This document shows positions 1 through 51,878 of a DNA stretch of 51,878 nucleotides, piece after piece. Under the pieces are notes generated by a model, which saw only the letters and a program-made list of their open reading frames with translations, did no database searches and was not told the origin of the DNA. The stretch's first letter is position 1. Each line of letters begins with the position of its first letter. Location: positions 1-51,878 of the forward strand of contig NZ_AWNH01000016.1 in the NCBI RefSeq assembly GCF_000482245.1, written 5' to 3'. The position numbers and the translations under genes are program-made. This stretch comes from Leptolyngbya sp. Heron Island J. GTDB taxonomy: Bacteria > Cyanobacteriota > Cyanobacteriia > Phormidesmidales > Phormidesmidaceae.

Positions 1-138
1 CTGCTCGCGCCACGGCAGCTCCATCATTACCCCCTCAAACTGCTGCCAAAGTTCTAAAATATTCGCTTCTTCCGGCACATAGGCGGCATCTTCAAAGGCA
101 TCACCCAAATCTAACTCCAGCTGACGAACACTAACCAT
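1..138 (-). CDS. Hypothetical protein, N-terminal part only (runs off the window)
   Basis: The minus strand reads open from an ATG at 138 to the window edge, giving 46 codons that begin MVSVRQLELDLGDAFEDAA and are rich in acidic residues. The start overlaps the stop of the gene read just before it (131-676) by 8 bases in the ATGGTTAG arrangement, which suggests translational coupling and a shared transcript. The C-terminus lies outside the window. I do not recognise the family from the visible part. Confidence 0.55.
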   Translation of the reverse strand, partial: MVSVRQLELDLGDAFEDAAYVPEEANILELWQQFEGVMMELPWREQ

Positions 139-676
139 CGCCCACTCCAAGATGATCAAAGCCTCCCTTCAAAGGGCAGTCAGGAATGGGACACTCAATA
201 GGCTCTAACCGAATCTCATTGGAAAAGTGGGTGATTCCATAGCGTTCCGTGAGATAGGGCAGCATCTTTTGAGAGACATAGCGTTCTAACTGTCGTCGCC
301 GATATCCGGCACAGTGAATCGGCTTAACCTCCAAAACTTTCTGGCCGTTGTGAATCACGGTTGCGCCAATGGCATGAACCGGAGCATCCTTGCGCTTTTC
401 CCGCCAGATATAGAGGTTGGCATAGGGCATCGAGGATTCTGCCACGTCTAGAGAAACGGTCTCTACTCCATCGTCAGCCTTGGTAGCCATGACCTGCTGC
501 TGATAGATAGCCCGTCGCTTTTCATTCGAGTCTCGTCGATTACGGTAGTGAGATCGCATCCGGTGACAACGCTTTTCATCCCAGCAGCCATCCCCACTGG
601 GACCGTGCTGCTGCCGGGCCTGGGCTGCACTCAACTGAGCACACGCGACACACTTTTGATTAATCCGCCGTGGCAT
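131..676 (-). CDS. Hypothetical protein with Cys/His-rich N-terminus
   Basis: This is a 181-residue protein. The first 45 residues carry a CVACAQL pair followed by GCWDEKRCHRMRSHYR, so four cysteines and several histidines and basic residues are arranged like a small zinc-binding or nucleic-acid-binding module. The rest is mixed alpha/beta with no recognised motif, ending in CPIPDCPLKGGFDHLG with two further cysteines. It is followed by an overlapping downstream gene that leaves the window, so the two are probably cotranscribed. It lies next to, and points away from, the Tn554-like transposon. Function is unknown; a DNA-associated role is only inferred from the cysteine cluster. Confidence 0.6.
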   Translation of the reverse strand: MPRRINQKCVACAQLSAAQARQQHGPSGDGCWDEKRCHRMRSHYRNRRDSNEKRRAIYQQQVMATKADDGVETVSLDVAESSMPYANLYIWREKRKDAPVHAIGATVIHNGQKVLEVKPIHCAGYRRRQLERYVSQKMLPYLTERYGITHFSNEIRLEPIECPIPDCPLKGGFDHLGVGDG

Positions 677-751
677 TCGTCCTTAGAAATCGAGCGATGG
701 CTGAACTGCCCGCAATTCAAGGTCTAGGGTAGCGTACTTTGACAGGTTTAT

Positions 752-774
752 TTTTAGTGTTATTTTTTGTGTAA
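752..774. repeat. Candidate left terminal repeat of the Tn554-like transposon
   Basis: TTTTAGTGT followed by an A/T-rich ATTTTT(T/A)GTG stretch occurs here and again at 14123-14145, just beyond tnpC, in the same orientation. About 18 of 23 positions agree by eye. The pair brackets tnpA, tnpB and tnpC, so they may be the subterminal recognition sequences of the transposon. The exact ends cannot be fixed from one copy. Confidence 0.35.
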
Positions 775-851
775 CCAATATAAATGAGCCAAACTCTAGC
801 GGATATTCTTGTGTCTACAGAGTAAACAACAACAAATTATAGACCACATCC

Positions 852-904
852 ATTACGATGTAGACAGATAACAACCAGCTTTTCTACAACGTCTACAACG
901 TAAT
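852..904. promoter_or_regulatory. Recombinase-type half-site cluster upstream of tnpA
   Basis: Immediately before the tnpA start, ATTACGATGTAGAC (852-865) is mirrored by GTCTACAACGTAAT (891-904) with one mismatch, and an additional CTACAACGT lies at 884-892. The same half-site (ACGTTGTAGAC and its complement) forms the palindromes after each tandem tyrosine recombinase at 15253 and 16421. It could be a recombinase binding or core site, an operator for tnpA, or both. Confidence 0.5.
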
Positions 905-905
905 C

Positions 906-2006
906 ATGGTGAAAGTTCAGAAGGCCACCCTGACTGACGCCAGTGTCACGTGGCTTGTTTTAGATGACAATTACCAGCTCATTGAACCTGTCCAAGATTT
1001 TCTCGACTATCTACGCAATCTAGAGCGTTCTCCCAATACACTCAGGACCTATGCTTACCATCTGCGGCTGTACTGGGACTACTTATACCAGAGTCATCTC
1101 TATTGGACTACTGTAGGACTTCCAGAGTTAGCAGACTTTATCCTTTGGCTGAGAACACCTCTTCCACAGTCTGTCCAAGCTATCTCACCCAAATCATCTC
1201 CTCGCTCAGAAGCCTCGATTAACAATATTCTCTCAGCCGTTTGCACACTTTATGATTTCCATGAGAAGACTGGGAATGTCCCCCATATCCCCCTTTATAA
1301 AACCGTCCTGACACCAGGCAAACGCTATAAAAGCTTTCTCCATCACATCACTAAAGGTAAACCCGTCAAAACGCGTTTACTCAAACTTAAGGTCCCAAAA
1401 CGAGTTCCAAAAACGGTTGAGCCTCACCAGGTTCAAACCCTGATCGCGGCCTGCAACCGGGTGCGAGATCAATTCTTGATTTGCCTATTGTATGAGTCTG
1501 GCATGCGCATTGGTCAGGCATTAGGACTACGGCATGAAGACATCCAATCCATGGATAATCTCATTCACATTGAACCCCGTGATGACAATTTAAACGGTGC
1601 TCGTGCCAAAAGCCAAACTCCCTACATTGTCCATGTCACCCAAGACTTGATGGGACTTTACACACGTTATGTCTGCGATGAATTCATGGACATTCTAGGC
1701 GATCATCTCAGCGACTATGTCTTTGTCAATCTCTGGGAAGGCCGCAAAGGATACCCGATGTCCTACAGCACTGTTATGGCGCTCTTTTCACGTCTAGCCC
1801 GAAAAACGGGTATCCCCATTCACCCCCACATGCTGCGTCATACCCACGCCACCCAATTGATCGCGGAAGGGATGGACATGGCGTTTGTTCAAAAACGTCT
1901 GGGACATGCTCACATTCAAACCACCCTTGACACCTATGTGCATGTCAACACCGATGACCTCAAGCAGGCTTATCAAACCTATTTAGACACCCGGCATGAG
2001 ACCTAA
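906..2006 (+). CDS. tnpA: Tyrosine recombinase, TnpA of a Tn554-like transposon
   Basis: This 366-residue protein has the layout of a phage-integrase-family enzyme. An N-terminal SAM-like core-binding domain occupies about residues 25-120 (RSPNTLRTYAYHL). The catalytic domain follows, with the first arginine in ESGMRIG near residue 201, the H-x-x-R box in HMLRHTHAT near 309-315, the LGHAHIQTT box, and the tyrosine nucleophile in DTYVHVN near 344. All key residues are present, so the enzyme looks intact. It overlaps the next gene by 11 bases. The order tnpA-tnpB-tnpC, with two recombinases and a small coiled-coil/HTH protein, is that of the Tn554 group, which integrates by site-specific recombination without target duplication (known for the family). 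Confidence 0.9.
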   Translation: MVKVQKATLTDASVTWLVLDDNYQLIEPVQDFLDYLRNLERSPNTLRTYAYHLRLYWDYLYQSHLYWTTVGLPELADFILWLRTPLPQSVQAISPKSSPRSEASINNILSAVCTLYDFHEKTGNVPHIPLYKTVLTPGKRYKSFLHHITKGKPVKTRLLKLKVPKRVPKTVEPHQVQTLIAACNRVRDQFLICLLYESGMRIGQALGLRHEDIQSMDNLIHIEPRDDNLNGARAKSQTPYIVHVTQDLMGLYTRYVCDEFMDILGDHLSDYVFVNLWEGRKGYPMSYSTVMALFSRLARKTGIPIHPHMLRHTHATQLIAEGMDMAFVQKRLGHAHIQTTLDTYVHVNTDDLKQAYQTYLDTRHET

Positions 2007-3391
2007 CCATCAACACACTCCCGTCATCCAGACGACACTCCCTGAGATTTTAATCTTCTGCAAGCAGTGTGACCACATGAATTGTATTCAGCCCAAAGCT
2101 CCTATGACCCCAGCCACAAAAGGCGTTTACTGTAGTGAGTGCGGCACACAACTCTACTGGACCTCCCGCGAATCTTGGGCCGTCAACCTGGACGATGAAT
2201 TGGCTCGCGACATTTGGGATATCCGCAGACTTGGATGTGAATTGCCGCCTGGCAACACACTCTACAAACTTAATTTCACTCACATCTTTCAACCTTGGTT
2301 GCAGACAGCCACAAAAACATTTATCAAGTTATCCCTCAGCACTCTCAGTGCAAGTACTGCACGCTGCCGATTAACCTCACTCACTAAATTTTCTAGGTTC
2401 CTAAAAGCCCATCATCCAGAGATTACCCCTGAGCAGATATCTCGCACCACACTCATTGATTACTTCGCCTATTTAGCCAGCAGTGGACTGCAGACATCCA
2501 CTCGAACGCACCTCATCGTTGACTTACGCACCTTTCTAGATCTCTGTAGTCAAAATAAGTGGTTGCCAGTTGACACCTATCTGATTCGACGAGAGGACTG
2601 CCCAAAGCCCAAAACCATTATTCCTCGATACATCCCAGACTACGTATTACAGCAGCTTAAAACGCATCTTGCCCCCCATCATGCGCATGACGCTTCTACT
2701 AATGGAGTGCGGCATGCGGATCTCTGAACTGATTGCTTTAACACCCGACTGTCTAATGCAAGACAACGCAGGGGATTGGTTCCTCAGGTATTACCAGTTC
2801 AAAATGAAAAAAGAAATCACCATTCCCGTCTCACGCGAAATTGTTCGCGTCATTCAAGAACAAAAAGCGTATATCGTCGAACACGTGGGGGAGAATTACG
2901 ATTATCTCTTCTGCACCAGTTTCAAGGGCAGACGTGGCTTTTGGCCTAAGCCTAAACCCATTACGGGGACAACCTATGCGGATCATCTCAACCGACTAGC
3001 AGAGAAACACATGATCTGTGATGAAAATGGCCAGCTGTGGCATTTTCGCACCCACCAGTTTCGACACACCGTCGGCACTCGCATGATCAATAATGGCGTC
3101 CCACAACATATCGTACAGCGCTATCTCGGCCATGAATCTCCCAAAATGACGGCCACCTATGCCCACATCCATGATCAGACCATGAAAGAAGAAATTTCCC
3201 TCTTTCATGGCAAGGTCGTCAATATTGCAGGCCAAACTGTTCATACCGATACACCTCAGGCCAATGATCCAGATCTGCAGTGGTTTAAGCAGACTATTCA
3301 AGCCCAAGCACTACCCAACGGCTCATGTGCCTTACCTACTATCTCTAAGGGATGCCCCCACGCGAATGCCTGTCTCACCTGTACCCATTTT
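1996..3391 (+). pseudogene. tnpB: TnpB tyrosine recombinase, 5-prime part, frameshifted and interrupted
   Basis: The reading frame starts at 1996 inside the end of tnpA. Near the start are CKQCDHMNC and YCSECGTQLYW, which resemble a zinc ribbon; a core-binding-like region follows. At the C6 run 2672-2677 the frame shifts by +1; dropping one C restores LAPIMRMTLLLMECGMR, the expected approach to the catalytic arginine. Downstream are HQFRHTVGTRM (H-x-x-R), YLGHESPKMT and TYAHIHDQ (tyrosine). The C-terminal cysteine cluster (GCPHANACLTCTHF) is then cut at codon TTT (3389-3391) by the 9.65-kb element. The remainder resumes at 13051. The catalytic residues survive but in separate frames, so TnpB is probably inactive unless frameshifting occurs. 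Confidence 0.85.
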
Positions 3392-3429
3392 GGCCTATGG
3401 CCCCGACTCGTGCGAAATTGGGCCATAAG
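3387..3429 (+). repeat. Left target duplication (ATTTT) and left 38-bp inverted repeat
   Basis: ATTTT occupies 3387-3391 and the repeat 3392-3429. It starts GGCCTATGGCCC, passes through the loop CGACTCGTGCGAAATT and ends GGGCCATAAG. The outer and inner arms pair with each other, so one end alone can fold into a hairpin. Confidence 0.85.
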
Positions 3430-3528
3430 GCTGAAAGCTATACCCAATCTTGGTTGTAAGCCTCGAAATCAAGCGTCCTCAGGAAAAGTACTAACTAGCA
3501 GACAAATAATCGCCTAGGAATAGTTCAT

Positions 3529-3953
3529 GGGGTTTTCTGCATAACCCCTCGAAAAGGTATAGTCCAGAATAAGATACACGCGTCTCATACTGTGAAACAG
3601 CTTACTCTTTTAATTACGAAAGCAGATAGCTACACGGCAAAGAAACGCTATATCAGTTTTTCTGGCGTCTCATAAAGTCTAAGACGATCTGAGAAACGCA
3701 TAACGAGACATGAATTGAGACACACTTATTACTACGTCTTACTACGTCTCAAAAGGTACACTTTATGAGACGCTCCTCAGTCAGAAGACCTGGTGCCGAG
3801 TGACGCCCATATCGGCAAGGCAGACGATTCAATAAATAGCTATAAGCTATGTAGAGAGGGCAATCCACCATCACATTACTTCGTTTGTATTACGCTAAGA
3901 CTTAGTCGTCTTAACGTGGAATAAACTTTTCGGGGGAATATGCAAATAACCCC
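3529..3953. mobile_element. 425-bp MITE-like element related to a local IS1-family remnant
   Basis: The ends are imperfect inverted repeats of about 37 bp: GGGGTT..TGCATA..CCC.CGAAAAG..T..TCCA at the left and its complement at 3917-3953. The same sequence borders the IS1-like transposase remnant at 16566-16605, so this is probably a non-autonomous derivative of that IS. No coding capacity is visible inside, only A/T-rich DNA and a resolvase-site-like cluster (3665-3773). I could not see a matching target duplication. Confidence 0.55.
3665..3773. promoter_or_regulatory. Candidate res site (serine-resolvase subsites)
   Basis: GCGTCTCATAAAGT (3665-3678) is perfectly mirrored by ACTTTATGAGACGC (3760-3773). 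A 26-bp dyad (3746-3771), with GTCTC and GAGAC ends, has the size of a crossover subsite I. GAGACATGAATTGAGAC lies between them like a further subsite. The GTCTCA core also appears in the res-like tracts at 18190 and 27028; the latter sits directly before a resolvase start. No resolvase gene is adjacent here. Confidence 0.45.
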
Positions 3954-4075
3954 ATTTTTGTAAGCAAATACTGAAAATAGTTCGGGGTGCTGTCTCATGC
4001 TCAAAAATAAATTTTCTGAGCTTTTCCTAAGATCACTGAAAAGAAGGCTAGTGATAACGTACGTTTCCTGACTCG

Positions 4076-4111
4076 AAAAAGTTAGTACGTACTGGTTTTG
4101 TGCGTACTAAC
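4076..4111 (-). terminator. Rho-independent terminator of the cargo gene set
   Basis: Read on the minus strand, GTTAGTACG pairs perfectly with CGTACTAAC across a 13-base loop and is followed directly by TTTTTC. It lies 17 bases past the stop of the ADYC gene, so it closes the whole minus-strand set. Confidence 0.75.
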
Positions 4112-4128
4112 TACAGATGAGATAAGTT

Positions 4129-4905
4129 CTATGGACTCTGCGATTGAATGAACGAATCGTTGAATAGCAAAGGCGTAGGAATGCTTTTCAGCGCTTGAGT
4201 GTTTGACTGATTGACTTGTGTCGTAGAAGAGAGTTTCTCTGGACAGTTTTGCTGTAGTTTCTCGAAGGTGCTTTGAAAGCGAGTCCGTTTGAGATTGACG
4301 ACACCGTTAGCATCCCAGGACGCTTCTGGAGCCATACCGTTGTCTTGAGTGCGCTGCTGCACGCCGAGACGGTCGTATACATCAATGGCTGTTCCATTTT
4401 GCGTGTGGCCAGTGCCATTACCACAGTAGTCAGCCCGCACCATGCGAGTGCAGGCTTGGTGATAGTCGCGTAAGGATTCTCCTTTGAGCGTCTTCCAGGG
4501 CTTGTAGCCCCAGCGGACACATTTTGCGACCGCACCATTGGTACAGGCAAACGTAATGCTGCCATCGTCAATATGTGCCCCTGTTACATCCCACCGGCCA
4601 GAAAGCGGAATAGCCTTGGCCATGCCATCAGCGTCGGGCAAGCACAGGTTGTGCCAGGTGCTGCCGTTGCGATTATGAGCTCCCTGATAAAGAACAGTGT
4701 AGAGATAGATCTCTTGTTCATTATCTTGTGGGTCAAGCTGCACATCGTTGATTTTGAAGGTGCGAGCTTGCCCTTTCTCATCAAAGCTGGTGAGAGTTAC
4801 CTTGGTTACACTACTGCCGTACCAGGACGAGGAAAAACTGTTCCATACCGCAAGACCAACTCCCCCCACTAAGGCAAGAGTCAAGGCTAAATGACCGTAT
4901 CTCAC
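4129..4905 (-). CDS. Exported or membrane-anchored ADYC-domain protein
   Basis: The start is GTG at 4905, preceded by a strong GGAGGT five bases upstream; longer in-frame starts would overlap the neighbour. The 258-residue product begins with an N-terminal hydrophobic segment (HLALTLALVGGVGLAVW, signal peptide or anchor). A beta-rich region with a cysteine series follows (LCLPD, FACTNG, KCVRWG, QACTRM) and then MVRADYCGNGTGHTQNGT, the signature of the ADYC domain, known mainly as an uncharacterised domain of secreted bacterial proteins. The even set of conserved cysteines suggests disulfides outside the cytoplasm. It is last in the operon, 10 bases after the GLQLN-repeat gene. Function is unknown; pairing with a repeat peptide suggests they act together at the envelope. 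Confidence 0.8.
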   Translation of the reverse strand: MRYGHLALTLALVGGVGLAVWNSFSSSWYGSSVTKVTLTSFDEKGQARTFKINDVQLDPQDNEQEIYLYTVLYQGAHNRNGSTWHNLCLPDADGMAKAIPLSGRWDVTGAHIDDGSITFACTNGAVAKCVRWGYKPWKTLKGESLRDYHQACTRMVRADYCGNGTGHTQNGTAIDVYDRLGVQQRTQDNGMAPEASWDANGVVNLKRTRFQSTFEKLQQNCPEKLSSTTQVNQSNTQALKSIPTPLLFNDSFIQSQSP

Positions 4906-4915
4906 AATGACCTCC

Positions 4916-5257
4916 TTATTCGGCAGCTTTGAAAGTAAGCTGACTGCCTTCAAGCACAATGCGGTCTGTCAAAACGCCTTCAGCAGCTGAGTGACTGGCT
5001 GTGGCTTGCGTCCTGGCTGGATCGATCCAGTCGGGAAACACAGCTTTAAGAGCATGAGTCGCCTGCTGATTTCCGTTTGAGGTATTTAACTGTAGGCCGT
5101 TCAACTGCAAGCCGTTTAGCTGCAAACCGTTTAGCTGTAGACCTTCCGATCTAACTGGATTATACGGGCGAGTGCCCGGCGGAGAAGCCTGAGCGGTCAT
5201 TACGAGAATGCCTAAACCAAGACCTATTCCTGAAAGTTGTTTGCCATCCAAAATCAT
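4916..5257 (-). CDS. Small exported protein with four GLQLN repeats
   Basis: ATG at 5257 is chosen because TTGGAG lies about ten bases upstream and the first residues form a signal peptide (GIGLGLGILVMTAQA, cleavage near AQA-SPP). The mature part of about 90 residues starts with a proline-rich stretch and then four exact tandem copies of GLQLN, which would form a short regular beta-coil. A KAVFPDWIDPARTQ segment and a tail without cysteines follow. Such GxxLN pentad repeats are typical of short passenger-like segments next to ADYC proteins (recalled association, not checked). It could be a substrate of the encoded modifying enzymes or a structural partner of the ADYC protein; neither is shown. 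Confidence 0.7.
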   Translation of the reverse strand: MILDGKQLSGIGLGLGILVMTAQASPPGTRPYNPVRSEGLQLNGLQLNGLQLNGLQLNTSNGNQQATHALKAVFPDWIDPARTQATASHSAAEGVLTDRIVLEGSQLTFKAAE

Positions 5258-5410
5258 AATGATATTCTCCAATTTGTTGTTGAAATTAAATTTATGCTGA
5301 GCCATTCGAAAACTAGCAAAGCGGGCTGAGTGCAGGCTGTTTACTTCAGGATAAAAGGGAATCGAGAAGGTATCGGGAAAGTACAAGCCCATGCACTGGC
5401 TGATGATTTT

Positions 5411-6055
5411 TCACCTTTTCATTCGCGCATATAAAAACACTTCAGAATCGTCAGTGATTCCATCTGCAGTCAGGTTCTTGTGGGTGATATGTACAATGTT
5501 GAAGCTAGATTTAGAAAAGTTGTCTCGCAAGAAATCAACTGTGTGGTGATGTATAAGCACAGTATCTCCTGACAACGCCGTTTTCTGTTCTAAGTAGCAC
5601 TGATCACCCTCAATAGCACTCAAATAAGCGATTCCTTCTGGCTTTAAAGCACCGCTCGCATCTTTAACGAGTTTCGAACATTCCGACGGATTCAGGTAGG
5701 AAACACAAAATCCACAAATCACAACATCTTTTCGTGGAAGGCTGTGTGGAAGGCTGTCGAGATTCCGGCAATCTAGAACTTCAAAAACTCCGTCAGGAAC
5801 GTTTTTTCTCGCTAGGTCAACCATGTTTTGCGCGAGATCGAATCCAAATACATCTAAACTGAATCCCTGCTTTATCAGGTAGCTTGAGGCAGGCGCTGGC
5901 CCACAGCCAACCTCCAGAACAGACAGTAAACGGCCTCTTGAGAGCAAGCTACCTAACTTGTCGTATGTTTCAGTATAGGGTCGAAAATTCCTATACTTCT
6001 GGTCGTACTCATTCGCGAACTTGTTGAACGTCTGTACTGAGAGTTGATTGCTCAT
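5411..6055 (-). CDS. Class I SAM-dependent methyltransferase
   Basis: The 214-residue protein shows the SAM-binding motif I as VLEVGCGPAPASSYL (about residues 46-60) and motif II-like VFGFDLAQNMVDLAR. An acidic post-motif gives VLDCRNLDSL, and the motif IV-like strand is DVVICGFCVSYLNP. This is the small ubiE/Methyltransf_11-type fold; the methyl acceptor cannot be told from sequence. Its ATG overlaps the stop of the upstream RidA gene by four bases (ATGA), so the two are translationally coupled. Within the cargo set it is the second methyltransferase and the last enzyme before the two exported proteins. Confidence 0.85.
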   Translation of the reverse strand: MSNQLSVQTFNKFANEYDQKYRNFRPYTETYDKLGSLLSRGRLLSVLEVGCGPAPASSYLIKQGFSLDVFGFDLAQNMVDLARKNVPDGVFEVLDCRNLDSLPHSLPRKDVVICGFCVSYLNPSECSKLVKDASGALKPEGIAYLSAIEGDQCYLEQKTALSGDTVLIHHHTVDFLRDNFSKSSFNIVHITHKNLTADGITDDSEVFLYARMKR

Positions 6056-6438
6056 GGGTCACTAACCACGATTGCGTCAATTTCTACAAGCTGAGACTCA
6101 TATCCAAGCAGCGCAACCCCCAGCAACGTAGCAGGTGGCACGTCATTATTAAACCAGTCTGTTACGGCTTGCCACGCGTCTATGAGGTTTTCCCTTTCCC
6201 CGACAACATAAATCGTCAGCTGCCGGACGTCATGCTTGTGAAATCCATGGTGAGCGATTAAAGCGCCGAGATTGTTCAGGCACTGGGTTGCCTGAACGCG
6301 AGGATTACTAATGCCAACAATATTAGCATCGGCATCGTGGGGCACTTGGCCCGCAACGAATAGCTGCGAGCCTACTTGCTGAGCATATCGATAGTTTGCA
6401 GTCTGGGCTAACCCAGCAGCTTTTTCACCTTCGTTCAT
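6052..6438 (-). CDS. RidA/YjgF/YER057c/UK114-family protein
   Basis: The 128-residue length and fold match the family: QLFVAGQVPHDADANIVG near residues 25-45, RVQATQCLNNLGALI, RQLTIYVVGERENL, and a C-terminal VEIDAIVV. Classical RidA hydrolyses reactive enamine/imine intermediates and carries an arginine in an R-C-Q-like C-terminal motif that I do not see here (ALLGYESQLVEIDAIV), so it belongs to a divergent Rid subgroup. Such members often serve biosynthetic gene sets as imine deaminases or as chaperone-like trimers. A GAGG lies upstream of the ATG, and the stop overlaps the following methyltransferase. Confidence 0.85.
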   Translation of the reverse strand: MNEGEKAAGLAQTANYRYAQQVGSQLFVAGQVPHDADANIVGISNPRVQATQCLNNLGALIAHHGFHKHDVRQLTIYVVGERENLIDAWQAVTDWFNNDVPPATLLGVALLGYESQLVEIDAIVVSDP

Positions 6439-6478
6439 TTTGAATACCTCGTACTGTTGTTGAATTTAAGAGATCTCT

Positions 6479-7681
6479 CTATGCATACGGTGTGGGGACA
6501 GGCGCTTTTCCATTCAGAACCCAGTTGCCGATCTCTTGTAGTTTGTAGTCCAAAGGATCGTGCAGGCTGAGCGTGCGTAAGTCTCGCCAGTAGCGGTCAA
6601 AGCCATAGCAGGCAGCAGCAGAACGTGCTCCCATGAGTTCAAAGATTTGATTGGTGATGACCAGGCCAGTGTTAGTTGTCAGGCTTTTGGCGGAGGCTGC
6701 GGCGATCGCCACCTCCCCTCGTTCTTCATGCGTCAGCGCATTTCCCTTGTCCCATGCCTGCTGAGCCTGCGCTGTCGCCTGCGCTGCCAGGGCATTGGCC
6801 CCCTGAAGCTGCGCCCACAGATTGCCATAGTGCCGCAGCAAATGTGGATCTTCAACAGCTTTATCCACGCCAGAGGTTAGCCAGTGTCGCGACTGAGTGC
6901 GGGTATAATCCATCGCAGATTCAAGGGTTCCTTCGGCAATCCCAAGAAAAATGTGCGAGAGCAGAAGCAGGCCAAACATTCCTAGTAGCGTCGCTGCTGC
7001 ACCCTCAGGGTTCTCAGGTGGCCCTAAAATATCGGTCGCCTTGACCGTTACATTTTCGAAAGTGAAGCTGCCGCTGGCGGTGCGTCGCTGACCCATGACA
7101 TCCCAGTCGTGATTGTAGGTAAGACCCGCGCGATTGCGTGGCAATACAAACAGCACAGGAATCGGATTATCACCTTCTATTGCCGTACAGATAATGCGGT
7201 CAGCTACAGCTGCCCCGGTGCAAAAAGATTTCGCACCATTAACCCGGTAATGGTCACCATCAGACGCAATGCGCAAGCGGGTGTCGCGAATGTTAATGGC
7301 ATTTGCCCAAAAGAGATTGTGCTGGGCCGTTTCTCTATAAAAGGCTTTCGCCTGCTCGGGGGTGCCGGATAGCTGTGGCGTAGCGCTCAGCAGCACATGG
7401 TAACCGTAGAGCTGAGCGGCAGCACTGTCGCCTTTTGCCAGCTCTTTGATGATGGCCATGGCGTCTATCCAGCTTGCACCCAGACCACCGTAGGATTTAG
7501 GGACAATGAGAGGGAGTAATCCAGCTTCTCGCAACAGGTTTACTTCGTAGTTGGGGATTCCAGCTTTGCGATCGCGTTCTATTGCTGTCTCCTTGAGTTT
7601 TTTAGCAACGGCTTTGGCCGCCAAGCGGCAGTCCAGCACAGTATGTCTTTGTACAGTATGTTTCTGCGCAGTAGCAATCAT
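6479..7681 (-). CDS. Acyl-CoA dehydrogenase-fold flavoprotein (SfnB/DszC-like monooxygenase)
   Basis: ATG at 7681 follows GGAG with nine-base spacing. The roughly 400-residue product has the three-part acyl-CoA dehydrogenase layout. The N-terminal helical domain includes LLREAGLLPLIVPKSYGG. The middle beta domain has VNGAKSFCTGAAVADRI and MGQRRTASGSFTFENV, and the C-terminal helical domain GVVITNQIFELMGARSAA-like text ending in HDPLDYKLQEIGNWVL. The pattern fits the group of FMN-dependent monooxygenases typified by DszC and SfnB better than true acyl-CoA dehydrogenases, which are much fuller in acyl-CoA-binding motifs. A flavin reductase is not encoded nearby. In context it likely hydroxylates or N/S-oxidises the pathway substrate (inference). 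Confidence 0.85.
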   Translation of the reverse strand: MIATAQKHTVQRHTVLDCRLAAKAVAKKLKETAIERDRKAGIPNYEVNLLREAGLLPLIVPKSYGGLGASWIDAMAIIKELAKGDSAAAQLYGYHVLLSATPQLSGTPEQAKAFYRETAQHNLFWANAINIRDTRLRIASDGDHYRVNGAKSFCTGAAVADRIICTAIEGDNPIPVLFVLPRNRAGLTYNHDWDVMGQRRTASGSFTFENVTVKATDILGPPENPEGAAATLLGMFGLLLLSHIFLGIAEGTLESAMDYTRTQSRHWLTSGVDKAVEDPHLLRHYGNLWAQLQGANALAAQATAQAQQAWDKGNALTHEERGEVAIAAASAKSLTTNTGLVITNQIFELMGARSAAACYGFDRYWRDLRTLSLHDPLDYKLQEIGNWVLNGKAPVPTPYA

Positions 7682-7760
7682 GGTTTTGATCTCCAATTAA
7701 TTTTTTGAGCGTGAATCGGCCAGGCTATTTTTAGTAGCACTGCCTTAATTTGCGAACTGT

Positions 7761-8894
7761 TTATCTGCTACCTGTCTCTTTGCGAGCGAGGTAATAGTTG
7801 TTCTGAAAGTCATGTTCTAGTTGCTTTACTTCAATACGAGTAAACCCAGCCGCCTCAATCATTTCAAGGGCTAGTTCCTCTCCCCACATAGTCCCTAATC
7901 CGGGGCCACCCGCTGCCAAAGAGACAGCCGTACAGTGGTGACAAGAAATGAAATAGAGCAAGGGCGCAACCGGATGGTCTAGATTGTTCTCTAGATGGCT
8001 AGACGCCCGAATATCTTGCATGAGATACAGCCCTCCAGGTCGCAAGGCCCGATGGATATTTTGCAAGACAGTTTCTGGCTGCGCCTGATCGTGAATGGCA
8101 TCAAAGGCAAATATCAGGTCATACTGGCTGTCTTCAGTAATCTGAGCGGCGTCCTGTATCTGAAAGGTAATATTCTCCAGGGTCAACCGTTGGGATTCTG
8201 CCTTGGCCCAGGCGATCGCCTCAGGAGAGAAGTCGTAGCCCACGAATCGACTACTGGGAAACATGCCTGCCAGCTTTTGGATTGCCCGGCCTTGCCCGCA
8301 GCCAATATCCGCGACTTCTATTCCGCTGGCTAGCGCTTCGATTAACCCTGGCACCATTGGCAAAATGTGCGTATCTAGTCCCGCAATTACCGTTTGAGCG
8401 CTGTCTTCTGCCATCACCTCGTGGAAGCGAGTATAGGCGGAATAGGGAACGCCACCACCATGGTAAAAACAATCAATGATGGCATCTTCGACTGCGCCCA
8501 TCAGAGGCACAAACTGCATGGTCGCGGCCAGGTTATTAGGACTAGCCTCGCGGGTCAGAAAGACCGCATGTTCAGCCGGAAGTGAATAGCTGCGGCTGGC
8601 ACTGTCATAGTCAACAATGCGACCTGTCACCAGGGCGGCTAGCCACTCGCGAACATAGCGTTCGTTAAGTCCTGCGGCCTCAGCAATTTGTAGGCTAGTG
8701 CTGGCGCTGAGGGTGGCCATCGTATCTAGCAGGCCCGTGCGATGGCCAATGGAGAGCATACTGGCTAAAGCGCCACTGTTGAGCATGCCTAGCAGGCGAT
8801 CGCCAAAGGCCTCTGCCTTCTGTTCATCTAAGGCTGACGCGTTAATCTGATCTTCTAAAACTGAATTGGGTTGAGTTAGCGTATCTGTTGTCAT
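7761..8894 (-). CDS. SAM-dependent methyltransferase with N-terminal winged-helix-like domain
   Basis: Three ATG codons stand close together; the one at 8894 has GGAGG five bases upstream. The protein is about 377 residues. Residues 20-100 form a dimerisation/winged-helix-like region (LGMLNSGALASMLSIGHRTGL, AEAAGLNERYVREWLAALV), typical of the Rv2258c-like methyltransferases. The Rossmann domain follows with VADIGCGQGRAIQKLA (motif I), RFVGYDFSPEAIAWAK, IQDAAQ and DLIFAFDAIHDQ, then LRPGGLYLMQDI. Two histidines and a cysteine in YFISCHHCTAVSL may contribute to the active site. The substrate is unknown. It belongs to the cargo set, 64 bases before the flavoprotein gene. Confidence 0.85.
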   Translation of the reverse strand: MTTDTLTQPNSVLEDQINASALDEQKAEAFGDRLLGMLNSGALASMLSIGHRTGLLDTMATLSASTSLQIAEAAGLNERYVREWLAALVTGRIVDYDSASRSYSLPAEHAVFLTREASPNNLAATMQFVPLMGAVEDAIIDCFYHGGGVPYSAYTRFHEVMAEDSAQTVIAGLDTHILPMVPGLIEALASGIEVADIGCGQGRAIQKLAGMFPSSRFVGYDFSPEAIAWAKAESQRLTLENITFQIQDAAQITEDSQYDLIFAFDAIHDQAQPETVLQNIHRALRPGGLYLMQDIRASSHLENNLDHPVAPLLYFISCHHCTAVSLAAGGPGLGTMWGEELALEMIEAAGFTRIEVKQLEHDFQNNYYLARKETGSR

Positions 8895-9018
8895 CATGAC
8901 CTCCAAAAGGGAGAAATGAACTTGTCATGAGTCAACAATAGAAAAGCGGGCGCTCCCTAGACGTTCCCCGGGCGTTCTGTGGACTACCTATTGCGTTGTT
9001 AGCAATTGTCCGTCAAAG

Positions 9019-9294
9019 CTAAAGAGCGTTAATAGGTGCTGATAGCGTCTCTATCAAATTCGCTGACCAGATTTGGTCGTAGGGAACTTTTCCTTTTTGG
9101 TAGGCAGCGCGAACGGTGTCGGCATCGGCAGCTTCTAATTCGCAAACGCTGTGCGTGCGATCGCGCGATAGATACGTCCGCTTCCAAGTAATATTTCGCT
9201 CTGTCATACAAGGGGCGGAACGTTCTACTAGTTCATCCCAAAAGGCTTGGTCGATAGGGGGATTATAGGTTGTTTCGACAACGATGAGTGCCAT
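9019..9294 (-). CDS. DUF4242-like small protein
   Basis: ATG at 9294 (MALIVVETTYN) fits better than the longer frame, which adds a non-conserved leader. The 91-residue protein has the ferredoxin-like pattern of DUF4242: a first strand (LIVVETTY), a helix, then ITWKRTYLSRDRTHSVCELEAAD and a helix ending PYDQIWSANLI. The central strand pair with a conserved cysteine and W-x-x-(S/T)-Y is the family signature; some relatives are annotated as nickel-binding or as stress dimers. It is placed between the regulator (20 bases downstream of its stop) and the enzymes, so it is likely cotranscribed. Confidence 0.65.
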   Translation of the reverse strand: MALIVVETTYNPPIDQAFWDELVERSAPCMTERNITWKRTYLSRDRTHSVCELEAADADTVRAAYQKGKVPYDQIWSANLIETLSAPINAL

Positions 9295-9356
9295 AGTAAA
9301 AACACTTCCGAGAGTAGAACTCAGCTGATACGGCATGATTTTAGATCGTACTGGAT

Positions 9357-12300
9357 TCAGAAACGAATAGTCGATTCAGAGACTTTTTTCAATAATGTTT
9401 GAACACGAGCACTGAAGCTTCTAGCATTCAATGCTTTTAGCTTTTGTTGGTGCTGCTGTATTGCTGCATGCTCTTCGTTAGTTTTACAATCGGTTGCCAG
9501 GTTGCTGAGCAAACATAGGGCTTCAGCGATCACAACATCACCAGGATGTTCAACCCTTGCAGCCGCCCGATGCGCGATGGTCGCATACGCCATTGCCGAA
9601 CTCGCATCCTCCTGCGCCAGCGCTCGCTCGCTGGCATGGCTGGCCACAAAAACAATTTTTCGCTGGGCATCCAGGTTATCCAGACGGTGCAAAGCTTCGC
9701 CCAGTGACGATGGCGGCTTGCCTGCCTCTTGAGCATAGTCTTGCAGGATAATAAGTGCCTGAGCAAAGGCTGCATCGCTGCCCTGTGACAGCTGAGGAGA
9801 CAACTCCAGCAGCGCCTGAGCATAGCTCAAATCGGGCTGATGGCTATCCCAGGCCGTCATTGCCAAAAACGAGAGATTGCAGCCAGCTGCCCAATGATCT
9901 TGTTGATTTTGAGCAAGCTGAAGGGCCTGGTGAAAATGGTTCATCGCGATGTCATACTGGCCGCGATAGCGATGGATGCAGCCAAGACCCTGGTCAATAT
10001 CACACAGGGATAAACCCAGACGAGTGGCGAGTGAATGAGCTTCTAGCAATAGGGCCTCGGCTCGTTCCATGTCTTGTTCAATGGCGGCCAGGCAGCTGCC
10101 GTTGGTTGCCAGGGTTTCAGCTTGTAATTGGGGCGTGGGCGGAATTACATCTAAAGACTTTAGACACTGCCGGTGAACATCACTCAAGTTGCCTTGTTCA
10201 TAATGCAAAAAGGCGATCGCCTGATGAACAAACAATTCAGCTTCGGGCAGGGCGAAACCGTTCATTTCACCGAGCAATTTATTCAGCTGCTGTTTTACAT
10301 CCGTGGCTTCTGACTTGGAAACGCCTGCTAAAACGCGCGTCTGCCAGAGCTTGGCTGAATATAGGAGGCGATCGCACGTCTGCAAAGATTGCGCATGCTC
10401 TAAACCCAACAAAGTGAGCTGGATCGCCTCCTCATAGGCAAACAATCGCACGCTACGAGTGGCCGCTGCTAAGCAAGCCTGGGCCGCTAAGGCATGATTT
10501 CCTGCCGCGCCAGCATGGTACGCCACCTGAGCCGCCAGATCGTCTTCGATCATTTGAACCTCTAAGGTTTTGGCTAGCTGCCCATGAACTATTCGCCGCC
10601 GAGGCTCGGAGAGTTGTTCATAGGCGACCTGTCTAATCAGGTCATGAACAAAGTCATAGCTACTGCGATCGGAGCTAGCTGATAACTGTGCGGGGCGAAC
10701 AATTTGTTGTTGTTCAAGCTGTGTCATCGCCCTCAAAAATTCCATGGGTGGGTAGCTGGCGGCCGCCGCTAGAATCTCTGGATCAAACCGCCGTCCGAGA
10801 GCCGCTGCCCAAGGTAACAAGTCTCTAGCAGCTCCGTCTAACCGTTGCAGTCGATCGTCAATTAAGCCTGCCAGACCTTTAGATTTTTGGATGGATTTTT
10901 GGGTGCTAGCTCTGGCTGCTTCCAGGGCAAACAGTGGGTTGCCACCACTATCAGCATAAAGCTTGTCTGGGTCTAGTCTTTGAGGGCTTTGCTGCTCGCT
11001 GTCAAAAGCGCTGCTAAACGTGTCATTAGGTGGGGTATGAAACTTCTCTTGCAACGGCTTCACTAATGCCAGCACAGCCTCCGCAGACAAAGGTGGAATC
11101 GTTTCCTCCTGAAGTCGATTCTCTCGACGCAATGATTTGACTAGGGTGAGTGCAGCTGAATTCTCTTGCAACTCTTTCCATCTAGCGGCACAGGCGATTT
11201 TGAATGAGCTCTGACCCAGTAGCCGGAACACATAGTGCAAGAGCGTGATAGAAGAGTCGTCTAACCAGTGAATATCGTCAAATAACAGTAGTAGGGGCCG
11301 CTTTGGGGTAGCTAGCGTGCGTAACTCTTCAACGACCTTATCTAAAAGCTGTGCCCGATGTTGAGGTGCCTGGTATTGAGGTATCTGGTATTGAGCGCGA
11401 TCCGGCGACGGCGCTTGTAAGGCTGGAGCCGACACCCCAAATTCCGCCAGCAGACTACCAAATGTTTCTTCAAAGCTTGAGCGCAGCAGATCAATCCATA
11501 CCCCGTAGGCGCGGAGCTGCTCGGCGGCAAAGGCATGCCCCCAACAAGTCTGCCAGTGGTGGTGCGTTGCGGTTTCAGCCAGGGCTTCGAGCAATCTAGT
11601 TTTTCCAATGCCGGGCTCACCGATTAGCAGTAGTAAAGGGGAAGAGTCATCGATTGTGCCAAAAAGCCACTGTTCTAAAGTTCTCAACAGGTTATCTCTA
11701 CCCACCAATGGCTGGCCAGATTCAGATACTGATAGTGGCAAGGGTTCCAAAGAAGTCCCTTCGGATAGCTCCGATGCTGTCTTGGTTTCGCCTTCAGCCA
11801 TGAGCAACCGCTGATAAATTCCAGCAGTTTTTGGACTTGGGTTCACACCTAGTTCGGCTTGTAGGGTCGTCATGCACTGGTGATAAATCCGTAAGGCGGT
11901 AGCGCGATCGCCTATCTCTCCGTAGAGTTTCATCAGGCTTTGAGTGGCCCCTTCATCTAGCGGATCGGCTTGCAGCCAACGTTGCCCAAAAGCAATCGCT
12001 CTATCAATTTCTCCCAATGATTGTAGCAACTGAGTTATGCGAGCTAGAGCGCGAATATAGTTTTGCCTAATTCGCACCTGCTCAGGGTAAATCCATTCTG
12101 CGTCGCAGTTCAGCCAGAGCTCACCCTGACATTCACTCCGACATTCAAGCATCGCGGTTTCTAACGCCAGTATAGCGGTTTCGTCCTCAGCATTCTGAGC
12201 ATTTGCAAGTGCGGTTTCAAAGGTAACGATGTCTACATCGCAGGGGATTTGAGGCTGCCAGTATAGCGTTTTAGGTGCGATCACAAGTAGCGAATCGATC

Positions 12301-12539
12301 GGAGCATTGACCTGACGCAAATAATGGAGTTCTTTACGTAAGTTTGCAAGCGCCTGGCTGTTCTGGGTCTCTGGCCAGAGCGCTTCGGCAATGCGACGGC
12401 GAGGTTGAGGAGCCTGACGATACAAAATGAGGTAGGCAAGTAATTGTTGCGATCGCCCACGCAGCCCAGCGACAGTTTCACCGCGATTAAGCAGGCAAAA
12501 GTCACCGAACAAACAAACCTTTAGAGATGGCTTTTCCAT
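9357..12539 (-). CDS. Large BTAD/AAA/TPR transcriptional regulator (SARP/AfsR-like or LuxR-LAL-like architecture)
   Basis: This is a 1060-residue protein. Residues 1-95 form an OmpR-type winged helix (LFGDFCLLNRGE, RGRSQQLLAYLILYR, LWPETQNSQALANLRKEL). Residues 100-245 are the bacterial transcriptional activator domain (EGATQSLMKLYGEIGDRATAL). A STAND/AAA_16 ATPase follows, with Walker A GEPGIGKT near 305 and Walker B-like LLLLFDDIHW near 413. The C-terminal 400 residues are TPR-like helical repeats. Proteins of this layout sense a signal through the repeats and activate adjacent clusters (known). It is first in the cargo set and far the largest gene, so it is the likely switch. HIP1 octamers are frequent in it, as in the host-like segments. 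Confidence 0.9.
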   Translation of the reverse strand: MEKPSLKVCLFGDFCLLNRGETVAGLRGRSQQLLAYLILYRQAPQPRRRIAEALWPETQNSQALANLRKELHYLRQVNAPIDSLLVIAPKTLYWQPQIPCDVDIVTFETALANAQNAEDETAILALETAMLECRSECQGELWLNCDAEWIYPEQVRIRQNYIRALARITQLLQSLGEIDRAIAFGQRWLQADPLDEGATQSLMKLYGEIGDRATALRIYHQCMTTLQAELGVNPSPKTAGIYQRLLMAEGETKTASELSEGTSLEPLPLSVSESGQPLVGRDNLLRTLEQWLFGTIDDSSPLLLLIGEPGIGKTRLLEALAETATHHHWQTCWGHAFAAEQLRAYGVWIDLLRSSFEETFGSLLAEFGVSAPALQAPSPDRAQYQIPQYQAPQHRAQLLDKVVEELRTLATPKRPLLLLFDDIHWLDDSSITLLHYVFRLLGQSSFKIACAARWKELQENSAALTLVKSLRRENRLQEETIPPLSAEAVLALVKPLQEKFHTPPNDTFSSAFDSEQQSPQRLDPDKLYADSGGNPLFALEAARASTQKSIQKSKGLAGLIDDRLQRLDGAARDLLPWAAALGRRFDPEILAAAASYPPMEFLRAMTQLEQQQIVRPAQLSASSDRSSYDFVHDLIRQVAYEQLSEPRRRIVHGQLAKTLEVQMIEDDLAAQVAYHAGAAGNHALAAQACLAAATRSVRLFAYEEAIQLTLLGLEHAQSLQTCDRLLYSAKLWQTRVLAGVSKSEATDVKQQLNKLLGEMNGFALPEAELFVHQAIAFLHYEQGNLSDVHRQCLKSLDVIPPTPQLQAETLATNGSCLAAIEQDMERAEALLLEAHSLATRLGLSLCDIDQGLGCIHRYRGQYDIAMNHFHQALQLAQNQQDHWAAGCNLSFLAMTAWDSHQPDLSYAQALLELSPQLSQGSDAAFAQALIILQDYAQEAGKPPSSLGEALHRLDNLDAQRKIVFVASHASERALAQEDASSAMAYATIAHRAAARVEHPGDVVIAEALCLLSNLATDCKTNEEHAAIQQHQQKLKALNARSFSARVQTLLKKVSESTIRF

Positions 12540-13005
12540 CGTTTACATCTGCGACTTGCCAGTGTACGTTTGACCTCAACGTCTCAATCTTAGTTTATCT
12601 TTTCCAAACTTCTTGGAGATGCCCAGCAGCGAGCAGAACGTATATCAGCCACCATACCAGCAGCGTTTGGTCGTTCACTGCTGTGACGTGTGTTAGGTTG
12701 AGATAGTAGACCTGTTACGTAACAAAGGCCTAAAATCGCTGCAATCTAGACACAGCATAAGCTTCAGATATTTTCCGAAAAAGATTGCTGAATGCCAGGT
12801 GTATCAATGGTTTCAGCTATTATTTCTCTTATATTGCAACACCTCTAGTCACAAACAACTGATCACTTCACTATGTAATAGAGTAACAAGACTCCATTGC
12901 TATAAATCTTGCGTTCAGTGAGCTCCAAAGCTGTTTGCTGAATCCCTCCGGAGAATAGTGGAATACCCGAACCCATCAAAAACGGATTTACCTTTAGGAT
13001 TAGTT
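12540..13005. other. Leader region between the cargo regulator and the right end of the element
   Basis: No gene was found in these 466 bases. They contain a perfect 12-bp palindrome TGTTACGTAACA at 12713-12724 inside CC..AAGG. It lies about 175 bases upstream of the regulator start and could be an operator or promoter element for the minus-strand set. No convincing sigma-70 promoter could be assigned. Confidence 0.4.
12713..12724. promoter_or_regulatory. Palindrome upstream of the cargo regulator
   Basis: TGTTACGTAACA is perfectly self-complementary. Position and symmetry suggest binding of a dimeric regulator, possibly the SARP-like protein itself or a host factor. There is no further copy in the cargo that I saw. 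Confidence 0.35.
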
Positions 13006-13050
13006 GGCCTATGGCCCAATTTCGCACGAGTCGGGGCCATAGGCCATTTT
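13006..13050 (-). repeat. Right 38-bp inverted repeat and right target duplication (ATTTT)
   Basis: The inverted copy occupies 13008-13045 and ATTTT follows at 13046-13050. Here the internal palindrome is perfect: GGCCTATGGCCC (13006-13017) and GGGCCATAGGCC (13034-13045) flank a 16-base loop that is the complement of the left loop. It differs from the left end at one position, next to the inner edge. Confidence 0.85.
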
Positions 13051-13230
13051 CGCACCACTGCGGCCCACCTCAACGAGCATAAACAGCAATTGACCGCCAC
13101 AAAACAATTGATCGAGAAAGCTCAAGCCAACGGCTGGACCCGGCAGGTGGAAATGAATCAAACGGTGCAAGCCAATTTAGAAGCCATCATTGCTGGATTA
13201 GAGGCACCAGACGATGACAGCCAAGCGTAA
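13046..13230 (+). pseudogene. tnpB: TnpB C-terminal fragment, detached by the inserted element
   Basis: After the ATTTT duplication the frame reads HFRTTAAHLNEHKQQLTAT and runs to DDDSQA and a stop at 13230. This continues TnpB from 3391 exactly in phase (CLTCTHF joined to RTTAAHL). This tail is a basic, helical segment typical for the end of TnpB in the Tn554 group. It overlaps the tnpC start by 17 bases, as expected for the intact operon. It is cut off from its own start codon. Confidence 0.85.
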
Positions 13231-14062
13231 CACCCAGGGGCTCTCTGACAGTGCCCAACGCAAGCGGCAGGAAACCTTTAAGAAGGTTGACAAGGGTATT
13301 CAACAACTCATCAAAACCCAGCACCCGATCACCTTCTCGGCGGTCGCGGAGGCCGCTGGGGTATCCAAGGCATGGCTCTACAAAGAGGCCAGCGTCAAAC
13401 AACGGATTGAGCAGCTCCGAGACCAGAGCCGACAAACCGGACCATCCCAGCGACGAGAGTCGGCCAGCGAGAAATCCTTACGGGGGTTAAATCAAACCCT
13501 ACGCAACCGACTCCAGACGGTGGAGGCGGAAAATCGGGAACTGCGGCGGCAAAATGAGATCTTTGGGGGCTATCTCTTGCGGATACGGGAGTTAGAGAAG
13601 CAGCTGCAGCATCTAGAGGCTGAGAACCAGCAGCTCAAACACCTTAAAACCGGTACAACCCATAACACTCGGGTCTATAAGCAAGACCTCAATGCCTTGG
13701 GCATCAAGCTCAATTCAACCTTACGAAACCTGATCAGGGCCACACCGAACGCCATTGTTGAAACCGCAATTCAAGCCTTAGAAGAGGCCTTGAGTCGAGG
13801 GCTGGTGAGCAACCCTGGCGGATTTCTTCATGCCGCCGTTAAAGACTGTTGGCAACCTAATGAGTCTCTGGGCAACGTCGCTGAATTAGACACCTTTAAC
13901 GAGTGGTGGCGGTGGGCTTATGACCAGGGCCTTGTCAAAGCCGCTACTCAAATTGACGGGGTTCAACATGTCCTAACAGCGGATGAGGAATGGCTGCCAT
14001 TAGACACAGCTTTAACCCGCTATCCCATGGATACTGCGATCGCTAACCCGCCCCTCCCATAA
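13214..14062 (+). CDS. tnpC: TnpC-like accessory protein of the Tn554-like transposon (DUF6262 type)
   Basis: The protein has 282 residues. Residues 25-75 include a TetR/HTH-like segment (ITFSAVAEAAGVSKAWLYKE). Residues 75-150 are a long coiled coil with leucine/glutamate heptads (NRLQTVEAENRELRRQNE, LEKQLQHLEAENQQLKHL). The second half (RNLIRATPNAIVETAIQAL, GFLHAAVKDCWQPN) is longer than in the shortest TnpC proteins. In Tn554, TnpC affects orientation and frequency of transposition (known); the DNA contact is inferred from the HTH. It seems intact and is the only TnpABC part after TnpA that is undamaged, although its promoter link to tnpA is now broken by the insertion. Confidence 0.85.
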   Translation: MTAKRNTQGLSDSAQRKRQETFKKVDKGIQQLIKTQHPITFSAVAEAAGVSKAWLYKEASVKQRIEQLRDQSRQTGPSQRRESASEKSLRGLNQTLRNRLQTVEAENRELRRQNEIFGGYLLRIRELEKQLQHLEAENQQLKHLKTGTTHNTRVYKQDLNALGIKLNSTLRNLIRATPNAIVETAIQALEEALSRGLVSNPGGFLHAAVKDCWQPNESLGNVAELDTFNEWWRWAYDQGLVKAATQIDGVQHVLTADEEWLPLDTALTRYPMDTAIANPPLP

Positions 14063-14122
14063 ACCCATAGGGCCAAATAGCCTGCTCTACCAGGCGTTTG
14101 AGCCTCTAGTTATTCGTCTAAG

Positions 14123-14145
14123 TTTTAGTGTAATTTTTAGTGAAG
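14123..14145. repeat. Candidate right terminal repeat of the Tn554-like transposon
   Basis: This TTTTAGTGT plus A/T-rich block repeats the sequence at 752-774 in the same orientation. It lies about 60 bases past the tnpC stop, where an end would be expected. The match is imperfect. Confidence 0.35.
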
Positions 14146-14251
14146 TCAATGAAAGTTTTGTTAGTTTGGGTAGAATATCTACCATAGGAAGATGCCCACG
14201 CTAGCTTGCGGGTTTCGTCCTGCGGGTTGTTTCAAATAAGGGGAGTTGCCA

Positions 14252-15232
14252 ATGGCGCGTGATATTCCTGAGCCCACCTTTATCGAGTTTGGCCAGGTCG
14301 CCCAGGCACCCGTGCGGGTTATCGAGGATTTGGGCTGGCAGCGGGTGGTGGAGTTTTTGCGATCGCGCGAACTATCCGGTAGTACACTCAAAGCCTATGA
14401 ACGGCAGCTCCAGATCTTCTACACCTGGACCCAGAATAAACCCTGGCACGATATCACCCATCGCGACATTGACCGCTACAAGCAGCACCTGAAGAATCGG
14501 CCCAGTAAACGGGGAGGAACACTCGCTCCAACGACGATTAATCAGGCCCTCGCCACACTGAAGAGTTTCTTCAAGTGGCTCACCGTCAAGGACTATATCA
14601 CCCGTAATCCCACCCTCACTATTGAGTTTCTCAAAGAATCGGCCAAGCCGCCTCGCGATTTAGCCGAAACTCAAGTCAATCAGCTGTTTCAGGCTTTGGC
14701 CTACCGGGGTGATTCCGAAGTGCGAGACCGGGCACTTCTCCAGGTGCTTAGTCATGGATTACGGGCCAGGGAGGTCTGTGGGCTGGATATCAGCGACTAT
14801 GATGGACGGCGGTTGCAGATCCGCGAGGCTAAGTGGGGCAGTGATGGCCTGGTGCCGCTGAAGCCGGATGCTGTTATGGCATTAGATAGCTATCTGGGAT
14901 GGTTGGTACGCAATGGATTTGCCGTCAGCCAGGAGACTCCCTTGTTTATCAGTTTGTCGAATAACAGCCGGGGGCAGCGCTTGGGCTATAGCGGTATCTA
15001 TGAGTTGGTCAAGGATTTAGCGCAAGCCAGCGAGCTAGAGGATATTCACCCTCACCGCATGAGACATACTTTTGCCACCTCGCTCGTAGCCGCTGGCATG
15101 AATCCGTTGTTGGCAAAGCGAGCCGTCCGCATTCGCTCTGACAAGATTTTTGCTCGCTACAGTGACCGGGCATTAGATCTCAAGATGGAAGAGGCCTTTG
15201 AAGAGATTTATGGCGCTTCTGAAGAGTCATGA
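14252..15232 (+). CDS. Tyrosine recombinase, first tandem copy
   Basis: ATG at 14252 is chosen because the second copy starts at the equivalent codon (MARD.PEPTFIEFGQV), with GGGGAG upstream. The protein has 326 residues: a core-binding domain (STLKAYERQLQIFYTWT, about 45-130), then the catalytic domain with the first arginine in SHGLRAREVCG, the H-x-x-R box HRMRHTFATSL and the tyrosine in FARYSDRA near residue 304. The usual LGH box is replaced by RAVRIRSD, so the second conserved histidine seems absent. It differs from the second copy at about 30 residues. A palindromic candidate recombination site (15253-15278) follows the stop by 20 bases. Confidence 0.88.
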   Translation: MARDIPEPTFIEFGQVAQAPVRVIEDLGWQRVVEFLRSRELSGSTLKAYERQLQIFYTWTQNKPWHDITHRDIDRYKQHLKNRPSKRGGTLAPTTINQALATLKSFFKWLTVKDYITRNPTLTIEFLKESAKPPRDLAETQVNQLFQALAYRGDSEVRDRALLQVLSHGLRAREVCGLDISDYDGRRLQIREAKWGSDGLVPLKPDAVMALDSYLGWLVRNGFAVSQETPLFISLSNNSRGQRLGYSGIYELVKDLAQASELEDIHPHRMRHTFATSLVAAGMNPLLAKRAVRIRSDKIFARYSDRALDLKMEEAFEEIYGASEES

Positions 15233-15252
15233 TTTGGTGATCTTTAGAACCT

Positions 15253-15278
15253 CACGTTGTAGACATGTCCACAACGTG
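15253..15278. repeat. Palindromic candidate recombinase site after copy 1
   Basis: CACGTTGTAGAC and GTCCACAACGTG flank AT, with one mismatch between the arms. Two inverted 11-12-bp arms around a short centre resemble a tyrosine-recombinase core site, although the 2-bp centre is shorter than the usual 6-8. There is no T tract, which argues against a terminator. Confidence 0.5.
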
Positions 15279-15419
15279 AAACGCCCATCAGGAAAGGCTT
15301 CCAGGCGTCAAGCTAGAGATATATTGATTTATTTAGGGTAAAATTTCAGCCAGAGGGAGGGGGGTACGAAAGATTAGGCCTTTCGCTCTATGGATTTGTT
15401 TAAATGAGGGGAGGTCTGT

Positions 15420-16400
15420 ATGGCTCGTGATATGCCTGAGCCTACATTTATTGAATTTGGGCAGGTGGTCAGGGCACCAGTGCCGGTAGCCGAGGATTTG
15501 AGTTGGCAGCGGGTAGTAGAGTTTTTGCGATCGCGTGAGTTATCGGCCAGTACCCTTAAATCCTATGAACGGCAGCTTCAACTCTTCTATAGCTGGACTC
15601 AGAATACGCCCTGGCATGATATTACCCACCGCGACATTGACCGCTACAAGCACCATCTTAAGCATCGACCCAGTAAACGAGGGGGTATGTTGGCTCCAAC
15701 CACGATTAATCAGGCATTGGCCACACTGAAGAGTTTCTTCAAGTGGCTTACCGTCAAGGACTATATCACCCGCAATCCTACTCTCACCATTGAATTTCTC
15801 AAAGAGCCTGCCAAACCCCCTCGCGATTTACCGGAAACTCAGGTTAATCAATTGTTTGAGGCGTTAGCCTACCGGGGCGATTCTGAAGTGCGTGACCGGG
15901 CAATTCTCCAGGTGCTCAGTCATGGACTGCGCGCCAGGGAGGTGTGCGGTCTCGATATCAGTGACTATGATGGACGGCGGTTGAGCGTACGTGGGGCTAA
16001 GTGGGGCAGTGATGGACTGGTGCCGTTGAAACCGGATGCGGTTGCCGCATTGGATAGCTATCTGGGTTGGTTGGTACGTAATGGCTTTACCGTCAGCCAA
16101 GAGTCCCCTTTATTCGTCAGTTTATCTAACAACAGTAGAGGGCAACGCCTGGGCTATAGCGGTATCTATGAGCTAATCAAGGATTTAGCACAAGCCAGTG
16201 AGTTAGACGACATTCACCCACACCGCATGAGACATACCTTTGCCACTTCTCTCGTCGCTGCTGGCATGAACCCATTGTTGGCTAAGCGAGCGGTTCGCAT
16301 TCGCTCTGACAAGATTTTTGCGCGCTACAGTGACCGAGCCCTGGATATCAAAATGGAAGAGGCCTTTGAAGAGATTTATGGGGCTCCTGACGAGTCATGA
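15420..16400 (+). CDS. Tyrosine recombinase, second tandem copy
   Basis: This is a 326-residue paralogue about 91 percent identical to the preceding gene, with all the same catalytic positions (SHGLRAREVCG, HRMRHTFATSL, FARYSDRA) and the same atypical RAVRIRSD segment. GGGGAGG precedes the ATG. Many codons differ at third positions while the protein is conserved, which suggests both copies were kept under selection for some time after duplication and that the second is not a recent duplicate. The duplicated block of about 1.17 kb also includes the downstream palindrome and the following text (CTAGAGATAT). Function is probably excision or integration of the island; the target is not known. Confidence 0.88.
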   Translation: MARDMPEPTFIEFGQVVRAPVPVAEDLSWQRVVEFLRSRELSASTLKSYERQLQLFYSWTQNTPWHDITHRDIDRYKHHLKHRPSKRGGMLAPTTINQALATLKSFFKWLTVKDYITRNPTLTIEFLKEPAKPPRDLPETQVNQLFEALAYRGDSEVRDRAILQVLSHGLRAREVCGLDISDYDGRRLSVRGAKWGSDGLVPLKPDAVAALDSYLGWLVRNGFTVSQESPLFVSLSNNSRGQRLGYSGIYELIKDLAQASELDDIHPHRMRHTFATSLVAAGMNPLLAKRAVRIRSDKIFARYSDRALDIKMEEAFEEIYGAPDES

Positions 16401-16420
16401 TTTGTTGATCTTTAGAACCT

Positions 16421-16446
16421 CACGTTGTGGACATATCTACAACGTA
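16421..16446. repeat. Palindromic candidate recombinase site after copy 2
   Basis: CACGTTGTGGAC and ATCTACAACGTA flank AT; the arms match at ten of twelve positions. It sits 20 bases after the stop, exactly as at copy 1, and shares its half-site with 852-904. Confidence 0.5.
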
Positions 16447-16565
16447 AAACCCTATCTGGATAAGGCTTTCAAGAGCCATGCTAGAGATATGTTTAATTAT
16501 TTGACATAGAATTCTAAAGCTCTGAATCTTGATCGAGGTATTGCGTGGTTCAGAGTACAATTTAG

Positions 16566-16876
16566 AGTTTTTTTTGCATATCCCCCCGAAAAGGTATGTT
16601 CCACAATGAGACATCTGAGTCTCAACTTGTTTGAGAGTAGCCATATCACCAGTGCGCGCGTGACACGATATCCAGTTGAAATAGCTCACAACTAGCCGAG
16701 TCGTCACTTTGGTCTGAGCCCATCGTTTACCAAACTTGTTCTGCCGTCTGTGCCAACGCCCGGTTTGTTGCCGCACAATGCCGTTGGTGCGCTCTAAACG
16801 CTAAGTGTTCTCTTTACCGACCACGTGCCGGACTTCCGGTGCAAAAATGCGCTCGTGCCCAGCCCTGTAGCACATC
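16566..16876 (-). pseudogene. IS1-family transposase remnant with one IS end
   Basis: On the minus strand the text reads VVGKENT, a stop codon, RLERTNGIVRQQTGRWHR and then TTRLVVSYFNWI. This is the C-terminal part of an IS1-type (InsB-like) DDE transposase, with the conserved ERTN(G/L) and NW motifs. The region upstream (GWARAHF..GSPARG) is shifted and degraded. The end of the element, with TGCATATCCCCCCGAAAAGG at about 16575-16594, matches the ends of the MITE at 3529-3953. The other IS end is missing. Confidence 0.65.
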
Positions 16877-16938
16877 AGCAAAGCGTGAGATAGGGAGAGG
16901 TGCGTAAAGTTTTGTCACCGATATAATTTTCTATTTTT

Positions 16939-16959
16939 GATAACGATTATCATTCTCAT
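16939..16959. promoter_or_regulatory. Candidate Fur box upstream of the PEP-CTERM gene
   Basis: GATAACGATTATCATTCTCAT matches the classic 19-bp Fur consensus GATAATGATAATCATTATC at most positions and contains the inner ATTATCATT. It lies 60 bases before the start of the PEP-CTERM protein, so repression by Fur with iron is likely. This is the only such site noticed in the window. Confidence 0.6.
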
Positions 16960-17018
16960 AATTTTTGATAGGCCATAACTGTTTTTGATCAAATCTTTTA
17001 ATCAAATCGGACATTCAC

Positions 17019-17750
17019 ATGAATAAACTCAATTTCTTATCCAAATTGGCGATCGTTGGTGTTACTGGTCTTGCTGCTCTCACATTTCCTATGAAGGCAG
17101 AAGCATTTAGTTTTATCGTCGATGACTTTAATGGAAATCCTTCTCCTAGTGGCAGTGTAGTAGACGATACAATTGGTGACGGAGGGGTATTCGGACCCTC
17201 CCGAATTGATCCAGCTAATACTGTCATGAATACTCTTGGTGGTGGTGATTGGTCTCGACAATTATATGCAGAGCTATTATCTGGTGGGGAGAGTGTAACA
17301 ACAGTAGTTTGCTATGGTTGTGACGAAGGCCATGCTTTCTCAGATTCAGGAGCTCAGGGTCGCTTTGAGTGGATATACACTGGTAGTAATTTTGATGCTT
17401 CAAAATTTGACTACTTCACGATTGATTATCTTGATACACCTAGGAATGAACCTGAAGGATCAATTGAACCTGGTGGAGTTGTTGAACTTTACTTCGACGA
17501 TTTACTTGCTGCTCAGAGTGCCCCACTGCCAGCAGAAGAGACCTCTCTTCTGCTACCTTTGCTAATTTCTGATAACAGCGTGAGCAAGGTAACTATCCGA
17601 ATCGATGGTGTTGAGGGATTAAATGCTAGCCCTGATAACGCTAAGCTAGTAGCAACACCTGAACCTGGGACTATTCTTGGACTGCTTGCAGTTGGTGGTT
17701 TAGGCTTATTAACCCGATGGACAAATAGGCTGCGCAATCAAGCAGCATAA
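17019..17750 (+). CDS. PEP-CTERM-anchored secreted protein
   Basis: The 243-residue protein has an N-terminal signal peptide (FLSKLAIVGVTGLAALTFP, AEA cleavage). The body is extracellular and beta-rich, with a CYGC pair and many Asp/Gly residues. The C-terminus has the PEP-CTERM signal: PEPGTILGLLAVGGLGLL followed by the basic TRWTNRLRNQ. Such proteins are processed by exosortase and attached to the cell surface or extracellular polymer (known). With the Fur box upstream it may be an iron-limitation surface protein. The last few codons fall at the edge of an IS630-like remnant, so the extreme C-terminus may come from IS DNA. Confidence 0.85.
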   Translation: MNKLNFLSKLAIVGVTGLAALTFPMKAEAFSFIVDDFNGNPSPSGSVVDDTIGDGGVFGPSRIDPANTVMNTLGGGDWSRQLYAELLSGGESVTTVVCYGCDEGHAFSDSGAQGRFEWIYTGSNFDASKFDYFTIDYLDTPRNEPEGSIEPGGVVELYFDDLLAAQSAPLPAEETSLLLPLLISDNSVSKVTIRIDGVEGLNASPDNAKLVATPEPGTILGLLAVGGLGLLTRWTNRLRNQAA

Positions 17751-17941
17751 GTGATGCTGGGATGTTCAAAGTAGTTTCTCACTCGCCCTGGGAGTTCCTG
17801 CAGTCTTCTCAAGCACTACAAGGCTGTCCGCTTAAGCTGGTTCAACGCTCTGGTCGCCGCTCTGCTATGCACCTGCTGCTTGACTCGTCGTTATTCAGAT
17901 ACTCGACCGGGTTAAGCCGAGGAGAGAGTACGCCGGTAGAT
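17735..17941 (-). pseudogene. IS630-family transposase C-terminal remnant
   Basis: The minus-strand text reads LNPVEYLNND, then QLKRTAL, RRLQELPGRVRNYFEHPS and ITYAA with a stop, clearly the end of the IS630 DDE transposase seen better at 50964-51293. It has an internal stop and frame changes. It is cut at 17942 by a Tn3-type inverted repeat. Confidence 0.7.
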
Positions 17942-18189
17942 GGGGTCTGAGTAGTAATGGAACAGAAAACAACGCTAAGGCTAAAACCATTGTTATATAA
18001 AGGTTTCAGGATAGTATATATGAACTGAATGAAAGTTAATTTCTTGTACCAGTTAACCTTAGGCTAATTGGTACAAGAAATTAGAACGAGATTTCAATAG
18101 TTTCAGCCCTCTCCAGTCAGGAGGGTTTAACTGGTACAGAGACCAAAGGTGCTTAGCGTAGGTTTTGGGTCGTCTACTACTCAAACCCC
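17942..18189. mobile_element. 248-bp Tn3-derived miniature element (TIME-like)
   Basis: It is bounded by two inverted 38-bp ends with the hallmark outer GGGG and inner ACGCTAAG of Tn3-family repeats: 17942-17979 (GGGGTCTGAGTAGTAATG...) and, inverted, 18152-18189 (...CTACTACTCAAACCCC). No gene fits inside. A 13-bp inverted repeat AATTTCTTGTACC/GGTACAAGAAATT lies in the centre (about 18040-18085). It interrupts an IS630 remnant. Flanking 5-bp sequences do not match, so rearrangement has occurred at one side. Confidence 0.75.
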
Positions 18190-18240
18190 AAAACCGTGTC
18201 TCTTCTCATGTCTCAGAATAGGTTTCTCAAAAGGTTTTAG
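18190..18240. promoter_or_regulatory. Degenerate res-like site beside the TIME
   Basis: AAAACCGTGTCTC..TCATGTCTCA..GGTTTCTCA parallels the res tract before the resolvase fragment at 27028-27092. It has the same GTCTCA subsite cores and spacing. No resolvase gene follows. Confidence 0.4.
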
Positions 18241-18293
18241 ATGTTTTGTGGCTCTACTGTAGTGTCTGTGACACGCCGGCGGGTGGCGAAAGA

Positions 18294-19241
18294 TTACGTG
18301 CTTTGGACGTGAAGCTCGGCTGCGATACCACTAACGGTAGTTCTCAGCCACCGATGAGTTGTATCATCGTCATCTCTTTGATGCCACAACATCGTCTCCA
18401 TGTAAGGCTCAAAATTCAGTGGCAGTGGTAGTACCTTTACGTCTGGCCAACTGTAGAGCCGTGCAATTCGTTCAGAAAGCGTAACAATACAATCGGTGTT
18501 AGCTACGATTTCTGGTGCAGCTAAGTGATAGGGAAAGCTTGCCACAACCCTGCGTTCTAAGCCTCGGTCATCCAACAATCGATCAACAGCGCCTTTTAGA
18601 TCTCTTGTGTAGGTAATTAAGACGTGGGGATGTCTGATGTACTGTTCTAGAGTTATCTCATCTCGAATCTCAGGATGATTCTGAGCGACTAAGCATACAT
18701 ACCGCTCTTCAAACAAAGCTGTTCGTCTAACCCAAGGAGGAGCATCTGGGAGTACTGTGATGGCGAGGTCGATCTTTCCAGTATCCAGTGCTGCTGCAAT
18801 CTCAGTGCGCTTCAACACACAGAGAATAATCGACATATTTGGAGCGGAGTGCTGCAACTGCCGAATCAGTTTTGGAATGAGGATAGCAGCCACTAAGTCA
18901 GTTGTGGCAATGCGGAATGTTCGGGTTGAACGAGCAGATTGGAAAGTGAGATAACTTCCTAAAGCAGCTTCGACCTGTCTAAGAGCAGCTTGAATCGGCT
19001 CTGCCAAATCGGTCGCGCGTGCTGTCGGTTGCATTCCTTCTGCTGTGCGCACAAGAATATCATCGCGTAAGGTCTTACGGAGCTTAGCCAGTCGCTTACT
19101 CATAGCAGGCTGAGTGATGCCAATACGCGAAGCCGCTTCACTGACTGATCTCTCAATAAGAAGTGCATCAAAGGCAACTAGCAAGTTGAGGTCAATGCTA
19201 GCAAGATCGACCTTTTTCTCGACTATATGCTTTTTATTCAT
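18294..19241 (-). CDS. LysR-family transcriptional regulator
   Basis: ATG at 19241 (MNKKHIVEKK) is preferred; the longer frame adds a basic leader that overlaps the divergent gene. The 315-residue product has the N-terminal winged HTH (SVSEAASRIGITQPAMSKRL, residues 32-51 or so) followed by the periplasmic-binding-like effector domain (FRIATTDLVAAILIPKLI). The shape, with LNLLVAFDALL before the HTH, resembles NodD/NahR-type LysR proteins. It is divergent from the lipoprotein gene and separated from it by about 90 bases, so it probably controls that gene and perhaps the ABM gene. Confidence 0.9.
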   Translation of the reverse strand: MNKKHIVEKKVDLASIDLNLLVAFDALLIERSVSEAASRIGITQPAMSKRLAKLRKTLRDDILVRTAEGMQPTARATDLAEPIQAALRQVEAALGSYLTFQSARSTRTFRIATTDLVAAILIPKLIRQLQHSAPNMSIILCVLKRTEIAAALDTGKIDLAITVLPDAPPWVRRTALFEERYVCLVAQNHPEIRDEITLEQYIRHPHVLITYTRDLKGAVDRLLDDRGLERRVVASFPYHLAAPEIVANTDCIVTLSERIARLYSWPDVKVLPLPLNFEPYMETMLWHQRDDDDTTHRWLRTTVSGIAAELHVQST

Positions 19242-19328
19242 ACTGATATAACTGTTATGGATTTGAAGAATATCACACGCGCTTTTACGATTGGAAGCAC
19301 CCCCCCCTTCCCCTTTGAGACACACAGA

Positions 19329-20660
19329 ATGATTCAGCTTCGTCGAGCTTGGCCTATCTTGTTAGGTTTACTACTAGCCTCTTGTTTGAGCACTCAGACG
19401 TCACAGGCTCAACAGCCGGATATTACGCCACAGGCTCAATATGTTCTATCGCTTTCAGACGTAGACATGGTTGGCACAGCTTACGAAGATGGTCAGCTTG
19501 GCCCAATCGTGCCGCAGCCAGATACGCTATCAGTTTTCGACCCGCAGCAGGCAGAAGCGGTTGCAACTATTCCAGCTTCTAACTCCGTAGCTAGCCCGCC
19601 GTCAGTGCTAGCCGTTTCTCCAGATGGCCAGTTTGCCGCTGTCATTGAAACCCTAGAACCCAGACCTGAGGGGGCTACAACGTTGGAGGAGCTAGAACAA
19701 GCTGAAGGCAATATGCTTCGTATCTTTAGTCTGAATGACCCAACGGCTCCTGAATTTGTTAGCGAAGTAGAAGTTCCTGTTCGACCTCAAGCTGTACACT
19801 TTAACGGAGCAGGAGACCTGTTGGCGGTTGTTGGTTTATCGTCGGAAAATGGGATGACGCTCATTCCTTTTAATGACGGACAACTCAGTCAGCCTCAGAC
19901 GTTTCCCATGGAGCTAACCGAGCGCAGCGATCTTCCCTTTGACCCTGCGCACAGTGTCCGCTTTCATCCGACAGCAGATATTGTTGCTATTAATTTCACG
20001 TTACGCAACCAGGTTATCTTCTTTCAGATAGACCGTTCTGTGTCTGGCGAAGTCACAGACGTAGAGCAGTGGGGCAATATTGTTGCAACTAATCGCTTTC
20101 CTTTCATGGGCAGGTTCACATCGGACGGACGCTACTACATCACGAGCGAATTAATGTGGGGGCCAGATGTGCCTCGCTTCTACGGCTATCGCGGTCAGGG
20201 CACTTTAACGACTATTGCAGTCGCTCCTCTTGAAACGCCAAGCGATGCTGCGCAGCATCAGCTTGTGGCCGTTACTTCTGGTGGCTTTCAGTCCGAGACG
20301 CTTGCCATTAGCGACGATGGAACATTGCTAGCTATCAGTAACATGCGAACAACAGGATTACCCATTGAATCAGACTTATTCGATCCCGAAGCCTCGGTTT
20401 CACTCTACGCGATTAATCAAGAGACTGGAGAACTTACAAAACAAGATGAAGTTGGGTTTGAAGCATTGCTGCCTCAAGGACTAGCTTTCGATCCTTCTAA
20501 TCAGCTTTTGTATGTAGGGGTGAGCGAGTATTTTAACGATGACGCCGCGCCTTTGAAGGGGAGTGTAGAAGTTTGGCGAATTGATAGTGGCAGCTTAGAA
20601 CGCACCGATATTCGCTACCGTGCTCCGCGTGGCGTTCATGTTGTCAAAGTTCTCCGCTGA
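19329..20660 (+). CDS. Lipoprotein with beta-propeller fold
   Basis: ATG at 19329 gives a typical lipoprotein signal: RRAWPILLGLLLASC, with the lipobox LASC at residues 16-19. The 443-residue mature region has repeated blade-like segments (VLAVSPDGQFAAVIE, HSVRFHPTADIVAINF, LAISDDGTLLAISN, GLAFDPSNQLLYVGV), so a seven-bladed, lactonase/YVTN-like propeller is probable. It would sit in the cell envelope facing the periplasm or outside. Enzymatic residues are not obvious. Divergent from a LysR gene and followed by the ABM-domain gene, it may bind or hydrolyse the same small molecule. Confidence 0.8.
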   Translation: MIQLRRAWPILLGLLLASCLSTQTSQAQQPDITPQAQYVLSLSDVDMVGTAYEDGQLGPIVPQPDTLSVFDPQQAEAVATIPASNSVASPPSVLAVSPDGQFAAVIETLEPRPEGATTLEELEQAEGNMLRIFSLNDPTAPEFVSEVEVPVRPQAVHFNGAGDLLAVVGLSSENGMTLIPFNDGQLSQPQTFPMELTERSDLPFDPAHSVRFHPTADIVAINFTLRNQVIFFQIDRSVSGEVTDVEQWGNIVATNRFPFMGRFTSDGRYYITSELMWGPDVPRFYGYRGQGTLTTIAVAPLETPSDAAQHQLVAVTSGGFQSETLAISDDGTLLAISNMRTTGLPIESDLFDPEASVSLYAINQETGELTKQDEVGFEALLPQGLAFDPSNQLLYVGVSEYFNDDAAPLKGSVEVWRIDSGSLERTDIRYRAPRGVHVVKVLR

Positions 20661-20919
20661 AGACTATGCGTCTTGAATTCGCTGTACTACTGTCCGAAAA
20701 CCACGGGTTTCTTGATAGTGCGCAATTCACTTAGTTGAGAGGTTTTTGAGTACAAAGAAACTCGTCTAACAATCAAAGCAAGGTATGACATTCGTTCGTA
20801 AGTTTATAAGCAGACTCATCCTGCTACGCCTACTCCACTAATGCGGTTTGAGCTGGCATTGAACGACGGAGTTTAGCTTGCTACTAAGCACAATCATTCT
20901 CTCGATTAGAAGAACGCTG

Positions 20920-21564
20920 ATGACTACCCTGGACTTAGACAACAAACTTATAACGATCATCGTCCTCTTTCGAGTGAAAGAAGGACAGCAAGCAGAAGTC
21001 GTTGATAGGGTTAAAGAACTCTTTGCGATCGCTAAGCAGCAGCCTGGTTTCGTATCAGCTAACCTGCATCGAAGTCTAGATGATGTCAAAGTAGCCAACT
21101 ACGCTCAGTGGGAAGACGAAGCAAGTCTAGAACGCTTTCGGCAGCTTCCAGAAGTCCAGAAACTAATCCCTCCGCTACAAGCACTCGTTGAAGAGATGGA
21201 CTCTCATCGTTACGAAATAGTGACTTCCGAGTCTAAAGTCGGTACACCTGTCATCGAACCTCGTCAGTACTTCGTCCATTTTGCCGAGTTCCGGATGCCT
21301 ACTGAGAATCAGCCACGCATGGTAGAACTTGCTAAAGAGCATGTCAAGCCTGCAATGTCTCTAGATGGACTCTTATCTGCGACCTTTCATCGCTCACTCG
21401 ATGGCGAGCGCGTGATCAACTACGGTCAGTGGGAGAACGAAGGAGCGATCAGCAAGCTGACAAAGCGACCCGGCTTCGGTAGTGAAGATGGCTACTGGAC
21501 AGGCTTAGCCAAAAACGAGTTTCACTTATATGAAGTACTACTGAGTGAAAACAAAGCAGCTTAG
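20920..21564 (+). CDS. Tandem antibiotic-biosynthesis-monooxygenase (ABM) domain protein
   Basis: ATG at 20920 (MTTLDLDNK) is taken as start. The 214 residues contain two similar ferredoxin-like ABM domains. The first has ITIIVLFRVKEGQQAEV and GFVSANLHRSLDDVKVANY; the second has YFVHFAEFRMPTENQP and GLLSATFHRSLDGERVINY. Each has the (H)RSLD and NY-x-QWE signature. Single-domain relatives such as YgiN oxidise quinols or anthrones without cofactors; here the dimer is fused in one chain. It is cytoplasmic and lies 259 bases after the lipoprotein gene. A second two-domain version with a signal peptide lies at 31983. Confidence 0.85.
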   Translation: MTTLDLDNKLITIIVLFRVKEGQQAEVVDRVKELFAIAKQQPGFVSANLHRSLDDVKVANYAQWEDEASLERFRQLPEVQKLIPPLQALVEEMDSHRYEIVTSESKVGTPVIEPRQYFVHFAEFRMPTENQPRMVELAKEHVKPAMSLDGLLSATFHRSLDGERVINYGQWENEGAISKLTKRPGFGSEDGYWTGLAKNEFHLYEVLLSENKAA

Positions 21565-21751
21565 GCGATGTCTTACAGGCAGATTGTCTTCTCAAGCATA
21601 AGCTGTCAACACGCACTTAATGCACCAAAAACGAAGATTTTCGGAACGATTGTATGTACTGTCTGCGGCTCCGCTAATCGTTGCCACATTGAACTTCAGG
21701 GACCAAGACTTGGAGATGGTAGAAAAAGACATTGTGGTCAGTTGAAAAGCC

Positions 21752-22747
21752 TCAGACATTAACAGTATTCATCAGGAACTCAGGATAACGAGTGCCGCTA
21801 GCAGAACCGACTGGGAAAACTGCCTCAATCCGCTGCATCTCATCTGCCGATAGTTCAATCTCTACCGAACTTGCATTCTCCAGCAGTCTCTCTTTTCGCT
21901 TCGTACCAGGTATAGGAATTACGCTTTCGTCCTTTGTCAGCAGCCAAGCGATCGCGAGCTGAGCAGGCGTACACTGCTTTTCAACCGCGATTTCTTTCAC
22001 TTTTTCGACTAGCTCCAAGTTGCGATAAAAGTTGTCACCTTGGAAGCGAGGGCTGTAGCGCCGAAAGTCGTCTGGCGGAAAGTTGTCGGGAGACTGAAAC
22101 GCGCCTGTTAAAAAGCCCCTACCTATCGGTGAATAAGCAACTAAGCTCGTTCCTAACTCCTTACAAACCGGCAGTACGTCTTGTTCGGGTTCTCTAGTCC
22201 ACAGACTGTACTCTGTCTGCAGCATGGCAATTGGATGAACTTGGGCTGCTCGCCGTAGCGTTTCTGGGCCTGCTTCTGAAAGTCCTACATAGCGAACTTT
22301 TCCAGCATCAACGAGGTCTTTTATCGCGCCTACTGTGTCTTCAATCGGTACGCTGGGATCGACCCTAGCAGGATAGTACAAGTCAATATGATCGACACCA
22401 AGTCGCTGAAGGCTATACGACAGGAAGTTTTTCACTGCGTTAGGGCTATTGTCAGCGCCAATAAAATTACCTGCGGGATCACGCAGTTGTCCAAACTTAA
22501 CGCCGATAAAAACTTTGTCACGTGGAACGTCTTTGATGGCTTCACGAATCAACAGTTCGTTATGGCCCATGCCGTAAAAGTCGCCTGTATCTAGGTAGTT
22601 AATGCCTATATCAACAGCGGCTTGAATGGTCTCGATGCTCTGCGCGTCGTCAGTTTTTCGACCACTGTAGAAGTCAGACATCCCCATACAGCCGAGCCCA
22701 ATTGCTGAAACTTGAGCTTCTGTGTTTCCAAGCTTTCGATATTTCAC
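21752..22747 (-). CDS. Aldo/keto reductase
   Basis: The 331-residue protein carries the AKR TIM-barrel signatures: [20 protein letters not shown] at the N-terminus, [15 protein letters not shown] with the Asp and Tyr of the catalytic tetrad, lysine in VFIGVKFG and an NADP-binding end ([19 protein letters not shown]). The histidine of the tetrad is replaced: [13 protein letters not shown] shows P-A-R instead of Q-H-R. This resembles the AKR13-type aldehyde reductases, which commonly keep QHR, so the change is notable. It is probably a detoxification reductase of reactive carbonyls, next to the SDR gene and under the AraC regulator upstream. Confidence 0.85.
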
Positions 22748-22858
22748 TATCTGATTTCTCCCGAGAAATGACTGAAAGACGATTTGTTGAATGCGGAAAG
22801 TTAGATTGCTTCAAGAAGTGCGTTCGCCAGAACAAACGATTTGCCTGATTAGAACAAC

Positions 22859-23752
22859 TTAGCGCGTTAGATATCCGCCGTTAATCCAGATAGTTTGTCC
22901 TGTAATCCACTGAGCACTCGGCAATGCGAGGAATTCTACGATTGGAACAATGTCACTGACGACGCCCAATCTGCCTGCTACAGCTAAACCTGCTGCAAAC
23001 TCAGCCGTTTGAGGCGTTTCCATACTATGGAAGAACGGCGTATCGACAGGCCCTGGCGCGACAGCGTTGACGGTAATCCCTCGCCCTCCTAGCTCTTTTG
23101 CACCCATGCGAGTTATCTCTTCCATGATGGCTTTACTACCAGCATAGGCGGCGTAGTTGGGAGCTGCACCTGCGAGCAGCGATGTGGCAATGTTGATAAT
23201 TCTGCCGTTGTCAGAGAGGCGTCGAGCTGCCTCACGGGTACAGAGAAAACTGCCACGGGTATTAATGTTGATCATGGCTTCAAGGTCTTCGTCTGTGACA
23301 TCAGCGATCGCCTTCTTCACAATTGCGCCAGCGTTATTCACCAAAATGTCAGCTTGACCGAACTCATTGAAGGCAACGTCAAACATTTTCTTCACGTTCG
23401 CAGCCTGACCCAAATCGCCTTGAACCAGCGCAGCTCTAACCCCTTGCTCGCGGACCAGGCGAGCCGTTTCTTCCGCTTCGCCAATGGTCTCAGCCCGGTG
23501 GTAGTGAACCACAACGTCTGCGCCCTGTCGTGCGAAGGCCTGTGCGAAGGCTCGGCCCAAGTTTGCTCTGGCTCCAGTGACGATAGCGACTTTGCCTGTG
23601 AGGGCACGGCTTTCTGCGGAGGGCGTGGCAAAAATTGCTTCAGCAGGCGCAGCTTGAGAAGAAGACTGGGCCATTGCTTTGCTGGCGGCCAATGCACTTA
23701 CAGCGCCTGTTGCGCCCAATGCAGTCAAAAAGTTACGGCGGTTAGAACTCAC
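22859..23752 (-). CDS. Short-chain dehydrogenase/reductase with Tat-type leader
   Basis: The 297-residue protein starts MSSNRRNFLTALGATGAV, a twin-arginine-like signal followed by SALAASKAMAQ with a likely cleavage site. The SDR core follows: cofactor motif KVAIVTGARANLGRAFA (TGxxxxxG), DILVNNAGAIV (NNAG), catalytic serine in ATSLLAGAAP, and YAAYAGSKAIMEEI (Y-x-x-x-K). It should be an NAD(P)-dependent oxidoreductase acting in the periplasm, or it may retain a leader as a relic. It is downstream of an AraC regulator and upstream of the aldo/keto reductase, all on the minus strand. Confidence 0.88.
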   Translation of the reverse strand: MSSNRRNFLTALGATGAVSALAASKAMAQSSSQAAPAEAIFATPSAESRALTGKVAIVTGARANLGRAFAQAFARQGADVVVHYHRAETIGEAEETARLVREQGVRAALVQGDLGQAANVKKMFDVAFNEFGQADILVNNAGAIVKKAIADVTDEDLEAMININTRGSFLCTREAARRLSDNGRIINIATSLLAGAAPNYAAYAGSKAIMEEITRMGAKELGGRGITVNAVAPGPVDTPFFHSMETPQTAEFAAGLAVAGRLGVVSDIVPIVEFLALPSAQWITGQTIWINGGYLTR

Positions 23753-23915
23753 AATAATCTCCCAGTGATTTGATTTAGCGGCGTTTGCCTTTGGTTGATT
23801 ACTATTAAGCCAAAGTCAGCCTGGGAAATAAATGCACATTTTACAGGTAGGCTTGCCTATTTCTAAGGGCTTGCTTTAAGGGTGAGAAAGCTTTATGGCT
23901 AGGATTGAGAGATTT

Positions 23916-24836
23916 TTAGCCTTCCTGTTGAAAGCTCTTTCGAAAGACAGAGGGAGAGACTTCAGCATGCTTTTTGAAGAAGCGCGAAAAATGAGCAGCA
24001 TTCTTAAACCCTAAAAGAGAAGCAACTTCTTGAATAGGTTCTGATGAGCGACGCAGTAGAGACTTAGCTTCAGCGACTATCTTCTCCGTAATCCAGTTAT
24101 TGACCGTCTTTCCTGTCTTGAGTTTGATTACACTACTGAAGTAATTAGGGTTTAAATATTGAGCTTGAGCGTAGTCTTGTACTTGAAAAAGGCGATCGCA
24201 TTGTCCTGCTAACAAATCTCGAAAGTGAGCTTCCAAATGACGCTTAAACGTAATCGCAATGGTAGAGCTAGTAGAAACTTCTGTCAGCGGATTGTAGGCT
24301 TTCCAGAAGCGTTCTTTAATTTTTAGTAGCAGAACAACAACCAAACATCCGATAATTTGAAACTTGTAGTCAGATTTTGATTGATATTCTCCAAGCAGTT
24401 GCTCGCCAAGCCGATCAAATATCTGAACAGTATCGGCTTCCGGGTAGCTGGGCGGGGCAACTTCTGCAATCAGAAAAGGGAAGTCATCTAGCACTGTTTC
24501 ACGAACGTATTGCTTCAAGAATGCTTCTGAGAAGGTAATCACATATCCGTACGAGCGCTCATAGATTTCGAAGCCTTTGATATGTCCTGGATTTGTAAAG
24601 TAGATTGTGCCGTTCCGCGTCGGATATGATTGGTCATCAATGATATAGCGCCCTCGCCCTGCTCGAATGATGAGTACCGAATAATAGTTCGCTCGAAAGA
24701 CCGGGGACTTGACTGGCACATCGCCATGAATGTCTTCTAGCCGATGAATTGTAAAATCAACGTCTTGCTCTAGCGCTCCGCCCATCGAAGCATAGAACTC
24801 AGACATTGAATTGTAGACTTTAATCGTGGCTGCCAT
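23916..24836 (-). CDS. AraC-family transcriptional regulator
   Basis: The start at 24836 (MAATIKVYNSM) is uncertain; a TTG at 24854 lies closer to the only GGAG. The product is about 306 residues. The N-terminal cupin-like arm/effector domain has SVLIIRAGRGRYIIDDQSYP. The C-terminal pair of HTHs has QDYAQAQYLNPNYFSSVIKL and EVASLLGFKNAAHFSRFFKKH (typical second AraC helix with the P-S-x-F-R end). It probably activates the SDR and aldo/keto reductase genes that follow it on the same strand. Confidence 0.88.
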   Translation of the reverse strand: MAATIKVYNSMSEFYASMGGALEQDVDFTIHRLEDIHGDVPVKSPVFRANYYSVLIIRAGRGRYIIDDQSYPTRNGTIYFTNPGHIKGFEIYERSYGYVITFSEAFLKQYVRETVLDDFPFLIAEVAPPSYPEADTVQIFDRLGEQLLGEYQSKSDYKFQIIGCLVVVLLLKIKERFWKAYNPLTEVSTSSTIAITFKRHLEAHFRDLLAGQCDRLFQVQDYAQAQYLNPNYFSSVIKLKTGKTVNNWITEKIVAEAKSLLRRSSEPIQEVASLLGFKNAAHFSRFFKKHAEVSPSVFRKSFQQEG

Positions 24837-24923
24837 GCCAATCTTTGATAGCAATACTCCAAGGATAGTCTGGTTAGACTAATGGACGGTAGTCTCATTA
24901 TTTATAGAACTGATTTGAGATCT

Positions 24924-25406
24924 CTAAGCATTGACAGCAAGCCTCTTGAGCATGAGTCTGACAAAGCATAGATTGAGTAGAGTTGTGGCATGAGACAAGG
25001 TTCTCTCAAAGTTCTTGACTAAACTCTTGCACCGCTCCATCCAGGCATTGGAACGCTCTACAATCCAACGGGCTGGAACGGGGACGAAGCCTGTCTTACC
25101 GGCTGCCGCTTTCTCTGCTTTGGAGGGTTTTGGTGAACGTTCAAATCTGATTTTTCGCATGATCTGGGGATACACCGCTTCGAGTGCGGGGATCAGCGTA
25201 TCCGGGTGGTAGCCATGGTCGACCAAGATAGTAATCTTCGGAATATTGACGGGTTTTGAGCGAAAATAGTCGATGTTGAGGCTTAACAACTCAATCAGCC
25301 CGCTATCGTCGGACACATTGGCTGGCGTACACAGTGTAAAGAAGGGAAATCCAAGCGTATCAATCGCGAGATGCCGTTTGATGCCATTCGTTGCCTTGTA
25401 AACACA
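24924..25406 (-). pseudogene. IS5-family transposase, C-terminal half
   Basis: From the CVYKATNGIKRHLAIDTLG motif to LCFVRLMLKRLAVNA this is the RNase-H-like catalytic core of an IS5-type transposase. It has the central DDE-like aspartates (AIDTLG, LVDHGYHPD) and the final E in VERSNAWMERCKS. The first codon used, MIYSLF, is provided by the inserted IS. In the intact gene GFC joins VYKATNG across the TGT duplication. It is not functional alone. Confidence 0.85.
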
Positions 25407-26444
25407 AGACATTATTGGAAATAGTGAGTATATCATCTGCAGATCTTATCTGCCCTCTTTGGCTAGCCGCTAGTGTTAACGGCGTAGCTCTAACCGAAAG
25501 TTGTGCAGCCCACACGCTGTTTCCATCACAGCATCCACAAATCCCTCAACCCGATTACGAAATCTTTGCACCAAAATCTGACACCGTTTGATGCCCCCAA
25601 TATGATGTTCGACTTCCACCCGAAGACTCGATATGCCTCGATTGATCACTTTTTCGACCTCTGTTAATTCTCCATTTCGAGGCTTCTTCTTCGGTTGTAC
25701 AATCGTCACTCCCTCGGGGTGATACCCTTGAAACCCTGTGTCTTGAAGTAGCGTGCTTCCCTCTGGAAACTGATAGTTTTCTTCATCCGCTATTTTCTTG
25801 TCGTGTTTCTTCCCTTCGTAGGTCCCGCTCAAATAAACCACCTTGCCTTTACGCTCATTGATGATGACGTTGGTGACACTATGAGTTTTCTTCTTTCCAC
25901 TGTAGTAGTCTTTCTGTTTATCCTTGTCCTGAGGACGATTAATCCGACGTTCTGTCCCATCAATCATGAACTCTAGACTGGGGCAATTTGATAGCACGGT
26001 TTCCAGATTCGCGGGTCGACGTTCTGGCAACTGTTGCTCTTCGCCTAATGCCTCGTTGAGCCGACCGGTGAGCCGATGGATCCATTCATTCGCTTGCCCC
26101 TGACTCATGCCAAACAGGTAGCCGTGAACTTCCTGCGTCGGGTATATTCGGAAGTACACCAAGATGAAAAGTAACTTATCGTCTAGTCGTTTTAGATGGG
26201 CTTTACGACCGGCTCCATAGGAACGTTGACGTCCTTCTCGCTTAAACGTCTCTGACACAAAACGCTCCCAGGCCACACCGAAACTCGGCAGCAATGCCTC
26301 AAACTCAGAGGGGTTGAAACCCGTTAAGCTGCGAAGCGTACGAGGTTTATTTTTCAGAGTTGCATACTGCATTCTCATCTGACCTACCCTGAGTGGTAAT
26401 ACGAGCGGTTATTTTAGCAAATGGCCTTATTTCCGATTAAGTCT
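25407..26444 (-). mobile_element. Nested IS5-family (ISL2/IS1031-like) insertion sequence
   Basis: The element is 1,038 bp with imperfect terminal repeats AGAC..AT..GGAAATA at both ends and a 3-bp duplication (ACA at 25404-25406 and 26445-26447 on the plus strand). It lies inside the transposase of the older IS, in the same strand orientation. The boundaries are supported by exact restoration of GFC-VYKATNG. Confidence 0.85.
25476..26378 (-). CDS. IS5-family transposase (DDE_Tnp_4 type)
   Basis: The 300-residue protein has an N-terminal HTH region (RLDDKLLFILVYFRIYPTQE), then a catalytic domain with MIDGTERRINRP, KKTHSVTNVIIN, LQDTGFQGY and the last acidic residue in VEVEHHIGGIKR. No stop or frameshift is visible, so it is probably active. 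It starts about 65 bases inside the right end of its element (25407-26444) and is intact, unlike the host IS gene around it. Confidence 0.88.
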   Translation of the reverse strand: MRMQYATLKNKPRTLRSLTGFNPSEFEALLPSFGVAWERFVSETFKREGRQRSYGAGRKAHLKRLDDKLLFILVYFRIYPTQEVHGYLFGMSQGQANEWIHRLTGRLNEALGEEQQLPERRPANLETVLSNCPSLEFMIDGTERRINRPQDKDKQKDYYSGKKKTHSVTNVIINERKGKVVYLSGTYEGKKHDKKIADEENYQFPEGSTLLQDTGFQGYHPEGVTIVQPKKKPRNGELTEVEKVINRGISSLRVEVEHHIGGIKRCQILVQRFRNRVEGFVDAVMETACGLHNFRLELRR

Positions 26445-26817
26445 ACAAAATCCTTTGGTCTCAACACTGGCATTGCAGGTATTCTTAACGGCTTGAGAGT
26501 CAATGATAATCAATGTGGTCCATTTAGGTTTTTTTTACCTGGGCACGCACCTGTTCGTGCAGAATCGTCATCAGCGTCTCTATCGTTCCGGCATCCCGCC
26601 ACTGCTTGTAGTGCCAGTAGACTGTTGAATAGGGAGGCAAATCTTTAGGCAGGTCTTCCCAGTTACAACCATTCTTGAGGCGATACAAAATGCCATCAAT
26701 GATGTCGCGATAACTCCACTCTGGAGGACGTGTCTTCTTCCTTGGGGGCAACACCTCAGGCAACAGCGGTTCTAGAATTTCCCATTCTGCATCGGTCAGA
26801 CTGCTTGAATATGCCAT
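26445..26817 (-). pseudogene. IS5-family transposase, N-terminal half
   Basis: It begins MAYSSSLTDAEWEILEPLL, the DUF4096 N-terminal domain of IS5-type transposases (DIIDGILYRLKNGCNWEDLP). A +1 type disruption occurs in a T/A-rich run near 26525-26535, after which the text continues as TLIIIDSQAVKNT..ETKGFC up to the insertion point at 26445. So, besides being split, this half carries an older frameshift. Confidence 0.85.
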
Positions 26818-26880
26818 AGTACCTGGAGTAGACGCTACTTAGCATTTTTGCCTAAACCCTAAAAGATCTCAAATGGGTTC

Positions 26881-27010
26881 TATAAGATACTGTTGGCGAA
26901 CTAAATGTTAAATGCTAAAACAACGAGAAATTGTTCGTTCAGCTAGGTTATCGAGAACGAATTTAGCGAGTTTGAGCCGCTACCGTGGAGTTCGCCAACA
27001 GTATCTTATA
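26881..27010. mobile_element. 130-bp MITE with perfect 22-bp inverted repeats
   Basis: TATAAGATACTGTTGGCGAACT (26881-26902) is mirrored exactly at 26989-27010. TA at the tips suits the IS630/Tc1 group. A related GAGTTCGCCAACAGCGTCC sequence stands at 49439 beside IS630 remnants, supporting descent from that IS. There is no coding capacity. The IS5-family element ends directly at its left tip. Confidence 0.7.
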
Positions 27011-27027
27011 CCTTCTGAGATATACAT

Positions 27028-27092
27028 AAAACCGTGTCTCAATCTATGTCTCAAAATATCGTTCTCATAACGTTTAAGATATAGTGAGACGC
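27028..27092. promoter_or_regulatory. res site upstream of a resolvase fragment
   Basis: The tract AAAACCGTGTCTC, ATGTCTCA, GTTCTCATAACG and TATAGTGAGACGC contains repeated half-sites in both orientations, ending 12 bases before the resolvase ATG. This is where Tn3-type res sites lie. A similar tract is at 18190-18240. Confidence 0.6.
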
Positions 27093-27104
27093 TTGAGGTA
27101 GGTC

Positions 27105-27150
27105 ATGTCAACGGTTGGCTATGCCAGGGTGAGTTCTGTTGGTCAGAGTC
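27105..27150 (+). pseudogene. tnpR: Truncated Tn3-type serine resolvase, first 15 codons
   Basis: ATG at 27105 opens MSTVGYARVSSVGQS, the highly conserved N-terminus of serine resolvases, with the nucleophilic serine in YARVSS. It stops being resolvase-like exactly where a Tn3-type inverted repeat begins (27151), so it was cut by an insertion. GAGGTAGGTC precedes the start. Confidence 0.75.
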
Positions 27151-27188
27151 TGGGTACGAGTAGTTTTGGAACAGTAGCCTGCGCTAAG
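27151..27188 (+). repeat. Tn3-family 38-bp inverted repeat (single end)
   Basis: GGGTACGAGTAGTTTTGG through GCGCTAAG matches the ends of the TIME at 17942 (shared GAGTAGT, GGAACAG and GCTAAG), with the first G changed to T. Its interior side faces right, towards the SDR-AraC-SDR genes. I found no partner end downstream as far as 36 kb, so this is a one-ended remnant. Confidence 0.6.
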
Positions 27189-27248
27189 GCTGAAAGCGTT
27201 ACATCAAAAAGGTTTCAAAACTCGATTACTTTCATTTAATTGATTTCA

Positions 27249-28154
27249 TCACCAGCGAACCCGCAGGCGATTTACCAGAAGATCATCACCCAAAATTTCT
27301 TCTTTCATGGCGTTTAGTTCGCCTACATCCCAATTCGCACTGAGGTATCTTCCTTTTGCCCAATCGGCGCGACCGGACGATAACCAGACTGCAAACCCAG
27401 CTGCGAGTTCTGGATCATCGTTTAAGTATTCATGCATATAGTCCGGCATCGCTTTGCCGATTTCAGTAGCAACACCGCCCGGATGCATTGCAAAGCACTT
27501 AATGCCTTCATCGCCATGGTCATTTTGAACAAACTCCACAAGCCGGTTCACAGCGTGTTTGGAGGTTTGATAATCGGACGCACCATCGACGAGAAGCTGT
27601 GCCCCTACGGATGACACCATGATCAGGTGCCCCCCTGATGCCCCTTTCGCTTTATGGTAAGAGGCTGATTTGACGAGATGTGAAAGCGTATACCGGGCGG
27701 TGTGATAAGCACCTTTCACATTGACTTCGAAATTCATCCACCAACTATCGGGATCGGATTCAGCGATTTTAACCCATGGCCCCAGAAAGCCTGCATTGGC
27801 GTCTACCACATCAATACCCCCGAATTTGGAGACACAATCATTGACCGCCAATTCGACTTGCCGGGCGTCGGTAACATCAATCGAGGACGCCATAAATTCA
27901 GTATCGGTATTAACTTCCGCAACACGAGACCGTGTTTCCTCCAACCCCTTTTCAGACCGCGCCGTCGCATAAATTGCTTTGACGCCTGCGGCAGCAAATG
28001 CGACAGCTGTCGCCTGGCCAATGCCGCGCGATGCTCCGGTGATAAAAAGAACCTTATCGGTTGCTGAACCGGCAAGCTCGCGCGTAGGATCAATTGCAGG
28101 GTAGATTGAATGATGAGCAGTAAGATCCAAAGATTGTTTTTGAAGTGATGACAT
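27249..28154 (-). CDS. Short-chain dehydrogenase/reductase
   Basis: The 301-residue protein has the SDR cofactor motif VLFITGASRGIGQATA (TGxxxGIG) near residue 35, the NAG-like VVDANAGFLG, the serine in MVSSVGAQLLVDG and the YQTSKHAVNRLVEFV motif with Tyr and Lys. It differs from the SDR at 22859 in having no Tat leader. Its base composition and codon use look unlike the neighbours, and no GCGATCGC occurs here, so it and the next two genes are likely foreign. It is divergent from the AraC gene, with about 150 bases between them. Confidence 0.88.
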   Translation of the reverse strand: MSSLQKQSLDLTAHHSIYPAIDPTRELAGSATDKVLFITGASRGIGQATAVAFAAAGVKAIYATARSEKGLEETRSRVAEVNTDTEFMASSIDVTDARQVELAVNDCVSKFGGIDVVDANAGFLGPWVKIAESDPDSWWMNFEVNVKGAYHTARYTLSHLVKSASYHKAKGASGGHLIMVSSVGAQLLVDGASDYQTSKHAVNRLVEFVQNDHGDEGIKCFAMHPGGVATEIGKAMPDYMHEYLNDDPELAAGFAVWLSSGRADWAKGRYLSANWDVGELNAMKEEILGDDLLVNRLRVRW

Positions 28155-28305
28155 GATGCCCTCTAAAACTGTTATTTGACAGGTTAAATCTTAGTTACCA
28201 TCGCGCTTTAGAACTTGTTCAATCTTCCAGAATACTTGCCTATATCTCGAAAAACTGAAACACATTGATTGGCAAATCCCCCGTCCTCTCGACATAATAT
28301 TTGAC

Positions 28306-29181
28306 ATGCTTGAAAAGATTAGAGAAAACACAATCAGAGCGCTGAACAGCAATCTCGCAGCGGGAAATTTTGCCGCCTATTCAAACGACGTATTTTGCTT
28401 TTCGGAATGTCAGCCGAGCGACCTTCGCGAAACTATGTACGAGCCCGCACTTTGCCTGATTTTGCAGGGTGCAAAGCGCACGATGATTGACGGGAGGATT
28501 CTCAATCTCGAGCCAAGCGATAGCGTGGTTATTAGCCACCATGTGCCAGTCCAGGCCCAAATTACAAAAGCCTCCGGCTTAGAGCCATATATTGCTCTCA
28601 TCGTGAAAATGAATTTAGGAATTCTACGCGATTTGCACCGTGAGATCGCGAAAATTATCAAGACATCGGACACATGCTACTCCGTTGTGTCAGAAAGAGC
28701 TGATGAAGCGCTCCTTGAAACAACCTATCGCTTACTTGAAACTCTCAGCGATCCTATCGAGTCAAAGCTCATGGGGCCGGCTGTATATAGAGAACTACAC
28801 CTAAGACTGTTACAGGCAAACCATGGCGGCATGCTGAGACAACTGGCGACAAAGGATAGTGTCGCGGACGGCATCTCACAGGCTATAAAATTCATCCGCG
28901 AAAATTACGATAAAGCTCTATCGGTCGCGGCGCTCGCAGCTGAATCGGCAATGAGCGAATCTTCGTTCTATCAGAAATTTAGGGAAATAACGGGTACGAC
29001 GCCAAACCAATATCTAAAATCATTGCGACTTCAAGAAGCCCACAATTTTCTATCACTACAGGGCATGAGCGTCACCCAAGCAGCGTTTGCTGTTGGTTAT
29101 CAAAGCGTCAATCATTTTAGCCGTGACTATTCCAAGGCTTTTGGTGCATCGCCGAGAACCGCGAAAATCGCCGCCCAATAA
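28306..29181 (+). CDS. AraC-family regulator with AraC_N domain
   Basis: The 291-residue protein has the N-terminal AraC_N domain (YEPALCLILQGAKRTMIDG, about 46-65) and two HTH motifs near the C-terminus: ALSVAALAAESAMSESSFYQ and SVTQAAFAVGYQSVNHFSR. It lies between two outward-flanking SDR genes on the opposite strand and probably controls at least the left one through the shared upstream region. The same regulator-SDR combination is common in proteobacteria, consistent with transfer. Confidence 0.9.
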   Translation: MLEKIRENTIRALNSNLAAGNFAAYSNDVFCFSECQPSDLRETMYEPALCLILQGAKRTMIDGRILNLEPSDSVVISHHVPVQAQITKASGLEPYIALIVKMNLGILRDLHREIAKIIKTSDTCYSVVSERADEALLETTYRLLETLSDPIESKLMGPAVYRELHLRLLQANHGGMLRQLATKDSVADGISQAIKFIRENYDKALSVAALAAESAMSESSFYQKFREITGTTPNQYLKSLRLQEAHNFLSLQGMSVTQAAFAVGYQSVNHFSRDYSKAFGASPRTAKIAAQ

Positions 29182-29193
29182 GCAATATATAGA

Positions 29194-30297
29194 CTAAGCT
29201 ATGGATCGCGAAAGCGACCCGTAACTGACATCGAACACTTCGCCTGAGACCTTCGATGTCCCTTCACCTGCAAAGAACGCTACAGCATAGGCAACATCTT
29301 CGACTTCAAGATGGGCTACATTCAATGGACTACCTGCAAGACCAGCCTCCGCAACTGCGTCGAAGGTGGGATTACTGGTGCCTGGCATTAATGTCCTCAG
29401 AACCGTCAGATTATCGGCGAGAGGGGTATCAACAAGCCCCGGAGCCACGACATTGCAGAGGATATTCGATTTCCCGTAGGTGACAGCTGCGGATTTCGCA
29501 AAACCGATGACTGCCCATTTCGTGGGTGTGTAGATCGGAAAAAGCTCATTCCCCATGCGTCCGAGCGCCGATGAAATATAAATAATTCTTCCGCCGTTCT
29601 GACGCTGCATGAAAGGCGCGGCAGCTTGCGTTGTTTTAATAACTCCACCGACATTAATCTCGAAAACGGTGCTGATATCATCGCTTGAAAACTCTTCGAT
29701 CATGCCAGCTTGAGAAACACCAGCGTTAGCGACAACGATATCGAGGCTTCCGAATTCATCGACAGTACGCTCGACCGCGCGCTTTTGAGCCTCTAGGTCT
29801 CGAACGTCACCTTTGAAGGTTAAGCACCGTACGCCAAGCGCTTCGATCCGGGCTTTCGCCTGGCTAAGATCACGTTCTGATGCCAGTGGATACTGAACGT
29901 TTGGGATGTTTGGTTCTGCAATATCGAAGAGTGCGATATTGGCCCCCTTAGCCGCAAGCGCTTCACCACTTGCAAGACCGATACCCCTCGCACCACCTGT
30001 AATGAAAGCGGTTTTTCCGGATAGTTCTTTTTTACTCTCGGCATCAAGTGAGGGCTGTACATCTGATGGCTGTGCATCGGCAGCGTCCGTGCCGAGAATC
30101 GTCGGGCCAGCCACAGTAACAGCAGCCGCTCCAAGCCCGGTAAGCCCGGTCGCAAGAATGCGGCGACGTGCAGGGTTGCTCGGTCCGTCTGAAGGGGAGC
30201 CAGCCTTTATATTGTGGCGCTCTGAACGTTTGGAGTCATTTTTGTTGATCATGGCGAAACTAGGTATCTTCATTAGCGGTGAGCTGTTCAACATCAT
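29194..30297 (-). CDS. SDR oxidoreductase with Tat-like leader
   Basis: The 367-residue product carries an unusually long N-terminal region: SNPARRRILATGLTGLGAAAV (RR-R-I-L-A, Tat-like) followed by an Ala-rich linker. The SDR core is TAFITGGARGIGLASGE, DIVVANAGVSQAGM, the serine in YISSALGRMG and YTPTKWAVIGFAKSAA. The end GEVFDVSYG marks the usual C-terminal cofactor edge. It ends 12 bases from the AraC stop (convergent). The translation start may be one of two internal methionines (MLNSS or MKIPSFAM) or lie at 30297. Confidence 0.85.
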   Translation of the reverse strand: MMLNSSPLMKIPSFAMINKNDSKRSERHNIKAGSPSDGPSNPARRRILATGLTGLGAAAVTVAGPTILGTDAADAQPSDVQPSLDAESKKELSGKTAFITGGARGIGLASGEALAAKGANIALFDIAEPNIPNVQYPLASERDLSQAKARIEALGVRCLTFKGDVRDLEAQKRAVERTVDEFGSLDIVVANAGVSQAGMIEEFSSDDISTVFEINVGGVIKTTQAAAPFMQRQNGGRIIYISSALGRMGNELFPIYTPTKWAVIGFAKSAAVTYGKSNILCNVVAPGLVDTPLADNLTVLRTLMPGTSNPTFDAVAEAGLAGSPLNVAHLEVEDVAYAVAFFAGEGTSKVSGEVFDVSYGSLSRSIA

Positions 30298-30568
30298 CGT
30301 AAACGCCGCAAAACCCGGACAGGTGCCTAATCCTGTAAATTACTTGCCTAAAGCTCCAAGATTATGATGACGCTGACTCTTGAATCCAAATCATTTATTG
30401 TGTTGCTGATTGATAACCGAAGCTCGCAACGCTGAGATGAGAGAGCTTGGGAGAGGATGCGTAATTTTCGACAATTGTTCTTGTCGAAACTCCAATGAGC
30501 TGCCGTCCCCATATTTTGGGGTAAGTGTGTTAGCTAGGCGAATCACCCAAAATAGTAAGTGTGCTATT

Positions 30569-30592
30569 ATTTAATTAGCCAGCTAAATAAAT
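30569..30592. promoter_or_regulatory. MarR-type operator, copy 1 (upstream of marR)
   Basis: ATTTAATTAGC and GCTAAATAAAT flank CA; the arms match at ten of eleven positions. It lies 17 bases before the GTG start. The same core TTAGCCAGCTAA appears twice after the MarR gene. Confidence 0.75.
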
Positions 30593-30608
30593 CGAACAGT
30601 ACAACATC

Positions 30609-31052
30609 GTGTCCACACCTGCGCAGTCTATGCCAGACACCATCAGCTACTTGATGGCAAAAGTTTGTAGAGCTCATCGCGGCCTAGCTGGAGCTTTGCT
30701 GGCTGACTACGGCCTTCACGTTGGGCAAGAAGTGCTGTTAATGCACCTGTGGGAATATGACGGGCGATCTCAGTCTGAACTAGTAGATTTGATGGCGGTT
30801 GAACCACCAACGCTTACTAGAATGCTGAATCGTCTGGAAAAATCTGGTCTTGTAGAACGGCAACGAGATCAGATAGATGCACGTGTATGGCGCATCTATC
30901 TAACTGAGGCTGGTTGGGCGCTAGAGGAGCCAATTCAACGAGTATGGCGAGAGCTGGAAGCCAGGACGATAGCCAATCTCGCGATTGAAGAGCGGGTCCT
31001 ACTGCGGAGATTGCTTATGCAGGTGCGCAGGAATTTAGAGGAATCAAGCTAA
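30609..31052 (+). CDS. MarR-family transcriptional regulator
   Basis: GTG at 30609 gives 147 residues; an ATG 21 bases later is possible. The winged HTH is clear: GRSQSELVDLMAVEPPTLTR (recognition helix about 58-77), LEKSGLVERQRDQIDARVWR (the wing with the D-x-R signature), then the dimerisation helix. Three near-identical palindromes stand before and after it, so it is likely autoregulated and represses the Crp/Fnr gene and the downstream efflux genes. The typical ligand class is phenolic compounds, quinones or drugs (known for MarR). Confidence 0.92.
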   Translation: MSTPAQSMPDTISYLMAKVCRAHRGLAGALLADYGLHVGQEVLLMHLWEYDGRSQSELVDLMAVEPPTLTRMLNRLEKSGLVERQRDQIDARVWRIYLTEAGWALEEPIQRVWRELEARTIANLAIEERVLLRRLLMQVRRNLEESS

Positions 31053-31083
31053 CCCACAGGTAAGTTGATTAACAGCGCCTAGT

Positions 31084-31133
31084 ATTTACTTAGCCAGCTA
31101 ACTTCTTTCATTTACTTAGCCAGCTAAGTAAAT
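31084..31133. promoter_or_regulatory. Two MarR-type operators between marR and the Crp/Fnr gene
   Basis: ATTTACTTAGCCAGCTAACT (from 31084) and the perfect palindrome ATTTACTTAGC-CA-GCTAAGTAAAT (31110-31133) share the core with the operator at 30569. The second site ends 14 bases before the Crp/Fnr start and would block its promoter. Confidence 0.75.
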
Positions 31134-31147
31134 GAAAATTCTAATTT

Positions 31148-31780
31148 ATGAGGAGGTATTCGCAATTGGATCTCACTAACCTTGATGGCCTGCCCTCTGA
31201 CCTGCGGGCGGTTGCTGTTGTTCAGCAGGCGATCGCAGGTCAGGTCATTTTTCAGCAGGGGGAAGCGGCCGCCTCATTTTTTATCGTCAGAAATGGGCGC
31301 GTCAAGTTAGAGCGCTATACCGATGAGGGACGTATGGTAACGCTTCAAGTAGCGCGACCAGGTGAAGGGGTTGGTGTGGTTGCTCTGATGTCAGACACCT
31401 ATTCTAGTGCTGCGATCGCAGAGGTGTCTTCCCAACTCATTCGATATCCTAAAACGGCCCTAATAAATGCGTTGCCAATATATCCAGCTTTGGCGGAAAC
31501 CTTGTTGATCATGCTGTTGCAAATCATTCATTCCTTAGAGATTCGCTTAGAACTACGAGACATTCGAGCATCCCAGCAGCGTGTGCTGAGATATCTGCGC
31601 TATCAGACCCAGGACCGTGAGCAGAGTATTATCACTTTTGATCGACCCCTCAAAGAGATTGCGACAGATTTAGGATTTACCCCTGAAACGCTCTCACGAG
31701 CCTTGACTCGACTAGAGCAGGCGGGCCTGATTTCACGCCAGGATAGACAGATTACATTACATCCATCCTCAACCGCTTGA
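31148..31780 (+). CDS. Crp/Fnr-family transcriptional regulator
   Basis: The 210-residue protein has an N-terminal cyclic-nucleotide-binding-like beta-roll (IAGQVIFQQGEAAASFFIV, residues 30-48) and a C-terminal Crp HTH (PLKEIATDLGFTPETLSRAL, about 168-187). It lacks the cysteine cluster of Fnr and the R-S-type cAMP-binding residues, so the effector is unknown. AUG follows GAGG poorly. Placed under the MarR operators and directly upstream of the ABM-DoxX-MFS genes, it may form a second tier of their control. Confidence 0.9.
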   Translation: MRRYSQLDLTNLDGLPSDLRAVAVVQQAIAGQVIFQQGEAAASFFIVRNGRVKLERYTDEGRMVTLQVARPGEGVGVVALMSDTYSSAAIAEVSSQLIRYPKTALINALPIYPALAETLLIMLLQIIHSLEIRLELRDIRASQQRVLRYLRYQTQDREQSIITFDRPLKEIATDLGFTPETLSRALTRLEQAGLISRQDRQITLHPSSTA

Positions 31781-31875
31781 TTTCGATCAAGGAACTGTTC
31801 ATCTGATTAGGCTAAAATCTGCACGCTATCGACAGTAAAGACATTTAAGAAACCAGTCTGAATTGCCATCATCAG

Positions 31876-31891
31876 TGTGACTTTAGTCAAA
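31876..31891. promoter_or_regulatory. Weak Crp/Fnr-type site before the ABM gene
   Basis: TGTGA-CTTTAG-TCAAA resembles TGTGA-N6-TCACA at eight of ten fixed positions. It is about 90 bases upstream of the exported ABM protein, where an activator would bind. It could be a chance match. Confidence 0.3.
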
Positions 31892-31982
31892 ATTCCTGCA
31901 TACTCTCGGCGCATGCGGTTAAGCGCTGTTGACCCAGTTAAATATTCAGTTCATTGTTACTCACGTTGAGGGATTAGTAACC

Positions 31983-32714
31983 ATGCTAAAGGCCTTGGTT
32001 TATCGAGTTACCCTGATCGCAACCATCATTCTATCTGTTCTTGGTGTGCTCACTGGCCTGCCAGAGTCGGCTCAAGCAGATACACCTGTTTCCTTGGACA
32101 ACACCCGCGAAGTTGTTAACGTTGTTACTGTCTATCCAACCAATACGAAAACTCAATCCAAAGTTTTCTCGGAGGTATCTAAAGCAGAGCAAGCAACATT
32201 TTCAACCCTGCCTGGTTTTGAGGATGCCGCTATCCTTAACGCGCAAGATGGTAGTCAGGTGGTAGCGCTCTCTCAGTGGCAGGGTAACGATCTCTCTGGC
32301 TTTCAAGCCTATTCCGAAGAGCATGTTTTGAAAAGCTCCGCCAGTCAGCCCCCGAGATCTTTTGCCTGTCAGGTTCAACATACGGAGAGCAGATCGGCAG
32401 ATCTGACCTTTGACAGGGAAGATGTGATCATGTTCAGTCAATTTAAGATGAAGCCAGAGAAGGTGCAATCTGAACTGGCATCGGTGATCACTCAGATGAT
32501 GCCGGGTGTCCTGGAAATGATTCCTGGTTTGCAATGGGCCGCGATGTGCCCCAGTATCGATGACTCTACGATTGCGTTACTAGCCCGATGGAATAGCCGT
32601 GAGGATTTTGAGTCCCTTGGCCAAAGGGCTGGGTTTGATCCAGAAACCAACTATTGGCAAGACTACGCCATTAACGAACACGGTTTATATGACGTTATGC
32701 AGGTCATTAACTGA
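31983..32714 (+). CDS. Exported tandem-ABM-domain protein
   Basis: ATG at 31983 begins a signal peptide (YRVTLIATIILSVLGVLTGL, cleavage after AQA). The roughly 213-residue mature part has two ABM-like domains: VNVVTVYPTNTKTQSKVF with ALSQWQG, then VIMFSQFKMKPEKVQSEL with LARWNSRED and EHGLYDVMQVI. The two-domain plan equals that of the cytoplasmic protein at 20920, but here the chain is exported. Likely a heme-free quinol or phenol oxidase-like protein, or only a binding protein. It is first in a set with DoxX and an MFS transporter. Confidence 0.8.
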   Translation: MLKALVYRVTLIATIILSVLGVLTGLPESAQADTPVSLDNTREVVNVVTVYPTNTKTQSKVFSEVSKAEQATFSTLPGFEDAAILNAQDGSQVVALSQWQGNDLSGFQAYSEEHVLKSSASQPPRSFACQVQHTESRSADLTFDREDVIMFSQFKMKPEKVQSELASVITQMMPGVLEMIPGLQWAAMCPSIDDSTIALLARWNSREDFESLGQRAGFDPETNYWQDYAINEHGLYDVMQVIN

Positions 32715-32791
32715 GTCGGTAACCCTCCAACAAGATCGGAGGTGATCAGGCCTTTATGATTTGACTGAGATCGCAACAGGAACTCACATCA

Positions 32792-33244
32792 ATGCCAATC
32801 CAAGCATTAACTCAATATCTACCAGGATTCACATTTTTAGACGGGGCTCCCGCATGGGGACTCTTAGGGCTGCGACTCATTTGGGGCGTGATTCTCATCA
32901 ATTACAGCTTTCCGATGGTTAAAAATCCTCTGCACTGGATGGAGAGAGAGGGCCAATCGTCTGGGTTTCCTTCCTTGTTACAGGCCTTGGGCGCGCTTAC
33001 AATTTTTGGCGGGGGCATTGCCATGATTGCTGGCTTCCTCACTCCACTGGCTGCTTTGGGGTTGTCCGGAGCCATGATCATCGCATTCACGCTTCATCTC
33101 TTGAATGGGACACCTTTTGTGAAAACCGCGCCAGATGCTCCAGGAGAATCTTACGATACGTCGTTACTATATCTCGCGATCGCCCTATTGTTTATGTTTC
33201 TCGGGTCAGGAACGTTCTCTCTCGACTATTGGCTATTTGGCTAA
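32792..33244 (+). CDS. DoxX-family membrane protein
   Basis: The 150-residue integral membrane protein has four predicted helices (LLGLRLIWGVILINYSF, LLQALGALTIFGGGIAMIAG, AALGLSGAMIIAFTLHLL, SLLYLAIALLFMFLGSG), as in the DoxX/YphA group. Such proteins accompany thiol/quinone redox functions and respiration-linked reactions. It sits between the exported ABM protein and the MFS gene with gaps of 77 and 39 bases, so one transcript is likely. Confidence 0.85.
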   Translation: MPIQALTQYLPGFTFLDGAPAWGLLGLRLIWGVILINYSFPMVKNPLHWMEREGQSSGFPSLLQALGALTIFGGGIAMIAGFLTPLAALGLSGAMIIAFTLHLLNGTPFVKTAPDAPGESYDTSLLYLAIALLFMFLGSGTFSLDYWLFG

Positions 33245-33283
33245 AATCCGGACGATACAGTTGGCAGCATCAAGGCGGTAACT

Positions 33284-34492
33284 ATGGCAAGACTGTCACA
33301 AACCTTTCAGGACAAAACAAACCAGTTGCCCGTTAAAATCACCCTGCTTTTGGTCAGTACCCTCACCGTAATGGCAGGAGCAACAATCGCACCTTCTCTC
33401 CCGGCGATGCAAGCCTTCTTCGCAGAGGTTCCTAATGCCGACTATCTGGTGCGATTGGCCTTGACACTGCCTGCCTTGTTGATTGCCCTCGGAGCCCCCG
33501 TCGTTGGAGTTGCCATTGATCGTCTTGGCCGTAAACCCTTGCTGCTAGCTGCATTAGCTCTTTATGGTATTGCTGGAAGTTCTGGCTTTGTGCTCAGCGA
33601 TCTCGGCTCAATTTTGGTCGGTCGTGCCTTTTTGGGCGTCAGTGTGGCGGGCATTATGACCATCGCTACCACCCTGGTTGCTGACTATTACAGTGGCTCT
33701 GCCCGAGCACAATTTCTCGGCTTACAGGCCGGGTCTATGGCTCTGGGCGGTGTACTCTTTCTCACCCTTGGGGGATTTCTGGCCGACGTCAACTGGCGAT
33801 TACCCTTTTTGATTTACCTGATGGCGCTGGTATTGATACCCTTTACGGCCATTTTCTTGCCTGAGCCTCTACAACAGCGGCCCTTCACCACTGACAACAA
33901 TCCCACTCAAGATGAGAGTGTCGATGCATCCCAGATCTTTCCAACTCATCTCGTCGTCATGACCTATGGCATTGCCCTGATCACCCAGATTGTTTTTTAC
34001 CTGATTCCAACCCAATTACCGTTTTACTTGCAACAAATTGCGAATGCAGGCCCTTCCCAAAGTGGGTTGGCCATTGCCCTTACTACGCTTTTGTCAGCCG
34101 TTAGCTCTATTGGCTATCGCCAGATCAAAGCTCGCTTAGGATTTGTTGCTATCTACGGTATTGCTTTTGTCAATCTGACACTAGGTTATGGTTTGATTAG
34201 CTGGGCGATTAGCTATGTCGGAGTACTGGTAGGATTAGTAATCTCAGGGATTGGCGTTGGACTGCTTATCCCCAATATGAACCTATGCCTGACCACTGCA
34301 ACCTCAGATGCATTTCGAGGGCGAGTGCTGAGCGGTATTACCACCTGTCTCTTTTTAGGTCAATTTCTATCACCGCTGTTGAGTCAGCCGATTAGTACTG
34401 CTATGGGATTGGGTGCAGCCTATGGCTTGGCCGCCAGTTTAATGCTGTTCTTAACTGGCGCGACCTTAGTACTATTTTGGCGCTGGCGATAA
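33284..34492 (+). CDS. MFS transporter, probable drug/metabolite exporter
   Basis: The 402-residue protein has about 12 hydrophobic helices. The signature loop 2-3 G-x-x-x-D-R-x-G-R-(K/R) appears as GVAIDRLGRKPLL near residues 75-87, with MAGATIAPSLPAMQAFF in helix 1 typical of the DHA1 efflux group. It is the last gene of the MarR-controlled set and converges with a methyltransferase. Export of the compound sensed by MarR or oxidised by the ABM protein is the simplest view (inference). Confidence 0.9.
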   Translation: MARLSQTFQDKTNQLPVKITLLLVSTLTVMAGATIAPSLPAMQAFFAEVPNADYLVRLALTLPALLIALGAPVVGVAIDRLGRKPLLLAALALYGIAGSSGFVLSDLGSILVGRAFLGVSVAGIMTIATTLVADYYSGSARAQFLGLQAGSMALGGVLFLTLGGFLADVNWRLPFLIYLMALVLIPFTAIFLPEPLQQRPFTTDNNPTQDESVDASQIFPTHLVVMTYGIALITQIVFYLIPTQLPFYLQQIANAGPSQSGLAIALTTLLSAVSSIGYRQIKARLGFVAIYGIAFVNLTLGYGLISWAISYVGVLVGLVISGIGVGLLIPNMNLCLTTATSDAFRGRVLSGITTCLFLGQFLSPLLSQPISTAMGLGAAYGLAASLMLFLTGATLVLFWRWR

Positions 34493-34563
34493 GGCGGTTT
34501 ACACAGAAACCTACGGTTATGAAATTGGTAGTAGCTAAAAGCCAGTATTCATAGGCATTTCAG

Positions 34564-35382
34564 TTACAGGCTCGCTAATAGTTTCGGCACGGCTCCAGCA
34601 GATTTGCGAGCCCAGACACCAACATTGGCAGCATTCTTGAATGAGAAACCAGGATCATTCATGTGTTCTATTGCAGAAGCGTATACCTCCTCAGGTAGCG
34701 CGCTTGCCGTACCTGATTTCATCAAAATAGACCAGCCCCTACAATGAATAGAAGCCGCCTTGCTACCACCGTGTTCTATGGTATAGCGCTCGTCTATGAC
34801 AATATCTTCAAAGCCAAGATTATCAAGTGCCTGGGGAAGGTTTCTGCCAAGGTAAAGATTCATGCGCTTTGAGGAGACCACCGCTTCCATATAACGAAAG
34901 ACCTGACGCACACTAGCCAAGCTATTCTGGGGTTGTCCTTCGGCCGGAAATGTGGAAAAGTCAGGCTCTTCTAACACGATGTATCCATGAGGCTTCAAAG
35001 CTATAGCCAGCTTGTTTAGAGCATTGAGTGAGTTTTCGAGGTGCATCAGAACATTTCGACAATGAATGAAATCGAATGCATTTTCTTCGAGTGCGTCCGA
35101 TTCAATATTGTGCTTTCTAGTCTCCAGATTTGAGTACTCATCTGAGTGTAGAAACCGGAGATTGATATCTGTTGCCGTAACATGCCCTGTTGCTCCGACT
35201 TGTTCGGACAGCCAATAGGCGATTGAGCCTGCACCTGCACCTACTTCAAGACATTTCCAACCATTACGAATACCAATTCGATGAAATCGGTCAATGCTTA
35301 TGTCATCTTGAATACCCTCGACCAGCTTTCTTCGTGATAGCTCAAGGGAATCCTTTTCTGCATTCGCGTAATAGTGACTCAT
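34564..35382 (-). CDS. Class I SAM-dependent methyltransferase
   Basis: The 272-residue protein carries motif I CLEVGAGAGSIAYWLSE (about residues 43-59), HVTATDINLRFLHSDE for motif II, an ALEENAFDFIHCRNVLMHLE segment and LKPHGYIVLEEPDF. It is a Methyltransf_11/25 type with a long C-terminal lid (RNLPQALDNLGFEDIVIDE), typical for small-molecule O- or N-methylation. It converges with the MFS gene (72 bases apart). Confidence 0.88.
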   Translation of the reverse strand: MSHYYANAEKDSLELSRRKLVEGIQDDISIDRFHRIGIRNGWKCLEVGAGAGSIAYWLSEQVGATGHVTATDINLRFLHSDEYSNLETRKHNIESDALEENAFDFIHCRNVLMHLENSLNALNKLAIALKPHGYIVLEEPDFSTFPAEGQPQNSLASVRQVFRYMEAVVSSKRMNLYLGRNLPQALDNLGFEDIVIDERYTIEHGGSKAASIHCRGWSILMKSGTASALPEEVYASAIEHMNDPGFSFKNAANVGVWARKSAGAVPKLLASL

Positions 35383-35879
35383 GCAAATCTTCTCGGCTGA
35401 CTACTGATGTACAGTATGGAGCCTGTAGCTCAGTCAGCGTACCTTTCACCTCATAGAAAAGGAGAAAGCCACCTTGGCCTTCTGATAGCAGCCGAGCAAT
35501 TTTGACAGTAGGGACTATATCCCAACTACTTGTCAATGACGCTATGGGCATTTCAGGGGCTCATACGCTTGATAGGGCAGAGCTTAAACTTGCCAGCTAG
35601 ATTTAGGCACTGTATTGAACTCTTTACCTGACAAGGCCTATAGGCTGCTACTGTTATTTTGGTTCCGTTGCTATCAGAAGGCCTTGTCGAGCAGGTCGGA
35701 GATGCCCAGGATGACAAGGGCGGACATCCGCTGGCTCGCACGAGCTGCATCCAGGAAACCAAAACCTTCCATTTCTACTGCAACCGCATCACCATAGTTC
35801 GATCTGGTGTTTGTATAGAGGCCTTTCTGAAATACTTTGCCAAGTTAGTACCAGATTCTAATGATACTGGACCATTAAA
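35383..35879. other. Non-coding interval before the plasmid-like region
   Basis: About 500 bases with only short open frames in several phases and no recognisable motif, start signal or repeat. It separates the MarR/MFS module from the backbone genes and may hold a degraded insertion, but nothing identifies one. Confidence 0.4.
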
Positions 35880-36227
35880 CTACTCGGCTGAAAAAGCAGA
35901 GGCGATCGCACCCTCCAATTGAGCAATAGTCCTTGCCCGTGCTGTATCTGCGATCGCACGAGCCGACTCAGCCAGCAGCACCGCCAGTGTAGGGGGCTTC
36001 TTCGCAATACTAGCCATGTAGCCCAATGCTTTACAAAACGGATCATCAAGGTTTGTTGCAGCCGCCACTCTTACACCATCGGCACTGCCTGCATTAAATG
36101 CTGATAGTGCTTGCTCTTGGGCATCAGTCCACGGTGCTCCAAGTTGCTCAAGAAATGTGGCTATGAGCGTATCGGTATCAACTTCAGCCACTGGCTTTAA
36201 CGCAGGTTTTATCGGGGTAGCAACCAT
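35880..36227 (-). CDS. Hypothetical protein
   Basis: The 115-residue product is alanine-rich and mostly helical (PPTLAVLLAESARAIADTAR), with no cysteines beyond one and no signal. It starts 12 bases after the previous gene's stop on the same strand, so the pair is probably cotranscribed. AGGAGACATTTTC upstream of the ATG gives a good ribosome site. I do not recognise the family. Confidence 0.65.
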   Translation of the reverse strand: MVATPIKPALKPVAEVDTDTLIATFLEQLGAPWTDAQEQALSAFNAGSADGVRVAAATNLDDPFCKALGYMASIAKKPPTLAVLLAESARAIADTARARTIAQLEGAIASAFSAE

Positions 36228-36239
36228 TGAAAATGTCTC

Positions 36240-36809
36240 CTACTCTTGAGGTTTACTAAACAAACGACGGAACGATTTTGCCTCCGCTGCACGAATCTGC
36301 GGGACGTATAGCTTTTCCCAGTAGCGATCAAAGTGCCATCGCAGCACCCGACTGACTACAACTGTCAGGCTAGCGCGATCTACCACAGAAACCATGCGGA
36401 GTAAGGCCCCATTGGCTCGACCAATCCGAATCGTTCTCACACGTCTTCGATAAGCGCTACTGGTCTCACAATCAATGATGGAATCCAGAGGCGACGGCTT
36501 AAATGTGGGCCGCTCCTTAATATATGGAGTCAGCTCAGCCTCAAAATTGCAGCACTCATCAAAGAAGTCTTGCACTGACAGATCCCGAGCTTTAGCATCT
36601 AGCTCGGCGCACTCAGCGTAGTACTCCCAGTGGAGGGCAATAAACGAGTTAATCAGCTGAGATACCAGCGTCGTGCGCAGCCACATCAGGTGCTTGCACG
36701 CTAGCTCATACCTCTCCCAATACGCATCATCGGCATAGAGGTATTTAAGGGATACCTCCAGACCGCCATCTTCCAAGTCTTCAAATAGTGGTGTGCCTTG
36801 TGTGGGCAT
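36240..36809 (-). CDS. Hypothetical protein
   Basis: This is a 189-residue, mainly helical protein, rich in aromatic and charged residues (YADDAYWERYELACKHLMWL at 25-44). The C-terminal part is basic and arginine-rich (YRRRVRTIRIGRANGALLR). There is no signal peptide or membrane segment. It is first in a two-gene minus-strand unit, with direct repeats GGTGTCACG immediately upstream. Possibly a replication or partition accessory of the plasmid-like region (inference from location). Confidence 0.65.
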   Translation of the reverse strand: MPTQGTPLFEDLEDGGLEVSLKYLYADDAYWERYELACKHLMWLRTTLVSQLINSFIALHWEYYAECAELDAKARDLSVQDFFDECCNFEAELTPYIKERPTFKPSPLDSIIDCETSSAYRRRVRTIRIGRANGALLRMVSVVDRASLTVVVSRVLRWHFDRYWEKLYVPQIRAAEAKSFRRLFSKPQE

Positions 36810-36823
36810 GGGTTTACCACAAT

Positions 36824-36931
36824 GGTGTCACGGAATACCTACAGGTGTCACGATAGCACTTTTAGGTAATGAGGCTTATTACCAGAAAGAAAGTTAATTT
36901 ACCATTTTGGTAACAGGTAGCCAAAATGGTA
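36824..36931. promoter_or_regulatory. Direct repeats and a perfect inverted repeat between divergent units
   Basis: GGTGTCACG occurs at 36824-36832 and 36844-36852, exactly 20 bases apart (about two helical turns). TACCATTTTGG (36900-36910) is perfectly mirrored by CCAAAATGGTA (36921-36931). The array lies between the minus-strand unit ending at 35880 and the plus-strand small gene at 37004, so it may be an operator region or part of an origin. Confidence 0.45.
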
Positions 36932-37003
36932 TAGGATTGGTCCAACGTGGTTCCATAAAGTCCTAAACCACGCCAAAACGGCACCAAAATCTCACCAATA
37001 TTG

Positions 37004-37165
37004 ATGCGTCAATTCTTCTTTTTTTCCTTGCTTACCATTCTTTCCGGCACCCTATATCTCTGGCTGGGCTGGAAAACTCGGTCACCCACCGAACTGCAGA
37101 TATTTGATCAGGAGTCACTTATTCATCTAGGTCATAGACTACAGGCCAGCATCCGCAGCAGGTGA
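37004..37165 (+). CDS. Mini membrane protein (paralogue A)
   Basis: This 53-residue open frame starts MRQFFFFSLLTILSGTLYLW and continues LGWKTRSP, giving one membrane helix followed by a short basic cytoplasmic or periplasmic tail. It pairs with the similar gene at 37756-37920: both contain LSG, then LWLGWK, then (T/A)R. The similarity in two places with different neighbours supports translation. No SD is obvious. Function unknown; a holin-, toxin- or regulator-like role is possible. Confidence 0.5.
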   Translation: MRQFFFFSLLTILSGTLYLWLGWKTRSPTELQIFDQESLIHLGHRLQASIRSR

Positions 37166-37176
37166 TCTTTCAATCA

Positions 37177-37386
37177 TTAAGGCTTAGTTTGGTTATCTCG
37201 TGTTTGCTGATCCTGAGACTCTTGAGACTCTTTCATTGCCATGGCCGCCAAATGGGCCAGCAGATTGGGGACTGTTCGAGTCTCGTCGGCTGCCCTTTTT
37301 TCTAGATAGTCATAAACGTCATCTTCAATAGTGACGGTCACACGCTTAACCACTGGTTCGACTGTTTGGGAGATAGTTACGCACAT
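37177..37386 (-). CDS. CopG/ribbon-helix-helix-type regulator
   Basis: About 69 residues; ATG at 37386 is preferred over an upstream GTG. RVTVTIEDDVYDYLEKRAAD (about 15-34) is the RHH beta strand and first helix; TVPNLLAHLAAMAMKE is the second helix; the tail is hydrophilic. It acts as a DNA-binding dimer (known for the fold). Its leader contains the inverted repeat at 37419-37440, its probable operator. It is divergent from the second RHH gene. Confidence 0.75.
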   Translation of the reverse strand: MCVTISQTVEPVVKRVTVTIEDDVYDYLEKRAADETRTVPNLLAHLAAMAMKESQESQDQQTRDNQTKP

Positions 37387-37418
37387 AATCCTAAGCTTTA
37401 CCACTACTGTTGAAATGG

Positions 37419-37440
37419 ATTAACACAATATTATGTTAAT
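37419..37440. promoter_or_regulatory. Operator-like palindrome between two RHH genes
   Basis: ATTAACACAAT and ATTATGTTAAT are inverted with one mismatch, and a further TATGTTAGCG half-site follows at about 37451. It lies in the divergent promoter space of the two ribbon-helix-helix genes, so shared autorepression is likely. Confidence 0.5.
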
Positions 37441-37530
37441 CGCATATTTTTATGTTAGCGTTCTATTGTGCCGCTGCATTTAGTCCAATTGGTTGACCTT
37501 TTCGTCCACATTCCCAAAACCGATACCGAT

Positions 37531-37701
37531 ATGGCCAAAGTTTCCATCCGCGATCGCGTCTACAGCGACTTGTTAACCAGATACCCGGATCGGAATCTAT
37601 CCGAGGCCGTTAGTTCTGCCTTAGCAGAGCTGCAGACCCTGGAGCGCCTGCTCAGGGAACTTCAATTCGTTCCTGTTAATAGTTGCGATCGCACCCCATG
37701 A
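37531..37701 (+). CDS. Small ribbon-helix-helix-like protein
   Basis: ATG at 37531 gives 56 residues beginning MAKVSIRDRVYSDLLTRYP, then NLSEAVSSALAELQTLERLL. The strand-helix-helix pattern fits a short RHH domain. A GTG at 37468 would add 21 residues that look non-conserved. There is no clear SD for either. It lies divergent to the other RHH gene and 55 bases before the second mini membrane gene. Confidence 0.6.
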   Translation: MAKVSIRDRVYSDLLTRYPDRNLSEAVSSALAELQTLERLLRELQFVPVNSCDRTP

Positions 37702-37755
37702 CTTTACAAAAGAAGTCGTCTCTGTCCTCGCAGCACCTAAATCCCACCGCTAGCT

Positions 37756-37920
37756 ATGCTTCGCCTCCTTCCTTATTTGCTAATTGCCGTTCTTTCGGGC
37801 GCTCCATGTCTCTGGCTTGGCTGGAAAGCTAGGGCACACACCGATCCACTTATGGATGCTAAAGCGTGCGCTGATATCGTCACCACCTCAGTTATCGATA
37901 CCCTTCAGTTTTGGAAATAA
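37756..37920 (+). CDS. Mini membrane protein (paralogue B)
   Basis: A 54-residue frame begins MLRLLPYLLIAVLSGAPCLW and continues LGWKARAHTD. Like 37004-37165 it has one N-terminal helix and the LWLGWK motif, but the C-terminal half differs (DAKACADIVTTSVIDTLQ). It runs into the next gene: its stop overlaps a possible TTG start of the coiled-coil protein at 37911. Probably part of the same plus-strand unit. Confidence 0.55.
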   Translation: MLRLLPYLLIAVLSGAPCLWLGWKARAHTDPLMDAKACADIVTTSVIDTLQFWK

Positions 37921-37949
37921 CGGCCACACCCACCCCTGAGGTCAAACCC

Positions 37950-38597
37950 ATGACTTCCTCTAACTCTCAACACTCTGATCGCATCTCGCAGCTGGCTACA
38001 AGCATTCGCCGGATTCAACGGCGAATACAACCAGATGAGGAGGAGCTAAAAAGCAACATCGTCTCGCATCCAGCGCTGGGGGCACAGGCGGCCAATGGCG
38101 ATCCTCTCGCTGCAATAGCTCTGCTCCAGGGACAACAGAGAGACCTCCACATCGACCTGCAAACTACAAACCGGGTAACCCACCGGATGTACAGCGATGT
38201 GCTCGGGCGTCTTGTTGAGCTAGAACAGCTCCTGCCTGAAATAGATAGTGACCTCAAACGAAATCATCACAACATTCATCTGTTGGTCAACCAGATAGAA
38301 CAGATTCTCGCTGAAAACCAGGGACTACGGGCTGAAGTCGATCTTCTCACCCAAAAGCAAGAGATAACGTCAGAGGAAGTCGAAAGAACGAGCGCCACAC
38401 TCAAACGCCTAGAGCAAAAGCGGCTCACCATTTCTCAGCTGATCGGCATTACTGGAGCCTCCCTCGTGCTGATACTGCTTGGTGTGGGCCAGTTCAGACA
38501 GGGTGGCCTCGTAAAACAGCTCAACACTATACAAAACGATATTCAAGTTCTCTATGGGAACGACAACATCCTAAGAAACGAACTCTATGGGAGGTGA
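37950..38597 (+). CDS. Coiled-coil protein with a C-terminal membrane segment
   Basis: ATG at 37950 is preferred; a TTG at 37911 is possible. The 215-residue product has long amphipathic helices (LLQGQQRDLHIDLQTTNR, DSDLKRNHHNIHLLVNQI and EVERTSATLKRLEQKR) forming a coiled coil, then one membrane segment (LIGITGASLVLILLGVGQF) and a short C-terminal tail. It could be a structural anchor for the ATPase encoded two genes downstream (inference from the operon). Confidence 0.7.
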   Translation: MTSSNSQHSDRISQLATSIRRIQRRIQPDEEELKSNIVSHPALGAQAANGDPLAAIALLQGQQRDLHIDLQTTNRVTHRMYSDVLGRLVELEQLLPEIDSDLKRNHHNIHLLVNQIEQILAENQGLRAEVDLLTQKQEITSEEVERTSATLKRLEQKRLTISQLIGITGASLVLILLGVGQFRQGGLVKQLNTIQNDIQVLYGNDNILRNELYGR

Positions 38598-38642
38598 TGC
38601 AGCACCCCTTAACTCTCTCTCTGTCCTCTACTCCGCATATCT

Positions 38643-39176
38643 ATGGCATTTGGACTTACAGAAGATATCCGCTCCAGCCTCTCCGCTAAAGACGGGCTTG
38701 CCGATGGCACAGTCAACCCGGCAAATCTCGAACGGATAGGCTTTCAACCGGGTATTACCATTCCCGATAACCTCCTGGTCTACAAAGACCAGGCAGCTGC
38801 CGATGCAGCAATCGACAAGATCACAGAACAAGCCACACTCTATGCCCAAAGCACCAGGGTTGTGGAAGAGTACACCCACCTTGTAGAAGCCGCCGAGAAA
38901 TACCACAAGGCAACTCGGAAACTGCGAACGAAGGTAGCTTCGCTCGAAATCACTATCGAGCAGGCCTTTAGCGAGTGGCAAACTCTCAAGCACGAGGTCA
39001 ATACGGCCAAACGTCAAAGTGGTCTCCTTCATGCTTCTAAGGTCGAAGAAGCAAATATCGGCTTTGCCAAGTTCCAGCGGGGTCTCACCATGAAGCTTCG
39101 TGGCATGACCGATGAGTCACGCAGCGGCACGGAAGCAGGTTCTGTCAAACGTGGGCACCTGCGGCTTGTGTCCTAA
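38643..39176 (+). CDS. Hypothetical protein, coiled-coil
   Basis: A 177-residue, soluble, helical protein with heptad-like stretches between about 55 and 130 (KYHKATRKLRTKVASLEITI) and a basic C-terminus (KRGHLRLVS). No motif or signal was recognised. It is 45 bases after the preceding gene and 48 before the following start on the same strand, so it belongs to the same transcript. Its placement between a membrane coiled-coil protein and an ATPase suggests a role in the same complex. Confidence 0.65.
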   Translation: MAFGLTEDIRSSLSAKDGLADGTVNPANLERIGFQPGITIPDNLLVYKDQAAADAAIDKITEQATLYAQSTRVVEEYTHLVEAAEKYHKATRKLRTKVASLEITIEQAFSEWQTLKHEVNTAKRQSGLLHASKVEEANIGFAKFQRGLTMKLRGMTDESRSGTEAGSVKRGHLRLVS

Positions 39177-39224
39177 CTGTTGTTCCGTCAGCGGGGCCAC
39201 AGTGCCCCGCAAAACAGGCTCCCT

Positions 39225-39530
39225 ATGATATTCACCCATCGTTCTATCGCTAAGCTCTCCCGCTATCTGCTGCTCTCTCTTCTAAGCAGTAGCCTTGTGC
39301 AACTAACCGCTATGTGGGGGCCAGTCATATGGTGTCTCGTGGCTATCGGTTGCGTAGGACTGCTTATCCTGCTCATGCTCAGCGTCCAGTACTACGGGCT
39401 CTTTACCGGAAGGATATGGGCAAAAGACTTTGAGATCCATAGGCTCAACCAGGGCTTAATTCAATTCATTGTTGTTCTTCTTTTTGCCGTTATCGGTGGG
39501 GTACCAACATGGTACGCATTCTTCAGCTAA
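39225..39530 (+). CDS. Small two- to three-helix membrane protein
   Basis: ATG at 39225 gives 101 residues. Helices are seen at LLLSLLSSSLVQLTAMWG, VIWCLVAIGCVGLLILLML and LIQFIVVLLFAVIGGVPTWY, with a basic stretch between the latter two. It overlaps the ATPase gene start by 22 bases, so the two are cotranslated. No family was recognised; an anchor for the ATPase is plausible. Confidence 0.65.
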   Translation: MIFTHRSIAKLSRYLLLSLLSSSLVQLTAMWGPVIWCLVAIGCVGLLILLMLSVQYYGLFTGRIWAKDFEIHRLNQGLIQFIVVLLFAVIGGVPTWYAFFS

Positions 39531-41731
39531 ACATGCTCGATAACGAAGATCGTAGATGGCTGGGTGGGCAAACTGCACAGCTATTTCTCGCGCTTTTTCG
39601 AGCAGCTCCTAAACGAGCCATCATCCTCTACGGTGGAACGCTGATAGCGCTGTTGCTTTGGCTCGTCCCCATTCGCTACAAGGTGCGGCCCACACTCACG
39701 CTGTCTCTCACACTCACCGCAGCTGGCATCCTTGCTGCTACCCAAAGTGAGTTAGAGCGGTGGCAAAAACAGATAGAGGCAGCTGAGGCCGATACCGACT
39801 ACCAAACAGCACTCCACAGACAAGCAACCGAGGCAGTTCTGACCACACAGCAGTACGCAAACGTTACCGCTGCAAGGCTTAATGCCTCCCAGGTTCTGCC
39901 TGAGTATCTGATAGAACCAGACCTCCAAGACCCGAAGCTTACCCAGGCAGCTGAATTTGAAGAGTTTAAACGCATGATCGGAGCTTCTGACTCAGAAGAC
40001 TCTTCTGGACAACAAACAGCGCTCCTCAAAGGTGACACCGATGGCGATGGCGTTGTCGATATCCATCAGCAGGGCAAGTACCGCTTTTACACCCGCAGAA
40101 ATTCTCAAACAGGGCAAAAAGAACGCTGTGTAGACCTGACAGGACATACCCACTACGCAGGGCTTCCCATCATAGATTTAGCCTCAGAAATGGCGCGGGA
40201 GTCCCGTGGGTGTCTGGGGGTTGGTCCCACCGGCACGGGTAAATCGCAACTGCTTAAACAGGCGATCGCAGCTCAGTACCGTTGCGACAACACCACCGAC
40301 TTTACCGTCTTTGCCCACAAGTCAGCCAATACTACACGGGGTGAAAAGCTTGACTACTGTGGCTTAGAAGACTCAGATGACCTCTACTTACTCACCGCCT
40401 CGATGAGCGGTGGAGTTCTCGAAGATGCAGCCTACAGGCTTTACTGTCGGCTCAGAGCACTCCAGGGCATCATGGAGCAGGGCTCGAAGGTGCCCAGTGT
40501 CGTCGTTATCGACCAAATCAATCAGGGGCTGGTCGCGGCAAACAAAGCTGAACGATACGCCCTGCGAGATGATGACGGAGAAATACTTTTCCCATACCTG
40601 GAACAAACCTATAAAGATGACCTGGCCACCCTCCTTGTCGATGGCCGTGAGAAATGCGTTAAAGCCTGGGTGTTTGGTCATGCAAACACAAACGAAGCGC
40701 TCGGGCTTTCCCATCAAATCAAAGAGAATGTCTTCTATGTGGGCCTTGGCCGTGACGGTATCTATAGCGCTGTAACCAACCCCCTCAAAGATGATCGGTT
40801 TATCGCCGTACCCTCTGTCCGTAAGGCGTTGGTAGAAAAGCTGCAAGCCTACCTTAAAGCCCATGAGGAATACGGCAACCCGGTGAATGTCGTGCTGGCT
40901 ATAACAAACTGTGGCAGCCAAGGGTGGAGACTGGTGATCCTGCCACAACTTCCTGACCCTGACCCCATAGAGCTGGGTATCACCAATCCTCCCGCCAAAA
41001 CTCCCAGAGTAACGCCAAAGCCAGCGCAGTCAGCACCAAAACCACCGCCAGAAATTGAGTTGGTACGCGACCAGCTCGAAGTACAACTTGGCTCTGACCT
41101 GGGGCAGCACTACACCGCCGCCCAAAAAGAGACCGCAACTGCATTTATCCGCTGGATAAAACAGCGACGTCACGACTTCATCGACGCTCAAGGACTCCTC
41201 GATCCAGAGACGGTTTCCTATGGCTTTGATGGGGTAAAAAGCGTTGAAGAGATGGAACTGATCCTGCAACTCATCACTGAACTGGGCTACGGCTCCTTTG
41301 AGGAACACCCACATACAGGGCTGATAGCCTGGCGACTCAAAGGAGCAACCCCCATCAGTTCCTACCAATGGCTCATCAGAGAACCTACAGCTAAGATACC
41401 TCCTGATAAGCCCGAGGGAAACGAGATAACACCAGAATTAGCTCCCTTACCCGATGGGATACCCCCCGAAATCTTCAAAACCATCCTCTTTTATTTGGAC
41501 CAAAAACAGCCTGGAATCCTGCTTACTCCCAATGGCTTTCTAACAGGTTCCTACAAACTTATAGACAAAGACAGCCCAGAAAAAATCAACACAGCCCAGA
41601 TGCGAAAAGCACTCAAATATCTTGACTCCCTTGGCGTTGTATCCTTTCCCAATCTCGAAGACAAACAGTTTAGATTCCTCGGTTTCCCTGAAAAGCCTCA
41701 TACAAACCACCTCCCTGAGGATATCCCCTAA
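39509..41731 (+). CDS. P-loop ATPase with N-terminal membrane segment (FtsK/VirD4-like coupling-type)
   Basis: The 740-residue protein starts with one or two membrane helices (IILYGGTLIALLLWLVP, about 35-51). A coiled region follows, then an EF-hand-like DTDGDGVVDI near 175. The ATPase core has Walker A GPTGTGKSQ near 240 and Walker B SVVVIDQIN near 333. A conserved VFGHANTNEALGL after it looks like a sensor segment. The last 250 residues are helical with a proline-rich linker and a winged-helix-like end. This is the general shape of DNA-translocating or conjugation-coupling ATPases, but I cannot name the family. The start at 39509 could instead be the ATG at 39533. Confidence 0.75.
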   Translation: MVRILQLNMLDNEDRRWLGGQTAQLFLALFRAAPKRAIILYGGTLIALLLWLVPIRYKVRPTLTLSLTLTAAGILAATQSELERWQKQIEAAEADTDYQTALHRQATEAVLTTQQYANVTAARLNASQVLPEYLIEPDLQDPKLTQAAEFEEFKRMIGASDSEDSSGQQTALLKGDTDGDGVVDIHQQGKYRFYTRRNSQTGQKERCVDLTGHTHYAGLPIIDLASEMARESRGCLGVGPTGTGKSQLLKQAIAAQYRCDNTTDFTVFAHKSANTTRGEKLDYCGLEDSDDLYLLTASMSGGVLEDAAYRLYCRLRALQGIMEQGSKVPSVVVIDQINQGLVAANKAERYALRDDDGEILFPYLEQTYKDDLATLLVDGREKCVKAWVFGHANTNEALGLSHQIKENVFYVGLGRDGIYSAVTNPLKDDRFIAVPSVRKALVEKLQAYLKAHEEYGNPVNVVLAITNCGSQGWRLVILPQLPDPDPIELGITNPPAKTPRVTPKPAQSAPKPPPEIELVRDQLEVQLGSDLGQHYTAAQKETATAFIRWIKQRRHDFIDAQGLLDPETVSYGFDGVKSVEEMELILQLITELGYGSFEEHPHTGLIAWRLKGATPISSYQWLIREPTAKIPPDKPEGNEITPELAPLPDGIPPEIFKTILFYLDQKQPGILLTPNGFLTGSYKLIDKDSPEKINTAQMRKALKYLDSLGVVSFPNLEDKQFRFLGFPEKPHTNHLPEDIP

Positions 41732-41757
41732 ATAGGTACAAATGCGTCCCCCAGAAC

Positions 41758-41880
41758 CTCATATCCATCTATGAGTTTTCGCTATGAGCTATACCCCAAA
41801 AGCGATACACGCCATGAGGTTTGCATGATCCGCAGAACACGTATGAGGTATTTCTCATAAGCGTATGAGGCAACTATGAG
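41758..41880. repeat. ATGAG repeat array, candidate centromere (parC) of the ParM-type system
   Basis: The pentamer ATGAG/CTCAT occurs about eight times in 123 bases (41758, 41771, 41784, 41814, 41843, 41854, 41864, 41876). Several have the longer form TATGAGG, in both orientations. It lies in the gap between the ATPase gene and the ParM-like gene, exactly where R1-like systems carry their iterated centromere with overlapping promoter. Confidence 0.55.
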
Positions 41881-42182
41881 AAGCAGAGAAAACAAATTCA
41901 AGTGATATCGAAAAACGTAGTTAAAACTCCCAAAAACAACTCGATAGCGACTCAAAAACTAATGCCCAAATCTCTTTTCCCCTAGCATCCAATCCTAAAA
42001 CTCAGTCCTCAGAGCCGTTCAGATAACTCGTAGACCACCCTCTCATCAAAACAGTGAAGAAACAACCTGACTTCTTGTTGCCTTATTTATGCCTCACAGA
42101 GAGACCGCCTTAAGGATGCCTCATCTCTGCCTTAACAACCTTCGCAACATTGATGTACCCCTATCCTGTTGGAACTACTGCA

Positions 42183-43172
42183 ATGACTTCCTTTCGACGC
42201 CACAACATCCAGGGCATCATTGACCTTGGCAATGCCGACATCAAGTTTCTCTACCGCATCGGTGATGACTCAGACGACTGGCACAGACACAAGTTTGAAT
42301 CTGTTGTCTCAACCAGCCCCCTGGTCAATAACCATCCAGCACGAGTACTCCTGGGTGAACAGTCGTATCTGATCGGTGAAGAAGCAACCGCTGTACAGTG
42401 CGATCGCACCGGCAAGACCGACAGCGGCAAGGTCTTAAATGCGCTGCCATTAACCATCCATGCCCTGATCAAAGCGGCTGGTATGGGGAAACCACTTTCA
42501 GCAGATCTGATATTTACATGCCCTAGCGTGAAAGCCTACGGCGCAGACATCCAGGCAAAGCTGGTGGGTGAACACAACGTCACCCTACCTCCCGACGATG
42601 CCGCCCTCATCGATGAGCAAAAACAGACCATCCGAATCGACTCAGCCATACCACAGCTGGAAGGCTATCAAGCCTATAGACTGGTCAAGTCTGAGTGCCC
42701 AAACGGGGCAGTCATGGTGGATATCGGCAGTCGCACCATCCTGGTCACCGTTGTTGATGCCCAGGGCCGCATCCTCAACCGCTTTGCCAAAGACGATTGT
42801 GGCTGTCACCGCATTGCCGAGCGAGTCTATCAGTCAGAGTGTCTCATTGGGCTCAAGGGGATGAACCAACGCCTCCCCAATGCAGAGCAGGTAATGGCGT
42901 TTCTGCTCGATACCACAACGAAAAAATCCCTCCGCAAGCAGCAAGCAACACGCATAGGACCCCACGTCCTTGCCTGTGTGCAGGATGCTCAAACCTTTGT
43001 CAGACAATACGGAGATAAGCCGGTCTATCTGATGGGTGGCGGCTCCATGCTGCCAGGAATGGTAGACGCCTTTAGCAACAGCCAGCAAAAAGCCCAGACC
43101 ATGCCAGAAGCCACCTGGGCCACCTTGATTGGGCTATCGACCGTCGCTGACAGACTTTTTACCCAGAACTAA
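42183..43172 (+). CDS. parM: ParM/StbA-like actin-family plasmid segregation ATPase
   Basis: ATG at 42183 (MTSFRRHNIQG) is chosen over earlier starts lacking an SD. The 329-residue product has the actin-like ATPase motifs: phosphate 1 IIDLGNADIKF near 12-22, phosphate 2 VMVDIGSRTILV near 177, and adenosine motif YLMGGGSMLPGM near 283. This pattern fits the StbA/ParM and the cyanobacterial/archaeal-type ParM-like plasmid proteins, which form filaments that push sister plasmids apart (known). A small partner gene follows by three bases and a repeat array precedes it, which supports a segregation operon. Confidence 0.8.
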   Translation: MTSFRRHNIQGIIDLGNADIKFLYRIGDDSDDWHRHKFESVVSTSPLVNNHPARVLLGEQSYLIGEEATAVQCDRTGKTDSGKVLNALPLTIHALIKAAGMGKPLSADLIFTCPSVKAYGADIQAKLVGEHNVTLPPDDAALIDEQKQTIRIDSAIPQLEGYQAYRLVKSECPNGAVMVDIGSRTILVTVVDAQGRILNRFAKDDCGCHRIAERVYQSECLIGLKGMNQRLPNAEQVMAFLLDTTTKKSLRKQQATRIGPHVLACVQDAQTFVRQYGDKPVYLMGGGSMLPGMVDAFSNSQQKAQTMPEATWATLIGLSTVADRLFTQN

Positions 43173-43175
43173 CCC

Positions 43176-43520
43176 ATGGGCGATCGCAAACAGATCCGAG
43201 TGTATGTCGATGTAGACCAGTGGACTGCGCTCAAGCCTGACACCCCAGAAACCGATACCGACACACTCAAACGACTCCTGGCTGAGCTGGAGCAACTGCG
43301 GAGTTTAGTTGGTCAGTTAGCCGACCAGGACGTAGTACAACTCAGCACCATGGTGGCAACTCTCTCGGATATTCACTCCAACCCGCTGATCGCCCTCGGC
43401 ATGTGTCTTGAAAGGTACCGACAAATCGAGTTACAGCCAGTGCCTCAGTCTAGTGGCAACAAATCCCTATCCGCCATAGCCACCCCTGATGACTTTGTCG
43501 ATAACTCAAGGGAGTTCTAA
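43176..43520 (+). CDS. Probable ParR/StbB-like adaptor
   Basis: The 114-residue protein begins MGDRKQIRVYVDVDQWTALK, a short strand-helix start of ribbon-helix-helix type, followed by a helical region (LKRLLAELEQLRSLVGQL) and a disordered acidic C-terminus (SGNKSLSAIATPDDFVDNSR). In R1-like systems the gene after ParM binds the centromere and caps the filament (known). It is three bases from the ParM stop and so coupled. Assignment rests on position and size. Confidence 0.55.
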   Translation: MGDRKQIRVYVDVDQWTALKPDTPETDTDTLKRLLAELEQLRSLVGQLADQDVVQLSTMVATLSDIHSNPLIALGMCLERYRQIELQPVPQSSGNKSLSAIATPDDFVDNSREF

Positions 43521-43908
43521 TAAAGCAGCCATGTCCAGACGATATGCAGTGATCGACAATTACGTTTTGTGTCAATTCCGCACACCTCACAGAAAATCGC
43601 TGGGAATTTCCCCCTCAAATCAGCGATCTCAGGCGAGGCGTTGTAAGATCTTGGGCATCACGAAAGGAGGAGTATCTATGAACTAACAATGTACAGACAC
43701 TAAAAAAACCTTCTGAACTTTGGCGAGGACGAAGGCTTTCTAGTTATTTAATTTATCCACCAGATGCGACGTTCTAATTCGGCGGGAACCAGTTAAAACG
43801 TTGACAGGGTTTTCATGTGCAATTTTAGCGGGAATTAGACATTCCTGCAACTCATTGCGTAGTCCCTTTCTGTCTGGTGGTTTTGCCCCCTTACTAACCA
43901 CCCAACTA
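43521..43908. other. Non-coding interval upstream of the primase, with repeats
   Basis: Contents: an orphan ribosome site (AGGAGGAGTATCT) in front of ATG AAC TAA at 43678-43686, and a repeat pair at 43773-43839. The pair consists of inverted TCTAATTC/GAATTAGA arms, each beside a direct repeat GCGGGAA, with TTGACA at 43801 between them. The primase lies immediately downstream, so this is a candidate origin or promoter/operator. Confidence 0.4.
43773..43839. promoter_or_regulatory. GCGGGAA/TCTAATTC repeat pair around a candidate -35 element
   Basis: TCTAATTC (43773-43780) pairs with GAATTAGA (43832-43839). GCGGGAA occurs at 43782-43788 and 43828-43834 in the same orientation. TTGACA at 43801 sits between them. 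The arrangement fits an autoregulated promoter or a short iteron site; no convincing -10 was found. Confidence 0.35.
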
Positions 43909-45543
43909 ATGGCAGTTGCATCCACTTTGCAGCGGCCCACATTTGTTAAGGAACTCGACGATAAATTCCTGGCACTGTGGCCGCACCGCTTTGACTACAT
44001 CTTTTCTCCTCACCCTGACCCTGGGACCAAACCCCAGTGGCAAACAGAGACCAGACATCCGCTCTCAGACAGACTGATCAACCAGGGCACCTATCTCTAC
44101 GGGGTAAGGTTTGGGTCTGTCACCCAGTACGCCATGCTCGATATCGACTCGGGCAGCCCCTACCATCCAAGACGCGATCCGTTAGCGATCGGACGCATGT
44201 GTGAAGCACTCGAACCGTTGGAACTTTTCCAACATCTGATACTGACAAGTTCAGACAGCAGTGGTCTCCACATCTACTTCCCATTTGAAACACCGCTCCC
44301 TTCCTGGAAAGTAGGCCTTGCAATCACAACGCTGCTTGAGAACAAAGGCTTCAAAGTGATGCCTGGATGGTTAGAGGTCTTCCCCAATGCAAAAGCTTAC
44401 AATCCAGCAGGAGATAGTCTCTACAACGGGCACCGACTACCGCTTCAGCAGGGGAGTTATCTACTCAATGCTGACATGGAACCAATAGAGAGTAGTAGCT
44501 TCCATTTCCTCAATAACTGGGAAACGGCTACAGCCCACAACGACATCATCAGCGAAACTCTAGAACTTGTCATTGAACAGGCCCAACGGAAAATCTACCG
44601 GGTCTCCCACAAAGCCGAGAAATTCCTCAATGATTTAAATACAGAAATTGCCGTTGGTTGGACCGGCCACGGACAAACCAACCGGCTCCTGGGACGAGTC
44701 ACCATGCGGGCCTACATTTTCGGACACATCCTCGGAGCATCAGAACCTCTCACGGGTGATGCACTCATAGGACATGTCATGCAAACAGCTCAGAGCCTTC
44801 CAGGGTTCACGCTGTGGTGTCGCCATCACAATGATCTCGAAGCCAAAGTGAAAGAGTGGGTGAGGTGTATTGAAGCAAGCCACTATTTTCCATATGGCTC
44901 AGACAAACTCCCGATAGACACTGCACCAGCAGGACCATCATGGAATGAAAGACAACAAGCAGAGGTGAGAGAACGCATCGCCAAAGCAGTTAAGGACTTG
45001 CAATTCACAAACAACTGGCCAGACGGAATTACAGCACGGTTTGACAGACTCACCGATCAAGGGATTAGTGGAAGTTCACTTTACAAACACAAAAATCTCT
45101 GGCATCCACGCTTTATGGTGACTACAGCTGAGGAAACCGGAGCAGATATCCCCCCAAACCCCCCTGGTTCTCAAAGGGAGGCGTTGGGGTTTCTGTCCCC
45201 AACGCACTCCTCACAAGCTTATTGTGAAAATGGATGTAACCCATTACAGGACAACCGTTTAACTGCAATAGAAACAGATAAAAAAGATGGTGCAGGGTGT
45301 AATAATACTCCGGCACCTGTAAGCCCCGTCCCACCACAGGTACGGCAACAGATACAACAGGCAATAGCCACTGCTCAAACAGAAAGAAAAGTGCAGCAGC
45401 GCTCATACATTGACGACTATCTCGACCAGCTTCAGCTCAACTTTGAGACTGAAACAGCTCGATGGACAAATTCTGAAGATCCGATCTTTGAAGCGGAGGC
45501 GAAATTACGACAAAAACCAAAGGGAAAGGATGTTGAACGCTGA
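43909..45543 (+). CDS. Archaeo-eukaryotic-type primase (replication protein)
   Basis: ATG at 43909 starts MAVASTLQRPTFVKELDDKF; the open frame reaches further upstream but without conserved sequence. The 544-residue protein has the AEP catalytic signatures: a D-x-D in AMLDIDSGSPYHPRRD near 78, S-G-L-H in SSDSSGLHIYF near 120 and the conserved LEVFPNAKAYNP near 157. A helical middle region follows, with HTH-like DRLTDQGISGSSLYKHKNL about residue 370 and a polar tail. In plasmids such proteins prime or initiate replication (known for the superfamily). It stands after the segregation operon and before the toxin-like genes, forming the replicative core of this region. Confidence 0.75.
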   Translation: MAVASTLQRPTFVKELDDKFLALWPHRFDYIFSPHPDPGTKPQWQTETRHPLSDRLINQGTYLYGVRFGSVTQYAMLDIDSGSPYHPRRDPLAIGRMCEALEPLELFQHLILTSSDSSGLHIYFPFETPLPSWKVGLAITTLLENKGFKVMPGWLEVFPNAKAYNPAGDSLYNGHRLPLQQGSYLLNADMEPIESSSFHFLNNWETATAHNDIISETLELVIEQAQRKIYRVSHKAEKFLNDLNTEIAVGWTGHGQTNRLLGRVTMRAYIFGHILGASEPLTGDALIGHVMQTAQSLPGFTLWCRHHNDLEAKVKEWVRCIEASHYFPYGSDKLPIDTAPAGPSWNERQQAEVRERIAKAVKDLQFTNNWPDGITARFDRLTDQGISGSSLYKHKNLWHPRFMVTTAEETGADIPPNPPGSQREALGFLSPTHSSQAYCENGCNPLQDNRLTAIETDKKDGAGCNNTPAPVSPVPPQVRQQIQQAIATAQTERKVQQRSYIDDYLDQLQLNFETETARWTNSEDPIFEAEAKLRQKPKGKDVER

Positions 45544-45628
45544 CGAGATATTTCACTACAAGACAACCTACAACATTTATGGGTCTGATGCCCAGCAGGG
45601 CGGGGAGGTGATACGGTTACGGCTATGA
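45530..45628 (+). CDS. Small protein preceding the zeta-like toxin (candidate antitoxin)
   Basis: ATG at 45530 lies inside the primase end and gives 32 residues ([20 protein letters not shown], then [12 protein letters not shown]). Its stop overlaps the zeta-like ATG (ATGA), and GGGGAGG in its end is the likely ribosome site of that gene. It is too short to call firmly; it may be a leader ORF for coupling. Confidence 0.4.
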
Positions 45629-46206
45629 CAAATCAACCTACATGCTGGATTATTGCCGGTCCCAATGGAGCTGGTAAAACCACCTTTGCTCTGGAGTACT
45701 TACCCGAAGTGGCAAACTGCCAGCACTTTATCAATGCTGATTTAATAGCAGCTGGGTTAGCGCCCTTGGCTCCTGAGTCTCAGCTGTTAGCAGCCAGTCG
45801 CATCTTTCTGACCGAAATCAAAGTGTGGGTAGCTGCCCGTCAGAACTTTGCCTTTGAAACTACGCTGGCAGGGCGCACGTATCTGAGGCTAATCCAGCAG
45901 CTGCGCTCGGATGGATGGCGGGTGGAGTTAATCTATCTGGCGCTGCCCAATGTGGCGATGTCACGGATGCGGGTGGCAGAGAGAGTAGCCCACGGTGGAC
46001 ACAATATTCCACTTGAGGATATTGAACGGCGGTTTCCGCGCAGCTTAAGTAACTTGCTCGTTGAATTTGGAAGCATCACAGATCGAACCCGATGCTTTAT
46101 GAATTCTGGAGAAGTCCCCGAGCTCATCTTCGTTCAGCAAGATAGTGAGCGCACAATTGTAAATGCCGGGTTGTTTAATATATTGAGACAGGGAGCAGGA
46201 TTATGA
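45625..46206 (+). CDS. Zeta-toxin-like P-loop kinase
   Basis: The 193-residue protein has Walker [12 protein letters not shown] at about 11-21 and an aspartate/asparagine-rich [11 protein letters not shown] that would bind the sugar-nucleotide substrate. [13 protein letters not shown] contains the base-like ETT, and [16 protein letters not shown] is an arginine-rich lid. This fits the zeta/AAA_33 family, kinases that phosphorylate UDP-N-acetylglucosamine precursors and poison cell-wall synthesis (known for zeta toxins). It overlaps both neighbours by four bases, so the three are one translational unit. Confidence 0.85.
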
Positions 46207-46382
46207 CGATGGTTTCAGACGATACGCTTCAAATTTTGGAAATGCTCAAAAAGGTTGCGACCAAAACGCTTGAGAAGAAGCGGCGGCTCGGCCAGTATGC
46301 AGTGATATGGCGCGATGGCAAAGCTATTGCAGTAGGGGAGGATGCACCGCAGGAATCTGACACTGGCCATTCCTACAATTAA
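46203..46382 (+). CDS. Small partner of the zeta-like kinase (candidate antitoxin)
   Basis: A 59-residue frame starts [17 protein letters not shown] and continues [20 protein letters not shown], then GEDAP. The start ATG overlaps the zeta stop (ATGA). The [15 protein letters not shown] segment recurs in proteins found beside zeta-like genes in other bacteria (recalled). It is a better antitoxin candidate than the 32-residue ORF upstream, but this is not tested. Confidence 0.6.
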
Positions 46383-46585
46383 TCACCGGAGCCTTATTCC
46401 TTGGACCAGAAAGGGCATCAATGAGAAAGCCTACGGCTTTAAATTCTGTGAGCCTTATTTTGACTACATCGATGGCTAGTAATATTCTGAAGTTCTTGAT
46501 TTTCAGAGAGGAGTAGTTGCGTCGCGCTGACAAACACTCGAGAAAACAAGTGTCTATAAAATTCGTATTCAGAAAGGAGAGTATA

Positions 46586-47719
46586 TCAACCGTAAGTGAA
46601 GTCTAGCCCCCGAGCATTCAAGTAGTTCTGTTCGCTCACTTGACTCCATGCTTTCAAGAGCTGGCGCGCCGATAGGAAAGAATCAATGGTTTGCTGCATC
46701 ATTTCATTACCGTTTGAGCGCATGTCAGCAATCACTTCGCCAGAGGCATTGCCCAGAGCAGTCAGCACATCAGGTGGCAACTGACGCACCTGGACCTGGT
46801 GCTGATTCACTAACGTATTGAGTGCTTGAGCATTCCCAAAGTTTGCCTCGGCCAAGCCTTGCTCGTACTCAGCCTGAGCGGCGATCTCAATGATTTGCTG
46901 CAAATCAGTTGGCAATGCCTCATATTGGGCTCGATTAACCACTAGTTCTACCAACCCAGAGGGTTGGTTGTAGGACGGGAAATAATAATAGGGAGCACCT
47001 AGAACATGTAATCCGTATTGCATATCAACCAGCGGACCGCCCAGTTCAAAGCCGTCGAGTTCGCCTGCTTGAAAAGCCTGACCAATCTCTGTTCTACCCA
47101 TCGTCGTCGCGGCAGCCCCTAATTTAGACATGACATCCATCGCGACTCCCGTTGTGCGAAATCGCAGACCTTGTAAATCACTCAAACTATTAATTTCATT
47201 GCTAAACCAGCCGAATGACTGAGCGCCCAGAGATCCCGCTGGAAAGGCTTTCACTCCAAAGGGAGCGTAGGCTTCATCCCAAAGTTCTTGGCCACCTAGA
47301 TAGTACAGCCACGCACTCATCTCTTTCTGCGTAAACCCATAGGGCAGCACCATGAACACCTCTAGTACAGGAGATTGGGCGCGCCAATCATAAGAGAGGC
47401 TGCGACTCATCTCAATGGTGCCGTCACTGACTGCAGTTTTCGTTTCTGGAAAGGGAACTACTTCATCAGGAGGAAGTACGTCGATAATTAATCGTCCAGC
47501 ACTCATCACGGCAATACGATCTGCCAGTCGTCGAGCAGCTACCAGTTGGCCAGGAAATTGATCGTCCCATCGGGAAACCATTCGCCAGCGAAACTCAGCT
47601 GATTGAGCATTGGCGCTTTTAGGCGTGTAAGAATGGCTAAGAGTCATGGCCGTTAGCGTGGAAGCTGTGATCGCCCCTTTCAATAGATGACGACGCTTCA
47701 TCAAATGCTGATAACCCAT
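46586..47719 (-). CDS. TRAP-type substrate-binding protein (DctP family), orphan
   Basis: ATG at 47719 (MGYQHLMKRRHLLKG) follows GAGGAG, with KRRHLLKGAITAS giving a Tat-type leader. The roughly 377-residue product has the DctP pattern: FRWRMVSRWDDQFPGQLVAARR near the start of the mature part, LSYDWRAQSPVLEVFMVLPYG, the hinge GLRFRTTGVAMDVMSKLGA, and PTDLQQIIEIAAQAEYE at the end. It would bind an organic acid or similar ligand in the periplasm. No DctQ or DctM membrane gene lies in the window, so transport must use partners elsewhere or it serves as a sensor. Confidence 0.85.
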   Translation of the reverse strand: MGYQHLMKRRHLLKGAITASTLTAMTLSHSYTPKSANAQSAEFRWRMVSRWDDQFPGQLVAARRLADRIAVMSAGRLIIDVLPPDEVVPFPETKTAVSDGTIEMSRSLSYDWRAQSPVLEVFMVLPYGFTQKEMSAWLYYLGGQELWDEAYAPFGVKAFPAGSLGAQSFGWFSNEINSLSDLQGLRFRTTGVAMDVMSKLGAAATTMGRTEIGQAFQAGELDGFELGGPLVDMQYGLHVLGAPYYYFPSYNQPSGLVELVVNRAQYEALPTDLQQIIEIAAQAEYEQGLAEANFGNAQALNTLVNQHQVQVRQLPPDVLTALGNASGEVIADMRSNGNEMMQQTIDSFLSARQLLKAWSQVSEQNYLNARGLDFTYG

Positions 47720-47796
47720 TTCTTTCTCCTCACTACGAAATTTAGATAGCAAAATTGGCAAGACCGGAGGTTACTGGTCTCTTAAGGGGGTGAACA

Positions 47797-48159
47797 ATGT
47801 CAATCGATGGAATTAGCTGGATGCCTCAGCGTTGGGGTGATACACTTCGGGCGAACAGGGACCGCGCCCCAGGCAATTGCAATAGGCTGTTTGCGATACT
47901 TGCCGTTGTAGAGCAGCCTCTAACAATGGCTTGGCAACGTGAAGTCAGTTTCTGGAAACGGTACGTGGCAGCCGTGGCAGCTACTGTCATCACTCACCTG
48001 ATAATTTGGCTGAGCCGGATTGAAAGAGCAATACTGCCAGCTGCCACTGAGCTTCTATTTGATAAAGACGATGCTCGGAGCCTCCGGGGAGTAACAGCTT
48101 TCCATCAAAATCAGCATCTTGTCTGGCAAGGGTTGCCCAGCTTCAATCTGGCTCGGTAG
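47797..48159 (+). CDS. Short open reading frame of unknown significance
   Basis: A 120-codon frame starts MSIDGISWMPQRWGDTLRAN and contains one possible helix (YVAAVAATVITHLIIWLSR). The rest has no recognised motif. It lies between a divergent TRAP binding protein and a LysR gene, where a small regulated gene might occur, but composition gives no strong sign of coding. Confidence 0.3.
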   Translation: MSIDGISWMPQRWGDTLRANRDRAPGNCNRLFAILAVVEQPLTMAWQREVSFWKRYVAAVAATVITHLIIWLSRIERAILPAATELLFDKDDARSLRGVTAFHQNQHLVWQGLPSFNLAR

Positions 48160-48267
48160 CTATGTGTTCAGGGGGGATGGCCCACGTCTTCTACCATAGG
48201 AGCAATGACTAATGCTGTCCAATGCCTGTTTTATGGGCAATTAATGCCTTGAGCGTATTAATCAATC

Positions 48268-49164
48268 ATGGAACTCCGGGACCTTCGCTACTTTGCTGCC
48301 GTCGCCGACACCTTGCACTTTGGTCGCGCGGCTGAGCGACTCCATATGACACAACCTACCCTCAGCCGCCAGATCCGGGATTTGGAAGCGGAGCTAGAGG
48401 TGCAGCTTTTCTATCGCACCAAGCGCAGCGTCAAACTGACCATTGCGGGACAAGCGTTCTTGGCAGAGGCTCAGCAGATTCTTCAGCATGTAGAGCAAGC
48501 AGTCTCAACCACTCGAAGAACCGCCCGGGGTGAAATGGGACACCTGCGGTTGAGCTTTACAAACTCAGCCTTGAGGAGCGTTGTTCCTAAAATTGTGCGT
48601 GAGTTTCGCAACCGTTATCCCGATGTTCAACTGACGATGACAGAACGATGTACGCACGAGCAGGTTGAGGCATTTCGGGCGCACCAGCTTGACGTCGGGT
48701 TTCTTTACCCCCCGGTGGATGAAAAGCTACTGGCGATAACCCCATTACATACAGAAACCTGGGTCGTTGCCCTCCCTCAAGATCATGCTCTAGTACTGCG
48801 TCAGCCACTGACCTTAAGTGACTTAGCCACGGAGTCGTTTATCTTGCTCCCTCGTCGAGAAGGACCTTACCTCTATGACCAGATTATTCATCTCTGCCAG
48901 CAAGCAGGTTTTTACCCCAATGTGGTTCAAGAAGTGACGGCCTGTCAGACACGAGCGGGACTTGTCGCTGTGGGTATCGGGATTGCGTTTGTGCCAGAAG
49001 TTTTGCAGGATACCGGCAATAGTGCTGTTGTTTATCGCAAGTTAAAAGGGGATGCACCAAGTTTGCAGCTAGCGCTCGCCCGTCGCCGTGATGATGATTC
49101 ACCTGTTGTTGAACAGTTTTGCCAGATTGTTGCAGCAATGTTTCAGGATGCTGAGGTCGCGTGA
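48268..49164 (+). CDS. LysR-family transcriptional regulator
   Basis: The 298-residue protein begins MELRDLRYFAAVADTLHFGR, then AAERLHMTQPTLSRQIRDLE: the classic LysR winged HTH (residues 1-60). The effector domain follows with GHLRLSFTNSALRSVVPKIV and VGIGIAFVPEVLQ, as in the CbbR/BenM-like group that senses small aromatic acids and other metabolites. The gene it controls is uncertain; the divergent TRAP binding protein and the short ORF before it are candidates. Confidence 0.92.
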   Translation: MELRDLRYFAAVADTLHFGRAAERLHMTQPTLSRQIRDLEAELEVQLFYRTKRSVKLTIAGQAFLAEAQQILQHVEQAVSTTRRTARGEMGHLRLSFTNSALRSVVPKIVREFRNRYPDVQLTMTERCTHEQVEAFRAHQLDVGFLYPPVDEKLLAITPLHTETWVVALPQDHALVLRQPLTLSDLATESFILLPRREGPYLYDQIIHLCQQAGFYPNVVQEVTACQTRAGLVAVGIGIAFVPEVLQDTGNSAVVYRKLKGDAPSLQLALARRRDDDSPVVEQFCQIVAAMFQDAEVA

Positions 49165-49206
49165 GTTTACTTCAAACATTCTGTAGATGGGATAGTGCAA
49201 GCGAAC

Positions 49207-49385
49207 GTGCAACGAAGTGCCATCAGGGTCTATGCGAAGCCTGAAACAACCTAAAATCGTTCAACGATCCAGGAAAACATCCATTTCCCTAAACAATGCA
49301 GTTCCTTTGAACTACACAAAAACCCTTATATATCAATGCTTATGAGCTTATGACACTTGCTCGAAGCTATGCTTGCATCACCCCT
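49207..49385 (+). pseudogene. IS630-family fragment (plus orientation)
   Basis: Compared with the inverted copy at 51205-51382 it is nearly identical for about 178 bases (for example CTTATGAGCTTATGACACTTG in both). It is degenerate, with stops (AKPETT, stop, NRST). GAGTTCGCCAACAGCGTCC at 49439 resembles the MITE ends at 26881 and may be the IS terminus. Confidence 0.6.
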
Positions 49386-49563
49386 AAAACGAGAGTGTCT
49401 CGACTTAAGGCACTAGAGCCTGCTTAATTTCTGCAATCCGAGTTCGCCAACAGCGTCCTATACAAAGGCCATATAGGGTAAAGTCTTCTATCTGTAGGAA
49501 TTTCAGTTATTTTTTAGATATAGCATCAAGCAATGAGTCTCATGAAACTTCAGGGATAGTGTA

Positions 49564-49941
49564 ATGACAGAACCCTACATCAACCCAGAAGAATTAGATA
49601 ATCCACCCGATAATTACTTCATTAATTGGATAAGGCATCTGGAATCCCTTCGCCCTGATGAAGTCAGTTCAGGAAGGACTAAACTGAGAAGGACTAAACT
49701 GATTTATGGTGATGTTCTAACCCTAAACAAATTTCTATCTTCTTTTCAAGAACACATAAGAAGCCGAATAATTAAAGAGGAAAACCTAGCAAGCAATCTA
49801 TCCTATTATCTAGACCTATACGTAGCTTGTTTCAGCACAAAAATGCTACTCTCTATCAATTGGGAATATAGCGATGTTGTGATCGAGGCGATCACTGAAT
49901 TAGAAACAGATTGCGTGGCTTTCACAAACATGGCAGGGTAA
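49564..49941 (+). CDS. Hypothetical protein
   Basis: A 125-residue protein with a long acidic helix (NPEELDNPPDNYFINWIRHL near the start), then RSRIIKEENLASNLSYYLDL and an end VIEAITELETDCVAFTNM. A GATAGTGTA precedes the ATG without a clear SD. No family was recognised. It lies within the segment bounded by inverted IS630 fragments. Confidence 0.6.
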   Translation: MTEPYINPEELDNPPDNYFINWIRHLESLRPDEVSSGRTKLRRTKLIYGDVLTLNKFLSSFQEHIRSRIIKEENLASNLSYYLDLYVACFSTKMLLSINWEYSDVVIEAITELETDCVAFTNMAG

Positions 49942-50099
49942 AGCTCTAACGATCAAAAATCATAGCCTCAAGGTCCGCCAAAACGGTTCCATTCCTACTC
50001 GAACCCCTAAACCACTCATGCCAATACTTTCAGGCTGATATGAGCGAAATTACATATATTTTGGACAGGGGGCTCGCTAAGACTCAGTCAAGAATGCAC

Positions 50100-50705
50100 C
50101 TAAAAGCCATCCCAGTCATTAAAACCTCTGCGGTCATGGACATCTAGGCTCATAGTTCTGTTTGGAGTGTCAGTTTTAGGTACGCCTATCTTATCTTCCA
50201 AGCTTCGTTTAACCTCTTCTGATAACACTCTTGAGATAACAAGATGTAACGCTCTAGTGCCTAGATTGAGAACAATGATGTCGCCACGACCAGTCAGGCC
50301 GTAAACACTGCCGAATCGAACATCTTCCAACTCACTAAAGAGAAGATTTTTCGCGTATGGTCGACGTCTGAACAGAAATAAGCTTGCTGTTAGCATGACT
50401 ATCAGGGTCCATGAATCTCCTGATAGCCACCGATGGACTTCCAGTCCGATAATTGAGGCCCAGATGATGGTTGCAGGTGATCGAAAGCTAGATTGAAGAA
50501 ACACTCGACGGTTTGTGAAGACGACGTTCCCATTTCGTTGTAAAAGAAGACGACGGAACGACCATCCAATGGGATTGACTTCAGAGGCTTCGAGGATGGT
50601 CGCTGCCGTACACAGCTCGATCGTCTCTTCAGGAAATCTTTTGGAGACAACCCGGCGTGTCAACTTCGAAGCGTTAAATTTGTCGGCTAATACACGAACC
50701 ACCAT
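50100..50705 (-). CDS. Membrane protein with PH-like domain
   Basis: The 201-residue protein has an N-terminal region similar to a bacterial PH-type domain (GWSFRRLLLQRNGNVVFTNR and VFLQSSFRSP, a strand-rich block near 45-75), then a membrane segment (SWTLIVMLTASLFLF, about 105-120), then a polar C-terminal half (GSVYGLTGRGDIIVLNLGT). It lies opposite to the gene at 49564, between IS630 fragments. Function unknown. Confidence 0.6.
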   Translation of the reverse strand: MVVRVLADKFNASKLTRRVVSKRFPEETIELCTAATILEASEVNPIGWSFRRLLLQRNGNVVFTNRRVFLQSSFRSPATIIWASIIGLEVHRWLSGDSWTLIVMLTASLFLFRRRPYAKNLLFSELEDVRFGSVYGLTGRGDIIVLNLGTRALHLVISRVLSEEVKRSLEDKIGVPKTDTPNRTMSLDVHDRRGFNDWDGF

Positions 50706-50963
50706 GGTTTTAAGAGGTAATGGCCTACTTTAGCACTGCTTAATATTTAGTGTCCCATCGGCTTTGTTGCATGAATAGGGCGCTAGGTAGCTGCGGAAAA
50801 TAGAGAGCGCTTAGTAAGTTGCAGTTACCACAACGAACAACGAAGCCAATGACAACTCCCCACAAAATCCACAACTTGTATCTTGAGATCAAGGTAAGTT
50901 TGAGCTTCAGATGACCATCATCGTAGCTCAAATATTACTCCGGCGGCTAAACAGACGACGTAA

Positions 50964-51382
50964 CTACGCAGCATAAACGATGTCAGGATGTTGAAAATAG
51001 TTACTGACTCTCTGTGGCAACTTCTGTAAGCGCATCAGCACAGACACGGCTCTCTGTTTTAGTTGGTGTAGGCTCATCGTCGGTGGCTTGTCATGTACCT
51101 GTTGTTTGACATCGTTGTTCAAGTACTCAACTGGATTCAACTGCGGCGAGTACGGCGGCCAGTAGAACACGTCTATCTGCTCTCGATGCGCCGCTAGCAA
51201 GAGAGGGGTGGTACAAGCATAGCTTCGAGCAAGTGTCATAAGCTCATAAGCATTGATATATGGGGGTTTTGATGTGGTCCAAAGGAACTGCATTGTTTAG
51301 GGAAATGGATGTTTTCCTGGATCGTTGAACGAGTTTAGGTTGTTTCAGGCTTCGCATAGACCCTGATGGCACTTCGTTGCAC
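50964..51382 (-). pseudogene. IS630-family transposase C-terminal fragment
   Basis: The minus-strand frame reads MQFLWTTSKPPYINAYELM and then the catalytic block FYWPPYSPQLNPVEYLNND (with the conserved NPVE glutamate), and the end RLQKLPQRVSNYFQHPDIV with YAA. The 110-residue open part is only the end of the transposase; a stop lies just before the first methionine and the N-terminus is missing. The upstream 178 bases match 49207-49385 in inverted orientation. Confidence 0.75.
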
Positions 51383-51600
51383 TACCCCAAAAACGTAAAA
51401 AGCCTCACTCAGAAAAGGGGTCAATCTTTATATCCTCAAAACTAAGTCCCAAAAAGAGTAACAACATAAATGACACTTCTCTACAGACCAACCCTACTGT
51501 GTAAAGCTAGTTCCAGGAGTTGCCGCTGGGTCTCAAAACGCTCACTCTCACGGGTTCGATCAGCAGTGAGGGGAGATTCCCCACAGCCCTGAAAAACGCC

Positions 51601-51878
51601 TCAGCCCTCTCCGCCCTCAATTGCTTGCTGCAGCGCTTCAAGATTCTCCCGTACGGCGACTGTGTTCGGGTGCTGCGACCCCAATCGTTCTTCCAGAATC
51701 GCTAACGCCTGTTGGTAGAGGGGTTCTGCTTCCTCATAGCGACCCTGCTCTTGATAGAGTCCTGCCAAGTTATTCAGACTGGTGACCACATCTGGATGCT
51801 GGGGCCCTAACTGCTCTTCCCTAATCCCGAGCGACCTCTGATACAGCGGTTCCGCTTCCTCATAGCGACCCTGCTCTT
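51601..51878 (-). CDS. Tetratricopeptide-repeat protein, C-terminal part
   Basis: The frame is open to the right edge of the window. It shows two or more kinesin-light-chain-type TPR units: EEAEPLYQRSLGIREEQLGP and HPDVVTSLNNLAGLYQEQGR, then EEAEPLYQQALAILEERLGS and HPNTVAVRENLEALQ before the stop. The 42-residue repeat is conserved also at the DNA level, a sign of recent unit duplication. Such proteins are common in cyanobacteria as protein-protein interaction scaffolds; the N-terminal effector domain is beyond the window. Confidence 0.8.
   Translation of the reverse strand, partial: EQGRYEEAEPLYQRSLGIREEQLGPQHPDVVTSLNNLAGLYQEQGRYEEAEPLYQQALAILEERLGSQHPNTVAVRENLEALQQAIEGGEG

Follow-up and report, generated by a model that had tools for sequence, protein, structure and literature searches.

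Bacteria use dif-type sites to separate joined circular chromosomes. Xer systems with a single recombinase and a linked site have been described, namely XerS/difSL (PMC2731167), and XerL/dif of the Legionellales, which was revealed by a mobile element with a mimic of dif (PMC9765430). The dif modules of Acinetobacter are described as units thought to move through the host XerCD (PMC6449649), and elements of the IS1202 family, which encode a DDE transposase, are reported to target pdif and dif, 5 bp from the XerC site (PMC10132070). As regards cyanobacteria, it has been stated that the Oscillatoriophycideae have no Xer and that they possess a Cyan subgroup (PMC8138268), and a systematic prediction of dif failed in five of five cyanobacteria though XerCD was stated to be present (PMC3025954). 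Putative dif sites have been given for a recombinase of the Heterosigma plastid (PMC2410131).

In this study we analyzed a stretch of 51,878 nucleotides of Leptolyngbya sp. Heron Island J (contig NZ_AWNH01000016.1; referred to as the window), which contains two tandem genes encoding tyrosine recombinases, designated YR1. Comparison of the window with loci of Adonisia turfae and Leptolyngbya sp. PCC 7375, which were examined for YR1 arrays and for a trio of genes resembling Tn554, suggests that YR1 is probably a Xer-like recombinase with a dif-like site of its own, which forms arrays via site-specific recombination. Among the matches listed in the open-licence literature, we found no report of a YR1 array or of a cyanobacterial Tn554-like element at a dif-like core. 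The features of the locus are presented in Table 1.

Tandem YR1 genes and their repeat units

Both YR1 ORFs are intact, and their 326-residue products share 90.8% aa sequence identity (84.5% at the DNA level). The initial annotation had considered both copies preserved, with mostly synonymous drift, and closer inspection bears this out: third codon positions account for 111 of the 152 differences between the genes, and the pairwise dN/dS is 0.059. Relaxed selection in one copy was looked for and not seen, since the dN values relative to the homolog of locus L041 are nearly the same (0.102 for the first copy and 0.105 for the second). Judging from these substitution patterns, both copies are under purifying selection.

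The repeat starts not at the gene but at position 14161, on the right arm of the dif-like leader site. The two units, which are bounded by the dif-like site, are each exactly 1168 bp long and 82.2% identical. A recent tandem duplication was considered and is not favored, because two observations speak against it: (i) the dS between the neighboring copies is 0.86, compared with 0.52 between the first copy and the A. turfae copy L038, and (ii) the first YR1 groups with the latter on the protein tree (support 96/90), a grouping that is left open by a DNA tree of nine copies. For the idea that the two enzymes work as a pair on the ends of an island, no support was found: both copies lie on one side of the Tn554-like trio, and the first copy has its partner on the protein tree in A. 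turfae.

Table 1. Features of the YR1 locus in the window (positions are those of the whole stretch).
Feature	Position	Strand	Remarks
Hypothetical gene, left flank	131..676	-	Pfam 0; flank also precedes YR1 in A. turfae (L043)
Trio attL: left half-site and core ATGAGC	774..789	+	half-site 774-783, core 784-789
Trio element	790..14154	+	left end CAAACTCTAGC (790-800), right end half-site copy (~14118-14154)
YR2, trio recombinase 1	906..2006	+	Phage_integrase
YR3, trio recombinase 2, broken	1996..3517	+	overlapping frames 1996-2727, 2669-3517
DUF6262 protein of trio	13214..14062	+	PF19776, 61.4 bits, cut-off 29
First YR1 leader site = trio right junction, AGTCAATGAAA-GTTTTG-TTAGTTTGGGT	14144..14171	+	score 7.4, weak
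Unit 1 (1168 bp)	14161..15328	+	half-site, leader, YR1, palindrome, half-site, core
YR1, first copy	14252..15232	+	Phage_integrase + N-terminal SAM-like domains
28-bp palindrome after first YR1	15252..15279		13/14 Watson-Crick pairs (first of two dyads)
Hybrid junction site, GCTAGAGATAT-ATTGAT-TTATTTAGGGT	15312..15339	+	score 8.2
Unit 2 (1168 bp)	15329..16496	+	
YR1, second copy	15420..16400	+	Phage_integrase + N-terminal SAM-like domains
28-bp palindrome after second YR1	16420..16447		11/14 Watson-Crick pairs (second of two dyads)
Right-hand site, GCTAGAGATAT-GTTTAA-TTATTTGACAT	16480..16507	+	score 7.6, weak

Relationships and distribution of YR1

As had been noted, both copies carry RAVRIRSD at the LGH box, whose His position corresponds to residue 294, occupied here by Ile. 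Alignment with 57 relatives revealed R171, H268 and R271 in all 57, K194 in 54 and Y303 in 56 (with one gap). Residue 294 is more variable (His in 32, Ile in 23, Tyr in one, and one gap), and in a tree of 56 rows, one truncated row having been dropped, 22 of the 23 Ile rows form one clade (100/99) with L028 apart. Ile294 is thus a trait that the 22 members of this clade have in common, and no peculiarity of the tandem pair.

The best-scoring NCBIfam models are those of XerD and XerC, at 133-138 bits, well below the curated equivalog cut-offs of 330-335, and the best relatives of solved structure are XerD (1a0p) and XerA. Matches at 1e-40 occur in 88 of the 291 genomes of the class, and several YR1-type copies per genome are present in two of the genomes (G004 and G005). 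A tblastn search of plasmids matched 1063 records, all with less than 60% identity; the 30 of these that were listed are all cyanobacterial and include four plasmids of Pseudanabaena galeata. In the genome of the Heron Island strain itself, a paralog with 49% identity (L004) is located close to genes that, by eye, resemble those of ParA and ParB. The many relatives on plasmids suggest that the YR1 module may descend from a plasmid dimer-resolution system.

The palindrome behind YR1

As initially annotated, each YR1 gene is followed by the same two-armed palindrome. This is a 28-bp dyad, which lies 19 nt behind the gene. Its pattern has no match in shuffled window sequence, and a 24-base form matches only these two places in the same genome. 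With 3 mismatches allowed, the pattern was found at nine places in 3 of the 8 genomes of the genus that were searched (none for the reversed control). Eight of these places follow a complete or truncated YR1, including the interrupted copy L042, and the ninth (L057) lies within an apparent decayed YR1 behind a DUF6262 gene. Degenerate forms of the palindrome were detected in L040 (88%) and L044 (77%).

It is possible, albeit doubtful, that the palindrome serves the trio, through binding of YR2 or YR3, or that it acts as an RNA hairpin at the 3′ end, both of which are compatible with the dif-like element being the YR1 site. The window contains the arm sequence CTACAACGT five times: as a direct repeat of two copies in the YR2 leader (884-901; starting at 884 and 893), as two copies in the palindromes and as a single copy at another position, which would suit a role in the trio; against this, no trio junction falls within the palindrome. 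The RNA of the nine copies is predicted to fold at -3.7 to -16.0 kcal/mol, as expected of a hairpin, but a T-run is absent after all nine, and an intrinsic terminator was rejected on that ground. Covariation among the nine copies compared was too little to claim.

Other repeats of the window are (i) a near-perfect 47-bp palindrome at 18037-18083, with 23-nt arms (91% complementary) separated by 1 nt, and (ii) a pair of 179-bp inverted repeats (95% identical) at 49207-49385 and 51204-51382.

A candidate dif-like site in the YR1 leaders

Each YR1 leader contains, approximately 100 bp upstream of the start, a putative 28-bp dif-like element of 11-6-11 structure with inner arms ATAA/TTAT. The site preceding the first YR1 of the window aligns with AGTCAATATAA-ATTAGC-TTATTTAGGGT of L043. 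The recombinase subgroup with its own site, as proposed in the initial annotation, is supported, but the site is most likely this dif-like element, which occurs in the leader and again where the units join, and not the palindrome.

Scanning of 500 bp on either side of 50 relatives revealed ATAA-N6-TTAT sites upstream of genes whose products are as little as 34% identical, e.g. (i) GATAGAGATAA-GTGAAG-TTATCTCTATC in L028, (ii) AACCCAAATAA-ATGAAC-TTATTTGGGGT in L020 and (iii) ATTCCAGATAA-TGATGA-TTATCCGGAAT in L070. A site score, built after the sites had been seen and applied to 55 rows that are related to one another, was at least 10 for 11 of the 55 genes, compared with 1 of 1100 shuffles (0.09%), and at least 11 for 8 of the 55, compared with no shuffle. 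The remaining 44 of the 55 genes score below 10, a value that the window's own three sites also fail to reach (Table 1); these were recognized through alignment with L043, L044 and others. In one clade, none of the seven genes has an upstream site by pattern.

A search of the 8 genomes with the leader-site pattern (3 mismatches) gave 18 places, five of them at YR1, compared with 22 for the reversed control. The pattern of the right-hand site, which is absent from three complete YR1 copies, was found at seven places, five of which are beside YR1 (control, none); the other two (L085 and L090) have 3 mismatches each, and that of L085 lies inside an unrelated gene. L074 and L084 have a candidate downstream site, but this falls within a gene that looks by eye like a response regulator, and it was discarded for that reason.

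Site-like sequences were also seen away from YR1 (L094, L104 and L096). The sequence AATATAA-AGCTGA-TTATTCAGGCTA is identical in PCC 7375 and A. turfae, and a similar one is present in another genome (G003). They may be either a chance occurrence or a candidate for a chromosomal dif; the control pattern of the search gave as many matches.

A piece of approximately 165-185 bp, containing the tRNA-like sequence TGGTGGGACTTGAACCCAC, adjoins leader half-sites in two loci of A. turfae, L057 (~900-1080) and L038 (~3720-3890); it is perhaps another small unit on the same kind of site. ARAGORN, run with a tRNA target in mind, predicted no tRNA in the window or in L038 and one in the 11 further loci (in L040), and Rfam at gathering scores gave no match in the window, L057, L038 or L043.

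Hybrid junctions and variable cores

The arms of the sites depend on their position. In first leaders, the left arm is similar to AGTCAATATAA and the right arm to TTATTTAGGGT, and the sites behind the palindrome have the left arm GCTAGAGATAT. At the junction in the window, the left arm is that of the end of unit 1 and the right arm that of the leader of unit 2 (Table 1), and the tandem of L039 has a hybrid of the same type, GCTAGAGATAT-GAGGAT-TTAGTTAGGGT. Both the unit boundaries and the hybrid junctions can be read directly from the nucleotide sequence.

Among 16 leader sites, the mean pairwise identity is 0.61 in the left arm, 0.36 in the core and 0.85 in the right arm; the corresponding values for the 8 right-hand and junction sites are 0.98, 0.32 and 0.68. 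Of 29 cores, 24 are distinct, and by these comparisons the 6-bp cores are near random and the arms conserved. The two end cores of a unit differ, a situation that ordinary Xer recombination would not favor. In PCC 7375, the core GAGGAT is common to the L039 junction and one trio left end, and AAGAGC is common to the right site of L051 and another trio left end, the chance agreement of two cores at this composition being about 1 in 527. The cores look as if they had been swapped, rather than changed by mutation in place.

The 80 bp behind the right-hand site were compared with YR1 leaders for five copies. Four of the five (L038, L042, L051 and L055) gave an alignment (z 2.5 to 6.1), so another unit seems to have followed there; behind the second unit of the window the alignment fails (z -1.2 to 1.4). 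In L050, the break at the right end comes 4 bp before the core is reached, and the two flanks that were tried revealed no empty site of a YR1 unit.

It is unlikely that the leader dyad is a mere promoter or operator, with the tandem having arisen by old duplication or homologous recombination. The dyad does overlap a -10-like TAGAAT (seen by eye), and the window's own sites score weakly; however, conservation extends to the arms and not to the 6-bp core, two tandems show a junction that is hybrid at the core, and the trio lands at the core edge. The dS of the neighboring copies, higher than that between the first copy and its A. turfae counterpart, also speaks against this reading.

Quite improbable is a reading in which the palindrome, which may itself be divided as 11-6-11, would be the YR1 recombination site. 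Its occurrence at nine places, all behind YR1 or its remains, and its fixed distance from the gene in the window would agree with such a role. It is nevertheless probably not the site, because it is missing from several close copies and no junction falls within it. Seven complete copies are at least 90% identical to the first YR1 (the two of the window, L038, L050, L043, L045 and the second L039 copy), and the palindrome is present in four and absent from three of them (L043, L045 and the second L039 copy). Contrary to what the initial annotation implied for homologs, it is also lacking in L041 (84%) and L046-L049 (66-73%). The unit junctions lie at least 33 bp downstream of it, the trio insertions are at the dif-like core, and none of the recombination junctions found, whether of units or of the trio, is inside the palindrome.

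A Tn554-like trio inserted at the core edge

The leftmost 789 bp of the window correspond to positions 3121-3909 of A. turfae L043 (93.8% identity), and the match extends as far as the final base of the core. This core is ATGAGC in the window and ATTAGC in L043 (5 of 6 alike), which reads AGTCAATATAA-ATTAGC at this position. On the evidence of this alignment, L043 is the uninterrupted form of the window locus, and the trio boundary at 789/790 is exact. The trio itself corresponds to L045 in two segments, i.e. 790-3390 to 5019-7629 (92.6%) and 13044-14260 to 7624-8842 (88.4%). YR3 is cut at 3390, and its C-terminal end is located at 13047-13230.

The interrupting sequence (3391-13046) is an insertion of 9.66 kb, whose 37-bp inverted repeats are 100% identical and which has ATTTT on both sides. 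The eight ORFs scanned in it gave matches to an ADYC domain, two methyltransferases, a RidA-like protein, an acyl-CoA dehydrogenase, a SCO4226-like protein and a BTAD/AAA regulator, and contained no transposase domain.

The gene order YR2, YR3, DUF6262 in L045 and L125 is that of the Tn554 family, i.e. two tyrosine recombinases and a third protein. The DUF6262 protein is the third protein of the trio and a putative counterpart of TnpC. We rejected a RIT element, as the trio has two recombinases and DUF6262 and not RitA-RitB-RitC between inverted repeats. The left side of the distant trio L125 (YR2 66%) is without such a site, and this trio, by eye, seems to interrupt a helicase-like frame.

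The left-end pattern of the trio was found at six places in the 8 genomes, five of them exact (the window, three in PCC 7375 and one in A. turfae). In all five exact cases, the trio follows 6 bp that are in turn preceded by a half-site, which is degenerate in L117; the sixth place (G006) has 3 mismatches, and its reversed control also gave one. At the right end, the trio carries a copy of the half-site together with TTTTTAGTGTAA-like repeats, and a 33-bp part of this end in the window shows 97% identity to the sequence on the left of the L122 trio. Two trios of PCC 7375 share the right end and the attR core GGGTTG and differ in attL (GAGGAT and AAGAGC), which agrees with the 6-bp footprint that has been reported for Tn554-related elements and SEs (PMC10214605). 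The alignments place the insertion of the trio at the core edge.

It is very unlikely that YR1 is the fourth gene of a single four-gene transposon: a DUF6262 gene does lie directly before YR1 or its remains in four loci (the window, L042, L122 and L057), but this reading is not favored because of L043, the same locus uninterrupted, which like L050 has YR1 without the trio, and the right end of the trio, a half-site copy, stops before YR1.

Proposed mechanism

We consider YR1 to be probably a simple tyrosine recombinase with a linked 28-bp site composed of two 11-bp arms and a 6-bp core. In this genus, the module would be a repeating 1168-bp unit, joined head to tail at hybrid sites. YR1 would bind the arms and exchange strands around the core, circular units would integrate, and arrays would grow. 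The Tn554-like trio would target sites of this kind as well and presumably insert at the right edge of the core; since its right end carries a half-site copy and another 6 bp, the YR1 leader and site would be rebuilt. Binding, cleavage, circles, direction and dimer resolution by YR1 are predictions of this scheme, as is the chemistry of the trio.

More tentatively, the YR1 units may be minimal self-mobile elements, each a circle of 1.17 kb that contains a single recombinase and a single dif-like site, which would integrate into the sites of other units without core matching, acquire a new 6-bp core with each join, and be parasitized by a Tn554-like element that restores the site.

A family of cyanobacterial recombinases in which a dif-like site is linked to the gene would provide concrete gene-site pairs for testing. 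The combination of conserved arms and near-random cores would be informative as to whether such enzymes require homology of the cores, and the trio would be a further example of a mobile element that mimics its target site.

Comparison with known systems

As XerS/difSL and XerL/dif are described, YR1 resembles them in having one recombinase, a putative site of the 28-bp class and a site-mimicking mobile element that reveals it. It differs from both in its several diverged copies per genome, its arrays and its variable cores.

The occurrence of units between dif-like sites together with a site-seeking mobile element recalls the Acinetobacter dif modules and the IS1202 family, in the form in which these have been presented. 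In contrast to the Acinetobacter modules, each YR1 unit carries a recombinase and holds only YR1. An assignment of the units to the dif modules was rejected, as they contain no other genes and the right-hand-site pattern is found mostly (5 of 7) beside YR1. Unlike the IS1202 family, the trio inserts at the core edge and has tyrosine recombinases.

The trio shares with the Tn554-related elements and SEs, as characterized in PMC10214605, the set of two recombinases and a small protein, and probably also a specific target and the 6-bp footprint pattern; SEs are stated there to have Tfp as well. It is distinguished from them by its target, a dif-like site, and by its right end, which copies the half-site of that target. 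Finally, the Cyan subgroup comprises cyanobacterial simple recombinases proposed to replace Xer (PMC8138268), and by this description YR1 may be likened to it.
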